Shown: one piece after another, positions 1 through 39,765 of the stretch
Numbering within the stretch: the first letter of the stretch is position 1
How the letters are laid out: every line of letters starts with the position of its first letter
Position numbers and translations under genes: made by a program
IMG/VR virus record: IMGVR_UViG_3300042505_000662
Location: 1 to 39,765 of that record
From: a virus
Strand: one strand, 5' to 3'
Length of the DNA stretch: 39,765 nt
The notes under the pieces: generated by a model
The model's input: only the letters and a program-made list of their open reading frames with translations
The model's database searches: none
Told to the model about the DNA's origin: nothing

Positions 1-11
1 TGATTTTATTA

Positions 12-58
12 TGGTGGGCCGGGAGGGACTCGAACCCCCAACCAGACCGTTATGAGCG
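12..58 (-). other. attL core: displaced tRNA 3' end
   Basis: These 47 bases are identical to 38697-38743. They encode, on the minus strand, the CCA end, acceptor 3' strand, T arm, variable region and anticodon loop of a tRNA, and then diverge from the tRNA sequence at 59. This is the host's original tRNA 3' part, cut off from its 5' half by integration. It is not a functional tRNA. Confidence 0.93.
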
Positions 59-60
59 CC

Positions 61-80
61 TGTCAATGGCAACATCGACA
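61..80. repeat. Inverted repeat beside attL core
   Basis: TGTCAATG and CATCGACA form 8-base arms with one mismatch around a 4-base centre (GCAA). It lies directly inside the attL core. It could bind a recombination accessory protein such as Xis or IHF, or fold in the late-operon transcript. No T run follows on the minus strand, so it is not a standard terminator. Confidence 0.4.
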
Positions 81-142
81 GTCTAACCCTTTGTTATCTT
101 TAAAGTTAGGAAAATTTGGTGAATGTAAAAAAGGGCTAAATG

Positions 143-160
143 TGTCGCAAAGTGTCGCAA
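143..160 (+). promoter_or_regulatory. Probable integrase arm-type sites, left (P arm)
   Basis: TGTCGCAA occurs twice with a 10-base period (143-150 and 153-160). The same word occurs as a pair near attR (38642-38660). Paired short direct repeats on both sides of an att core are typical of tyrosine integrase N-terminal arm-binding sites. The role is inferred from position and repetition. Confidence 0.6.
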
Positions 161-194
161 AGCTGAAATGTTTAATTCATCAATGCCTGTAGGA

Positions 195-818
195 CTAATA
201 TATCTTCAGAGCCCCATCTAGGCGGGAGGACTCAATTATCTGTCCGTCAGGCCCTACTCCATGCCATTGAAGCGCTATCGGGCCTATGCCGCGCGCCATC
301 CAATAACGCGCCCCCGTGATCTTAGACCCCCATTTCTGCTGATACATAAAAACCAAAACATCGGGGTAAATTACCCCCGCAGATTGAAACGAAGGCAGGA
401 ACGCCTCGAACACAATTGATTGCACACAAGAGCCAAACTGAGGCGGGCAAGACTTAAGCGGGTCGACCACTGCCGTATTGGCAACATAGTCCCCTATTTG
501 AATCTGGTCTCCCCAACCAATCGGAGTCGAAAAGACCAGTTTCTTTTTGTCGCCAAACAGGGTTTTAACCACCCCATTAGCGGGATAATCATCCCTCCAT
601 TCAGCCACGCCAAAGCCGATTTTATGTTTATAAAACCAGCGATCCTGCCAAATAGAATCCGCGTTGTAGTCGTCATACAACATAGACTGAGTCTGGCTGT
701 CATATGAAAAAACGCTCGTAATTGGCGCAAGGCTCCCGTCAATCGCCCTGTAGTCAAACCGGGCAATTTTAGACGAGCTCCAAAACGGCCAAAACGACGC
801 AACGTCGATTGACTGCAT
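195..818 (-). CDS. Unknown protein, last gene of the late operon
   Basis: A 207-residue product from the ATG at 818 (a TTG at 830 would add four residues); neither start has a clear ribosome site. The protein is rich in aromatic residues (many Trp, Tyr and Phe), with no signal peptide or membrane segment, and looks like a soluble beta-rich fold. I do not recognise the family. It sits between the lysis region and attL, the usual place for lysogenic-conversion cargo, but it is on the late strand only about 45 bases downstream of the next gene and may simply be a late gene. Confidence 0.7.
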   Translation of the reverse strand: MQSIDVASFWPFWSSSKIARFDYRAIDGSLAPITSVFSYDSQTQSMLYDDYNADSIWQDRWFYKHKIGFGVAEWRDDYPANGVVKTLFGDKKKLVFSTPIGWGDQIQIGDYVANTAVVDPLKSCPPQFGSCVQSIVFEAFLPSFQSAGVIYPDVLVFMYQQKWGSKITGARYWMARGIGPIALQWHGVGPDGQIIESSRLDGALKIY

Positions 819-863
819 TTGGCTACCCAAAATGTGAAGGAAGTGAAAAGCCTTTAATCGGCT

Positions 864-1094
864 TTAGGATTTGCCGCCCTTAACAACGCCTAATGTTGCT
901 TCGGAATAGGCTGGCATAGACATTCTTAAACGTTTCAGCATTTCTAACGATTCAGCTTTAATGTCGGGATCAACTATCTTTGTTGTCTCAATCATTAAGG
1001 TTACATACGCCATCGTTCGCGCTGATATTTTATCCTGGTTAATGATTATCTCTCCGTTTGGGCCTTCTACATACTCAAAATCATCGTCAGCCAT
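864..1094 (-). CDS. Small hypothetical protein (76 aa)
   Basis: A soluble, acidic-start protein (begins MADDDFEYVEG) with a predicted helical remainder. It begins one base after the stop of the preceding gene, so it is translationally linked to it. No motif is recognised. Likely a late accessory protein of the lysis-end cluster. Confidence 0.7.
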   Translation of the reverse strand: MADDDFEYVEGPNGEIIINQDKISARTMAYVTLMIETTKIVDPDIKAESLEMLKRLRMSMPAYSEATLGVVKGGKS

Positions 1095-1095
1095 G

Positions 1096-1362
1096 TTAGG
1101 CCCCCTTTACCCAGGCATCGCCTTCATCAACAGGATTGGGAATTGTTTTAGATTTCCATCTCAAATGAGATGTATTGTGACGCATGTATCCGGCAGATAT
1201 GTTGCCTTGTAATTCTGAGACTTGAGAGCTTAATTCATAAATTGCGATACAGGCTTTGTTGTATGCTTCCGCTAAAGATATGCTGCTATCAAATAGCTCA
1301 TCGTGAATTTCTGATATTACTGGATGGCTGTTTACGACTTCTGTTACTTGCTCTCTTTTCAT
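1096..1362 (-). CDS. Small hypothetical protein (88 aa)
   Basis: The start is ATG 1362, preceded by GGCGAG; a GTG at 1365 is also possible. The gene begins inside the 3' end of the metallophosphoesterase gene (65-base overlap in another frame). The middle is predicted helical with a Ser/Glu-rich coiled-coil-like stretch. No family is recognised. Confidence 0.65.
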   Translation of the reverse strand: MKREQVTEVVNSHPVISEIHDELFDSSISLAEAYNKACIAIYELSSQVSELQGNISAGYMRHNTSHLRWKSKTIPNPVDEGDAWVKGA

Positions 1363-2419
1363 CACTCGCCTTTTCTTTTGAGGACTCGTAATCGGCTCTT
1401 ACGGCATCTAAAAGCTTGACGCCCATTTCAACAGTTGGTGCACACCATGCTCTAGCGCGGCTTGTTTCCGGCTCTCGCGGGTCAACAATAATCAATGCTG
1501 AGGGGTGTATTTTTTGCGGGGGAAAACCAAGTTGATTAGCGTAATGATCTACTTGTTTGTAGCCACTGACTCTAACTAGCTGGCTGACCATTCCATCGCC
1601 ATCGTGGCAAACGCCTTGATCGCCGCCACTATGCAAATGTCCAGAAACAAGGACATGATCTCTATGACCAAACGCTAACTCGCGTCTCATGCCGTGATTT
1701 ATATTATACTGCGAATTTCCTCTAAATGTATGGCGAGCCATTAATCTTGTAACTGAGCCGCATGGTGATTTTAAAGCTAATCTAACACCATGATCTTCTG
1801 TTACGCTTCCTGAGTGACGCATAATCCAGTTAAGAGGATTTTCTAATCCACTGCCCTGCCAACAATCGTGATTTCCTAAAACAACAAACAATTGCTCATG
1901 TTGAGATAAGAACCATTCAGCAAGCATTATTGCTTCGTGAATAGTAGTAGATTGTTGCGCATATAATGCTGCTAAGCGGCCAATCCGGGGCCAGAAATTG
2001 CAAATATCGCCTATCTGGCAGCTGAAAATAGCGGGATGCCTTGCTAACTCAACATGCTCGCGCAAAAGTCTTAGATTGCATCCATTGTCGTCTAGGTGTG
2101 GATCGCCCCATACCCACAATCCATATGGGCCATCAACATGCAAATCTATCGGAATAAGATGTCGAGCATTTTCTGATGCTAAAGACCTGTCTCCCTGCGC
2201 GGTTCGCTGATCAAGTAGCTCTTCAATTGTTGGTAATGTTGAGGGAATTTCTGGCGCAGTAAATTTAGGGGGATTTGCGTCTCTGACGTATTTCATGCGG
2301 TGCTGCATTGTGCGGCGCGCTATACCAAGCATCTTGGCAGCGCCTTTAATTGACCCGGTTGCTTGATAAGCTAACCTTGTTCTTTCAATATCATCTTTGC
2401 CTAAGCTGCTATCGCTCAT
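1298..2419 (-). CDS. HTH-metallophosphoesterase (calcineurin-like)
   Basis: A 373-residue protein from ATG 2419, chosen because it forms an ATGA overlap with the previous stop. Residues about 17-42 form a Fis-type helix-turn-helix (GSIKGAAKMLGIARRTMQHR). Residues about 90-330 carry the binuclear metallophosphoesterase motifs: GDPH (105-108), GD (137-138), GNHD (182-185) and GHLH (260-263). The C-terminal tail is basic and Ser-rich, probably disordered. The fold hydrolyses phosphate esters or nucleic-acid phosphodiesters with two metals; the substrate cannot be read from sequence. Phages carry such proteins, but the HTH fusion suggests DNA-targeted activity or a regulatory role. It lies in the late operon directly after the lysis genes. 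Confidence 0.85.
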   Translation of the reverse strand: MSDSSLGKDDIERTRLAYQATGSIKGAAKMLGIARRTMQHRMKYVRDANPPKFTAPEIPSTLPTIEELLDQRTAQGDRSLASENARHLIPIDLHVDGPYGLWVWGDPHLDDNGCNLRLLREHVELARHPAIFSCQIGDICNFWPRIGRLAALYAQQSTTIHEAIMLAEWFLSQHEQLFVVLGNHDCWQGSGLENPLNWIMRHSGSVTEDHGVRLALKSPCGSVTRLMARHTFRGNSQYNINHGMRRELAFGHRDHVLVSGHLHSGGDQGVCHDGDGMVSQLVRVSGYKQVDHYANQLGFPPQKIHPSALIIVDPREPETSRARAWCAPTVEMGVKLLDAVRADYESSKEKASDEKRASNRSRKQPSSNIRNSR

Positions 2420-2634
2420 TTGCGCATAATCTCCCAAGTCTTAAGTCCAATTTGGAAGAGAAGCCAAAGGCAACCTAAGATTGGGAGAAATAAAGCCGCC
2501 GTTTCCGACGTATCTTTTAAATTAAATGCAGGGCTAATGATCGCGGCTCCAGAAATTGCAGCGGTTACTTTTTCATTTGTCGTTTCAAACAAATGGCTGA
2601 GAACGTCTGATATGTCGTGATGTTGATTGCTCAC
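2416..2634 (-). CDS. Candidate holin (72 aa, two membrane segments)
   Basis: The GTG at 2634 overlaps the TGA of the o-spanin gene (GTGA), giving a 72-residue protein. Two hydrophobic stretches are visible, a short Ala/Ile-rich one near residues 24-38 and a strong one near 46-65, followed by a basic end (IMRK). Size, topology and place in the lysis cassette fit a class II-like holin that would form holes for endolysin release. No conserved holin signature is recognised, so this is a positional call. Confidence 0.6.
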   Translation of the reverse strand: MSNQHHDISDVLSHLFETTNEKVTAAISGAAIISPAFNLKDTSETAALFLPILGCLWLLFQIGLKTWEIMRK

Positions 2635-2861
2635 TTTTTCCCCCAACCACAAAGCCTGCCAACAGCGTTATGTTGTTTGATTTGCGCTACAGTCTTAGGA
2701 GTATCCTTCACAGACCAGTAAATAGGCTGTGCTGCGTCACAAAACGCTAACGTGTTAATCTTCGGGTCTTGTAAAGTCGTCTGGTTGCATGACGCCAGAA
2801 GGATTAAGCTCAGCATCGCGGCGAGCTTTTTCACGCAATGCGATTGCTTTCTGTGCCGCAT
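2631..2861 (-). CDS. o-spanin, Rz1-like outer-membrane lipoprotein
   Basis: A 76-residue product with a basic N-terminus, a hydrophobic stretch and a lipobox LLASC (Cys25), so the mature lipoprotein begins at that Cys. Its first 107 bases overlap the i-spanin gene in another frame, the classical nested Rz/Rz1 arrangement. The mature part is about 50 residues and would bridge to the i-spanin in the periplasm to disrupt the outer membrane in the last step of lysis. A later ATG at residue 16 would still leave a lipobox. Confidence 0.75.
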   Translation of the reverse strand: MRHRKQSHCVKKLAAMLSLILLASCNQTTLQDPKINTLAFCDAAQPIYWSVKDTPKTVAQIKQHNAVGRLCGWGKK

Positions 2862-2997
2862 CTATTTGGCCTTTAAGATCGTCTAATTGTTGCGATGTCT
2901 TTCCCGCATCAATCAGCTTTTGCGCATACATAAATTCAAAAACCTTACCAGCGAGCGTAAATAGCCCGCTGATAAGTGTCAGAATTAATGTGATCAT
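2755..2997 (-). CDS. i-spanin, Rz-like inner-membrane protein
   Basis: An 80-residue protein with an N-terminal membrane segment (residues 1-20) followed by a charged coiled-coil helix rich in Gln, Lys and Asp (about 26-64) and an acidic tail. The start overlaps the previous stop as ATGA. Together with the overlapping lipoprotein gene it forms a two-component spanin pair that fuses inner and outer membranes during lysis. Confidence 0.75.
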   Translation of the reverse strand: MITLILTLISGLFTLAGKVFEFMYAQKLIDAGKTSQQLDDLKGQIDAAQKAIALREKARRDAELNPSGVMQPDDFTRPED

Positions 2998-3173
2998 TTA
3001 TGAGGAACGCCTAGGACATTAAAATCCTTGGCGGCAATCAAACCAACGCCAACAAGCGCAGCTTGCAGGTCTTCCCAAGATACGGTTTTAGTTTGCCAAG
3101 CATTCCAAAGAACCGTAGCCAAAGCTAAAAAGCCAGGAAGCGAAGTTTTCCAATTAGCAAGGATAGCTGTCAT
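2994..3173 (-). CDS. Small protein of the lysis cassette (59 aa)
   Basis: This gene encodes 59 residues from ATG 3173. It has a moderately hydrophobic first half with several Trp residues (ANWKTSLPGFLAL) and a second half that includes VGVGLIAAKDFNV. Small phage proteins ending in a G-L-I-A-A-K-D motif recur beside lysis genes as I recall; their role is not established. It is coupled to the i-spanin start by ATGA. It might act in holin or antiholin function, but no clear transmembrane helix is visible. Confidence 0.7.
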   Translation of the reverse strand: MTAILANWKTSLPGFLALATVLWNAWQTKTVSWEDLQAALVGVGLIAAKDFNVLGVPHK

Positions 3174-3182
3174 TTTTATCTC

Positions 3183-3323
3183 CTAGTTACAATTGCGAGG
3201 CTGAACCATCGTGCAATCCACAATGTATTTCGTCTCAGCGCAGCCTGTTAAAACCGCCGCGCCAAAAAGGATGCAAACCAGCACAAGAAGGGCTAGTATT
3301 GAGTGGATAAATTCTCTGATCAT
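3183..3323 (-). CDS. Small lipoprotein (46 aa) downstream of endolysin
   Basis: The start ATG 3323 overlaps the endolysin TGA (ATGA), which decides it over a longer in-frame extension to 3428 lying antiparallel in the endolysin frame. Residues 1-27 are a lipoprotein signal with lipobox LTGC. The mature part is only about 19 residues and includes two further Cys. It could be an accessory lysis lipoprotein. It is separate from the o-spanin at 2631-2861, so the cassette encodes two lipoproteins. Confidence 0.65.
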   Translation of the reverse strand: MIREFIHSILALLVLVCILFGAAVLTGCAETKYIVDCTMVQPRNCN

Positions 3324-3745
3324 TTTGGTTCTACCGGCTTCTTGCCAGCGCGAAGCTGAGCTAGTGATAAACCGCCCGTCCATTGCAAATGTGCAAGTTC
3401 CTTGAATGAAACCCATCGGCCAGCCCAATCAAGACCGAGTCTTTCGCCTATAGCGCCAGCGCGTTTAAATGTAGCGAGGTCATTCCATTGCGCTTTGCCA
3501 TTCACGATAGGGACAAAGTCAAATGCAAGTTTGTAATTATGAAATGAACTACCGCCCCTAGCGTTTGTGACTATCTTGCCGGGCTTGGTTCTACCTTGCG
3601 CATAAAGGGCATTTTGAGACTCATTATCGCGCCAAGTAGAAGTTATAAGAATATCTATGCCTTCCTTTTTACAGGCGGCGACGAATGCCCGACACAACTT
3701 AGCTACATAAGGATGAAGGTCCTCAATCTTACGCGAGTTAATCAT
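3320..3745 (-). CDS. Endolysin, M15 family peptidase
   Basis: A 141-residue single-domain peptidase with the zinc motif S-x-H-x6-D (SSFHNYKLAFD, residues 67-77, ligands His69 and Asp76) and the third ligand His119 in AHLQW. These are the marks of M15 VanY/L-alanyl-D-glutamate peptidases, which cut the peptide stems of peptidoglycan. There is no signal peptide, so release needs a holin. It starts by a TAATG overlap with the transglycosylase gene. The length is normal for phage M15 endolysins. Confidence 0.88.
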   Translation of the reverse strand: MINSRKIEDLHPYVAKLCRAFVAACKKEGIDILITSTWRDNESQNALYAQGRTKPGKIVTNARGGSSFHNYKLAFDFVPIVNGKAQWNDLATFKRAGAIGERLGLDWAGRWVSFKELAHLQWTGGLSLAQLRAGKKPVEPK

Positions 3746-4260
3746 TAGACTAATCTCCGATAAGCCCTTTCAACTCGACCAAATGGTGAGCCGCTATTGT
3801 GACAACGAAGCATTTGACTGTGCGTATGAGCGCCTTTGGCTATGCAAGCCGCCATATGGCTAACGCCAGCAGCAATGCCACCGCTACAAGTTCGAGCAGC
3901 AGCGCGAGAAACACCAAAACGCTCTGGATGAATGACCTGAAAGACGCCGGTAGCGCCGGAGCGATTAACTGCTCCGCAACTACCCCCACTTTCAATTTGA
4001 GCAATTTGCAAAGCAGTTGGGACCCACTCAGATCCAATACGAGCGCTTACGTGATCGGCAATCATTGCTGAAACGCCACCTGATGCATCCGGAATGCTTC
4101 GATAGTGACGACCATGGCGAACGCGAACGGGCTGTGATTGTTCCTGCTGTCCAAAAACGCCATCAAAGAAATCTGCAAATGGGTCAACAGATGCTGAGGC
4201 TGGCGTAGCAATCAACGCAAACGCCAACGCCCCCGCAATGCGAAGGTGTTTGAAAGTCAT
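3745..4260 (-). CDS. Exported SLT-type lytic transglycosylase
   Basis: This gene encodes 171 residues with a clear signal peptide (1-24, ending ASA). The lysozyme-like SLT core begins with QIESGG (catalytic Glu90) and GATGVFQV (103-109), the standard goose-lysozyme/transglycosylase motifs. Two Cys pairs could form disulfides in the periplasm. It would cleave the glycan strands. Because it is exported on its own, it can act without the holin; it could be a virion-associated or accessory lysin beside the M15 endolysin. Confidence 0.82.
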   Translation of the reverse strand: MTFKHLRIAGALAFALIATPASASVDPFADFFDGVFGQQEQSQPVRVRHGRHYRSIPDASGGVSAMIADHVSARIGSEWVPTALQIAQIESGGSCGAVNRSGATGVFQVIHPERFGVSRAAARTCSGGIAAGVSHMAACIAKGAHTHSQMLRCHNSGSPFGRVERAYRRLV

Positions 4261-4298
4261 AATGTCCTATTGATTGCGGCGCGCTTTACTTGCTGCGC

Positions 4299-4418
4299 CT
4301 ATGGTAGCCAGAACTCGTAATACGCGGCTTTAAGAATACGCATTACAAACTGCATACAAATAAGGATCATTCCAATGTGTAATATTTTAATAATAAAATT
4401 AAAGTGATCTGGGTGCAT
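4299..4418 (-). CDS. Tiny membrane protein (39 aa), upstream of lysis genes
   Basis: An ATG at 4418, two bases after the stop of the fibre gene, opens a 39-residue frame with one hydrophobic helix (residues about 8-27) and a basic and aromatic tail. It is the only gene-like content of the gap 4261-4420. Size and position would fit a small holin or antiholin. Evidence is limited to hydrophobicity and tight spacing. Confidence 0.4.
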   Translation of the reverse strand: MHPDHFNFIIKILHIGMILICMQFVMRILKAAYYEFWLP

Positions 4419-4420
4419 AC

Positions 4421-5227
4421 TTAAGTGCCGGTCCACGTAATCGTTAGCGAACCATCACTTCCAGCGCTACCTGGGCCTCCACTATTTCCAGGAGAACCAA
4501 CACATCCTCCATATGGGTCAAATTTAAAACCTGTTCCTAATCCACCACCTGCACCACCGGCTCCTATAACATAAGGAACGCTTGATCCAGATGTTGGTCC
4601 AGTTCCACCTAAAACAGGATTGGTAAATGTAGCTGTTGTTTTTCCACCCCCGCCGCCAGAACCGCCGCTACCAGGAACGCCACCGCTTCCAGCTGCTCCA
4701 CCAGACGCGCGAGATGGGGTTCCATCATATCCTGTAGCATCTGAACCAGCTGCACCATTTGGGGCAGGACCACCCCCAGAATATCCGCCGCCAAAACCCT
4801 TAGTGCCGCCAGCAGCTGTTGTTCTGTATGAATTACCTACATTCCCAAATGATGACGTATTTCCATCACTTCCAGGAGATCCAGCACCACCATTACAAAA
4901 GTTTGTATTAGCGGAACCTCCAGCGCCACCACCACCACCACCGCCACTTCCTTTAATAACTAATGTAATCGTTTTATAAGCTGGAATTGTATAAGTACTA
5001 GATCCTGCGCTTGTATAACTTACACCAGTTGCATTTCCATCAACGCGACGTTTTCCATAAAAGTCAGAAAAACTAATTGCACCGCTAGAAAAGACGCCTA
5101 CTGTTCCGTCTTTCTTGTCATAGATTTGACCGCGATATGCATTTAAGCTTGTGCCTAGACTAAAGCCATCCGAATTATCGCCATTGATCTGAAATAGACT
5201 AATGGTTCCGCTGGATGGAATGGTCAT
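4421..5227 (-). CDS. Glycine-rich tail-fibre tip/adhesin
   Basis: A 268-residue protein. Residues 1-60 are a structural N-terminus (SGTISLFQIN, then SGAISFSDFYGK). Then comes a YTIPAYKTITLVIKG strand and long Gly-rich loops (GGGGGGGAGGS type) to the end, closing with SLTITWTGT. Gly-rich loop domains of this style cap tail fibres and bind receptors, and their loops vary fast. It follows the S74 fibre gene by a TAATG overlap. A related fold, duplicated, is encoded at 17225-18805. Confidence 0.75.
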   Translation of the reverse strand: MTIPSSGTISLFQINGDNSDGFSLGTSLNAYRGQIYDKKDGTVGVFSSGAISFSDFYGKRRVDGNATGVSYTSAGSSTYTIPAYKTITLVIKGSGGGGGGGAGGSANTNFCNGGAGSPGSDGNTSSFGNVGNSYRTTAAGGTKGFGGGYSGGGPAPNGAAGSDATGYDGTPSRASGGAAGSGGVPGSGGSGGGGGKTTATFTNPVLGGTGPTSGSSVPYVIGAGGAGGGLGTGFKFDPYGGCVGSPGNSGGPGSAGSDGSLTITWTGT

Positions 5228-6165
5228 TAGCGCGCCTCCAACTCTTCGACTTTGGCCGATAAGTCTTTTATTGCTTCAATCAACAGGCCAACAAGGTTCC
5301 CATAAGCAACGCTTAAGAATCCTGACCCATTTTCTTGAACTACTTGCGGGACTAAATCTTTTACCTCTTGAGCAACAACGCCGACGCCATCTAAGCCGGA
5401 ATCTCTGCGGGTATAGGTAACACCACGCATTTTCTTAACCGTCTCAAGAGCGCCTTCTATGGTTTTAATATTAACTTTTAAACGCTCATCAGAATAACCA
5501 GTAACGTTTCCTGCAGCCGTAACATTGCCGCTTGTATCGCTGTAGAACATCGCTGTTCCAGCTGAGTTCTGGAAATAGATTGGATAGGTAGAGCTTGCGC
5601 CCCATGATGCGTTTAATGTCGCGCCATTATACCATTTTAAATAGCCAAGATTATTAGCGGAGTTCATATTTAGAACGCCGGTCATCGTGTCTCCCGTAAC
5701 AGAGACAGTGCTGCTATCTACATATGAAATCGTCGCATAAGATGGCAAAGGCGGCGCATTTAGGATTATCCATTCACTCGTAGATGAGTTCCATGAGATA
5801 ATATAAAACGAGCCATTCACAAGCTGACCGCTTGCTAAATCCGTTCCACTAGATGCACGAAGCGGATAAGCGCCAGTGCTATCCACATTCATTGTTACTG
5901 CGCCAGTGTTTCCGCGCGTAGCAAAGAAACCAATCAAAGAAGGAACTTTTGTCGACATCGTTTGCGACAAAGACAAAGTAAATGTGTTTCCAGAACCGCC
6001 TAATGAGGCATAGCCGCCCTGATCATTAATCATGGCTTTCAATGCAGCCATCATCGCTCTAGCGGAGTTATTGACGGTAGAAGGTAGCTGACCTTCGGAC
6101 CAATCAATATTAGAATCCGAAGTTGCGTTATTACCGGCTGTTAAGTCCCATGAATATACGGACAT
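5227..6165 (-). CDS. Tail fibre with S74 intramolecular chaperone
   Basis: A 312-residue protein. The N-terminal half is a typical fibre body (SIDWSEG start region, then Gly/Ser/Thr-rich beta structure). Residues 225-312 form the peptidase S74 intramolecular chaperone: SDERLKVNI at its start, GVVAQEV in the middle, VAYGNLVGLLIEAIK and a coiled coil at the end. S74 domains trimerise fibres and then cut themselves off at the Ser-Asp before DERLK. It probably forms a trimeric receptor-binding fibre or spike. Confidence 0.88.
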   Translation of the reverse strand: MSVYSWDLTAGNNATSDSNIDWSEGQLPSTVNNSARAMMAALKAMINDQGGYASLGGSGNTFTLSLSQTMSTKVPSLIGFFATRGNTGAVTMNVDSTGAYPLRASSGTDLASGQLVNGSFYIISWNSSTSEWIILNAPPLPSYATISYVDSSTVSVTGDTMTGVLNMNSANNLGYLKWYNGATLNASWGASSTYPIYFQNSAGTAMFYSDTSGNVTAAGNVTGYSDERLKVNIKTIEGALETVKKMRGVTYTRRDSGLDGVGVVAQEVKDLVPQVVQENGSGFLSVAYGNLVGLLIEAIKDLSAKVEELEAR

Positions 6166-6935
6166 TAGGCGCGTCCCATTCTTCTAGGTTTGATTGAAGT
6201 GATTTTGAAAGCTAAGCCTGCAGGCCGACGCGGCGGCATTGGCGCTTCCGGCGTATTAAATCTCATTGGTTCAATTTGCTGAGGTTCTTCTTGCTGATTT
6301 AATCCAGCTAAAAGCCCTTTGAGTGCATCCGAATTATATTCTGGAACATCACCCTCATCCGCTTGAGCCATTTGTGTAGGCTGCGCATTTGCTTGAGAAG
6401 CAAACTCAGGCTGATCAAAGTTCGAGGCCAATATTGGGGCCGCTCCCGGCATAACTGGCCTACCCTCAACGCCAGCTTGATAATTGGCCATAAGGCCCCG
6501 GCCAGTTCCCGCCGCTTGGGGCTCAATTCCCCCGGCTAGGCTAGTCCAGGTTCCAGAAAGGGACTTAGCCACATCCTGCAGTTTTCCGGCTCTTAGGGCC
6601 TCCGTAAGGTCACCCCCCGTTTTGGTGCGGTAAACCTCATTAGCCAGCGCCCAGGCCCCTAAATCTTGGTTTTCGGGGCTAAAATCGGGCAATCCATAGC
6701 GGTTTGATACATCATCCCAAGTGTCGCCTAGGAATTGATACCTACCTGCCGCTGAGGAGGTTTTTCCTTTATTTGGACCGCTTTCGATGGGTATATTAAC
6801 GTGCGGGTGGTGGGAGAAATCGTTGAATTTCCGACCACCATAAATAACCCCGTAATTGCCCCCAGATTCTGGACCGGCAATAGCATTTAGTAGGCCGTAG
6901 CCTTCTGCGGGAATTGAACGATTTAGGAGAGGCAT
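6165..6935 (-). CDS. Muramidase-like virion protein (GH104/lambda R-like)
   Basis: The N-terminal 150 residues carry a lysozyme-like domain: GPESGG (probable catalytic Glu23), SSAAGRYQFLGDTW (60-73) and FSPENQDLGAWAL. These are features of the phage muramidase family that includes lambda R. The C-terminal 100 residues are Gln/Pro-rich and look disordered. There is no signal peptide. Its place among tail and ejection genes, not in the lysis cassette, suggests a virion-associated enzyme that opens the cell wall during DNA entry. Confidence 0.8.
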   Translation of the reverse strand: MPLLNRSIPAEGYGLLNAIAGPESGGNYGVIYGGRKFNDFSHHPHVNIPIESGPNKGKTSSAAGRYQFLGDTWDDVSNRYGLPDFSPENQDLGAWALANEVYRTKTGGDLTEALRAGKLQDVAKSLSGTWTSLAGGIEPQAAGTGRGLMANYQAGVEGRPVMPGAAPILASNFDQPEFASQANAQPTQMAQADEGDVPEYNSDALKGLLAGLNQQEEPQQIEPMRFNTPEAPMPPRRPAGLAFKITSIKPRRMGRA

Positions 6936-7154
6936 TTGTTAGCCGCCATTATTTGCTCAGCCGCGTTGATGGCCTTTTTATGGGCCGAAAAACACGTGAT
7001 CATGTGGGTGTTTGGTTATTTTGGATTTATTGCTGGAATAGCGTTTTGCGCTATCGGACTCGCAATCGTGTTTTACTTATGTTGGGTTATTGACCGGCGA
7101 GACGCCGTTGCTGATCAGAAGAAGCAGCGTTTGATAGAGTTCCTAGACCAATAG
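6936..7154 (+). CDS. Possible small membrane protein on the opposite strand (72 aa)
   Basis: A TTG start at 6936 is preceded at the right distance by AGGAG (6925-6929). The 72-residue frame has two hydrophobic segments (about 1-16 and 22-52) and a charged tail (DRRDAVADQKKQR). It fills a 151-base gap between two minus-strand genes, where otherwise tight packing is the rule. Its end overlaps the 3' end of the 669-residue gene by 68 bases. It would be transcribed against the late operon, so it may be expressed in the lysogen, for example as a superinfection-exclusion protein. The function is inferred only from topology. Confidence 0.5.
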   Translation: MLAAIICSAALMAFLWAEKHVIMWVFGYFGFIAGIAFCAIGLAIVFYLCWVIDRRDAVADQKKQRLIEFLDQ

Positions 7155-9096
7155 CTCCAGCTTGACCAACATTTCCGCTTTGTGCATCCATCTGACTTTT
7201 GCGGACCATATAATCAATCAAAGCTCTGAGATTTTGATCGCGGTCATAACCTTGCGTAGTTAATACGCGCGCAATTTCACCATAAGAGTCTGTCGGATCG
7301 CGCTTGATAGAATCCGCAATCCACTGAACCAATTTTTTGCCTGTCGTGCCAGCAAGGCCAGAAAGCGTCATGTTAGGATTAATCATAGGCGTTTCTGATG
7401 ATGGCTCTGGCTTCATAGCTCTTGCAGCAGCTTGACGCTGTGCAGTTTGAGAGTTTTCTACAACCTTATTATGCGTATCGCGGAATTTAATCTCACGATC
7501 TATCGAGTTAATCACATTATCTGTTGGCTCTTGACCAAAGATTGTCGCTAGGCGGTCACGATTCCAATCGCCCTCGCCTTTAATGACATTCTTACCAGCC
7601 ACAACGTCATTTGCGCGCGTATCAAGGATACGATCTATTTCGCCTCTTGTGCCTTTAGCAAAAGCTGCGCGTTCGCCGGGCTCCATAGTGGCGTATTCTT
7701 GGTTTAAGCGCTCTGGGGTCATTGCTGTCTTGCCAGAGTCTAAAGCCTGAGTTCCCCTTTGAACTGCCTCTTGGCGACTAGCTAAAGATGACGAAGCTCT
7801 GTTAGCCTCCGCGTATCCAGGCACTTGAGTTTCTAAAATATTGTTTAACTGGCCACGCAGCAATCTTAATGTGCCTTGCTGACGATTAAGCGCACCAGCT
7901 GGAACTCCTAAACCTGGCTGATCATACTGTATGACGTTATCTAATTCTTGTTTAATAGCATGCAAATTATGAGCGTTGTCTTTTACAACTCTCATCCCAT
8001 TATTTCCTGGGACGGTTAGCATTTCGCGCGTATGCTCAAGAGCTCTTCTTTGATTGCCCTCACTACGGTCAATCATTCTATTTATTGTATTAAGCAAATC
8101 TCCAGTGTTTACGGGAGGAGCATTATCCAAGGCATTTGGATAATTTGTGCTGTCAACCGTTGACCGATGATTTTCAATATTTCTTGTGGCCTGCCAAGGA
8201 TCTTCCGCAGGGCCAAAAGCTCTATCAACGTCACTTTGAATCCGCTGATTGGCAGCTTGATTTCTAGTTGTTAAAGCGTTTTGTGCAGTTGTTCTACCGC
8301 TTTCACTGTTTAACGCTGCGCCTTGCAACTTACCAAGCAACGAAGGCCCAAGATCAGCCAACATAGCTTGATCGCCTAAACGACCAGCCTCGCCACGGAT
8401 ATTTGATATTTCATCAGCTTCAATTGCTGGAATAATATGCTTAGCAGCGTCTTTGCTTATTCCTTGCGGCCCCCTACTCAGCATGCCTCTTGCGCCAGAA
8501 TAGATTTGTCCAACTCCCCTAGCAGCTAAAGGCAATGTGCCACCAAGCAAGCCACCAGAAGCGCCACCGATAGCAACATGCTTTGCTGTATCAACCGGGC
8601 TTGTCAGATCGGGAGATTCAGAAGCTCCTTGAACCGCACCAATTCCCGCGCCAGCCGCTGCGCCATAGCCAGCCTTAGCTAAAAGACCAGCGCCTTTTGT
8701 AGCAGCGCCAATCGCTCCAACAGGAAGAACAGCGCTACCAAGTAAAGAGCCTGCAAAAGCGCCATAAGGGTGCTCTTGCTGAAATTGTTGATTAGCTTTT
8801 TTTACATCTGCAAGGTTTCCAGCGTAATCCTTCCCAGAGCCAGCAAGATAGTCATGAAAGGTTTGCATGCCTGCCATAGCTCTGTCGGAAAATGGAATCC
8901 CGCCTAAAATGGCTCTTGAAATTTGATCAGAAGAACTTTCTTTGCTTTGCGAAGGCTGATTAGCTGGCGCAGACTCCGTTTTAGCTTCTGGCGCAGCTAT
9001 ATTTAGCTTGCTAAACGCATCAAAGGCTTTTCTTTCATCAGGCGCATCTATTTCGTAGACAGAACCATCTTTACCTTTGATCTCGAAAGTTGGCAT
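7087..9096 (-). CDS. Probable internal/DNA-ejection protein (669 aa)
   Basis: The N-terminus (MPTFEIKGKDGSVYEIDAP) is a small beta motif common at the start of phage internal proteins. Residues about 105-200 are a Gly/Ala-rich, hydrophobic stretch, as in membrane-penetrating ejection proteins. The remainder is long, charged and helical. Size and position match P22 gp16, the largest of the ejection proteins, but sequence homology is not claimed. It is cotranslated with the 332-residue gene upstream (shared base at 9096). Confidence 0.65.
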   Translation of the reverse strand: MPTFEIKGKDGSVYEIDAPDERKAFDAFSKLNIAAPEAKTESAPANQPSQSKESSSDQISRAILGGIPFSDRAMAGMQTFHDYLAGSGKDYAGNLADVKKANQQFQQEHPYGAFAGSLLGSAVLPVGAIGAATKGAGLLAKAGYGAAAGAGIGAVQGASESPDLTSPVDTAKHVAIGGASGGLLGGTLPLAARGVGQIYSGARGMLSRGPQGISKDAAKHIIPAIEADEISNIRGEAGRLGDQAMLADLGPSLLGKLQGAALNSESGRTTAQNALTTRNQAANQRIQSDVDRAFGPAEDPWQATRNIENHRSTVDSTNYPNALDNAPPVNTGDLLNTINRMIDRSEGNQRRALEHTREMLTVPGNNGMRVVKDNAHNLHAIKQELDNVIQYDQPGLGVPAGALNRQQGTLRLLRGQLNNILETQVPGYAEANRASSSLASRQEAVQRGTQALDSGKTAMTPERLNQEYATMEPGERAAFAKGTRGEIDRILDTRANDVVAGKNVIKGEGDWNRDRLATIFGQEPTDNVINSIDREIKFRDTHNKVVENSQTAQRQAAARAMKPEPSSETPMINPNMTLSGLAGTTGKKLVQWIADSIKRDPTDSYGEIARVLTTQGYDRDQNLRALIDYMVRKSQMDAQSGNVGQAGAIGLGTLSNAASSDQQRRLAGQ

Positions 9097-10094
9097 TAGT
9101 TCTTCCTTTTAATTCCAACGCCGTCAATGATCGTAGAGCCGCCAACTGGAATTGGCGCAAACTGACCTTTTTGTAATTCTTTAAATTTCTGGAATGGATT
9201 AGGCATATCTCTCAATTGAGTAATTGCATCCTTTTGAGAGATTTCACCCGTTAAAGCTTTTTCAGCAATTGCTGCGCGATCTAATTTAAACTGCGCAAGA
9301 CCCGCCAATGTGGACTCAATGATAGAATTACCTTCTGGCGTCCGTATTAGGTTAGGCAAAGCTGACTTAAACATTTTAATGTCCAAATCAGAAGATGAGC
9401 CAGAACCAGGAACACGTTGCGAAGGCGTCATTTTATCAACGATAGAATTATATGCTTCTATCTTGCCAACATTATCGCCTAGCTTGATACCGTATTCTGC
9501 TAGTTTACCTCTAGCCGCAGCAGAAAGGCCGGTTCCTACATCGCCGCCTAAATCATGCAACTGCGAAATTAATCCCATATCCATTCTGGCTGTGTCGCCT
9601 TCTTTGGATAAATCTGAGAAACGACCAGCAACGCTTTTGCCAGCTTCTTCAGCAAACTTTGTTTCGCCTTTTTGCTCAGGCATTTGAATTGTTGTCTGAG
9701 GCGTTCCAACAGAATGCGGCGTTCCTTTGGAATCATACCAAGCATCCACTCCTGCAGGCGTCTTGCCCCAATGACCCGGATTAGTTTCTGATTGACCCGG
9801 TATTGCCTGACTTCCAGCTGCAGGATTGCTAGGATCGTAAAACCGCTGTGTGCCAGAAGCGTCAGTGAACATGCTGTAAGTTGGCTTAGCGGCTTTAGCT
9901 ATTTGCGCATCTCTTAATTGCTTTTGCTGTTGCAATAATTGATTAGCCTGGACGTTTTGGAATCCTTGAGCAAGCGCAGGGCCTGTGCCTCTACGAGATA
10001 AAAGTCCCATGCCCAATGCAATAAGCGGATCTCCAGGCCCACCAGCGCCGTAGAGGTTTCCTATTCCGTTTTGGAAATCATCAAGGATTGCCAT
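9096..10094 (-). CDS. Probable internal/ejection protein (332 aa)
   Basis: The N-terminus has Gly-rich segments (GNLYGAGGPGDPLIALGMG), followed by a Gln-rich helix (QANQLLQQQKQLRDAQ) and a helical charged C-terminal half. It is the second of three consecutive genes of this type between the tail accessory genes and the muramidase gene, where P22 has its ejection genes 7, 20 and 16. No enzymatic motif is visible. Confidence 0.6.
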   Translation of the reverse strand: MAILDDFQNGIGNLYGAGGPGDPLIALGMGLLSRRGTGPALAQGFQNVQANQLLQQQKQLRDAQIAKAAKPTYSMFTDASGTQRFYDPSNPAAGSQAIPGQSETNPGHWGKTPAGVDAWYDSKGTPHSVGTPQTTIQMPEQKGETKFAEEAGKSVAGRFSDLSKEGDTARMDMGLISQLHDLGGDVGTGLSAAARGKLAEYGIKLGDNVGKIEAYNSIVDKMTPSQRVPGSGSSSDLDIKMFKSALPNLIRTPEGNSIIESTLAGLAQFKLDRAAIAEKALTGEISQKDAITQLRDMPNPFQKFKELQKGQFAPIPVGGSTIIDGVGIKRKN

Positions 10095-10106
10095 TTATGT
10101 CCCCGC

Positions 10107-11081
10107 TTAAGCTAGGCTAAAAAGTGATTTAAAACCGCCAGCCTTGCCAAAGTTAGCAAGCGATCCAATTCCACCAAGCAAGCCGCCTGCAATCATTTGG
10201 CCTGTGCTTGGGTTTGTGTTTTGAACTGGCTGCTGACCAAAGCTGCTTGATGTTGAGTTAGAACTACTTGTTCCACCCATGCTGCCAATGCCTTGACCAG
10301 CGCCTATAAGATTTTGAACATTTTGCCATGGCGTATTGCGATTAGCGTCAATAACGGACTGAGCGTAATCCATGCGCTGACCGCCTACACTGGACTGCGT
10401 GTTAGCGTCGGCTGTAAGCGGATTATAATAACTCGCTAGTGCATTGCCACCATTCATGACGTTATTGATGCCTTGCTGGCCTATGCCTGCTACGCCAGTT
10501 CCTATGCCATTTAAACCATTAATTGCGTTAAACTGATTTTGAACCTGATTGCCGTAATCAGTATATCGAAGGTTATTTTCATTTGCGCCTAGCTGACGGG
10601 CGGCATTTCCACCCCAAGCAGCAGAACCATAACGACCAGCCTTACCGTAGCTGGCATTTAAAGAATCCATTGTATCGGCGTTAGTTTTAGCAATAATTGC
10701 ATCTAACATAGGATTGTTTTGAAGCATTGAGCCGTTAGCGTATGGCGTCAAATAACTGGCATTTTGCTTAAGCATATCCATGCCATATTGCATGGGAGCG
10801 CCAATGCCGCCGTTGCCTAATATACCCTGTAAGCCATTTATGCCTGCAGCAGCTGCGTTGCTGGTTGCGCCCTGACCGGCAATTCCCAACAAAGCATTTT
10901 GACCAGCTGTGACATTGGGGTCCATCGCCGCAATTGTCGGCAATGAATTAGAGTTATTATATGCGTCAATTGCACCTGTTGCGCCCGTATTGAGAAGTGG
11001 AATAGCGGGAGCGTATGGGTTTGTTGACGAGTTTGAGCTCGTGCTAGTCGTTTGAAACGATGGCAGAAGCGAATAGCTCAT
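10107..11081 (-). CDS. Probable internal/ejection protein, Asn/Gly/Ala-rich (324 aa)
   Basis: Low-complexity Asn, Gly, Ala and Ser content throughout, with NASYGKAGRYGSAAWGGNAA in the middle and a Gly-rich hydrophobic C-terminus (IAGGLLGGIGSLANFGKAGG). It is the first of the three consecutive ejection-type genes. It may act with the other two to form the channel across the cell envelope. The role is inferred from position and composition. Confidence 0.6.
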   Translation of the reverse strand: MSYSLLPSFQTTSTSSNSSTNPYAPAIPLLNTGATGAIDAYNNSNSLPTIAAMDPNVTAGQNALLGIAGQGATSNAAAAGINGLQGILGNGGIGAPMQYGMDMLKQNASYLTPYANGSMLQNNPMLDAIIAKTNADTMDSLNASYGKAGRYGSAAWGGNAARQLGANENNLRYTDYGNQVQNQFNAINGLNGIGTGVAGIGQQGINNVMNGGNALASYYNPLTADANTQSSVGGQRMDYAQSVIDANRNTPWQNVQNLIGAGQGIGSMGGTSSSNSTSSSFGQQPVQNTNPSTGQMIAGGLLGGIGSLANFGKAGGFKSLFSLA

Positions 11082-11087
11082 TTTATT

Positions 11088-11396
11088 TTATCCTATAGCT
11101 ATGTAGCCAAACGTGCGATCAGTTTGGGCGTTATTTGCATGCGTTACAGTAAATGTTTTATTCCCAACGCTTGACACATATGTCGTCGATATTGCCGCAG
11201 CCGCGTTTGCTGTTGTCGGAGTAAAGAAAACATAAGCAGAATCTGCGCAGTAAGGCTGACTCACCGTTGTAGTCGTCGCGCCAGCTGTTAGCGTAAATGT
11301 TCCAGTAGCGTTTGAGCGCCCTTGAGAAAGCTGACGAATGGCCTCTACTATTCTTTGTATGTTTTTATCTTCTGGCGTCGGAAGCGTAGACAGCAT
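11088..11396 (-). CDS. Small structural protein (102 aa)
   Basis: The N-terminal helix (IQRIVEAIRQLSQGR) is followed by about 70 residues of Thr/Ala-rich beta strands. Short proteins of this build are found in phage tail regions. It is coupled to the gp10-like gene by a shared base at 11396. It may be a head-tail or tail-tip component. No family name can be given. Confidence 0.65.
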   Translation of the reverse strand: MLSTLPTPEDKNIQRIVEAIRQLSQGRSNATGTFTLTAGATTTTVSQPYCADSAYVFFTPTTANAAAAISTTYVSSVGNKTFTVTHANNAQTDRTFGYIAIG

Positions 11397-13108
11397 TACC
11401 GCAGTCCGCTTGGCTTAGCCGTTACATCTACTGAGCGAATATACGACCAGCTGCTTCCTGCAGGGATTCTTGCCCGAACTGTATTATATCGAGCGTTTGC
11501 CCTAACCGCCGCATAACCCCTAACGCCAATCGACGACTCTGAACCTGTCGTTATGGTGTCAATTAGACGATCCCGCGATCTTACCGAAAACACCGCAGAG
11601 GATGAATCTCCAACAGGCGCGACGTTTTGCACAAATGTCCTAACGCCGTTTCCTATCGCGCCTTCTGGCGTATCAAGGATAGCCTCCAGATAAGGGCCAT
11701 TTAAATAACCCATTTGTCCAGCGCTTGAGACAACGCCTAACTGCTGCAGATAATTATAATCATAGTTATCCAGCGAGAAGGGCAGTCTATCCAAGCCATC
11801 TAATTGCTTAGCGGTATGCGTCCCTGATTGCGATCCGCTTGTGTTTATTGCTGAGCCGCCTTTTGTGGCTGATAGCTGGAAAGTATTAGTCGTGGCATTA
11901 ATAACATAATAAGTTGTTCCAGCCGTTAGCCCTGTTGGCAATGTGCCAGTTGTTGTAATTTGAACGCCATATCCGTTAGGAATGCCATGGGAAGCCCAAG
12001 TTACAACGCAAGGCGAAGCAATCGTTAAAGTTACAGTCGAGCTATTATAAACAAGACTATCTAACCCATCGAGGGTTGATGATAGCTGTAACATTGGCGT
12101 AGCGGCTATGGTGTTAATTTCACCATATGAAAACCGATCTAGTGACCAATCGTAAATCAAAACTTTGTTTAAAGTATTAGCTACCGCGCTTGAATAACTT
12201 TTATAAAACCACAAAACACGTGTATTGTTTGGATCTGTTGCTCCAACAATGTTTCTGTGATCCGTTGTATCTACATCAGCCAACATAGTTAGATTTATGC
12301 GATTAGCGCCAATAGGCGTAATCTGGCCTGATAAATCAATTTTATAAAAGCCATCCGTAGACATGAAAAACGTCATGCTGCCGCTTTTGCAAATTGAATA
12401 GCGCATCAAACAGCCTTTGTTGTCCGATATACGCTGAAACTCAAATATGTTTGGCGGGCCTGTATAGATCATTCGGCGAATAGCGCGCTCTTGGAATATA
12501 ATCCCAAATTCGCCACCAGATACGCCTTGAACAAAACCTCCGTCTGGGAACTCTTGATAATCAGACTGATTAGTTCCAGGCGTCCATGATGTTACATCAT
12601 TAAACCCTGACCAATGAACACGGTTAGGATTTGCCGTCAAAGATGATAAAACAACAAAGTCGCCAACAACAGCGCATCTTCTTGCTTGCGGAGGTGATCC
12701 GGTTAAATCAGCAAAATTGGATGAAGAACCAAGTGTGTAAAGTTGTGGATTATTGTTATTTGTAGTTGCAATCAGCTGGTTGCCAAATTGGCAAAAGTCC
12801 CACATCTCTCTTGCGGTCAAATTGTAATTACCGCCCGATGTTCTTGTCACATCATCCCATACGCGGGTTGTGCCATTTAGCTTGTATAACTTAGTGTCAT
12901 TACCGCCAAATATAGCAGATGAACCATCCGATTGAACCGTTCCAGTAACACCCCGGCAATAACCAGACATGGCCTCTGTAAAAGGCAAAACAGAACCAAG
13001 AGGCCCATAACCGTCAGGCAAAGGAACGACATTTTTAACATAGCTGGACTTTGCGGTTCCAACGCTATGAATATCTGGCTCATATGGCCCAAATGGAATT
13101 TCTGCCAT
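11396..13108 (-). CDS. Tail accessory protein, P22 gp10-like
   Basis: A 570-residue, beta-rich protein starting MAEIPFGPYEPDIHSVGTAKS. It has repeated blade-like strands with conserved Trp, Tyr and Gly spacing. Proteins of this class are the packaged-DNA stabilisation/tail hub proteins that plug the portal after the gp4-type adaptor. It sits immediately downstream of that adaptor, the same order as in P22. A short stretch around residues 355-440 (CVVTWASHGIPNGY) resembles a common phage Ig-like/beta insert and may be a later addition. Confidence 0.7.
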   Translation of the reverse strand: MAEIPFGPYEPDIHSVGTAKSSYVKNVVPLPDGYGPLGSVLPFTEAMSGYCRGVTGTVQSDGSSAIFGGNDTKLYKLNGTTRVWDDVTRTSGGNYNLTAREMWDFCQFGNQLIATTNNNNPQLYTLGSSSNFADLTGSPPQARRCAVVGDFVVLSSLTANPNRVHWSGFNDVTSWTPGTNQSDYQEFPDGGFVQGVSGGEFGIIFQERAIRRMIYTGPPNIFEFQRISDNKGCLMRYSICKSGSMTFFMSTDGFYKIDLSGQITPIGANRINLTMLADVDTTDHRNIVGATDPNNTRVLWFYKSYSSAVANTLNKVLIYDWSLDRFSYGEINTIAATPMLQLSSTLDGLDSLVYNSSTVTLTIASPCVVTWASHGIPNGYGVQITTTGTLPTGLTAGTTYYVINATTNTFQLSATKGGSAINTSGSQSGTHTAKQLDGLDRLPFSLDNYDYNYLQQLGVVSSAGQMGYLNGPYLEAILDTPEGAIGNGVRTFVQNVAPVGDSSSAVFSVRSRDRLIDTITTGSESSIGVRGYAAVRANARYNTVRARIPAGSSWSYIRSVDVTAKPSGLR

Positions 13109-13109
13109 G

Positions 13110-13832
13110 TCAGAAATCCACCGGCTGAATATAACCCGTTCTAATCATATTGTCTGTTGTCGCCGCCAAGCTATCTAAGGCTTCATTTTCAGCTGCTAAA
13201 TATGCTGCTGTTGAATCCGCATCCATTATGACTTCTTGACAAAGGATGCGTTTGGCGCAGTTGCGGATAAGCCGCTCTGCATCAATCATCCAAGGGTTAT
13301 TTGTTTCCGTATCATCCAGTGGCGCATCTAATTGAAGATGACCAACAACTTGCATCGGATAAATAGCGTTAGGAATAGGCGAGAAAGAAAACGTTTGATT
13401 ACTATACATATAATTATAAGGCTGACCCTTAAAATTAGGCATTTGATTAATGCGATAAATGGTCGGATCAATTCGCTTTACGCGAAAGTTATTGACGCCA
13501 ACGGTCACAAAGACATCGTCAACGTCATAGAATACTGGAATAGGATATTCATATTCTGAGCCTGTTAGCTCAAGCATCAAATATCCAGATTCACCGTCGA
13601 GAACGAGGCCGTCCGCGTTTTGGCTTATCATCGGGTTGCGGGCTGCATAGGTCTCCTGATTGGGAACCGTCAGAAACGTGTAGCCGTTCGGACCCGTCTC
13701 GTTGAAATAGAATCTTTTTCGTTGGTAATGCGTTATTGCGTCGTTTATCGCTAACGCTATTTGCGAGGTCAGGTCTGAGCGAGACAGTTCGTCCGCTACC
13801 CTTGCCTTCATGTCGGCCAGCGTTCCTGCCAT
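13110..13832 (-). CDS. Head-tail adaptor, P22 gp4-like
   Basis: A 240-residue protein. The N-terminus ADMKARVADELSRSD...QIALAINDAITHYQRKRFYFNE is the usual start of gp4-like tail accessory factors, helical and followed by a beta-rich middle. The C-terminus is again helical. In P22 this protein joins the portal ring and extends the channel towards gp10. It lies between the capsid-associated gene and the gp10-like gene, which supports the call. Confidence 0.75.
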   Translation of the reverse strand: MAGTLADMKARVADELSRSDLTSQIALAINDAITHYQRKRFYFNETGPNGYTFLTVPNQETYAARNPMISQNADGLVLDGESGYLMLELTGSEYEYPIPVFYDVDDVFVTVGVNNFRVKRIDPTIYRINQMPNFKGQPYNYMYSNQTFSFSPIPNAIYPMQVVGHLQLDAPLDDTETNNPWMIDAERLIRNCAKRILCQEVIMDADSTAAYLAAENEALDSLAATTDNMIRTGYIQPVDF

Positions 13833-13897
13833 CTTCGTCCCTTAATTGCTCTCGTGAAAATTCTAGCCAAAGCAGAGCGTGAATGCTCATAAGTGAT

Positions 13898-13917
13898 GCG
13901 GGGGATTTCTCCCCCGC
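13898..13917 (-). other. Intergenic RNA hairpin downstream of capsid genes
   Basis: GCGGGGGA and TCCCCCGC form a perfect 8-bp stem with a 4-base loop, 10 bases past the stop of the 140-residue gene. No T run follows, so it is probably not a full terminator. It could protect the upstream capsid mRNA from 3' exonucleases or lower expression of downstream tail genes. Confidence 0.55.
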
Positions 13918-13926
13918 CTCCTATAG

Positions 13927-14349
13927 TTAAGCGTTAGCGTTGTCGGTCGTCATATACTCAACGATAATGACAGCAGCGCCTGCAGAAGCAGCCGTTCCTG
14001 TCGGAATGTATGAGCAATAAACAGCCTGATCCGCTGACATCTTGGCCCAACCACCCGAAGCAGCCGGAGCGCCCGTGTAGTTGCCTGCAGTGCCGGACGT
14101 AATCGAAGCCGAAGCCGCGATTTCCGCGCCGGTTGCAGTAATGCCAACCGTTATTGGATTTGTGGTGCCTGCGTTAAACGCCGTGGTGACACGAGCCACC
14201 CAACGCAGGATAATTGCGTTAGCTGGAATGGTGCCAATCTGCACACCAGATGATGCACCTGTCGTGTTATACGCAAGCTGAAAAGCAAGCGTTTGAGTGA
14301 CAGGCATTTTGACGTCACGAGCGCTTGAGCCCGCTGTTCCTGTAGCCAT
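13927..14349 (-). CDS. Probable capsid decoration/structural protein (140 aa)
   Basis: The protein is Ala/Thr/Gly-rich and predicted beta throughout, with no charged helices. It follows the major capsid gene and is preceded by a strong ribosome site (AAGGAGG), fitting a highly expressed virion protein. Small proteins directly after N4-gp56-type capsid genes are often decoration or head-stabilising proteins. Homology is not certain. Confidence 0.6.
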   Translation of the reverse strand: MATGTAGSSARDVKMPVTQTLAFQLAYNTTGASSGVQIGTIPANAIILRWVARVTTAFNAGTTNPITVGITATGAEIAASASITSGTAGNYTGAPAASGGWAKMSADQAVYCSYIPTGTAASAGAAVIIVEYMTTDNANA

Positions 14350-14365
14350 TGTCTAGCCCTCCTTC

Positions 14366-15421
14366 TTAGTGTGAAACTGCGTAGGTGGGCATAAGGACCG
14401 TGGCAAAGTCCGCCGAATTGAAGACGGTCTTTTTGAGGCCGAAAATCGTGCCAGCTGCAACGCCGAAACGATTGTCATAGTCAAAAAGCTTCTCAACCCA
14501 GGTGAATTTGCTAGGTCCATTCTCCTGACCGAACGCAAGCATTGCAGCCTGCGCACCGCAGAGAACAGCGCGACGAACGTTGCCAGCACCAGCAGCCGAA
14601 GATGATGGAGCAACAGGCAGACGATTCCAGCGATACAACAGAACGCCATTGTATTCGCCAAGCGCACCAGTGAAGATTGGGTTTTCTTCAATCTGGCCAC
14701 CCGTCAAGACGGCTTTCTGAATGTCGAGCCACTGGCCCGTGCTGGTGTTCGTGCGAAGATCCGTAACCTGATAATCGTGCAGGAACGCAACATAGTAGTC
14801 ACGGCCATTGATTTTCAGAGGACGAACCATCGGAGAGAGCGTTCTAGCTTTCTCAACTGCCTTATCAATCATTGACAGCGTAAACGTGTCAGATGAGTTG
14901 ATAAGATTTTCCGTGTTACGCGAAGAGTTCGCATAAACGATGTTGGTCGGCGCAATCGTAGCCTGGTTGCCGGAATAGCGCGTATCAGAAACGCCCGTAT
15001 TGCCGGTAATCTGGTTAGCGAAAGCAAAGTCGAGGCGGTTAGCCCACCAATCCGACAGCGAATCTTTACATTCCTGACGAAGATCGAAAGGAACGCGCTG
15101 CTCAGAAACGCGACCGCCCGTAACGTGAGCATGACGAAGCTGGTCAATTAGAACAGCATCCGAATAAGTCGTGAGCGACTCTTCGTTGCCTTCTAATACA
15201 CCATCGCCAAGCACACCGTCGCCGGAAGCTTGCATGCGGAGACCATAGGTAACCTTGTCACCAGGGCCTTTAGAAGTTTCGGTCCGCTGCTGGATAAGGG
15301 AGCCCGCGCCAGTGCCAACGAAATTGGCAAAGTAAGTCTTTTTAAGAGCTTCAACCGCGAGTTCCTTCGACCAGAGCTTGACCGCGAGGGCGTCATTTAC
15401 GCCATAGCTTGTCGTAGCCAT
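14366..15421 (-). CDS. Major capsid protein, N4-gp56 family
   Basis: A 351-residue protein whose opening (YGVNDALAVKLWSKELAVEA), GPGDKVTYGLRMQASGDGV, and the LTTYSDAVLIDQLRHAHVTGG stretch match the N4-gp56 family of HK97-fold coat proteins as I know it. The C-terminus ends with GAQAAMLAFGQENGPSKFTW and a strand. It is preceded by AAAGGAG eight bases before ATG. It is the most abundant protein of the head. It is separated from its scaffold gene by the fibre cassette. Confidence 0.9.
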   Translation of the reverse strand: MATTSYGVNDALAVKLWSKELAVEALKKTYFANFVGTGAGSLIQQRTETSKGPGDKVTYGLRMQASGDGVLGDGVLEGNEESLTTYSDAVLIDQLRHAHVTGGRVSEQRVPFDLRQECKDSLSDWWANRLDFAFANQITGNTGVSDTRYSGNQATIAPTNIVYANSSRNTENLINSSDTFTLSMIDKAVEKARTLSPMVRPLKINGRDYYVAFLHDYQVTDLRTNTSTGQWLDIQKAVLTGGQIEENPIFTGALGEYNGVLLYRWNRLPVAPSSSAAGAGNVRRAVLCGAQAAMLAFGQENGPSKFTWVEKLFDYDNRFGVAAGTIFGLKKTVFNSADFATVLMPTYAVSH

Positions 15422-15619
15422 TGTGGCTGCTCCTTTAAGTTGTCAAAGTTTCGGTGATTGCCCCTGTGACGCCGGAAACATGCGCAGCCGGGTAGTTTAT
15501 CGTCCGCAATAGGCTCAGACGTTTGTCGCGTATCGTGCGAAATCCCGCAGAAAACTAAGGCGTTTCTTACCGGCTTATATCGAAAGCCACCCGCAGACTA
15601 AATTAAGCGTTAGTCGCGC
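15422..15619. other. Intergenic leader before the capsid gene (198 bases)
   Basis: This is the longest untranslated gap in the late structural operon and forms the leader of the capsid gene. It holds a strong ribosome site (AAAGGAG) just before 15421 and a short inverted repeat near 15536-15549 (TGCGAAATCCCGCA, four-base arms). I see no convincing promoter or terminator and no open frame worth calling. Confidence 0.4.
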
Positions 15620-15973
15620 TTATGATAGAAACTTCAGCTTGTAAGCAGTGCTCGCGTAGAACGCTCCAAGTTCGTCAAGCTGGTTTTCTATAACTTGGTT
15701 GTTTTTAGCTATTGCATCGCGGTTTTCAGCAATCCAATTAGCCTCATCAACAATCTGGTTTAATATATCATCTTTGCTATAAGCTAAAGGCTTTACTTCC
15801 TTAAGCAGCCCATAGCAGCCTTGATATACCTCAATCGTGGAATCTATGTGTTCTATAATCTCATCATAAAATTCGCCTAAAGCCATATGCTCAGCGAATG
15901 ATTTAGTCGCCCAATGCGCTAAATGAACCGAATCCCGCAACGCAAATGAACGGGCAACAAGTTCTTCGATCAT
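15620..15973 (-). CDS. Dps/ferritin-like small phage protein (DUF5856-like)
   Basis: This gene encodes 117 residues, all helical. The stretch HLAHWATKSFAEHMALGEFY followed by a helix with DEIIEHIDSTIEVYQG has the His, His, Glu/Asp spacing of Dps-like four-helix proteins and resembles the DUF5856 proteins of marine phages. Whether it binds iron is not known; the family link is from memory of the pattern. It closes the fibre cassette, just upstream of the capsid gene leader. Confidence 0.6.
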   Translation of the reverse strand: MIEELVARSFALRDSVHLAHWATKSFAEHMALGEFYDEIIEHIDSTIEVYQGCYGLLKEVKPLAYSKDDILNQIVDEANWIAENRDAIAKNNQVIENQLDELGAFYASTAYKLKFLS

Positions 15974-15982
15974 AGCGAAACC

Positions 15983-16369
15983 TTATTGTGCGGGAGATGT
16001 TGGCTGCGGCTCTACTAGAACCCAAGACTGTGTTGCTTCATCCCAAGTATAAACCTTGCCATCATTTGGATAAGGAACAGGAGCCTCCCAATCCAAAGTT
16101 GTCGTGTTTAATATCCACGATGGATAAGGCTTTGGCGGGATGAAAGCGTCATATTGACGGTCATATGTGTAACCAATCCCAGCATAGCGTTTGCGGAATT
16201 TGCCGTTGTAACTTGTTTGAACCCAGTTACCGCCAAACAACCTCTGGCAAAATGCAATTCCTATGCTTTCAATTTCTTCGCCTGTTTGTCCGTCTGATGT
16301 ATCGTTGTTTGATACAACTATCACGCGAAGAACAACATCATTGTTGTCCAGTTCTGCAAAATGCGCCAT
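15983..16369 (-). CDS. Phage virion-associated unknown (128 aa)
   Basis: The segments MAHFAELDNNDVVLRVIVV, WVQTSYNGKFRKRYAGIG and DAFIPPKPYPSW form a pattern I have seen in many aquatic-phage proteins of unknown function, usually beside fibre genes. It is likely a small soluble protein ending in a W-rich beta motif (YTWDEATQSWV). Role unknown; the neighbourhood suggests tail fibre assembly or decoration. Confidence 0.65.
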   Translation of the reverse strand: MAHFAELDNNDVVLRVIVVSNNDTSDGQTGEEIESIGIAFCQRLFGGNWVQTSYNGKFRKRYAGIGYTYDRQYDAFIPPKPYPSWILNTTTLDWEAPVPYPNDGKVYTWDEATQSWVLVEPQPTSPAQ

Positions 16370-16371
16370 TG

Positions 16372-16977
16372 CTATTTACCTAGATAAAGTGCGGTTAATG
16401 CATCTTCGTCGCCAATATGTCCAACAGGGAACATATTAAATGCGAGGCTAATTCTTGTATCTTCACCGCCTACAGGCTCCACCATATGAGTTAGGTGAGA
16501 AGGGAAAAATATTAAGTCACCAGTTCCAACAGAAAACCACCAGCTTTCTGAATTAAACATATTCCATTCAGCCGGGGGGAATTTGATTTGCTGATATCCA
16601 TCCCGATAAAAGTAAATCTTATCGGTGTCTTTATTTGCGTTCACATAAAAACATCCAGAGATAAGTGAATTAGGATGTGCGTGTTTATGATGATATTGAC
16701 TAGGTGCAGTCCAGTTTAACCAAGACTGAGTGATGCGTAATCTAACGTCGTTCTTTGGGCATACAGTAGCCATAAAATATTCGTGAGCGCATTTCTCAAT
16801 AAATGTTGTGAGATTGTTTAATTTATTTTGTTTTAAAAGATATTTATCAACGCTACTTGTATTTCCGTCATTAGGTCGTTGTGGCTGTTCAAGTAAAAAT
16901 TGTTTTTCCGCTTCTGTTAAACCTTCGTCAAACTTAAAAAACCCTACAGGAGTAGGGAATAATGTTTCTATATTCAA
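16372..16977 (-). CDS. 2OG-Fe(II) oxygenase-like protein
   Basis: A 201-residue double-stranded beta-helix protein. Likely iron ligands sit in the HKHAHPNS motif (His99/His101) and at His164 (LTHMVEP), with Arg175 to bind 2-oxoglutarate. The pattern resembles the TIGR02466-type putative 2OG-Fe(II) oxygenases, common in aquatic phages. Such enzymes hydroxylate protein or nucleic-acid targets. Its place between fibre genes suggests that the fibre or a host surface component may be modified; that is inference. It is linked by ATGA to the 83-residue gene upstream. Confidence 0.75.
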   Translation of the reverse strand: MNIETLFPTPVGFFKFDEGLTEAEKQFLLEQPQRPNDGNTSSVDKYLLKQNKLNNLTTFIEKCAHEYFMATVCPKNDVRLRITQSWLNWTAPSQYHHKHAHPNSLISGCFYVNANKDTDKIYFYRDGYQQIKFPPAEWNMFNSESWWFSVGTGDLIFFPSHLTHMVEPVGGEDTRISLAFNMFPVGHIGDEDALTALYLGK

Positions 16978-17225
16978 GCAAGAGCCTTTTCTAATTCAGC
17001 TTCTTTAACGCCCATTTCTTCAAGCTGCTTGGCGGTGTAGATAGTGTTTATGCTATCTTCAAATTTCTTTATTTTATCAATAGTTTCATAGACTTCTTCC
17101 ATTGTTGGGCAAGGGCGTTCATCTTCCCAACGAGTAAATTCACCGTTACATATTTCCCATTTTGCTCCTGGGCGAAGGAGATACATTGCTGTGTCTATGC
17201 CAAATAGTTTGTAGATTTTTTTCAT
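16974..17225 (-). CDS. Small phage hypothetical (83 aa)
   Basis: It begins MKKIYKLFGIDTAMYLLRPG, then has WEDERPCPTMEEVYETIDKIK and a helical acidic end. Similar W-E-D-x-R-P-C-P-T proteins occur in cyanophages and related viruses near fibre genes, with no assigned role. Tightly coupled on both sides (shared base at 17225, ATGA at 16974). Confidence 0.65.
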   Translation of the reverse strand: MKKIYKLFGIDTAMYLLRPGAKWEICNGEFTRWEDERPCPTMEEVYETIDKIKKFEDSINTIYTAKQLEEMGVKEAELEKALA

Positions 17226-18805
17226 TAGTTAAACTTTATGATTACGATGCCAGAACCGCCCCCAGCTCCTTTGTCGGAGTTTGCTGGAGGTGTAGGAGGC
17301 GTATAGCCTGAAGCACCGCCGCCTCCGCCGCCAGTATTTGCTGTTCCTGCCGTAGGATTTACAGCATACGACCCGCCAGAACCACCTACACCAGAACCGC
17401 CACTTCCTACTGTAGTTCCGCTGTAAGCCGCGCCGCCGCCCCCGCCTGCATATGGATTACCCCCATATGAAGAACCTGAACCACCGTTGCCGCCGTTTGT
17501 TGATGTGCCATTGCTACCAGTGCCGCCAGCGCCGCCGCCACCGCCGCCGCCATATGTTCCGCCAGAACCGCCGTTACTTCCTTGCCCTGAAGGTGATGCT
17601 TGACCAGCTGTTCCAGTATTATAGCCGGAATTACCTCCACCAGAGCCACCGTTAGAGCCTGTTGTAGAACTGTTATATGAAGCGCCGCCACCGCCGCCTG
17701 TAGAAGTGATAGTTGTAAAAGGCCCACTACCAGAAAGCGTTGTATTAGAACCGTTGCTTCCGACAACGCCTGTTCCAGAACCTCCAGAACCACCAGCACC
17801 AATAGTTATTGTAAGTGTATTACCTGCTGTGACGGCAACTGCTGTGCCAGTTTTATACCCACCTGCACCGCCACCACCTGAGTAATACTGACCACCACCA
17901 CCACCGCCGCCAGCCACAACAAGATAATCAATAGATGTGCAGCCAGTTGGAATTGTTACTGTAGTTGAAGATCTGAATGGGACAAGAGACCCAGAATTAA
18001 CGGTATATTTAAGTATTACTATACCTGATCCGCCAGAACCGCCCACACCCCAAGCACCAGATTGTGATCCAGCGCCACCTCCACCACCGCCCGTATTTGC
18101 TGCACCAGAAGATCCATTAGCTGTGCCGGGGCCTGCACCATTTCCTCCACCACCAGATCCACCACTTCCAGCTGTTGTTCCTACTGCAGCATATGCGCCG
18201 CCACCGCCGCCGCCTGCAAGATAACCGCTGTAACCAGAGAATGTATTTAATCCTACACCACCGGCACCTGCCGAAGCATTAGATCCGTTGCCTCCTGCCG
18301 CACCAGCACCACCACCACCACCACCACCGTAGGTTGTTGAAGCAGTGCCTCCATCGTTACCTTGGCCTGATGGAGAGGCTGTCCCTCCTGTCCCGCTCCA
18401 ACCGGCTCCACCGCCAGATCCTCCTGGTTGTCCATTTTGACTAGGAGACGCTGTTTGCGCGGAACCTGCACCACCACCATAAGCAGTAGCTATTGTTGAA
18501 AATGCAGAATTACTACCGTTACCTTGTGTAATTGCTCCTGATGAAAAAGATGGCCCACCGCCGCCAACAGTTATTGTATAGCTCGTTCCTGCTGATACAG
18601 ATGTTGTGCCTGTAACATACCCACCGGCACCGCCACCGCCGGTTGCTACATAAAAGCAACCTGCACCACCACCAGCAACAACTGCATAGTTTACAGTAGA
18701 CACACCTGTAGGAGCAATCCAGTTACCTGACGCGGTAAATGTTTCAACAACTGAGTATGAAGATGCGCCGCCGCTGTTAAGCAGCATTGCCATAATGCCG
18801 GACAT
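17225..18805 (-). CDS. Large glycine-rich tail-fibre adhesin, internally duplicated
   Basis: A 526-residue protein of two similar halves. Each starts with a beta strand ending in V-V-A-G-G-G (NYAVVAGGGAG near residue 35; DYLVVAGGGGGGG near residue 290), followed by Gly-rich loops with recurring SGQG(N/S)(D/G)GG motifs and a closing G-S-G-I-V-I-(L/I)-K strand. This is the architecture of Gly-rich receptor-binding adhesins. The long G/C-rich repeats are prone to recombination, which could vary host range. It follows the 727-residue fibre gene with a shared base at 18805. Confidence 0.8.
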   Translation of the reverse strand: MSGIMAMLLNSGGASSYSVVETFTASGNWIAPTGVSTVNYAVVAGGGAGCFYVATGGGGAGGYVTGTTSVSAGTSYTITVGGGGPSFSSGAITQGNGSNSAFSTIATAYGGGAGSAQTASPSQNGQPGGSGGGAGWSGTGGTASPSGQGNDGGTASTTYGGGGGGGAGAAGGNGSNASAGAGGVGLNTFSGYSGYLAGGGGGGAYAAVGTTAGSGGSGGGGNGAGPGTANGSSGAANTGGGGGGAGSQSGAWGVGGSGGSGIVILKYTVNSGSLVPFRSSTTVTIPTGCTSIDYLVVAGGGGGGGQYYSGGGGAGGYKTGTAVAVTAGNTLTITIGAGGSGGSGTGVVGSNGSNTTLSGSGPFTTITSTGGGGGASYNSSTTGSNGGSGGGNSGYNTGTAGQASPSGQGSNGGSGGTYGGGGGGGAGGTGSNGTSTNGGNGGSGSSYGGNPYAGGGGGAAYSGTTVGSGGSGVGGSGGSYAVNPTAGTANTGGGGGGASGYTPPTPPANSDKGAGGGSGIVIIKFN

Positions 18806-20988
18806 TAGGTTACTCCGCCGCCGGATACGACAAATGTTGGCGTAGCGCCGCCAGTTACGCAGAGCAATGTAGCAACGCCATATTGAGCAAGCGTTCTATT
18901 GCCCGTCGTAGCAGTTCCAGCAAGACGGAATGTTACGTTTGTACCTGCCGTTATTGTTTGGTTAGAGCCAGAGTTATTATAAATCGTAAATACATCACCA
19001 GCGCTGTATATCGACGCATTGACCGTCACGCCGCCAGTTGTGATTGAGATATGCTTGCCGACATCGCTTGTATCAGTTGGTGTATAAGCGCCTGACTTTG
19101 TAACTTGCGGAATATTTAAATAACCAAGCGTTCCGCTTGTTGGAAATGTTATAGATGTGTTAGCGGTTAATGTGCCTGTAAATGTATAGGCGCCAGACAT
19201 TGTAACGCTGCCGCCAATGGTAATTGTCGAAGAACCATTGTTGACGCCAGTGCCGCCTCTAGCGGAGGCTAATGTTCCAGAACTAATATTAGAAGCATTT
19301 GTTGTATCAGTCGTCGCTGATGTAGCTAAACCTGTAACACCTGCTGCTGGTAAGCCGGTGCAATTTGTCAGCGTTCCGCTTGTGGGGGTTCCAAGGATAG
19401 GCGTTACAAGCGTCGGGCTGGTAGCTAAAACATTACTGCCGGAGCCGGTGCTAGTGGTTACGCCAGTGCCGCCGTTTGCAACTGGCAAGGTTCCAGTAAC
19501 ACCCGTCGTAAGCGGTAAGCCTGTAGCGTTTGTCAGCGTTCCACTTGACGGCGTTCCTAATGCGCCGCCATTAACAACAAAAGCTCCAGCAGAGCCAGTA
19601 TTAACACCAAGCGCAGTAACGACGCCCGTGCCAGTTGTTACAGTTGAAGGCCCGGTTCCAGAGCCTCCACCTACAACAAGAGCATTTGCTGTAAGAGTAG
19701 CCGCAGGAACAACAACGCCTCCAGCAACGTTTGTATTGTTCCCTAATGCTGTTACAACGCCTGTGCCTGTCGTTGTGCCAGCTAGCGTGTTTGTTCCGCT
19801 GTAATACGTGATCTGACCAATGGTGCCGGTGCTAATTGTTCCTGTTGGAACAGCTGACCAAGAAAGAACGCCAGCAGTTGTGGAGGTCAGCGCATATCCA
19901 TTTGATGCAGGAGCATCAGTCGGTAACGTATAGGTTACAGCTGCTGTTGCATTTCCAGCCTGCAAAGTCGTTAAAAACGCGCTTGAGGCGTTAGCAAAAG
20001 CTAACTTGCCTGTTGTCGTTGATGTTTTACCAACTGTTGCTGTGTAAGTCGTTTTATCAAATGTAAATGATACGCTACCGGCCATTGTGCCAGTATCATT
20101 AAACTGAATATTCTTATCTGAGCCGCCCGGCGTAGAACCACCGCCACCGCCATTGGCCACCCAAGTTAATGCACCAAGACCATCAGTTGAAAGAACATAA
20201 CCATTAGTGCCATTTGAGGCGGGAAGCTGAAATATCGTCCCCGTGCCAGCTGCAGCAGCAGCTTTAATCGTAACAGAGCCTGATGTTGAACCATATAATA
20301 TAGCTACGCCATTATTACCGCCATTAGATCCAAGATTTATGGATGAAGTTGGCCCGGTAAAATATGTTTGGTCACTAAAGATATTAGAAGCATTCAGTAA
20401 AGGAACATTAGCGCCACTATTGCTAATATTATAAGTAGCAGCGGTTCCTAAACCTAAATTCGTTCTAGCAGTTGAGGCAGAATTTAAATCAGAAAGATTA
20501 TTTGTGGTCTTAGCAAAACTGCCATACCAAGATAATGTTCCAGATCCGTTAGTAACTAATGCGCTGCCACTAGCGCCATCGCTAGGCGGCAAATTATAGG
20601 TCACATTAGCTGTTGGATTGCCCGCAACGAATGATGTCGTATAGGAGCTTGAACCACTAGCTAATGTAATATTGCCGCTTGTGGTTCCAGCTACGCCAAA
20701 TGTCTGCGCCGCTGTAAACACATTAGGATAATTAAGTGTCGCTACCGTTCCATCCGTGGAAGGAAACACAAAAGTTGTATTGTCCGTTCCATTAAACGTC
20801 AGGCTATTGTTGACGTTAAAGGATTTTCCACTTGCGACGGTAACGACACCAGAGCCCACAACATATTGGCGAATTTGCTCAGCGGTTTTCTTAACGGGAC
20901 CTGAGTTGGCCGTTTCTACCGCCGGGAATATGTCAGTAGCTGCTACCGCATTACCTGCAGTAAGCTCACTGATTTTCTTATTCGCCAT
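18805..20988 (-). CDS. Long tail-fibre protein (727 aa)
   Basis: The N-terminus MANKKISELTAGNAVAATD is a well-known start of phage tail-fibre proteins. The body is repetitive: GTPTSGTLTNCTGLP and GTPSSGTLTNATGLP units, GVVTALG(N/V)NT units and VANGGTG motifs. The C-terminus (SAGDVFTIYNNSGSNQT...GVATLLCV) is the common fibre end domain without an S74 chaperone. It probably forms the trimeric shaft, with the next gene product as adhesin. Repeated motifs are also repeated at DNA level (for example near 19370 and 19540). Confidence 0.85.
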   Translation of the reverse strand: MANKKISELTAGNAVAATDIFPAVETANSGPVKKTAEQIRQYVVGSGVVTVASGKSFNVNNSLTFNGTDNTTFVFPSTDGTVATLNYPNVFTAAQTFGVAGTTSGNITLASGSSSYTTSFVAGNPTANVTYNLPPSDGASGSALVTNGSGTLSWYGSFAKTTNNLSDLNSASTARTNLGLGTAATYNISNSGANVPLLNASNIFSDQTYFTGPTSSINLGSNGGNNGVAILYGSTSGSVTIKAAAAAGTGTIFQLPASNGTNGYVLSTDGLGALTWVANGGGGGSTPGGSDKNIQFNDTGTMAGSVSFTFDKTTYTATVGKTSTTTGKLAFANASSAFLTTLQAGNATAAVTYTLPTDAPASNGYALTSTTAGVLSWSAVPTGTISTGTIGQITYYSGTNTLAGTTTGTGVVTALGNNTNVAGGVVVPAATLTANALVVGGGSGTGPSTVTTGTGVVTALGVNTGSAGAFVVNGGALGTPSSGTLTNATGLPLTTGVTGTLPVANGGTGVTTSTGSGSNVLATSPTLVTPILGTPTSGTLTNCTGLPAAGVTGLATSATTDTTNASNISSGTLASARGGTGVNNGSSTITIGGSVTMSGAYTFTGTLTANTSITFPTSGTLGYLNIPQVTKSGAYTPTDTSDVGKHISITTGGVTVNASIYSAGDVFTIYNNSGSNQTITAGTNVTFRLAGTATTGNRTLAQYGVATLLCVTGGATPTFVVSGGGVT

Positions 20989-21007
20989 TGATGCTCATTC
21001 CTTTGGG

Positions 21008-21979
21008 CTATTCGCCCATTAGCTTGCGAAATTGCTTTTCGCCTACCTTGTTACGAAACTCAGCAAAATCGTCCTCAGACATATTTGCGAGCTCTTCCAT
21101 TGAAGGCATTGCATTCGCACGATTGCCGCCAGCATTAGAAAGCGACTTAGATGCACTCGCAGCTTTTTGCCTGCGCGCAACATCCTCATTAGCCTTCTTA
21201 GCTGTCTCATTTTCAACAGGCGCTGCAGCTTTTGGCTGATAGCCCATTGCCTTAGACTTTTCGTAAATCACTTCAGCGGGGCTAATACCTCGCTGCATGG
21301 CCTGATAAGCGATCTTGCGCTCTTCTTGCTCAACCATTTGGTTGATGCGGTCTTGAGGGATACCCTGCAAATCTAAGATAGCGCTTACGCTATTTACGAA
21401 ATGATTATAGGCATCCATCGCATCAGGCGTATTAGAAGCAAACTTACCCCATGCTTCCTTGTAGTTATTATCAATCTGAGCAATGACCGCCTGCTCTTGC
21501 TGCTGGCGTATCTGTTGTTCTTGAAACTGGCGAATTTGCTCAGTTTGCTGTTTCTGCCATTCAATTGCGCCAATTGGGTCAACTGATGGATCGGGCGGCT
21601 CTACAGCTTTTGGCTGTTGTTGAACCTGTTGCGACTCCGCAATCATGCGCAAGCGTTCTTCGCCTCGCGCCCATTTCTCACGAAACTCGCTTAATTGCTT
21701 TTCAAGCTCACGGCGTTGATTTTCGGACTCTTGCAGCTTCCTTAGTGGAATCCGCGAATCCTTACGCTTTGGCTTTTCTTCATCAGCCTTTAGCTCTGGT
21801 TGCTCATCAGGCTCTTCATCGCCTTCGTCGTCAACCTCAGCTACATCCTCAACCGCATCATCTGCGGCTACAATCTCTTCGCTTGCCTCTGGCTCCGACT
21901 CCGAACCAGGAATAGGCTTTTCACCACGGCTATCGAAATATGCGCGTTCTGCTTGTGTAAACGTTTCTACATCTGACAT
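21008..21979 (-). CDS. Scaffolding protein
   Basis: A 323-residue acidic, highly charged helical protein with long coiled coils (QQQEQAVIAQ; QQTEQIRQFQEQQIRQQQ) and a basic C-terminal segment, the usual composition of podovirus scaffold proteins that shape the procapsid. It lies directly after the portal gene. It is separated from the capsid gene by about 5.6 kb of fibre and accessory genes, which is unusual. Confidence 0.75.
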   Translation of the reverse strand: MSDVETFTQAERAYFDSRGEKPIPGSESEPEASEEIVAADDAVEDVAEVDDEGDEEPDEQPELKADEEKPKRKDSRIPLRKLQESENQRRELEKQLSEFREKWARGEERLRMIAESQQVQQQPKAVEPPDPSVDPIGAIEWQKQQTEQIRQFQEQQIRQQQEQAVIAQIDNNYKEAWGKFASNTPDAMDAYNHFVNSVSAILDLQGIPQDRINQMVEQEERKIAYQAMQRGISPAEVIYEKSKAMGYQPKAAAPVENETAKKANEDVARRQKAASASKSLSNAGGNRANAMPSMEELANMSEDDFAEFRNKVGEKQFRKLMGE

Positions 21980-22008
21980 AAATTGCCCTCTATCGCGGGG
22001 TTAGCGCA

Positions 22009-22028
22009 GCCGGGATTTCGCCCCCGGC
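22009..22028 (-). other. Intergenic hairpin between portal and scaffold genes
   Basis: GCCGGG and CCCGGC form a perfect 6-bp stem with an 8-base loop, in the 57-base gap between the portal stop and the scaffold start. There is no T run. Its plus-strand core (GGGATTTC followed by a run of C) resembles the hairpin at 13898-13917. Likely an RNA processing or stability element; function inferred. Confidence 0.45.
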
Positions 22029-22036
22029 GGCGTTAC

Positions 22037-24061
22037 TTAAACCAAACCTTCAGTCGGTAGCGGATTTGGCTGTATTACAAACTGAGGCGCATTTGCCTCA
22101 CGCTGAGTATGAATTGCGTCACGATGGGCGACGATTGTTTCCCTGCCAGCTTTAGCCTGATTGAGAACGCTCTTACTTTGAGTCTCTTGAATCTTAGCTT
22201 GAGCGCCAGCCATCATAAGTTGCTGTTGCTGACCCTCTGCTTGCTGCTTTTGCATCTGGCTTTGCTGCATAGCTTGCTTAAGTTTTTGCGTAGCGCTTGC
22301 TGGCAGTGGGCTATATTCAAGCATTGACGCCCATAATTCCGGCGTAAGCTGATCCTTCATCACTGGCAGCATTTGCATAAACACAGCCCAGGTGATTTCC
22401 CTTTGCTGCGGGCTGCTTGGCGCGTCATCAACGATAACGTCATATTCAACGTAATCTGGCTGACGGATAAATGGGATATATTGCTGAGCGCCCATTTCAC
22501 CAGTAATGCGAACCAACCGGCCATCAGACACATAGTTCTGGATCAACCACAAAAGGAGCTTGCCTTGCGTCTTACGGTAGCGGCGCAAACTATCAAACAA
22601 GACGGCCAATACAGCCATGGCTTGTTTCTTGCGCTGCGCTTCTAATACGCCCGCTTGCTCTGTTTCCTTAAGGCCAAGCAATTCAAGATTAACGCCGGAA
22701 GCGTCTCTAATGCTTTGCAATGCAAACTGCATTAAATCGGGATAGCCTTGGGGCAATGCAGCTTGAGGCTTTGGGCTAATCTTTGGACCGTTAGGCGAGC
22801 TTAAAGCGCCTTGCTTCATATAAATAAAGTTTTCCGGCTTAGCCCAATTCTTCTCAGCCTCACGCTCATCATCAAACGCGCCCTTCTCAACCAATGCACC
22901 GCCTTTGGCGCTTGTGTTAAGAATATGCATTGTTTGGCTAAGCCATTTATTCGCCCAGGATTGCGGGTCCATCATCGAGCGAACAAGGCCGTAGAACGTG
23001 CCTTTGTTACGGTCTCTATAGCCCGTCATTGCGTTATAGCTAAAGTGATCCCCGTAAGGAGACTCCTCTGGCTCAGCAAGGACTTTTGACCCAATCCAAG
23101 CGCGGTAATATTTGCGCCGGGTTTGCTTAGCGGATTGAGGAATCTGTCCCCCTAATTCCTCCAAACGCTCAATCATTGTGCTGTATTGGTCGTCATCAAA
23201 GAACTGAACGCCCTCTGGCGTAGCTACAGCATGGATCGTTTCCCGCTCAAACCACTGACATTCAACGAGCGTGATTAATCCGTCGTCCGTGTCGTTTTGA
23301 TCGTATTTCGACGGGCGATAAAAACGCGCCTCTTGGCGGGTTTCATCTGGATTGCCCTTATCATCAAAAGCAGCCCACTTAGCGTTAAAATCGTCATCAT
23401 CAACATCGTAATCTCCCACTAGAGCCTTGGCTTCATCAAGCGGGACTTTCTTTACGCGCCATACACGGCGGGCGTCCTCTATGTTTCTTTTAGTAGCAGC
23501 TGAGTCCCAATACATTTCCAATGGGTCACAACGCTCAAGCAATGGCGCGCCATCACGGTCAGACTCGAAATCCATACGGGTTTCTGTCCAGCCCATGCCG
23601 CAAACAAGCGTATCAAAAAAAGCGTCAGACTCTTCATCTTCGCCATTGCATTCATCACGAAACCACTTAGCCGTGGCCGTTAGCATTTCATCAGGCAAGC
23701 TATCGCCGGGCTGACGCGGTAAATAACGAACCTCTTGCCTATTCGTTACCTCTGTCCCGCTTACCGCGCTAATAACAGGCGCTATGCGGTTAAAGGCCAC
23801 AATAGGGCGCATTTGCTCACGCAGCTTCGCCATGTCCTCAGCGGACCATTGACGCCCTGCAACATAATCAAACTCATTTTCAGCTGACTTACGCCAATCA
23901 TCAGAATGGCGCTTATCAATTAGAAACCAGCGCTTGAAACGGCGAAACATCGCCTCGCGGTCTAATCGAGACGCACTGCCTTTGCCCTCTGGCGATTCAG
24001 CTTTCGAGGAATCCTCAAAAGTGCTGTTTTCGTCCTCACCAAGCATTAAGCTGTCATCCAT
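22037..24061 (-). CDS. Portal protein, P22-type
   Basis: A 674-residue protein beginning with an acidic tail and RFKRWFLIDKRHSDDWRKSAENEFDYVAGRQW, then PIVAFNRIAPVISAVSGTE, all typical of the P22-like portal family. The C-terminal part is Gln-rich and helical (QQSQMQKQQAEGQQQQ), as in the long barrel portals. It forms the dodecameric DNA channel at one vertex. It overlaps the TerL gene by 16 bases. Confidence 0.9.
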   Translation of the reverse strand: MDDSLMLGEDENSTFEDSSKAESPEGKGSASRLDREAMFRRFKRWFLIDKRHSDDWRKSAENEFDYVAGRQWSAEDMAKLREQMRPIVAFNRIAPVISAVSGTEVTNRQEVRYLPRQPGDSLPDEMLTATAKWFRDECNGEDEESDAFFDTLVCGMGWTETRMDFESDRDGAPLLERCDPLEMYWDSAATKRNIEDARRVWRVKKVPLDEAKALVGDYDVDDDDFNAKWAAFDDKGNPDETRQEARFYRPSKYDQNDTDDGLITLVECQWFERETIHAVATPEGVQFFDDDQYSTMIERLEELGGQIPQSAKQTRRKYYRAWIGSKVLAEPEESPYGDHFSYNAMTGYRDRNKGTFYGLVRSMMDPQSWANKWLSQTMHILNTSAKGGALVEKGAFDDEREAEKNWAKPENFIYMKQGALSSPNGPKISPKPQAALPQGYPDLMQFALQSIRDASGVNLELLGLKETEQAGVLEAQRKKQAMAVLAVLFDSLRRYRKTQGKLLLWLIQNYVSDGRLVRITGEMGAQQYIPFIRQPDYVEYDVIVDDAPSSPQQREITWAVFMQMLPVMKDQLTPELWASMLEYSPLPASATQKLKQAMQQSQMQKQQAEGQQQQLMMAGAQAKIQETQSKSVLNQAKAGRETIVAHRDAIHTQREANAPQFVIQPNPLPTEGLV

Positions 24062-25338
24062 GAGCTAGAAGAAGCATCAGAGCGACCGTAATCGCCCCAT
24101 CTATCTTTGCGTTCTTTGATTTCGGGTTCTGACCAACCAGCAGCAAATGTTCTAAGCGCATCAGCCCCATGACTTGTCCAATCATGCAGCGGGTTATTAC
24201 GCCAGGTCTTGCCCCGGTCATCCCAATCGCGTCGGTATTGCCAAAGGCATTCCATTCCGCGTTTGGTCGTTTCTTCATTAAACCAACAACGATCAAGCAT
24301 GCGCCGAACCGCGTTGATCCCATCGTTTACGTTATGGGCGGGAACCACAACAATGTCGCTTAGACCAAGATTGCGCAGCGTTTCTAACCGACTCTTGCCG
24401 GTGCTGAGCTCTCTCACCGCTATATCGTGCGGTAGGTAATGGCTCCCATACACAAAGCCTTTGTCCTTTAAGACTTTGGCATATTCATCAAGCCCAACGC
24501 CTGAGCCTTCAAAATAATCTATGATGCGAACTTCCCGACCTACCGTTTGGATGAACCAAATCGCTGTCGAGTCGCTAACGCCCAAATCCCAAGCTGTATT
24601 GACCGCAACGCCACGCTCATAAGGAACGCGCGAAATACGCTTTTCATCGCGGAGTCTTTTAAGCGCATCTGCGTAATACGCGCCTTGGATAGCTGCTTCA
24701 AAGCTGCATTCATATTCTTGGAGGAAGCGGTCTTCACCCATTTGCGACCGGGCGTCCCGAAGTTCCTCATCCGCAATCAGCCCCGTTTCACTGGCCTTGA
24801 GATTTAAATAGAACCAATCCGGCGAGGTTTGCGCCCGCTCCGATATTTCCCAAAATTCATTCTTTCCGGCTGGTGTTCCAATAAAAACAGCCCAACCAGC
24901 GCGATCTGATAAAGCCGGGCGAACAACCTCATTCCAGAGTGAAGGGCGTATCTGAGCGGGCTCATCAATAACTACGCCGTCTAGATAGATTCCGCGCAAA
25001 CTATCTGGGTTGTCAGCCCCGTATATTCGCACTCTAGAACCATTTGGTAGATCAATCCTAAGCTCACTTTCATTATATGTTGCGCCAACCGCCTTTAACG
25101 GCGCGCTGTAATGCTTAAGATAATCCCAAGCGATTTCCTTAGCTTGCTTTAGTAATGGCGCTATATAGGCAAAGCGCGGGCGCTCTAAAGGGCATTCAAT
25201 CGCCTTGCGAATAAGCTCGTTAATGCATGCGACAGACTTACCAGCCCGCCGATGCGCTACAACGCAAGCCCACCGCTCTTTGCGCTTGTGAAATCCTTTA
25301 AACTGAGGACGCGCTTTATACTGAATAACTTGACGCAT
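24046..25338 (-). CDS. terL: Terminase large subunit (ATPase-nuclease)
   Basis: A 430-residue protein with Walker A AHRRAGKS (28-35), Walker B VVIDE (122-126) and a C-terminal RNase H-like nuclease starting WDLGVSDS (250-257), with later acidic residues (HDWTSHGADALR near 395). It translocates DNA into the procapsid and cuts at the end. It is a full-length TerL. It follows TerS with a shared base (25338). Confidence 0.93.
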   Translation of the reverse strand: MRQVIQYKARPQFKGFHKRKERWACVVAHRRAGKSVACINELIRKAIECPLERPRFAYIAPLLKQAKEIAWDYLKHYSAPLKAVGATYNESELRIDLPNGSRVRIYGADNPDSLRGIYLDGVVIDEPAQIRPSLWNEVVRPALSDRAGWAVFIGTPAGKNEFWEISERAQTSPDWFYLNLKASETGLIADEELRDARSQMGEDRFLQEYECSFEAAIQGAYYADALKRLRDEKRISRVPYERGVAVNTAWDLGVSDSTAIWFIQTVGREVRIIDYFEGSGVGLDEYAKVLKDKGFVYGSHYLPHDIAVRELSTGKSRLETLRNLGLSDIVVVPAHNVNDGINAVRRMLDRCWFNEETTKRGMECLWQYRRDWDDRGKTWRNNPLHDWTSHGADALRTFAAGWSEPEIKERKDRWGDYGRSDASSSSWMTA

Positions 25339-25700
25339 TATTCGTCAGGCAACCAGCTTACTTCCAGCTTAACAGGCTGACCATTCTCGCCAGTATGCTC
25401 TAGCTTGGTTGAGTCTTTCCAACCCAATCGCGTTTTAGTCCAAAAGATTGCCGCAGGGATAGAACGCGGGTCATCTTTGGTAGCTTGCCTAAATAAGTTT
25501 CCAGCTACCTTGGCGTTAGCCTTAACCTCAGCTGTGTCTAATTCTTCCCTAAAGTGCTTGCGCAATGTAACGTCGCTAATACCCATGACTTGAGATATTT
25601 GCAGCTGAGTTATGCCCACACTGGCCATAGCCTCAACCATTTTGCGCTGCTCTTCAGTTGGCACATATGCAGGGCGACCACCTAAATTTGGCTCGCTCAT
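25338..25700 (-). CDS. terS: Terminase small subunit
   Basis: This gene encodes 120 residues. The N-terminal HTH (GITQLQISQVMGISDVTLRKHF) would bind the packaging site, with a helical middle and a tail (LEVSWLPDE) that probably contacts TerL. It lies directly upstream of TerL, overlapping the methyltransferase gene by four bases (ATGA). Confidence 0.85.
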   Translation of the reverse strand: MSEPNLGGRPAYVPTEEQRKMVEAMASVGITQLQISQVMGISDVTLRKHFREELDTAEVKANAKVAGNLFRQATKDDPRSIPAAIFWTKTRLGWKDSTKLEHTGENGQPVKLEVSWLPDE

Positions 25701-26950
25701 TTTTGTCGCTCTGACCTTAACTCGTTAAATGCTTGGCCTGTTGACTCTAATGTTGCTTCTTGGCCGGTGAAATTCTGCCAGCGCTCAATAGCCACATCAA
25801 CATAAGCCGGATTCAATTCAATGGCATGGCAACAGCGACCCGTCATTTCAGCTGCTATAATCGTTGTGCCGGATCCACTAAATGGCTCATATACAGCCTG
25901 ACCAGGACTGCTATTGTTTTCTATAGGGCGCTTCATGCATTCGACGGGCTTTTGTGTTGAATGGCCCGTTTCAGACTTTTGCGGCTTGTCTATCTGCCAA
26001 AGCGTTGATTGCTTGCGGCCACCGTCATAGTGGCCCGCCTTGCCCTTGCGAACGGCATACCAACATTCTTCTTCTTGAGAATGGTAATCACCGCGTCCAA
26101 TAGCAAAATGGCTTTTAGCCCAGACGATTAAACATCTACGCTCTAAACCAACAGCCTCTAACGAAAGAATACTTTCCGGGACAAATTTGCCGCTAGTCCA
26201 AACGTAGGCAACGTCGCCGGGAAACAATGCCCAGGCTTCTCGCCAGTCGGCTTTGTCGTCGTTTTTAACTACGCCAGTTGCTCGACCACCAGCTTTGCCG
26301 CCAAGAGCCTTGTCGCGCCATTCAGCGTCGTATTCGACCCCATAAGGCGGGTCAGTCACCATCAAATGCGGCTTAACGCCATTTAGCGCCTTATCTACCG
26401 ATTCAACAGTGGTGCAATCACCGCAAACAAGCCTGTGCTTGCCTAATATCCATACATCGCCCAAAGCGCTAATTGGATCAGCTGGCGGCTCTGGAACCTC
26501 ATCAGGATTCGTAAGCCCATCCGTTTTATCAGCCAAGATCGTCGCTAATTCATCAAGGCCAAAGCCCGTTAGGTCTAAGTTAAAATCAAGCTCTTTTAAG
26601 CCCTCTAACTCAATCCGTAATAGCTCGTTATCCCAACCTGCATTCATAGCCAGCTTATTGTCAGCCAGCACATAAGCGCGCTTTTGAGCCTCAGACCAAC
26701 CACCCGCAACCATTACGGGAATGTCTTTAAGACCTAGCTTCTTAGCCGCCATTACACGGCCATGACCCGCAATTAACCCGCCTTCCTCATCAACCAAGAC
26801 AGGAACAGTCCAACCCCATTCACGGATTGAAGATGCTATTTGATCTACTTGGTCAGGAGAATGAGTGCGGGCATTTCTTGCATAAGGAATTAACGAAGCA
26901 ATACTGCGCCGCTCAACCTTATCTGCGGGCCATTCACTTTTTATAGACAA
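25697..26950 (-). CDS. ParB-like/DNA methyltransferase fusion
   Basis: The TTG start at 26950 is supported by AGGTGG upstream. Residues 1-145 form a ParB/Srx-like nuclease-fold domain (LIPYARNARTHS; GLIAGHGRVMAAKKLG with GHGR at 62-65). Residues 165-417 form a beta-class amino-methyltransferase: DPPYG (200-204, motif IV) before FSGSGTT (357-363, SAM-binding motif I). DPPY favours N6-adenine, though N4-cytosine is not excluded. Such fusions are common beside terminase genes. It may protect phage DNA from host restriction or mark DNA for packaging. No cognate restriction enzyme is seen. Confidence 0.88.
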   Translation of the reverse strand: MSIKSEWPADKVERRSIASLIPYARNARTHSPDQVDQIASSIREWGWTVPVLVDEEGGLIAGHGRVMAAKKLGLKDIPVMVAGGWSEAQKRAYVLADNKLAMNAGWDNELLRIELEGLKELDFNLDLTGFGLDELATILADKTDGLTNPDEVPEPPADPISALGDVWILGKHRLVCGDCTTVESVDKALNGVKPHLMVTDPPYGVEYDAEWRDKALGGKAGGRATGVVKNDDKADWREAWALFPGDVAYVWTSGKFVPESILSLEAVGLERRCLIVWAKSHFAIGRGDYHSQEEECWYAVRKGKAGHYDGGRKQSTLWQIDKPQKSETGHSTQKPVECMKRPIENNSSPGQAVYEPFSGSGTTIIAAEMTGRCCHAIELNPAYVDVAIERWQNFTGQEATLESTGQAFNELRSERQK

Positions 26951-26980
26951 AACTTACCACCTAATAACTTACACTTAGCT

Positions 26981-26989
26981 TGTGGATAA
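26981..26989 (-). promoter_or_regulatory. Perfect DnaA box
   Basis: TTATCCACA on the minus strand, the consensus DnaA box, between the methyltransferase and the small basic gene. The phage also encodes a protein with a DnaA DNA-binding domain (31072-31629). One box alone is weak evidence for an origin; it could be a site for host DnaA or for the phage protein. Confidence 0.45.
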
Positions 26990-26990
26990 G

Positions 26991-27170
26991 TTAGCAACCC
27001 TTTTGAGGTTTAATCGGAGCCATACGTGTTTTAGAACGTGTGTCGCCCTTTTTCATTGCGCCAGAAACTTTAGGAGCGCCCATGCCGTTGTTCGTGCTTT
27101 TGCCACGACCCATGAACTCTTTGTTTGTGCCATTGCCTTTTGAAGATGGCTTACCGCGATCACCAGCCAT
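26991..27170 (-). CDS. Small basic protein, first gene of the late operon (59 aa)
   Basis: ATG at 27170 preceded by AGGAG (GATCAGGAGCTAATCAA region). The product is rich in Lys, Gly, Asn and Ser with repeating K-G-N-G and G-R-G-K motifs and no hydrophobic core, so it is likely disordered and nucleic-acid binding. It leads the late operon. Role unknown. Confidence 0.65.
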   Translation of the reverse strand: MAGDRGKPSSKGNGTNKEFMGRGKSTNNGMGAPKVSGAMKKGDTRSKTRMAPIKPQKGC

Positions 27171-27220
27171 TTGATTAGCTCCTGATTAGTTTAAGTGATT
27201 GATTGTGATTCAGAAAAGGA

Positions 27221-27285
27221 TTCGAGTAGCCACACAACTCTAGGGTCAGCAGGAGAGCCAAGGGGATAAGTCGGGGCCACTCGAA
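27221..27285 (-). other. 65-base inverted-repeat element before the late operon
   Basis: TTCGAGTAGCC (27221-27231) and GGCCACTCGAA (27275-27285) are 11-base arms with one mismatch that can form a G-U pair in RNA on one strand. The 43 bases between can fold further (CTCT with AGAG). It lies between the early terminator and the first late gene, where an antitermination site or structured late leader would be expected. A tRNA cloverleaf was looked for and not found. Confidence 0.5.
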
Positions 27286-27290
27286 ACAGC

Positions 27291-27325
27291 AAAACAAAAA
27301 AGCCCCAAGGCGTTAGCCAAGGAGC
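27291..27325 (-). terminator. Terminator of the leftward early operon
   Basis: On the minus strand a hairpin GCTCCTTGG-CTAACG-CCTTGGGGC (27325-27302; seven pairs including one G-U, two T-T mismatches) is followed directly by TTTTTTGTTTTG (27301-27290). It would end transcription of the replication genes before the late genes. Confidence 0.7.
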
Positions 27326-27446
27326 TTGTAAAGCAAGACGGATATCTCGCATATTAACTGATTTGCACGTTAAAATGCGCTATTTGCGCTACAATGTCAA
27401 GAAAAATAGACTTTACTTCTGTTTAAAAGGATGGCTGTGTGTGTGC

Positions 27447-27707
27447 ATGAAAACAATTTACGCACTCGCTTTCACACTTATTGCAACGCCAACATTAGCA
27501 GGAATTGACTGCACTACTGTTGGTCCTCAGACGCAATGTTTTGGTAACGGCTACAACTCAAACGAATATATTTCGATGATGCGGACGCCCGGCCAAACAG
27601 TTGTCATGAGCCAAGACCGCAACGGCAATAATGAAATATCAAATTTTAGAGATGTGAATAACTTAGACTCTAGCCCAGAGGTTTTACTATCTATCCCTGC
27701 CTATTGA
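27447..27707 (+). CDS. Exported small protein, probable moron (86 aa)
   Basis: Start ATG 27447 is chosen because the product then begins with a textbook signal peptide (MKTIYALAFTLIATPTLA, cleavage after residue 18). The mature part is about 68 residues, polar, Asn-rich, with Cys22 and Cys30 that could pair. It is the only plus-strand gene between the early and late leftward operons, with a possible -10 (TACAAT, 27390-27395) but no good -35. Gene type and place fit a lysogenic-conversion gene. Its end overlaps the next gene, on the other strand, by 7 bases. Confidence 0.65.
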   Translation: MKTIYALAFTLIATPTLAGIDCTTVGPQTQCFGNGYNSNEYISMMRTPGQTVVMSQDRNGNNEISNFRDVNNLDSSPEVLLSIPAY

Positions 27708-27865
27708 TCTTCGTCCTCTAGCCATTCGTTTCTAATATCAATAAAGCGCCATTTTTCGTCCTTCATGCGCCTAATCATATCAGCCGTAACAACGCACATT
27801 TCGGACTCGATATAATCCGCAATAGCCTTAAAGGCGGCTTGCCAACCTCTTTCATAATTGTCCAA
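27701..27865 (-). CDS. Small hypothetical protein (54 aa)
   Basis: A TTG at 27865 preceded by AAAGGCGG opens a 54-residue frame, acidic and helical (YERGWQAAFKAIADYIESEM; KDEKWRFIDIRNEWLEDED). Composition looks like real coding sequence, and it is the last gene before the early terminator. It converges on the exported protein gene. No family recognised. Confidence 0.55.
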   Translation of the reverse strand: MDNYERGWQAAFKAIADYIESEMCVVTADMIRRMKDEKWRFIDIRNEWLEDEDQ

Positions 27866-27917
27866 GTTTCACCGCCTTTACTTAAATAGATACAAGTAAC
27901 GCAAAAGCGTATTATGT

Positions 27918-28160
27918 TTACTTATACTCTCCCAATACCTTACGGATAGCTTCAGCAGCATCTCTGTATCGTTCCGTAAATCCCATTATATAAGCGTGTC
28001 GTAACGCTCCCTCTGCATCGTTCAGCGCCTCTTCTAGTTCAACAATCCGCTTTGCTTGCGCTTCAATAGCGTCGGCGGCTTGACCTACATGCGGGTCTAA
28101 TGATCCCGCCGCAGATATGCGTAGCCAAGAAACTAAGCTGGTAAATCGATTACTTTCCAT
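27918..28160 (-). CDS. Small hypothetical protein (80 aa)
   Basis: A helical protein with AADAIEAQAKRIVELEEALNDAEGALRHAY, a pattern common in small phage proteins of early operons, and a final helix AAEAIRKVLGEYK. It overlaps the 89-residue gene by 11 bases. Function unknown. Confidence 0.65.
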   Translation of the reverse strand: MESNRFTSLVSWLRISAAGSLDPHVGQAADAIEAQAKRIVELEEALNDAEGALRHAYIMGFTERYRDAAEAIRKVLGEYK

Positions 28161-28419
28161 CTTTATTATCCCTAATAGCTGCAGCTATAGCTTGACGGCG
28201 TTCTTTAAGGCGTTGCTTTTGAACAATGTAATGCGTCTCTATTGGCCATTGCTCAACAATCTTGGCGCATCTTTCCCGTTCCTGCAGTGTTACGGATTCA
28301 ATCAATCCATCAGCCTTAGCCGCAGCATTTAAGGCTGCGACAATATCGCCCTCACTAACTAAATCTGTTGTTGCATCCCAAGCCGCTTGGATTGCGTCCT
28401 CAGACCAAGTGAAAGGCAT
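28150..28419 (-). CDS. Small hypothetical protein (89 aa)
   Basis: A helical protein containing LQERERCAKIVEQWP, a motif found in many short phage early proteins, and a basic C-terminus. Coupled to both neighbours. No function can be assigned. Confidence 0.65.
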   Translation of the reverse strand: MPFTWSEDAIQAAWDATTDLVSEGDIVAALNAAAKADGLIESVTLQERERCAKIVEQWPIETHYIVQKQRLKERRQAIAAAIRDNKDGK

Positions 28420-28958
28420 TAGTCTACCCCTACCTTGGCTTCGCGGATTTTTACGTTTCGAGCATTCAAGCCGGTAGCTATTTTATCCAGCGCTTCAGAT
28501 CGCCTTTTACGAGTTGTTGATGCAGCCCATCCCCTTTGACGAAACGTTGCTTCAATCTTTCTGCCAGCGGCCTTAGCCGTAGCCCAAGCCATAACAACCC
28601 GACACATGCCCTCTTGGCCATGAAGGTAATGCAAAGGCCAATGTGCCGCCTCTTCCGCGCGTGAAAGCGTTTCTGAGTCATACAAGGGCCTAATACGCGA
28701 CCAGCTGTCCCATACATCTTGGCGCATATTGTCGCCGTCTTCGCCACGGCCAACAAAGTCAGTCCATTCGCGCAATATAGCGGGCCAGCCATTACTAGGG
28801 CTGCGTATTGGCGAATAGCTTGAAGCAATTACTTTGCAGCTTTCAACCAATCGACCAGCCACGATTTCGCGCGACCATTTTGTAGGTGCTTCTACCTGGA
28901 CAATCCCATTTAAGGGATGCCACATCGTGTCTGGCTCTAAGGTCATCAGCATTTGCAT
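28419..28958 (-). CDS. DUF6362-like protein, possible late regulator
   Basis: A 179-residue product from ATG 28958, chosen because the previous gene stops at 28961; the longer frame to 29021 lies inside that gene. The SNGWPAILREWTDF stretch, a central segment with ARG/Glu-rich helix, and a C-terminal HTH-like region (FRQRGWAASTTRKRRSEALDKIATGLN) resemble DUF6362 proteins, which often close the replication module of alphaproteobacterial phages just before the late operon. By position it could act on late transcription, as lambda Q does; this is inference. Confidence 0.6.
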   Translation of the reverse strand: MQMLMTLEPDTMWHPLNGIVQVEAPTKWSREIVAGRLVESCKVIASSYSPIRSPSNGWPAILREWTDFVGRGEDGDNMRQDVWDSWSRIRPLYDSETLSRAEEAAHWPLHYLHGQEGMCRVVMAWATAKAAGRKIEATFRQRGWAASTTRKRRSEALDKIATGLNARNVKIREAKVGVD

Positions 28959-28960
28959 CC

Positions 28961-29476
28961 CTATTCTGCGGCTTGCCTGGAAAAAACTGGATAATATGGG
29001 CGTCCGTTTTCGCGCTCCCATCTTTCAAGCCATGATGGCGGCTTAACTCTCTCACGAATAAAAAAATACGGATCGCGTGGCTTTTCACCTGGTTGCAATT
29101 TTCCATACTCAGGATCAAAATTTACGCCGCTTTTGAGTTCATCAAGCAACGCTTGAAATCGGATTTTCATTTCCTCGCGCTTGGCTTGCGGCATTTCGTA
29201 ACGAGGTAAACGAGGTATAGACTCATTTCGAAGCCGGACGCGCGTGGCTGCGTTATTTTGCGCAGAGGTATATACCTGGCCAGCACTAGGAATGAATGCG
29301 CTGTCCGTCCTTCCTAGCTCTATACAAGCGCGTTCTACATCCGATGCAGCACAAGGTTCCAAAGTTTCGCAATAAGCATGAACTTTCGCAGCCAGATCAC
29401 CCTCACCCAACGCCGACGAGGCGGGGAATTTCGTAAATAACCGAAGAAGCGCCGCTTGCTTGCGTTTCGTTTCCAT
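28961..29476 (-). CDS. Probable helicase-loader-like replication protein
   Basis: A 171-residue protein. The first part (KRKQAALLRLFTKFPASSALGEGDLAAKVHAYCETLEP) resembles the N-terminal helix bundle of phage P-like replication proteins and is followed by FIPSAGQVY. There is no ATPase motif. It is directly downstream of the O-like initiator and overlaps it by 74 bases, as lambda P follows O. It might recruit host DnaB helicase to the phage origin. Confidence 0.55.
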   Translation of the reverse strand: METKRKQAALLRLFTKFPASSALGEGDLAAKVHAYCETLEPCAASDVERACIELGRTDSAFIPSAGQVYTSAQNNAATRVRLRNESIPRLPRYEMPQAKREEMKIRFQALLDELKSGVNFDPEYGKLQPGEKPRDPYFFIRERVKPPSWLERWERENGRPYYPVFSRQAAE

Positions 29477-30233
29477 GTGCGTTTTCCAAATTTAACAGGG
29501 CTTTCGTAATGGCTGACATTTTCTCCGTCTTGTTAGGCCCTGCCCTAGCTTCGGAGCGCATCCATTCGGCTTTGAATCCTGTCCAGCCGTTAGCCATCAT
29601 GGCTTGCGCGGCGGCTTCTGGATCGCCGTATTCGCGGAATTGTTTGACAAGCCCCTTTGCTGAGCCTGCGGTAAGGGGAGATTTTTTAGCTCTGCGATGA
29701 GCGATTAAATCGGCAGCGACTTCAGCTGAAAGGCATTCGGTTAAAATTGATAACGGCTTTTGTTGAGCACTATTATTTATAGATACGTTAGTATCTATAA
29801 TATCTTTATCTACTCTTATCTTATCTAGCGTTACAGTGCGTTTCACTGCGTTACATTGCGTTACATCATCATTAAGTCTTTGGTTTTTTTGTCTTTCTCT
29901 ATAAGCGCGAACGCGGTCATTTGAGGTGTCATCTTCGCGTTTTGGCTGCCTTTTTTCCCATGTAACAAACTTGTCCGTTACAGTGATGTTACGTGCGTTA
30001 CATTGCGTTACAATGCGTTTCAATTGCGTTTCATCACAATCTAAATACTCAGCAAGGACCTCCAAATCGACGCCAGCAAACGATCCGCGATCCTCAGATT
30101 GAGAGGCTCGATCCATCAGCGCCCATATAAAGGAAACAACCAAGCTGGTTGGCACCTCAGCCTTTTTAGCTATCAATCGCCATTTTGGATCAGTTGGGGC
30201 GCCATGCCATGATCGGAACCATTGATTGCTCAT
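29403..30233 (-). CDS. O-like replication initiator, origin within its gene
   Basis: A 276-residue protein. The N-terminal winged-helix domain (MSNQWFRSWHGAPTDPKWRL; residues 1-95) is of the phage replisome organiser kind. A charged linker holds two similar peptide stretches, VTQCNARNITVT and VTQCNAVKRTVT, encoded by the two iteron clusters. The C-terminal domain (about 155-276) would contact the loader. In lambda the O gene holds the origin iterons in the same way. It overlaps the Dcm gene by four bases. Confidence 0.75.
   Translation of the reverse strand: MSNQWFRSWHGAPTDPKWRLIAKKAEVPTSLVVSFIWALMDRASQSEDRGSFAGVDLEVLAEYLDCDETQLKRIVTQCNARNITVTDKFVTWEKRQPKREDDTSNDRVRAYRERQKNQRLNDDVTQCNAVKRTVTLDKIRVDKDIIDTNVSINNSAQQKPLSILTECLSAEVAADLIAHRRAKKSPLTAGSAKGLVKQFREYGDPEAAAQAMMANGWTGFKAEWMRSEARAGPNKTEKMSAITKALLNLENAHGNETQASGASSVIYEIPRLVGVG
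29770..29827. other. AT-rich tract of the putative origin, with perfect inverted repeat
   Basis: An AT-rich run directly next to the first iteron cluster. It contains a perfect 9-bp inverted repeat, TATAGATAC (29778-29786) and GTATCTATA (29791-29799) with a 4-base centre, and several TTATC words. A likely DNA unwinding element. Its place within a coding region is compatible with a lambda-type origin. Confidence 0.55.
29828..29867 (+). repeat. Iteron cluster 1 (four 10-bp units)
   Basis: GCGTTACAGT, GCGTTTCACT, GCGTTACATT and GCGTTACATC start at 29828, 29838, 29848 and 29858, an exact 10-base period that puts each site on the same DNA face. These are probable binding sites for the O-like initiator. 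The period is not a multiple of three, so it is not a simple codon repeat. Confidence 0.7.
29975..30035 (+). repeat. Iteron cluster 2 (four clear and two degenerate units)
   Basis: GCGTTACATT, GCGTTACAAT and GCGTTTCAAT, then GCGTTTCATC, start at 29995, 30005, 30015 and 30026; weaker copies begin at 29975 (CCGTTACAGT) and 29986 (ATGTTACGT). The same word as in cluster 1, about 110 bases apart, in the same orientation. Together they form the probable replication origin. Confidence 0.68.
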
Positions 30234-31072
30234 GCGGCCTCTCTTGCCGCAATAGCGCGGCCTATTAATTCTGGAATTTGTGGAACAACTGCATTGCCTA
30301 GAGCTTTAAGTCTGTGTGTCCTAGCGGGAACCCCATTAGCCACTCGACCCACATCGGGTTCAACTGCCCAGGTGTCGCGTCCAACATTCCGCAAGTCGCC
30401 ATATCGTGCAATTCTATAGTCCAGCCTTGCTCCTGCTTCCTCTTGATGCGTTTGCTTTCTATTTTGCATCCATGCCGAGCCATTGCAGCAGTAGGCGTCG
30501 GAAACATTTTTACAGCTGTCGCTAAACCATCTCCGCTTGTTTTTGACAGCCCCTTCCTGTTGTAATTCCCATTGACTGTCGGGGTAGGCCACAATCCAGA
30601 CTCTATCTCTGCGGTGAGGGGCGCCAATGGCTGAAGCTGGTATGCAATGCCATTCAGCATCATACCCGAACGAGGCCAACGTTCCGAGAACTTGGTCAAG
30701 CCCTCTACTAAGCAATGCTGAGACGTTCTCCACGATGACGTATCGTGGTCGAAACTCGCCAATAATTCTGGCGTATTCAAACCATAAGCCACTGCGCTCG
30801 CCTTCAATCCCTGCGCGTTTTCCTGCACAACTGATGTCTTGACATGGGAAGCCTCCGCAAATCGCATCAACGGTAATTCCATCTGCGGTAAGTCGCTCTG
30901 CGGTGATTGTTCTAACGTCATCGTAGATAGGCACCTGGGGCCAGTGTTTAGCTAAAACTTTTTGGCAATAAGGCTCAATCTCGCAAAACGCTACGGTCTT
31001 GAATGCGCCGCTACGCTCAAGACCGAGCGAAAAACCGCCAATGCCACTGAATAAATCCAAGAGGCGCAACAT
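30230..31072 (-). CDS. C5-cytosine DNA methyltransferase
   Basis: A 280-residue protein from ATG 31072 (TAATG overlap with the DnaA-like gene). The SAM motif LDLFSGIGGFSLGL (5-18), catalytic PCQ (76-78, in CGGFPCQDIS), ENV (115-117), APHRRDRVW (151-159) and the C-terminal motif RLKALGNAVVPQ (254-265) are all intact. The target-recognition part is short (about 165-250). It probably protects phage DNA from restriction. A second reading frame covers most of this gene (see 30298-30921). Confidence 0.92.
   Translation of the reverse strand: MLRLLDLFSGIGGFSLGLERSGAFKTVAFCEIEPYCQKVLAKHWPQVPIYDDVRTITAERLTADGITVDAICGGFPCQDISCAGKRAGIEGERSGLWFEYARIIGEFRPRYVIVENVSALLSRGLDQVLGTLASFGYDAEWHCIPASAIGAPHRRDRVWIVAYPDSQWELQQEGAVKNKRRWFSDSCKNVSDAYCCNGSAWMQNRKQTHQEEAGARLDYRIARYGDLRNVGRDTWAVEPDVGRVANGVPARTHRLKALGNAVVPQIPELIGRAIAAREAA
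30298..30921 (-). CDS. Protein-like reading frame embedded in the methyltransferase gene (207 aa)
   Basis: A stop-free frame of 207 codons, shifted from the Dcm frame and wholly inside it. The translation looks like a real protein: TSSWRTSQHCLVEGL, WPRSGMMLNGIAYQL, GLWPTPTVNGNYNRKG, SKTSGDGLATAVK and LNPMWVEWLMGFPLG. I recall these motifs from phage proteins encoded next to, or fused with, cytosine methyltransferases. No ribosome site is evident; ATGs at 30921, 30882 or 30867 are possible starts, with 30867 closest to the start of the motif-bearing part. Function unknown. Alternatives are a frameshift fusion with Dcm, or a relic of a former separate gene. Confidence 0.5.
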   Translation of the reverse strand: MTLEQSPQSDLPQMELPLMRFAEASHVKTSVVQENAQGLKASAVAYGLNTPELLASFDHDTSSWRTSQHCLVEGLTKFSERWPRSGMMLNGIAYQLQPLAPLTAEIESGLWPTPTVNGNYNRKGLSKTSGDGLATAVKMFPTPTAAMARHGCKIESKRIKRKQEQGWTIELHDMATCGMLDATPGQLNPMWVEWLMGFPLGHTDLKL

Positions 31073-31629
31073 TAAGCGCCCCAATAACGATGAGCGAGGC
31101 TTTCAACTGTAAGAGCCCGCTGCATTTGATTAACTTTGAGATGGAAAGCTGTGTCGGCGCGCATCATCTTTTGAATCTTTTTGACGCCGTGAAGGATTGT
31201 GGTGTGATCCCGCTTGCCGATTGCCAGCCCTATTTCAGGCAATGACTTAAGGCTGCATTGACGGGATAAATAGAAGATAACGTGGCGAGGCTCGGTTAGA
31301 TCCTTAGTGCGCCTGCCTGATAATAAATCTATCCGGCTGATGCCGTAGATTTGAGAAACGTAAGAAACGATCTCATTGATTTTAGGAAGGCGCGTTTCGC
31401 CCTCATAGGTTTTAAATAGTTCTTCTGGCGTCTGATTAGCCGGAAATGAAATAACATTATAATAAGGGTCTAATTGTATAATATCTCTTGGTTTTTGTTT
31501 TTGTTTTTTTACTTTTACTTTCCTGACTTTTGGCGACGGTAAAGAAACAACATTGGGTCGGTTTACTAAACCCATACGCGCCCGGACAGCTTTGTAATGC
31601 TCAACTAACTCAAACGCATGCATATTCAT
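31072..31629 (-). CDS. DnaA C-terminal domain (domain IV) protein
   Basis: A 185-residue protein. Residues 95-185 match the DnaA domain IV helix bundle, with the signature GKRDHTTILHGVKKI that reads the DnaA box. The AAA+ ATPase domain of DnaA is absent. The N-terminal half is basic (VRKVKVKKQKQKPRD). It may bind DnaA boxes to compete with host DnaA or to mark an origin. It begins by ATGA overlap and is followed by Dcm. Confidence 0.85.
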   Translation of the reverse strand: MNMHAFELVEHYKAVRARMGLVNRPNVVSLPSPKVRKVKVKKQKQKPRDIIQLDPYYNVISFPANQTPEELFKTYEGETRLPKINEIVSYVSQIYGISRIDLLSGRRTKDLTEPRHVIFYLSRQCSLKSLPEIGLAIGKRDHTTILHGVKKIQKMMRADTAFHLKVNQMQRALTVESLAHRYWGA

Positions 31630-31964
31630 TTCAACACCTCAGTTACTTTAAATCCATAAGTAAGCTCAGCCGCCTTCTTGCGAAGCCGATAAGCAGCGTC
31701 CTTTGCAGTCCCTGTAGATTTCACGTCCTCAACGATTTGAACGCGCTTGTGATCAATCCAATAAGAAAAGTCCGCAGTGTAAGTGCAAAACAACTTTCCT
31801 TGGATGAATGTTTTAAAAGCAGGCTGTAATTGTAAGTCGTAAATATCCCCGGCGCGCTCCAGCATCTTGAGATCAAGGTAGCGCTTCATCTCTTTTTTGC
31901 TGGCGAACAAAATGCCATCAGCAGTTCGCTCACTCGCCGGAGAAACTTTGAATCGGGCGATCAA
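31626..31964 (-). CDS. DUF1064-like phage nuclease (Holliday-junction-resolvase-like)
   Basis: A 112-residue protein with FASKKEMKRYLDLKMLERAGDI, then LQPAF, YTADFSYW and VEDVKSTGT. The E...D-F...E-D-x-K pattern is the PD-(D/E)xK nuclease core seen in DUF1064. Family members are thought to resolve phage DNA junctions. Full length. Confidence 0.8.
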   Translation of the reverse strand: MIARFKVSPASERTADGILFASKKEMKRYLDLKMLERAGDIYDLQLQPAFKTFIQGKLFCTYTADFSYWIDHKRVQIVEDVKSTGTAKDAAYRLRKKAAELTYGFKVTEVLK

Positions 31965-31976
31965 TCACGCCCCCCA

Positions 31977-32300
31977 TCAATCTTTCTCACCAGCCAAAGC
32001 ATCAGCCGCGCTAACGAGATTCTTACCAACCCAGGATTTTGCTTCTGTGATTGCCTTTTCATGGCGCAGGGAATTGATACCCTTGTCGATTTCACTTTGA
32101 TAAGCCCTCTCTAATTTCTCATAGACAGAGACGAACAAATCTTGCGGTGGGCGATAAAGAAGTCCCCATAAAGTCCCGTATGGGACACCATGCCTTCTAC
32201 TCAACCGACGCATCGCATTTACTCTGTCGCCTGGTCCCGTAGACTCACGATTGACCATCAACTTCACCCATCTCTGGGCGTCCTCAACTGCTTTACTCAT
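31977..32300 (-). CDS. Phage early protein, unknown (107 aa)
   Basis: Start ATG 32300 has GGAG at the right distance; the upstream extension to 32405 would read through the terminator region. The stretch TGPGDRVNAMRRLSRRHGVPYGTLWGLLYRPP looks like an HTH and recurs in alphaproteobacterial phage proteins as I recall. Possibly DNA binding. It is the first gene after the terminator at 32438-32465. Confidence 0.7.
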   Translation of the reverse strand: MSKAVEDAQRWVKLMVNRESTGPGDRVNAMRRLSRRHGVPYGTLWGLLYRPPQDLFVSVYEKLERAYQSEIDKGINSLRHEKAITEAKSWVGKNLVSAADALAGEKD

Positions 32301-32437
32301 TACAGACTCCAGCAAGTTCTTTTTGTTTTTGGAGCAAACGGTTTCATGCTTTTGTAGGAGCATGAAAACTTGCCCTTCACATTTTCCATTCGTGACGCTT
32401 GGCAATGCCGCCGCCCGATTGGTTGAAACAAAACTCC

Positions 32438-32465
32438 AAAAAAATGCAGGGACCGAAGCCCCCGC
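32438..32465 (-). terminator. Strong rho-independent terminator within the leftward early operon
   Basis: On the minus strand GCGGGGGC-TTCG-GTCCCTGC forms an 8-bp stem (two G-U) with a stable UUCG loop, followed by A and seven T. It lies 60 bases downstream of the second early gene and about 140 bases upstream of the next one. A terminator here implies read-through control, as for lambda tR1. Confidence 0.82.
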
Positions 32466-32484
32466 AAAGTTTGGGAGGAAAGCA

Positions 32485-32503
32485 CCCGCACTTGCCTTGC
32501 GGG
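32485..32503 (-). promoter_or_regulatory. Hairpin just upstream of the early terminator
   Basis: CCCGCA and TGCGGG form a 6-bp stem with a 7-base loop, and a further short palindrome CAGGCGAGCCTG lies at 32505-32516. Position between an early gene and a terminator is that of a nut/boxB-type antitermination site. No clear boxA is seen. Confidence 0.4.
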
Positions 32504-32527
32504 ACAGGCTCGCCTGGGGGGCGAAAC

Positions 32528-32740
32528 TCAGTGTTTCAGACGACGCAACATCTCAATCGAAGCAGCCTGATAATCAGAGGCTTCAATTTCGGAGAGCGTA
32601 TATTCGGATGTTTGAATGGCTGCGGCGGCGTAAGCCGCGAAACGGTCAGAGCGAATGTTGAGGTCATTAACAGCGCGCAATGCAATCGCCATGAGCTCAG
32701 ATAGAGTTAAAGGATGCTCTGATTGTTGCGCACAAGTCAT
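32528..32740 (-). CDS. Small early protein (70 aa)
   Basis: A soluble helical acidic protein (LTLSELMAIALRAVNDLNIR; AYAAAAIQTSEYTLSEIEASDY), second gene of the leftward transcript, coupled to cro by ATGA. By position it could be an antiterminator or a replication-control protein, but nothing in its sequence proves it. Confidence 0.6.
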   Translation of the reverse strand: MTCAQQSEHPLTLSELMAIALRAVNDLNIRSDRFAAYAAAAIQTSEYTLSEIEASDYQAASIEMLRRLKH

Positions 32741-32949
32741 GCCGCATCCTCATTTTCTGGATGAGGATAAATATCTGGACGAATTTCGTGTCTTGGTATG
32801 TTAAAAACGCGCTCAATTTCTAAAACGCGCTCTACAGGTATTTTCTGACGAAACCCCCAAGAATAAACGGTTGGCAAAGGCAGATTTAGGACCTCTGCCA
32901 TTTTGCGCGCGCCGCCAGCTTGATTAATGATTTGAGAAACTGATTTCAT
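32737..32949 (-). CDS. Cro-like repressor (YdaS-type HTH)
   Basis: This gene encodes 70 residues with an HTH (GGARKMAEVLNLPLPTVYSWG) and ending in a polar tail. The pattern (SQIINQAGGARKMAEVL) is the YdaS/Cro family, DNA-binding proteins at the lysis-lysogeny switch. It is divergent from the CI-type gene and shares the operator region 32957-32999. The -10 lies only six bases from its ATG, so its mRNA may lack a leader. Confidence 0.75.
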   Translation of the reverse strand: MKSVSQIINQAGGARKMAEVLNLPLPTVYSWGFRQKIPVERVLEIERVFNIPRHEIRPDIYPHPENEDAA

Positions 32950-32955
32950 ACCGCA

Positions 32956-32984
32956 ATCTATGCATATTGCAGAGATAATGTCAA
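32956..32984 (-). promoter_or_regulatory. Promoter of the leftward early operon (Pcro)
   Basis: On the minus strand, -35 TTGACA (32984-32979) and -10 ATAGAT (32961-32956) are 17 bases apart, with a TG one base before the -10. The operator 32957-32975 overlaps the -10 and 32981-32999 overlaps the -35, so repressor binding would block it. Confidence 0.72.
32957..32975. promoter_or_regulatory. Operator copy 1 (cro side)
   Basis: TCTATGCATATTGCAGAGA fits the partial palindrome TCTnTGCAnnnTGCAnAGA. It overlaps the -10 of Pcro. Copies of the same element occur at 32981, 33777 and 33811. Confidence 0.68.
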
Positions 32985-32999
32985 TGCGACTTGCATAGA
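32981..32999. promoter_or_regulatory. Operator copy 2 (cro side)
   Basis: TCAATGCGACTTGCATAGA fits the same palindromic pattern with two deviations (A for T at position 3, G for A at position 8). Its centre lies 24 bases from copy 1, a spacing that allows cooperative binding of repressor dimers. It overlaps the -35 of Pcro. Confidence 0.65.
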
Positions 33000-33012
33000 T
33001 AATTTATGCTTA

Positions 33013-33750
33013 ATGTTGCATATGAAAGTGGATTCTTCGATGGACATTGCTCACCGGCTTAGGCTGGCAAGGGAGCGAAAGGGCTATAAAAGCGCGCGAG
33101 AAGCCGCCGCCGCCATGGGTGCGCCTTATGGCACTTATGCAGGCCATGAAAACGGAAACAGGGGAATTAAACCAGCTGACATAGCCAGATATGCTAAATT
33201 TTTTAAGGTGTTACCTGCTTGGTTACAATTTGGAGAAGAAAATTCTCTTTCTTTAAATAAAACTGATCAAATTACCGCAAACCTTGGCGAACCTATTGAC
33301 ATTAAAAATGTTAAAGTAATAGGCACGACCCAGGCCGGGACGTGGACGGAATTTGAGAATTTTGAAGACGACGGCCTTGATGGCCTTAAAATTCCGGCTG
33401 TTCCTGGAAAATGGTCGAATTTGCCGCAATTTGCATACAAGGTTCGCGGCGCATCTATGGATTTAGACCGTATATATGACGGTGATTTCCTTATTTGCGT
33501 TCCTTATTTCGATGCTCGCGCCGATATAACCGAAGGCGACCGAGTAGTGATTGAGCGCGTACGAAATTCAGCAATTGAGCGATCTGTTAAACAAATAGAA
33601 ATTCACGGCAAAGAAATACATTTTTGCCCTAGATCCAGCTTAGCCCACTTTTTGCCCATTAAAGTAAAAGTTAATCGGCACATGCGTGAAGCAGATGACA
33701 CTGAAGTTAGGCTTGTTGCGCTAGTAATAGGCCGATGGTCGCCATTTTAA
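33013..33750 (+). CDS. CI-type repressor with S24 autocleavage domain
   Basis: A 245-residue product from ATG 33013; ATGs at 33022 or 33040 are also possible and no ribosome site decides. Residues 13-70 form a lambda-type HTH (YKSAREAAAAMGAPYGTYAGHENG). The C-terminal S24/LexA-like domain has the cleavage pair Ala108-Gly109 (TTQAGTW), nucleophile Ser148 in GASMD, and a probable catalytic Lys193. It would keep the prophage silent and be cut after RecA activation by DNA damage. It lies alone on its strand between two pairs of operators. Confidence 0.88.
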   Translation: MLHMKVDSSMDIAHRLRLARERKGYKSAREAAAAMGAPYGTYAGHENGNRGIKPADIARYAKFFKVLPAWLQFGEENSLSLNKTDQITANLGEPIDIKNVKVIGTTQAGTWTEFENFEDDGLDGLKIPAVPGKWSNLPQFAYKVRGASMDLDRIYDGDFLICVPYFDARADITEGDRVVIERVRNSAIERSVKQIEIHGKEIHFCPRSSLAHFLPIKVKVNRHMREADDTEVRLVALVIGRWSPF

Positions 33751-33776
33751 ATAAAAATATCAAATAGTTATAAATA

Positions 33777-33795
33777 TTTCTGCATTTTGCATATT
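33777..33795. promoter_or_regulatory. Operator copy 3 (rightward operon)
   Basis: TTTCTGCATTTTGCATATT matches TCTnTGCAnnnTGCAnAGA in the two TGCA half-sites and spacer, weaker at the edges. It lies just after the repressor stop. Confidence 0.6.
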
Positions 33796-33801
33796 TTATT
33801 G

Positions 33802-33829
33802 TTGCATAAGTCTATGCATTATGCATAAT
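33802..33829 (+). promoter_or_regulatory. Promoter of the rightward early operon
   Basis: -35 TTGCAT (33802-33807) and -10 CATAAT (33824-33829), 16 bases apart, directly upstream of the first small gene (start 33866). Operator 33811-33829 covers the spacer and -10. Confidence 0.55.
33811..33829. promoter_or_regulatory. Operator copy 4 (rightward operon)
   Basis: TCTATGCATTATGCATAAT, the best-looking palindromic core of the four (TGCA-TTA-TGCA). It overlaps the -10 of the rightward promoter. Centre 34 bases from copy 3. Confidence 0.68.
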
Positions 33830-33865
33830 ACCTCTATGCCGGATCGCAGCCGGATGGAGAGTCAA

Positions 33866-33970
33866 ATGCTTACAGAAATCCAATTAGCCTGCCTGCTGTT
33901 TGCCGCACCAAGCATTTTAGTCGGCACAATCTTTGTCATCGGTTCTTATGTTTTTGGAGGCCAGCAATGA
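33866..33970 (+). CDS. Tiny membrane protein (34 aa), first gene of rightward operon
   Basis: GGATGGAGAG precedes the ATG at good distance. The 34 residues include one hydrophobic helix (LACLLFAAPSILVGTIFVIGSY), so this is a single-span membrane peptide. It stops by ATGA with the next gene. Function unknown; early membrane peptides of this kind can act in superinfection exclusion or defence inhibition. Confidence 0.5.
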   Translation: MLTEIQLACLLFAAPSILVGTIFVIGSYVFGGQQ

Positions 33971-34134
33971 ACAAACATTTTGTTTCATCAATAGCAATAA
34001 AATGCGCCACAGACCCAATTAATGATTGGACGCCAACTGATGAATTTTCACTAATTAATCAGGGTTGGGGTGCTTGGTTTTCTGTGTTTTTTAAAAACAC
34101 TCATCAAGCTGGCTTATTTAGGGGCCAGCAATGA
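33967..34134 (+). CDS. Small hypothetical protein (55 aa)
   Basis: ATGA overlap with the genes on both sides (33967 and 34131). The protein has several Trp and Phe residues (INDWTPTDEFSLINQGWGAW). No family recognised. The unbroken coupling supports that it is translated. Confidence 0.5.
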   Translation: MNKHFVSSIAIKCATDPINDWTPTDEFSLINQGWGAWFSVFFKNTHQAGLFRGQQ

Positions 34135-34433
34135 CCCTTCCAGAAACAGTTTTTGTTCTGACCACTTGGAAAGATCAAGAATACTTTATTGAGACCCGCC
34201 CAGGTTACTCATTAAATGACGCCTTTGAAGATATTGCTTCCGGCACAATCACAGACATTCGCGCAGTTTATGTCGCCTCAAACGGATCGTTTGAAGATGA
34301 AAGCGACCAGATTTGCGACTTACTGATTGAGCGCATCCGCGACGGTCACATGATCGACTACTCAGCTAAACGTTTTATCGAATGGTGCTCAAAAACACCG
34401 CTTGAATGGGACTCTTTGGAGGACGCGGCATGA
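34131..34433 (+). CDS. Small acidic early protein (100 aa)
   Basis: Strongly acidic (about 20 Asp/Glu), starting MTLPETVFVLTTWKDQEYFIETRPG, mixed alpha/beta. No motif is known to me. Small acidic proteins in early operons may mimic DNA and inhibit host nucleases, but this is only a possibility. Confidence 0.65.
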   Translation: MTLPETVFVLTTWKDQEYFIETRPGYSLNDAFEDIASGTITDIRAVYVASNGSFEDESDQICDLLIERIRDGHMIDYSAKRFIEWCSKTPLEWDSLEDAA

Positions 34434-34669
34434 ACAGCACGTTTGTTTCAATCCATTACGAAGCGCCTGTTTATCTCACAATTGGCACCGATACGCTTTC
34501 ATCAATGTTTGGCGTGAAATCACAGTCAGACGTTACAGCGCCAATAAATTTTCATCTGCCTTACGAATACTCAGAAAGACTAAAGCGCGCAGTCGCAGCC
34601 TTCAACAAGGAAATGGGCGTTCCTTATTACCAAAACACTGATGAACAAGAATTAGAAGCAGCAGAATGA
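34430..34669 (+). CDS. Small early protein (79 aa)
   Basis: ATGA start at 34430, chosen over the upstream 34406 start because the preceding gene stops there. It reads MNSTFVSIHYEAPVYLTIGTD then an acidic end (NTDEQELEAAE). Fifth of the chain of coupled unknown genes when counting from the promoter, or fourth after the membrane peptide. No family recognised. Confidence 0.6.
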   Translation: MNSTFVSIHYEAPVYLTIGTDTLSSMFGVKSQSDVTAPINFHLPYEYSERLKRAVAAFNKEMGVPYYQNTDEQELEAAE

Positions 34670-34875
34670 AATCTCAATATGAAAGCGCGCTTGAGATGGC
34701 GGCGTTTAACCGACGCCAAGCTCACGCAATCAGAAAGCTTGAGCGTGTTCTTCAACCACAATGGATAAACGAAGAAACTGACTCCAAGCAAACAGCCAAT
34801 CGGTTTTTAAGAGAAGCAATCAACTGGATTCAGATAGCAAAGCTACAAAGACAACGGAGTAAAGCGTATGGCTAA
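34666..34875 (+). CDS. Small basic helical protein (69 aa)
   Basis: Basic and helical (FNRRQAHAIRKLERVLQ; ANRFLREAINWIQIAKLQRQR). Coupled by ATGA upstream and by an 8-base overlap to the annealing-protein gene. Possibly nucleic-acid binding. Function unknown. Confidence 0.6.
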   Translation: MKSQYESALEMAAFNRRQAHAIRKLERVLQPQWINEETDSKQTANRFLREAINWIQIAKLQRQRSKAYG

Positions 34876-35449
34876 GCAACTAGATAAGAGAATAAACGAT
34901 ATTCTTGCAAAGTATCACGACAATCCACGCGCAGCCCTTTGGGATTGCCATGGCACTTGGGTAATTTATCACAAAGACGTTGAGCTTATGGCTGCACGTG
35001 CTGGCATTAAGTTTGATGCGCCAACTATTATTGAAAATAACAGCGCCAGCAAAACCGTAGCTATATGCGTTACCGGCGCATTAGGCGATCATTTAGAATG
35101 GTCTATTGGCGAAGCTGCGCCCGGCAATAATAAAAATAGCTACCCATACGCAATGGCTGAAAAGCGCGCCAAGGATCGCGTAGCTTTGAAGCTGCTTGGC
35201 CTACATGGCTTTATTTATTCAGAAGATGAAATGAATGAAACGCCACCACCAAGGGAAAGTGATATTCAAAGTGTAGAACTTAAGATGCTCTTAGAAGCAT
35301 TAAACTTTGCATCTACGCCTAAAGAACTACAGGATTTCAAGAACAAGAATCTGGAAATTATTGACGATCTTTCCATTGAAGAAGGAAAGAGATTTGTCAA
35401 AGCCTACAACGATCATCGCGCTTCATTAAACAAAAAGGAAGCTGCGTAA
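34868..35449 (+). CDS. Probable single-strand annealing protein (Rad52/ERF-like)
   Basis: A 193-residue protein. The core TWVIYHKDVELMAARAGIKFD, then VTGALGD and YPYAMAEKRAKDRVALKLLGLHG, has the shape of Rad52/ERF-type annealing proteins, and proteins with the last motif sit next to YqaJ exonucleases in alphaproteobacterial phages. It directly precedes the exonuclease gene (shared base 35449), the usual order of a Red-like recombination pair. The C-terminal 60 residues are helical and acidic, a possible partner-binding tail. Confidence 0.65.
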   Translation: MAKQLDKRINDILAKYHDNPRAALWDCHGTWVIYHKDVELMAARAGIKFDAPTIIENNSASKTVAICVTGALGDHLEWSIGEAAPGNNKNSYPYAMAEKRAKDRVALKLLGLHGFIYSEDEMNETPPPRESDIQSVELKMLLEALNFASTPKELQDFKNKNLEIIDDLSIEEGKRFVKAYNDHRASLNKKEAA

Positions 35450-36066
35450 TGATTGAGATCATTAACTGCGAACAAGGAACGCCTGAGTGGCTTACCCATC
35501 GGGCAGGAATCCCAACAGCAAGCGAGTTTAAAACCCTACTGATGAAGGGCAAAGGCGGCGCAGAAAGTGAAACGCGCAAGTCTATGGTCTATACAAAAGC
35601 CTATGAGCTTTATTCTGGTAAATTTTCAGAAAGCTACACAAACGCCGATATGCAGCGCGGGCATGAAATGGAGCCTGACGCTCGTAATATGTATGCGTTT
35701 AGATACGACGCCGATCCAATAATAGTTGGATTTGTAAAGAATGGCCGTAAAGGCGCAAGCCCAGACGCCCTTCTTAGTAATGATGGCATTTTAGAAATTA
35801 AATCACATAAGCCATCGGTTCTTATCCCAATCATTCAAGCTGATGTGTTTCCTGCTCAGCATATGCCGCAATGCCAAGGGCTTTTGTGGGTATGCGAACG
35901 CGAATGGTTAGACATTGCTTGCTATTGGCCGGGCTTACCATTGTTCGTCAAACGCATAACGCGAGACGAGGCTTTCATTAGCAATTTGTCTGGTGAAGTA
36001 GACCGATTCAATGATGAAGTAGATGCGTTAGTTGAAAACCTTAAGAGCTACAGCGAGGCAGCATGA
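35449..36066 (+). CDS. YqaJ/lambda-exonuclease-type recombination nuclease
   Basis: A 205-residue protein with the YqaJ fold: GTPEWLTHRAGIPTASEF (10-27), GHEMEP (71-76), catalytic Asp106 (SPDALL), and E-I-K (Glu116, Lys118 in GILEIKSH). It resects double-stranded DNA ends so that the annealing protein can join homologous strands. Full length. It overlaps the next gene by ATGA. Confidence 0.9.
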   Translation: MIEIINCEQGTPEWLTHRAGIPTASEFKTLLMKGKGGAESETRKSMVYTKAYELYSGKFSESYTNADMQRGHEMEPDARNMYAFRYDADPIIVGFVKNGRKGASPDALLSNDGILEIKSHKPSVLIPIIQADVFPAQHMPQCQGLLWVCEREWLDIACYWPGLPLFVKRITRDEAFISNLSGEVDRFNDEVDALVENLKSYSEAA

Positions 36067-36320
36067 CAACTAGATTTGATGTTTTATCACCGCGTCCAGG
36101 CAAAGACGGGAAAACATATTGGCTAAAGGTTGGATCACAATTTCCATCAAGAGACGGCGCAGGCTGGACTATTAAATTAGACGCACTGCCCCTGCCAGAT
36201 AAAGAAGGGAATATTTGGCTTTCATGCAAAGAGCCAAAAGAAAAAGACGCATCATTTTCCAAGCCAGCGCCCCGCGGATCTCTGCGCGACCAATTAGATG
36301 ATGACATACCATTCGGCTGA
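36063..36320 (+). CDS. Small protein with SSB-like C-terminal tail (85 aa)
   Basis: Short beta-rich protein (RFDVLSPRPGKDGKTYWLKVGS; AGWTIKLDALPLP) ending in DDDIPFG, which matches the acidic SSB tip (D-D-D-I-P-F) that binds repair enzymes. It may be a small ssDNA-binding protein or an SSB-tip mimic in the recombination cassette. It lies between exonuclease and NinB genes. Confidence 0.7.
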   Translation: MTTRFDVLSPRPGKDGKTYWLKVGSQFPSRDGAGWTIKLDALPLPDKEGNIWLSCKEPKEKDASFSKPAPRGSLRDQLDDDIPFG

Positions 36321-36328
36321 GGCTTTCA

Positions 36329-36715
36329 ATGCCAAACTATATCCCGCTAAACAATGAAGTGGATAGAGAAAGAGTCAAAGGGTGGGTTGCTAAAGCCCCG
36401 CCCGGCACTCTCATCTCATTTAAAAAGCCCTGCAGATCAGCTGATCAAAATAAGCTGCTTTGGCAGAGGCTTGGTGAAATAGCGCAGTCAATGGAATGGG
36501 CTGGCAAACGTTTATCCAGTGAAGATTGGAAAGACTTATTCACCGGAGCAATTCGCAAGTGTGATGTTGTGCCGGGTCTTGAAGGCGGCGTTGTTGTTTT
36601 AGGACTCCGCACAAGCTCAATGTCACGCGCCGAAATGACAAGCTTGCTTGATTATATCAGTGCGTTTGCAGCTGAGCATGGAATTAAATTGTCTGATGAG
36701 GAGTTAGCAGCATGA
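36329..36715 (+). CDS. ninB: NinB-like recombination protein
   Basis: A 128-residue protein with CRSADQNKLLWQRLGEIAQ and a later helix (SMSRAEMTSLLDYISAFAAEHGI), which matches the NinB/Orf family. These proteins bind ssDNA/junctions and help recombination with RecBCD/RecFOR. Full length and in its usual company of exonuclease and annealing protein. Confidence 0.85.
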   Translation: MPNYIPLNNEVDRERVKGWVAKAPPGTLISFKKPCRSADQNKLLWQRLGEIAQSMEWAGKRLSSEDWKDLFTGAIRKCDVVPGLEGGVVVLGLRTSSMSRAEMTSLLDYISAFAAEHGIKLSDEELAA

Positions 36716-36990
36716 GAGTAAGCGCGTTGTTTGATGACCCGGAAGTTAGGAGAATTGTATCTGAAGAAGAAAAAAACGCCTTTCAAAGAATAAGCAGGCT
36801 CACAAACACTCAAAAAAAGGTTCTACAATTAATCATAGACGGAATGCCAAATAAAATAGCGGCTCATGAGCTTGGTATTAGTCAAAGAACAGTTGAAAAC
36901 CATCGACAAGAATTGATGGATAGAACTGAATGCAAAACATTTGCTGAGCTTGTTCGTCTTTCAATATTGGCTGATGTTGAGCTTTTATGA
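36712..36990 (+). CDS. LuxR-type HTH protein without sensor domain
   Basis: A 92-residue protein. Residues 30-88 are a complete LuxR-type HTH (LTNTQKKVLQLIIDGMPNKIAAHELGISQRTVENHRQ in parts), preceded by about 28 charged residues. No receiver or ligand domain. It is late in the early operon, where lambda has Q, so it could switch on late genes or excision; both are inference. Confidence 0.8.
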   Translation: MRVSALFDDPEVRRIVSEEEKNAFQRISRLTNTQKKVLQLIIDGMPNKIAAHELGISQRTVENHRQELMDRTECKTFAELVRLSILADVELL

Positions 36991-37373
36991 CTGACGTAGG
37001 CACGACTCCGCGTAAAAATTTAACGCCTTCACAGCGCTTAAAGCTGTTTGAGGCGCATAATGGAATATGTGGAATCTGCACTAGGGAAATTAGAAGCGGC
37101 GAGGCTTGGATAGATGAGCATATGCGGGCGCTTGCATTAGGTGGGACAAATGATCTTGAAAATAGAAGGCCAGTCCATGTGGCGTGTGCGGCGGCTAAAA
37201 CGTCAGACGATATTGCTTCGATTGCAAAAGCAAAACGCCAGAAACGTGCGTCTCTGGGAATTAAAAAGGAAGGGCAGAAAATTCAATCACGTGGGTTTGA
37301 TCGGGTTGAAAAACATCGTGCAATAGACAAAAGCGTATTGCCAGATTTGCCAAGGAGAGGGCTGTATCAATGA
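36987..37373 (+). CDS. HNH endonuclease
   Basis: A 128-residue protein with zinc Cys pairs (Cys28/Cys31 and Cys67) around the HNH core: DEH (43-45), Asn55/59, His64 in RPVHVAC. A basic C-terminal tail follows. Phage HNH enzymes cut DNA near packaging or act in homing. Here it lies between the HTH protein and the Xis-like gene, not by terminase, so a role in recombination or host DNA cutting is equally possible. Confidence 0.85.
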   Translation: MTDVGTTPRKNLTPSQRLKLFEAHNGICGICTREIRSGEAWIDEHMRALALGGTNDLENRRPVHVACAAAKTSDDIASIAKAKRQKRASLGIKKEGQKIQSRGFDRVEKHRAIDKSVLPDLPRRGLYQ

Positions 37374-37756
37374 ATGATTTAGATACCCCTTTAAGCCTAC
37401 GGGAAGCCGCCGAAACGCTACTGCGCGGATTAGTAACGGCTTCTACGCTTAAAGCCGCCGCAGAACGTGGCGAACTTGCAGTTGAGCGATTAGGACGTAG
37501 AATCGTAGTTACGCCTAAAGCTATAGCGGATTGGAGAGAGTTGTGTCGCGCACCAGTAAAGGCCCAAGGCTATACCTCAAACCAGCCCGCAGAGAAGGCG
37601 AGGAGCCGCTCTGGATTATACGAGACGGACGAAGATCAATCAGCACAGGATGCAGCATTAGCAATCGCGCGGATGCTGAAAGAAGGCTCGCGGAATATAT
37701 CGGGAGAAAATATCAACCGGCGAGACGCGAACGTGCACTTTCTGAAATCAAGTTAA
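37370..37756 (+). CDS. Excisionase-like DNA-binding protein
   Basis: A 128-residue protein. Residues 1-60 form a MerR/AlpA-type winged helix (SLREAAETLLRGLVTASTLKAAAERGEL; VTPKAIADWREL). The rest (from residue 58) is Ser/Ala-rich and is read in a different frame from the integrase, which starts at 37543 inside this gene. It would bend attL/attR and direct excision. The overlap of 214 bases with the integrase gene is far longer than translational coupling requires. Confidence 0.7.
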   Translation: MNDLDTPLSLREAAETLLRGLVTASTLKAAAERGELAVERLGRRIVVTPKAIADWRELCRAPVKAQGYTSNQPAEKARSRSGLYETDEDQSAQDAALAIARMLKEGSRNISGENINRRDANVHFLKSS

Positions 37757-38631
37757 GAGACGTAATATCAATTTATTTAAAAGACGTAGCGCCGCGACAA
37801 GCTAACATTAAAAAAGTTGGCGAACGCGCAGAGCGCTTGTTGCAATTCTTTGGTGGCAAAACATTAGATCAAGTTAATGGCGGTTTATGCCGTCAATATG
37901 TTGAATGGCGAGGCAATGACGGGGGATCACGGCGTGATCTGCAAGACCTAGCTGCAGCTATTAATCATCATCACAAAGAAGGCCATCACCGCGAGTTAAT
38001 TCGGATAGTTTTACCGCCCGCCGGTCCATCGCGCGTTAGGTGGCTAACTAGGAGCGAGATTGCGCGACTCTTATGGGTTTGCCTTACGACGCGAGAACTA
38101 CAATCTGGTCACAAAACCAAAAAGCGCCCGTTTATCCATTTGACGCGATTTATTATGATTGGGGTTTACACCGGCTCCCGCCCAGGGGCGATTTTGGGCC
38201 TTTCTTGGCACCAGCAAATAGGCAGCGGGTATGTAGACCTTGACCGGGGCTTGATCTACCGAAAGGCGGTTGGATCGAGGGAAACCAACAAGCGCCAGCC
38301 ACCCGTTCCCATATCTCCGAACCTTAATCGGCTACTCAGGCTGTGGGCGCGATCAGATAACCGACACGGGCCTCTTGTGCGCTTTTCTGGCAGGCAGGTT
38401 AAGTCGGTTAAGACCGCCCTAAAACGCGCTGTCGAGCTTGCTGGACTCGATACAAGCGTTACCGCTTATACCCTGCGTCACACCACTGGATCATGGCTGA
38501 CTCAGAAGGGCGTTAGCACTCGTAAAGTGGCTGAGATTTTAGGAACCAGCGAGGCCATGATTGAGCGCCATTATGGCCATCTAGCGCCGGATCATTTGCG
38601 GGATGAAGTTGCTGCGATAGGACGGAAATAG
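37543..38631 (+). CDS. int: Tyrosine site-specific integrase
   Basis: A 362-residue product from GTG 37543, chosen because GGAGAG lies just before it; a TTG at 37531 would add four residues. The N-terminal arm-binding part (RTSKGPRLYLKP...SISTGC) is followed by a helical core-binding domain (about 65-165) and the catalytic domain. Catalytic Arg213 (TGSRPG), Arg312-His313 (YTLRHTTGS) and nucleophile Tyr344 (ERHYGH) are visible; the usual LGH is LGT, as seen in some relatives. It lies 65 bases from attR and would recombine attP with attB in the tRNA. Confidence 0.93.
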   Translation: MSRTSKGPRLYLKPARREGEEPLWIIRDGRRSISTGCSISNRADAERRLAEYIGRKYQPARRERALSEIKLRDVISIYLKDVAPRQANIKKVGERAERLLQFFGGKTLDQVNGGLCRQYVEWRGNDGGSRRDLQDLAAAINHHHKEGHHRELIRIVLPPAGPSRVRWLTRSEIARLLWVCLTTRELQSGHKTKKRPFIHLTRFIMIGVYTGSRPGAILGLSWHQQIGSGYVDLDRGLIYRKAVGSRETNKRQPPVPISPNLNRLLRLWARSDNRHGPLVRFSGRQVKSVKTALKRAVELAGLDTSVTAYTLRHTTGSWLTQKGVSTRKVAEILGTSEAMIERHYGHLAPDHLRDEVAAIGRK

Positions 38632-38641
38632 AACATCAATG

Positions 38642-38660
38642 TGTCGCATATCTGTCGCAA
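38642..38660 (+). promoter_or_regulatory. Probable integrase arm-type sites, right (P' arm)
   Basis: TGTCGCAT (38642) and TGTCGCAA (38653), 11-base period, same orientation as the pair at 143-160. They lie between the integrase stop and the attR core. Confidence 0.6.
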
Positions 38661-38696
38661 GCTGTTGACAATATTTTAGCAAGTATTTGAAAAGAT

Positions 38697-38743
38697 TGGT
38701 GGGCCGGGAGGGACTCGAACCCCCAACCAGACCGTTATGAGCG
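38697..38743 (-). other. attR core within the intact tRNA
   Basis: Identical to 12-58 over 47 bases. The phage brings in the 3' part of the tRNA, so that the host tRNA is whole after integration. Confidence 0.93.
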
Positions 38744-38772
38744 GCCGGCTCTAACCATTGAGCTACCGGCCC
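38697..38772 (-). tRNA. tRNA with anticodon CAU (probably Met elongator)
   Basis: 76 bases including an encoded CCA. Acceptor stem GGGCCGG/CCGGCCC, D arm with AGCTC, anticodon stem GGCCG/CGGTC with loop CTCATAA (anticodon CAU) and T arm GGGGG/CCCTC with TTCGAGT loop all form. An elongator Met tRNA is most likely; a lysidine-modified Ile tRNA (also CAU) cannot be excluded. Its 3' 47 bases come from the phage. Confidence 0.9.
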
Positions 38773-38795
38773 CGAAACCTCTCGGGGACCCACGT

Positions 38796-38823
38796 CCTAT
38801 ACTGCTTTGGCCTTACCGGGCAA
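38796..38823 (-). promoter_or_regulatory. Possible tRNA promoter
   Basis: On the minus strand -35 TTGCCC (38823-38818) and -10 TATAGG (38801-38796), 16 bases apart, end 23 bases before the tRNA 5' end. Weak to moderate match to sigma-70. Confidence 0.4.
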
Positions 38824-38898
38824 TATCTCTCCACGACAAAATCTGTATGGTGTGGAAGCCGATCCCCATATCCCGCACCAATTATAAAGGAACCAAAA

Positions 38899-39555
38899 TT
38901 GGCGCTCACAGAAGAGGATAAACGCATCGCTATTGTCTCCGCCGCACAGGAAATGGATCGGCAGGGACTTAATCACGGATCGACTGGCAATCTCTCGATC
39001 CGCCATGCGGAAATGATGCTGATTACGCCTAGTGGCGTTGAAAGCCATAAGCTTAAGCCCGAACTCATCGCGTTGATGCCCCTTGATAACGACACCGGGT
39101 CATTCGAAGGACCCCTCTCGCCCTCAAGTGAGTGGCGATTTCATCTTGATATTCTGCGCACACGTCGCGACGTCAATGCGATTACCCATATGCACTCAAC
39201 CTACGCCACGACGCTTGCGGTTTTAAACAGAGATATTCCTGCAGTTCATTATATGATTGCAGCCTTTGGCGGTCCAACCGTTCGTTGCGTTGGCTACGCG
39301 CCTTATGGAACCAGCGAACTCTCTCAACTCGTTCTTGACGGGCTCAATAATCGAGATGGCGTTTTACTGGCCAATCATGGCGCTATTGTCACTGGTCCGA
39401 ATATGCAGCGCGCTTTATGGCGCGCCTTAGAGTTGGAAAATCTTGCACGGATTTATTATCAAGCAATACTAGTAGGAGAACCAATTATTTTATCTGACGC
39501 TGAAATTTATCAAACTGTAGAGCGCTTTAAGAATTATGGACCTGCACAGGCGTGA
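38899..39555 (+). CDS. Class II aldolase (host), possible methylthioribulose-phosphate aldolase
   Basis: The TTG start at 38899 follows AAAGGAA at good distance and opens MALTEEDKRIAIVSAA; the frame upstream runs into the tRNA. A 218-residue class II aldolase: NHGSTGNLSIR (phosphate-binding), MLITPSG, HMHSTYATTLA (two metal His) and the third metal His in LLANHGAI. Fuculose-phosphate aldolase-type enzymes cleave to dihydroxyacetone phosphate and an aldehyde. Next to mtnA it is probably the Ald2/DrdA-type enzyme for 5-(methylthio)ribulose-1-phosphate or 5-deoxyribulose-1-phosphate. MtnB, a dehydratase of the same superfamily, is an alternative. Confidence 0.82.
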   Translation: MALTEEDKRIAIVSAAQEMDRQGLNHGSTGNLSIRHAEMMLITPSGVESHKLKPELIALMPLDNDTGSFEGPLSPSSEWRFHLDILRTRRDVNAITHMHSTYATTLAVLNRDIPAVHYMIAAFGGPTVRCVGYAPYGTSELSQLVLDGLNNRDGVLLANHGAIVTGPNMQRALWRALELENLARIYYQAILVGEPIILSDAEIYQTVERFKNYGPAQA

Positions 39556-39567
39556 TTTTCTGTGTTT

Positions 39568-39765
39568 CTAGACATATTGTGGGAATAAGTTTGTCAAAGC
39601 CTCCTCTTGCGCAGCGCTTACGCCACGCTCAGTGATGATGCCGGTTACAAGACGCGCAGGCGTAACGTCAAAACCAAAATTACGCGCAGACGAACCTTGT
39701 GGCGTTAATTCTATTTCTACGCGCGCACCATTGCTTTGGCGTCCGCTCATATGGGTCACTTCTCT
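39568..39765 (-). CDS. mtnA: S-methyl-5-thioribose-1-phosphate isomerase, C-terminal part
   Basis: The frame has no start in the window and runs off the right edge (partial at its 5' end). The visible 65 residues, with FGFDVTPARLVTGIITERGV near the end, are the C-terminal signature of MtnA, which converts methylthioribose-1-phosphate to methylthioribulose-1-phosphate in methionine salvage. It converges tail to tail on the aldolase, 12 bases apart. Confidence 0.82.
   Translation of the reverse strand, partial: REVTHMSGRQSNGARVEIELTPQGSSARNFGFDVTPARLVTGIITERGVSAAQEEALTNLFPQYV

Follow-up and report, generated by a model that had tools for sequence, protein, structure and literature searches.

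Can a phage gene for a replication initiator also carry, within its own codons, the origin at which its product acts? This question is raised by two clusters of short repeats (arrays A and B) in one gene of an IMG/VR virus record, whose 39,765 bases were analysed as a single stretch (the window). A reading of the sequence alone had interpreted the clusters as the 10-bp iterons of a lambda-style replication origin inside an O-like gene. The same array layout was found in many related phages, so the answer may help to locate replication starts beyond this record.

The gene encodes a predicted O-like initiator

The features of the gene and of its modelled product are as follows.

29403-30233, minus strand: putative O-like replication initiator gene, an ORF of 276 aa in the 39,765-base IMG/VR virus record
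29940-30233, minus strand: codons of the N-terminal winged-helix domain (residues 1-98), from the AlphaFold model
29760-29864, minus strand: codons of the linker (residues 124-158), from the AlphaFold model; contains array A and the AT/purine tract
29463-29756, minus strand: codons of the helical C-terminal part (residues 160-257), from the AlphaFold model; confident to about residue 220

The best PHROG match of the protein was 21423, a family whose function is not known (2e-18), followed by 3729 'replication initiation protein' (3e-15), 678 'replication initiation O-like' (2e-12, spanning residues 104-236) and 6451 'primosomal protein' (6e-7). Pfam gave no match at E<=0.1. Phage_rep_org_N (PF09681) weakly matched 2 of 10 N-domains of the family at E<=0.5 (best E 0.003) and did not match the window protein. 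A tblastn search with the protein matched 32 phage records, all below 60% identity, some of them labelled replication protein O or primosomal protein I and the rest hypothetical; hits H10 and H24 were annotated as N-terminal phage replisome organiser.

The AlphaFold model, built from an 80-row alignment, was confident for the winged helix, with 10-residue blocks from 11 to 90 at pLDDT 94-98. A helix at 101-123 leads into the linker, where neither helix nor strand was modelled and pLDDT fell below 50 at residues 134-156. Among structural look-alikes, CRP-type winged helices scored best (Z up to 7.9). The winged helix also resembled 4pt7, 5kbj, 4pta and 4pql at Z 5.2-5.4, PDB entries whose titles read initiator, MDR initiator, Rep-DNA complex and DNA binding protein and which we take to be plasmid-type initiators; these middling Z values point to a common fold and no more. 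In the VIA-align structure list used here, the absence of an entry carries no evidential weight. Foldseek found no match to the model at E<=0.001, and a profile of the N-domain gave a single, chance-level match (E 0.54) among the sequences of solved structures. By its profile matches and structure model, the product is predicted to be an O-like initiator in which a disordered linker joins a winged helix to a helical C-terminal part.

Two arrays repeat with a 10-bp period

29828-29865, minus strand: array A, four TGTAACGC-type units at an exact 10-bp period, codons 123-136
29975-30033, minus strand: array B, six TGTAACGC-type units, two of them weak, in winged-helix codons (residues 67-87)

Both arrays have TGTAACGC(AA) as their repeat unit on the coding strand. 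Read on the plus strand, array A consists of GCGTTACA-type units starting at 29828, 29838, 29848 and 29858, the second being GCGTTTCA. The units of array B start at 29975, 29985 (weak), 29995, 30005, 30015 and 30026, with spacings of 10, 10, 10, 10 and 11 bp, which bears out the earlier description of four clear and two weak units. No inverted repeats were found among the array units.

Both clusters lie where the sequence-only reading had placed them, and they are the two strongest segments of this kind in the window: the top 10-bp self-matches were 29806-29866 (score 23) and 29994-30024 (score 17), against a maximum of 14 in 60 first-order Markov simulations at window length. The third-best segment, 139-162, scored 12 and holds about two copies of GTGTCGCAAA. 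Sites within one mismatch of TGTAACGC numbered 54 in the window versus 30.6 +/- 5.7 after shuffling, and none of 100 shuffles reached 54.

As had also been noted, the translation contains nearly identical peptides, VTQCNARNITVT and VTQCNAVKRTVT, at the two arrays. The period itself could be separated from the protein by shuffling synonymous codons. The lag-10 score of the gene was 23, compared with a mean of 7.5 in 200 such shuffles (p = 0.005, the floor of the test).

The period is conserved at the DNA level in relatives

Relatives were sought in bacterial genomes, IMG/VR contigs and phage records; the query was an alignment of the N-domain without the linker, except for eight phage loci found by the whole protein. 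We took 127 loci: 38 of the 40 in one set (L057 and L058 were excluded as short matches), the best 80 of 559, 8 of 13 fetched phage loci, and the window. The 13 fetched records came from the 32 phage records matched by tblastn. We excluded L001 and L002 for sharing contigs with L074 and L117, and L006, L007, L009, L012 and L015 as near-copies or fragments. Merging loci identical over the first 170 residues left 113, and 105 remained after removal of those with no W..RQ landmark (L083, L086, L090, L093) or with too short an ORF (L035, L053, L054, L100). The null for all lag scores was obtained by shuffling synonymous codons within each gene, which keeps the protein exactly.

Across the 105 loci, the linker lag-10 score averaged 15.3 versus 5.9 in the shuffled genes, with p<=0.05 in 86 loci and p<=0.01 in 63 (repeating the test with 200 shuffles gave 87 and 65, respectively). 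In the N-domain, the final 195 nt reached p<=0.05 in 36/105 loci, and the 195 nt beyond the linker, starting 75 codons past the W..RQ landmark, in only 6/101. The test was also run on 27 representatives, clustered at 60% N-domain identity to reduce the effect of relatedness; lag 10 gave p<=0.05 in 23 of these clusters and p<=0.01 in 19. At the latter threshold, lag 20 was detected in 14 clusters and every other lag from 7 to 24 in at most 2.

Lambda O served as a positive control. The test picked lags 20, 23 and 24, with no signal at lag 10; these are the annotated spacings of the lambda iterons, so the lag test does detect a known origin. An array by our motif definition was absent in 13/105 relatives, some of which show variant repeats (e.g., L098 and L108). 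The 10-bp period is thus conserved at the DNA level among relatives, which are not independent of one another.

Some relatives carry a second array in the codons of the N-domain

Chains of at least three units were found in the N-domain codons of 34/105 loci, whereas the synonymous null gave 2.0 (maximum 5). A linker chain was also present in 33 of these 34 loci, and the core class of the two arrays agreed in 33/33. Since array and domain lie in one gene, this agreement partly reflects common descent. Class C loci are largely confined to two groups of the tree, along which the motif labels are clustered (28 changes versus 59.9 shuffled). Within class A, dinucleotide agreement between the arrays (7/11) was within the range of shuffling (218 of 2000).

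The position of the second array varied, from codons 22-29 in L081 and 27-34 in L048 to 42-53 in many class C loci and 63-77 in L111, L126 and the window. The two arrays were 117-297 bp apart in 33 loci. Helical phasing between arrays A and B was considered and set aside as weak, with a vector strength of 0.33-0.40 over these loci.

The repeats run through all three reading frames

Because 10 is not a multiple of 3, adding or removing a single unit changes the reading frame. GTCACG-type units were distributed across the three frames as 35/33/35. The core letters of a unit are set by its definition, so only the non-core letters are informative. The T preceding CACG was retained in 102/103 units. 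In NAACG units, T was absent in 60/60 cases where NAA is a codon and present in 24/78 and 29/71 in the other two frames; it is never used in the NAA-codon frame because TAA is a stop. Accordingly placed in array A itself is one unit that reads TGAAACGC, in the frame where TGTAACGC would give a TAA stop. The repeats are independent of the reading frame and run through all three.

This behaviour bears on two explanations that do not involve a DNA site. The first is selection on the linker peptide, with its VTQCNA-type repeats and DTDTDK tails, rather than on DNA. Near-identical peptides from both arrays, of a type common to the relatives, are what it would predict. The DNA period, however, exceeds that of shuffles preserving the protein exactly, the same DNA unit gives different peptides in three frames, and the linker is modelled without structure; we regard peptide selection as highly improbable.

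The second is slippage: the tandem copies would be neutral duplications in a linker free of constraint. The linker is indeed variable and unstructured, short repeats do arise in this way, and the multiples of three (lags 12, 15, 18 and 21) were somewhat above the shuffles, although far less so than lag 10. Neutral events that stay in frame should favour multiples of 3, whereas the strongest linker lags were 10 and 20, then 5, 6 and 12. A single 10-bp unit would break the frame, and second arrays of the same core class lie in the codons of a folded domain. Slippage therefore has very little probability in our estimate. Both the peptide-level and the slippage readings were judged unlikely after the synonymous shuffles.

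A repeat tract is locked in register to the array

29777-29827, minus strand: AT/purine tract (AGATAAGATAAGAGTAGATAAAGATA... on the coding strand), a candidate unwinding element adjoining array A
29777-29800, no strand: perfect inverted repeat with arms 29777-29786 and 29791-29800, 10 bp and 100% complementary, and a 4-nt loop

The sequence-only reading had placed an AT-rich tract with a perfect inverted repeat next to the iterons. Both exist, the arms being 10 bp long. The tract that follows array A runs to codon 153, and its first AGAT lies 6 nt past the start of the last AACG core. An AT-rich tract beside the iterons is a property shared with lambda: AT content was 81% in the 36 nt after array A versus 54% gene-wide, a value within the synonymous-shuffle range when this single gene is taken alone (p = 0.09). 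The inverted repeat did not hold up as a family feature, since only 2/92 loci, the window included, have a perfect one of at least 9 bp within 70 nt past the array. We rejected the hairpin as a conserved part of the origin, and the repeat at 29777-29800 is probably incidental.

Tract counts were restricted to the 92 of 105 loci that have an array by the motif definition. At least three AGA[TG] occurred within 45 nt downstream of the last unit in 84/92 loci and upstream of the first unit in 6/92. Tract AT content in the family was 0.62 versus 0.50 under the synonymous null, with p<=0.05 in 68/92 loci and not in the other 24/92. In some loci (e.g., L046 and L121) the tract is GA-rich instead of AT-rich, so AT-richness alone is perhaps not the whole point.

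The distance from the last paired core to the first AGA[TG] was 5-8 nt in 54 loci, 16-17 in 22, 26-27 in 8 and 36 in 1, such that the tract started at 5-8 nt modulo 10 in 85/89 loci; in 3/92 loci no AGA[TG] was found within 60 nt. Steps between successive AGA[TG] were mostly 6 nt (153) or 5 nt (103). The O proteins of lambda and Stx phages are described as binding their AT-rich region in single-stranded form (PMC7466680); it is therefore plausible that the tract, too, acts as a single strand.

DnaA-type boxes and neighbouring genes

26981-26989, minus strand: DnaA box TTATCCACA, pattern match
27653-27661, minus strand: DnaA box TTATTCACA, pattern match
11625-11633, strand not given: DnaA-type box TTTTGCACA, pattern match

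The DnaA box that had been pointed out near 26985 is present, as the first site above. Both it and the box at 27653-27661 sit in a stretch without minus-strand ORFs of at least 80 aa. These boxes bear on the possibility that the arrays are operators, through which the O-like protein or another regulator controls its own operon, and that the origin lies elsewhere. Repeat clusters inside an early gene could regulate that gene, two of the boxes lie at 26981 and 27653, and the phage encodes a DnaA domain-IV protein. The arrays, however, are found far into the gene, not at its start, and keep a fixed register with the downstream AGATA/AGAGR tract. Three DnaA-type sites in 39.8 kb are also near the single match of a reversed control pattern, and on this count we rejected the boxes as the origin. 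Taken together, the operator explanation appears unlikely.

Several neighbouring genes may be recorded here. The DnaA domain IV (PF08299, E 1e-21) forms the C-terminus of a 185-aa protein encoded at 31072-31629 on the minus strand, two genes upstream of the O-like gene; its match to the DnaA model (5e-26) was below that model's cut-off. In locus L013 of a Manatee Spring phage, a gene annotated dnaA immediately precedes the O-like gene. Directly upstream of the initiator gene in the window, with a 4-bp overlap, lies a C5-cytosine methyltransferase gene (30230-31084, minus strand). In a DNA search of 27000-33000 against phages, the 10 of 24 matches listed fell at about 30.3-30.9 kb, in this methyltransferase gene and not in the initiator. 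A fusion of a ParB-like protein and an N6-N4 DNA methyltransferase is encoded at 25697-26950 (minus strand), and the product of 35449-36066 (plus strand) weakly matches the lambda-exonuclease family (TIGR03033, 31.6 bits, below the 68-bit cut-off).

The next gene and exchange of modules

28961-29476, minus strand: next gene, 171 aa, candidate helicase loader or partner as judged from the gene context in relatives

Pfam, PHROG and NCBIfam assigned no function to the 171-aa product, a search of the phage collection at E<=0.1 gave no match, and its structure model was poor (mean pLDDT 50). Relatives of the gene, 60% (L141) and 42% (L143) identical, directly follow initiator-like genes with other N-domains. 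In L141, the C-terminal part of the initiator is 51% identical and the next gene is retained, whereas the N-domain and the linker repeats differ: the linker carries other repeats followed by a ATACCAGATACC tract. The L141 protein matches replication initiation O-like (1e-17), and its N-domain matches a replisome organizer profile (5e-4); L142 yields the same match. PLE satellites, in which the DNA-binding domain is reported to be exchanged together with the origin, resemble the L141 case (PMC8263062).

The initiator-like gene preceding the relative in L143 matches other replication initiation profiles (4e-34), and its N-domain showed no clear match to the window protein. Its linker region (about 2575-2656) contains an 11-bp repeat, CACTCGTCGAA, followed by a tract of GGAAG repeats, which suggests that helical-turn spacing may extend beyond the initiator family of the window. 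With only two cases, L141 and L143, the apparent swaps of modules are a hint and not a test.

An intragenic origin as the preferred interpretation

The repeats are most likely the landing site of the protein encoded by the same gene. We consider it very probable, from the sequence comparisons and the structure model, that the arrays are iterons for this O-like protein and that array A together with the AT/purine tract forms the phage replication origin. What supports this reading is the combination of the initiator-family matches, the position in the linker, the conservation of the period at the DNA level, the second arrays of the same class and the register-locked tract. The proposal of a lambda-style origin in an O-like gene therefore stands as the best-supported one, except that the units are 10-bp direct repeats without dyad and that the hairpin is not a feature of the family. 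Phage genomes do contain sites that serve other processes, for example packaging, recombination or antitermination. The arrays, in contrast, lie within the initiator gene across relatives from bacterial genomes, phages and IMG/VR, in a layout that appears lambda/SPP1-like, and a role in such a process seems most improbable.

For the intragenic origin, the following course of events can be proposed. Leftward transcription of the early operon would yield the initiator, whose winged helices would sit side by side on array A. With about one unit per helical turn, the proteins would lie on one face of the DNA. The initiator may also bind array B, somewhat more than 100 bp away. The row of proteins would then strain or load the tract of 5-6-nt AGATA/AGAGR repeats so that the strands open, and the C-terminal part, together with the product of the next gene, would recruit a DnaB-type helicase. 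How strands are opened is still an open question according to the title of a review (PMC5043065), and the register between repeats and tract provides a specific geometric hypothesis of how a phage initiator might open an origin.

If the reading is true, one gene carries two codes, and silent changes should stop replication while leaving the protein unchanged. Sequence would then directly reveal the origins of many phages and prophages that encode an initiator of this type, many of them known only from metagenomes. More tentatively, and as a possibility that we hold at somewhat below an even chance, a large group of initiators from phages and prophages, mostly of Proteobacteria and including at least one cyanophage, may share an undescribed grammar of intragenic origins. 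Its elements would be head-to-tail sites of one helical turn, coding in three frames and an AGATA/AGAGR tract joined in register, with a one-faced row of winged helices handing a single strand to the initiator. The layout of a DnaA box with a DnaA-trio provides the comparison for arrays and tract, and such a grammar would be closer to it than to the dimer-bound palindromes of lambda.

Comparison with known systems

TP901-1 rep, taken as a comparison for the phage replisome organisers (PF09681), showed only a 15-bp lag (p 0.015) in our test. The ydaU gene of the E. coli Rac prophage (L140, 5120-5977, DUF1376) gave no lag-10 signal; it contains a 23-bp lag around TGTTCAAACA/TGTTTGAACA and a GATAAAGATACAG/GATAAAGATACAGATAAAGAT tract, which could possibly represent an intragenic origin of this cryptic prophage. 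The iterons of PLE RepA_N differ from the window units in being semi-palindromic repeats of about 30 bp in an origin described as intergenic (PMC8263062). The origin described in PMC6092414 is alike in having two iteron sets in one origin; there, the AT-rich region has a set on either side and the origin comes after the initiator gene, whereas the window has both arrays within the gene and the tract after the second. Francisella phage KIRK has predicted repeats inside its replication gene, which adjoins a gene matching Inhibitor_G39P; this is a single prediction, likened to lambda, and the accessible part of the report describes no 10-bp grammar (PMC7924643). A literature search over titles and the beginnings of abstracts, with most subscription journals outside its range, found no description of 10-bp intragenic iterons in this O-like initiator family.

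SPP1 oriL lies inside the initiator gene 38 and comprises initiator-bound direct repeats and an AT-rich unwinding element, with a helicase loader taking part (PMC6316719). Compared by description, oriL (gp38, gp39, gp40) and the window are alike in that the initiator gene itself contains direct repeats and an AT-rich element. SPP1 differs in possessing another origin, oriR, some 13 kb from oriL (PMC6316719).

The lambda origin is described as lying inside gene O, with iterons in mid-O that add residues to the protein and are followed by an AT-rich tract (PMC7466680, PMC5043065). Lambda and Stx-phage origins are thus like the present locus in having the origin inside the initiator gene and iterons before an AT-rich tract (PMC7466680, PMC5043065). 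The placement of array A and the tract in linker codons, between the DNA-binding and C-terminal domains, follows the lambda-type layout, to which array B is an addition; second arrays in the codons of the DNA-binding domain, seen in 34/105 loci, set the family apart from lambda. Lambda iterons are described as imperfect inverted repeats of 18-19 bp (annotated as 18 bp), bound by an O dimer and starting 20-24 bp apart, whereas the window units are 10-bp head-to-tail direct repeats of about one helical turn with no dyad. As the units fall outside the lambda definition of 18-19 bp palindromes at 20-24 bp, we count this putative origin as a variant among intragenic phage origins.

Follow-up and report, generated by a model that had tools for sequence, protein, structure and literature searches.

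To our knowledge, long same-strand overlaps coding two selected proteins have rarely been demonstrated in bacteria and phages. The small polypeptide of the methyltransferase M.EcoHK31I is coded in another frame inside the gene of the large polypeptide. According to PMC3404938, which cites Lee et al. (1995), this enzyme (YGGCCR) consists of two polypeptides, the large one with motifs I-VIII and X and the small one with only motif IX; as far as the description given there goes, the predicted recognition domain is placed in the large subunit. The same source presents M.AquI (CYCGRG) as a split C5-methyltransferase with motifs I-VIII in the alpha chain and the distal recognition region, motif IX and motif X in the beta chain. 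In the literature searched, M.EcoHK31I was the only published enzyme found with an arrangement matching the one analysed here, and no account of such an overlap in phages was met.

Here, we analyse a stretch of viral DNA of 39,765 nucleotides (the window), in which a second open reading frame, beta, lies entirely within the dcm gene, alpha, in frame +1 relative to it, i.e., one base out of register (Table 1). We read the locus as a two-polypeptide C5-methyltransferase of the M.EcoHK31I layout, coded in overlapping frames, and put the probability of this reading at about 0.84. As in M.EcoHK31I, the large chain has motifs I-VIII and X, and its gene encloses the small chain in a different reading frame; motif IX is predicted in the small chain by way of intermediate relatives. 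Set against the description of that enzyme in PMC3404938, the middle of the window alpha is predicted to be disordered and the C-terminal half of beta looks like a recognition region; moreover, no restriction enzyme partner is recognised among the tested neighbours of the locus. M.AquI differs in that the window alpha keeps motif X and the window beta is fully nested and ends before motif X. With canonical single-chain Dcm and M.HhaI the window alpha shares the catalytic core and motif X, but the main frame is without recognition domain and motif IX.

The 207 codons of the second frame were found exactly where the first-pass annotation had placed them, with all of its quoted peptides present. 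The frame was also said to begin at the PCQ motif, which is incorrect, as the ORF starts about 24 codons before it. Counted from a TTG, the dcm ORF covers 30230-31084, while ATG 31072 is the more likely start; it overlaps the stop of the upstream gene as TAATG. This upstream gene (31072-31629) has no PHROG match. The surroundings (29403-39555) show a temperate phage layout, with a replication initiation protein, a Holliday junction resolvase, a repressor, a RecE-like exonuclease and an integrase.

Table 1. Features of the nested methyltransferase locus in window coordinates.
Feature	Position	Strand	Description	Basis
alpha (dcm)	30230..31072	-	C5-cytosine methyltransferase large polypeptide, 280 aa from ATG 31072	PF00145, phrog_363
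beta	30298..30921	-	second-frame ORF, 207 codons, ATG 30921 to stop at 30298	
alpha residues 1-164	30581..31072	-	catalytic core, motifs I-VIII (DLFSGIGG, GGFPCQ, ENV, RRDRVWIV)	AF2, Foldseek
alpha residues 165-239	30356..30580	-	variable linker, predicted disordered, over beta C-half	AF2, conservation
alpha residues 252-280	30233..30319	-	motif X (RLKALGNAVVPQ) helices	AF2; conserved in 67 genes
likely beta start	30919..30936	-	AGGTG (30936-30932), 10-nt spacer, ATG 30921-30919	sequence
beta residues 48-110	30592..30780	-	overprinted N-half (SFDHDTSSWRTSQ...WPRSGMMLNGIAYQLQPL)	over alpha motifs V-VIII
beta residues 111-145	30487..30591	-	WPTPT ... FPTPT blocks	start of predicted target-recognition region
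beta residues 187-201	30319..30363	-	LNPMWVEWLMGFPLG, predicted motif IX	conservation; in-frame counterpart in single-chain relatives

A conserved main protein alone can make a shifted frame look conserved. For this reason, every test used synonymous-codon shuffles of alpha as the null model, in which the alpha protein and its codon use are kept. In the window, none of 200 shuffles of dcm keeps the second frame open (4.2 stops expected, none seen). Against a profile built without the window, the second frame reaches 305 bits, the maximum of the 200 shuffles being 150, and all nine held-out real genes exceed each of their 200 shuffles in beta profile score. The explanation that the second frame is no gene, and only looks open and conserved as alpha's conserved protein keeps the DNA similar, does name a contributing effect: shuffles of alpha still average 21-112 bits against the beta profile, and raw tblastn E-values for beta are inflated for this reason. 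The stop counts contradict it nevertheless. Loci chosen by beta contain four second-frame stops versus 303 expected. Since choice by beta biases this count, 80 further loci were chosen by the alpha protein alone. All of them have beta, and the stops breaking the second frame in relatives, for which the first-pass annotation had asked one to look, amount to 25 in the overlap where 281 are expected; the +2 frame of the same two locus sets has 946 and 754 stops. A subset of 67 non-redundant genes taken from these 80 loci has no +1 stop between alpha residues 91 and 250; the stops that it does contain fall close to the beginning of beta, at its end or beyond it.

Conservation within these 67 genes agrees with the stop counts. 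Similarity over beta residues 51-100 exceeds that of synonymous shuffles with z values of 34-57, and the highest value (z = 74) falls on WVEWLMGFP, a segment with conservation scores of 5.72 in beta, 3.76 in alpha and 0.37 in shuffles. The two PTP blocks, WPTPT and FPTPT, score 1.76 and 3.01 in beta versus 1.16 and 1.11 in alpha, and the alpha linker, at -0.7 to 1.4, does not exceed beta in the same intervals. In actinophages, the beta frame also stays open beyond the end of alpha. The second frame is a genuine coding frame with protein-level constraint in both frames, as had been suspected from their protein-like appearance. Chance and mirror conservation from the dcm frame are ruled out by the synonymous shuffles, and a second frame that is no gene is extremely improbable.

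Searches for beta gave 295 phage records and, among viral contigs, at least 597 candidate stretches. Genome contigs contributed 321 stretches, among them some from Pseudomonas, Acinetobacter, Paenibacillus, Spirochaetia and Planctomycetota, and a few plasmids carry beta as well. The first-pass annotation is borne out in that homologues are widespread in phages. Pfam and NCBIfam gave no match to the protein, and its PHROG match is phrog_1008, at 1.7e-28. PHROG 1008 ("DNA methyltransferase", category other) also holds second "DNA methylase" frames of actinophages and a nested ORF of Paenibacillus larvae phages; its annotation is silent on the status as an overlapping-frame subunit and on which motif is held. 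None of the 278 loci examined, for which up to 80 top-ranking loci of each scan were kept, has a stand-alone beta; 276 carry the dcm catalytic core, and in the remaining two the contig begins inside the gene. Within this scope we rejected beta as a free-standing phage protein, and the proposal of a second gene later copied elsewhere in other phages is not supported. Across the 276 loci with an alpha core, which are not all independent as some occur in two sets, 266 have the beta N-half at +1, whereas motif IX occupies +1 in 255 and the alpha frame in 11. Annotators mostly give one product for the locus. Gp56 of Paenibacillus larvae phage Honeybear corresponds to the nested ORF; it was added by hand as "not called by any programs".

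Alpha matches PF00145 at 5.7e-49 and phrog_363 at 5.8e-86, and has motifs I, IV (PCQ), VI (ENV) and VIII in one fold. It had been credited with all C5-methyltransferase motifs, which does not hold: the match to M.HhaI ends after motif VIII both in sequence and in the AF2 model, and the Pfam match covers profile positions 2-179 of 324. Block means of pLDDT in this model are 79-98 up to residue 140 and 67-72 near residues 141-164, and Foldseek aligns it to M.HhaI with an E-value of 1e-14 over about 167 columns. Values below 50 occur over residues 168-173, 175-227 and 229-239, which are coded over the beta C-half; the motif X helices are predicted confidently. Judged by the Pfam match and the AF2 linker, the canonical motif IX and recognition domain are absent from the alpha chain. 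Given the end of the M.HhaI match and the low pLDDT over residues 168-239, alpha lacks the DNA-recognising small domain. A conserved alpha segment, "EPDVGRVANGVP", gives a weak alignment with motif IX, at 13.9 bits for IX and X together, and might be a degenerate motif IX kept in alpha.

The missing part is predicted to reside in the C-terminal half of beta, whose WPTP blocks and LNPxWVEWLMGFP would represent the Dcm recognition domain and motif IX ("LNPMWVEWLMGFP"). The evidence comes from relatives in which the same domain is read in other arrangements. In single-chain viral relatives (L324-L336), the alpha frame holds motifs I-VIII, PTP blocks, RRLNPAFSEWM and then motif X; a profile of window-type betas detects this part of the alpha frame with E-values down to 2.4e-11, and Pfam does not recognise these C-halves. 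A locus of Ca. Bandiella reads RLNPDWVEWLMGFPSSWTESGSRRQRLMVLGNAVVP in one frame, matches positions 2-323 of both PF00145 and TIGR00675, and shows LNPDWVEWLMGFP at motif IX, with a gapless alignment to the canonical motifs IX-X. An AquI-like layout, with an alpha that ends after motif VIII and a beta that holds both IX and X, was found in phages phiBT1, Camperdownii, Samy, Heather and Jumbo and in a Spirochaetia MAG; loci of this type include L004, L005, L200, L313 and L314. The layout shared by the phiBT1, Camperdownii and Samy relatives resembles that of M.AquI as far as PMC3404938 describes it. Betas of the AquI-like phages match the C-terminal part of phrog_116, the family matched by E. 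coli Dcm, with E-values of 2e-13 to 1e-7. The window and most loci have the EcoHK31I-like layout, with motif X in alpha and IX in beta.

The motif IX assignment rests on these intermediates because direct comparison of the window beta with canonical enzymes is not significant: HHalign against a three-sequence canonical methyltransferase set gave no significant match, and a 19-member canonical HMM did not find motif IX in the window beta. PDB sequence searches with beta and with the beta alignment gave no match, and the AF2 model of beta alone (pLDDT 59, pTM 0.27) is too poor for fold reading. The product, to which the first-pass annotation had assigned no function, is now narrowed to a predicted DNA-recognition and motif IX subunit of the methyltransferase.

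Overprinting, as originally proposed for the second frame, is retained for its N-half and abandoned for its C-half. Over the first half of the overlap, the canonical catalytic motifs belong to alpha, and thus the beta N-half, located over motifs V-VIII and with no other known source, is taken as the partner that was overprinted. Over the second half, it is beta that codes for the recognition region together with motif IX, which makes the alpha linker the putative overprinted partner: as judged from these sequence comparisons, the older frame here is that of beta, whose C-half would be Dcm's own domain, displaced. The C-half does have counterparts outside the +1 frame, namely in the alpha frame of single-chain relatives. 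The N-half matches no solved structures or Pfam families and has no homologue outside the overlap as far as searched. Viral contigs L324-L336 keep a short +1 ORF with the beta N-half over motifs V-VIII, and the frame in which their C-terminal domain is read changes near the PTP-coding blocks. Constraint on the N-half persists in the single-chain relatives: in each of the 11 tested, the real gene exceeds all of its shuffles, which suggests that the N-half is needed in its own right. It is possible, though we lean slightly against it, that the N-half is truly overprinted and needed itself and that the tandem PTP-coding blocks let the C-terminal domain swap frames. In that case, single-chain, AquI-like and EcoHK31I-like enzymes would be states between which a single gene family moves, with DNA specificity possibly changing.

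How beta is expressed bears on a further explanation, in which beta is not initiated separately and a programmed frameshift joins the alpha core to the beta C-half into a single-chain Dcm. Such a fusion would restore the canonical order of motifs I-VIII, recognition domain and motif IX, a layout that the single-chain relatives indeed have. The beta N-half, however, lies upstream of any sensible shift point and is strongly constrained, also in the single-chain forms, where a shift-only product does not need it; furthermore, a +1-shift fusion in the window would be without motif X. An in-frame ATG at the position found in the window (-68/-65 from GGFPCQ) together with a Shine-Dalgarno match occurs in 26 of 66 genes versus 11 expected, an enrichment that moderately favours separate initiation. 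On balance, expression by frameshifting is unlikely. An ATG at -215 in one subfamily was not counted as a conserved beta start, since alpha itself starts there (MN...).

Just as improbable is a beta that serves as a separate protein with its own job, e.g., a regulator or an anti-restriction factor, and merely shares DNA with dcm. The N-half, with neither solved-structure nor Pfam match, would suit such a protein, the more so as it persists where the C-half has joined alpha. Against this stand the lack in alpha of the very domain that the beta C-half provides, the exchange of that domain between frames in relatives and the absence of any stand-alone beta from the best 80 loci per scan. The two-polypeptide enzyme is supported by the same exchange of topology and by the 11 loci of the 276 with a beta-type motif IX in the alpha frame.

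In such an enzyme, alpha would bind S-adenosylmethionine and carry motifs I-VIII with the catalytic PCQ loop and the closing helix of motif X, its middle forming a disordered linker. Beta would initiate at its own ATG inside alpha and bring an N-terminal domain, the target-recognition region and motif IX. Both chains, translated from the same mRNA, are expected to assemble into one enzyme that would methylate a specific cytosine site. Since none of the neighbouring genes tested could be recognised as a restriction gene, the enzyme is most likely an orphan methylase for phage self-protection.

Although the overlap is conserved in hundreds of phages and across many phyla of bacteria, its second frame is dropped by gene callers. 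Many phage "cytosine methylases" in databases may thus be half enzymes. Alpha-only entries of this kind could look inactive if cloned alone (cf. the annotation of phiBT1 gp9.1, below), and the search for their specificity would be directed at the wrong chain. Members of the family further form a natural series in which the origin and the resolution of a split enzyme and of an overlapping gene can be studied.

Some individual loci deserve mention. In phiBT1 (L005), gp9.1 (1805-2852) is annotated as "DNA methylase may be inactive", and the recognition region is provided, along with motifs IX and X, by a +1 ORF that carries no annotation. In Mycobacterium phage OfUltron (gp75/gp76, L312, 1291-2206), the alpha core passes from one frame into another at about 1815, and the beta frame moves by an equal step, which fits a single indel affecting both proteins. 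On the Paenibacillus polymyxa plasmid pAP1 (L316, 711-2243), alpha is 511 codons long and there are several PTP blocks; the +1 frame has two motif IX segments of the beta type (1501-1779 and 1894-1995), which gives the impression of a duplicated C-half. Elsewhere in the window, a 195-codon ORF (19217-19804, + strand) is located in antisense to a 727-codon gene at 18805-20988.
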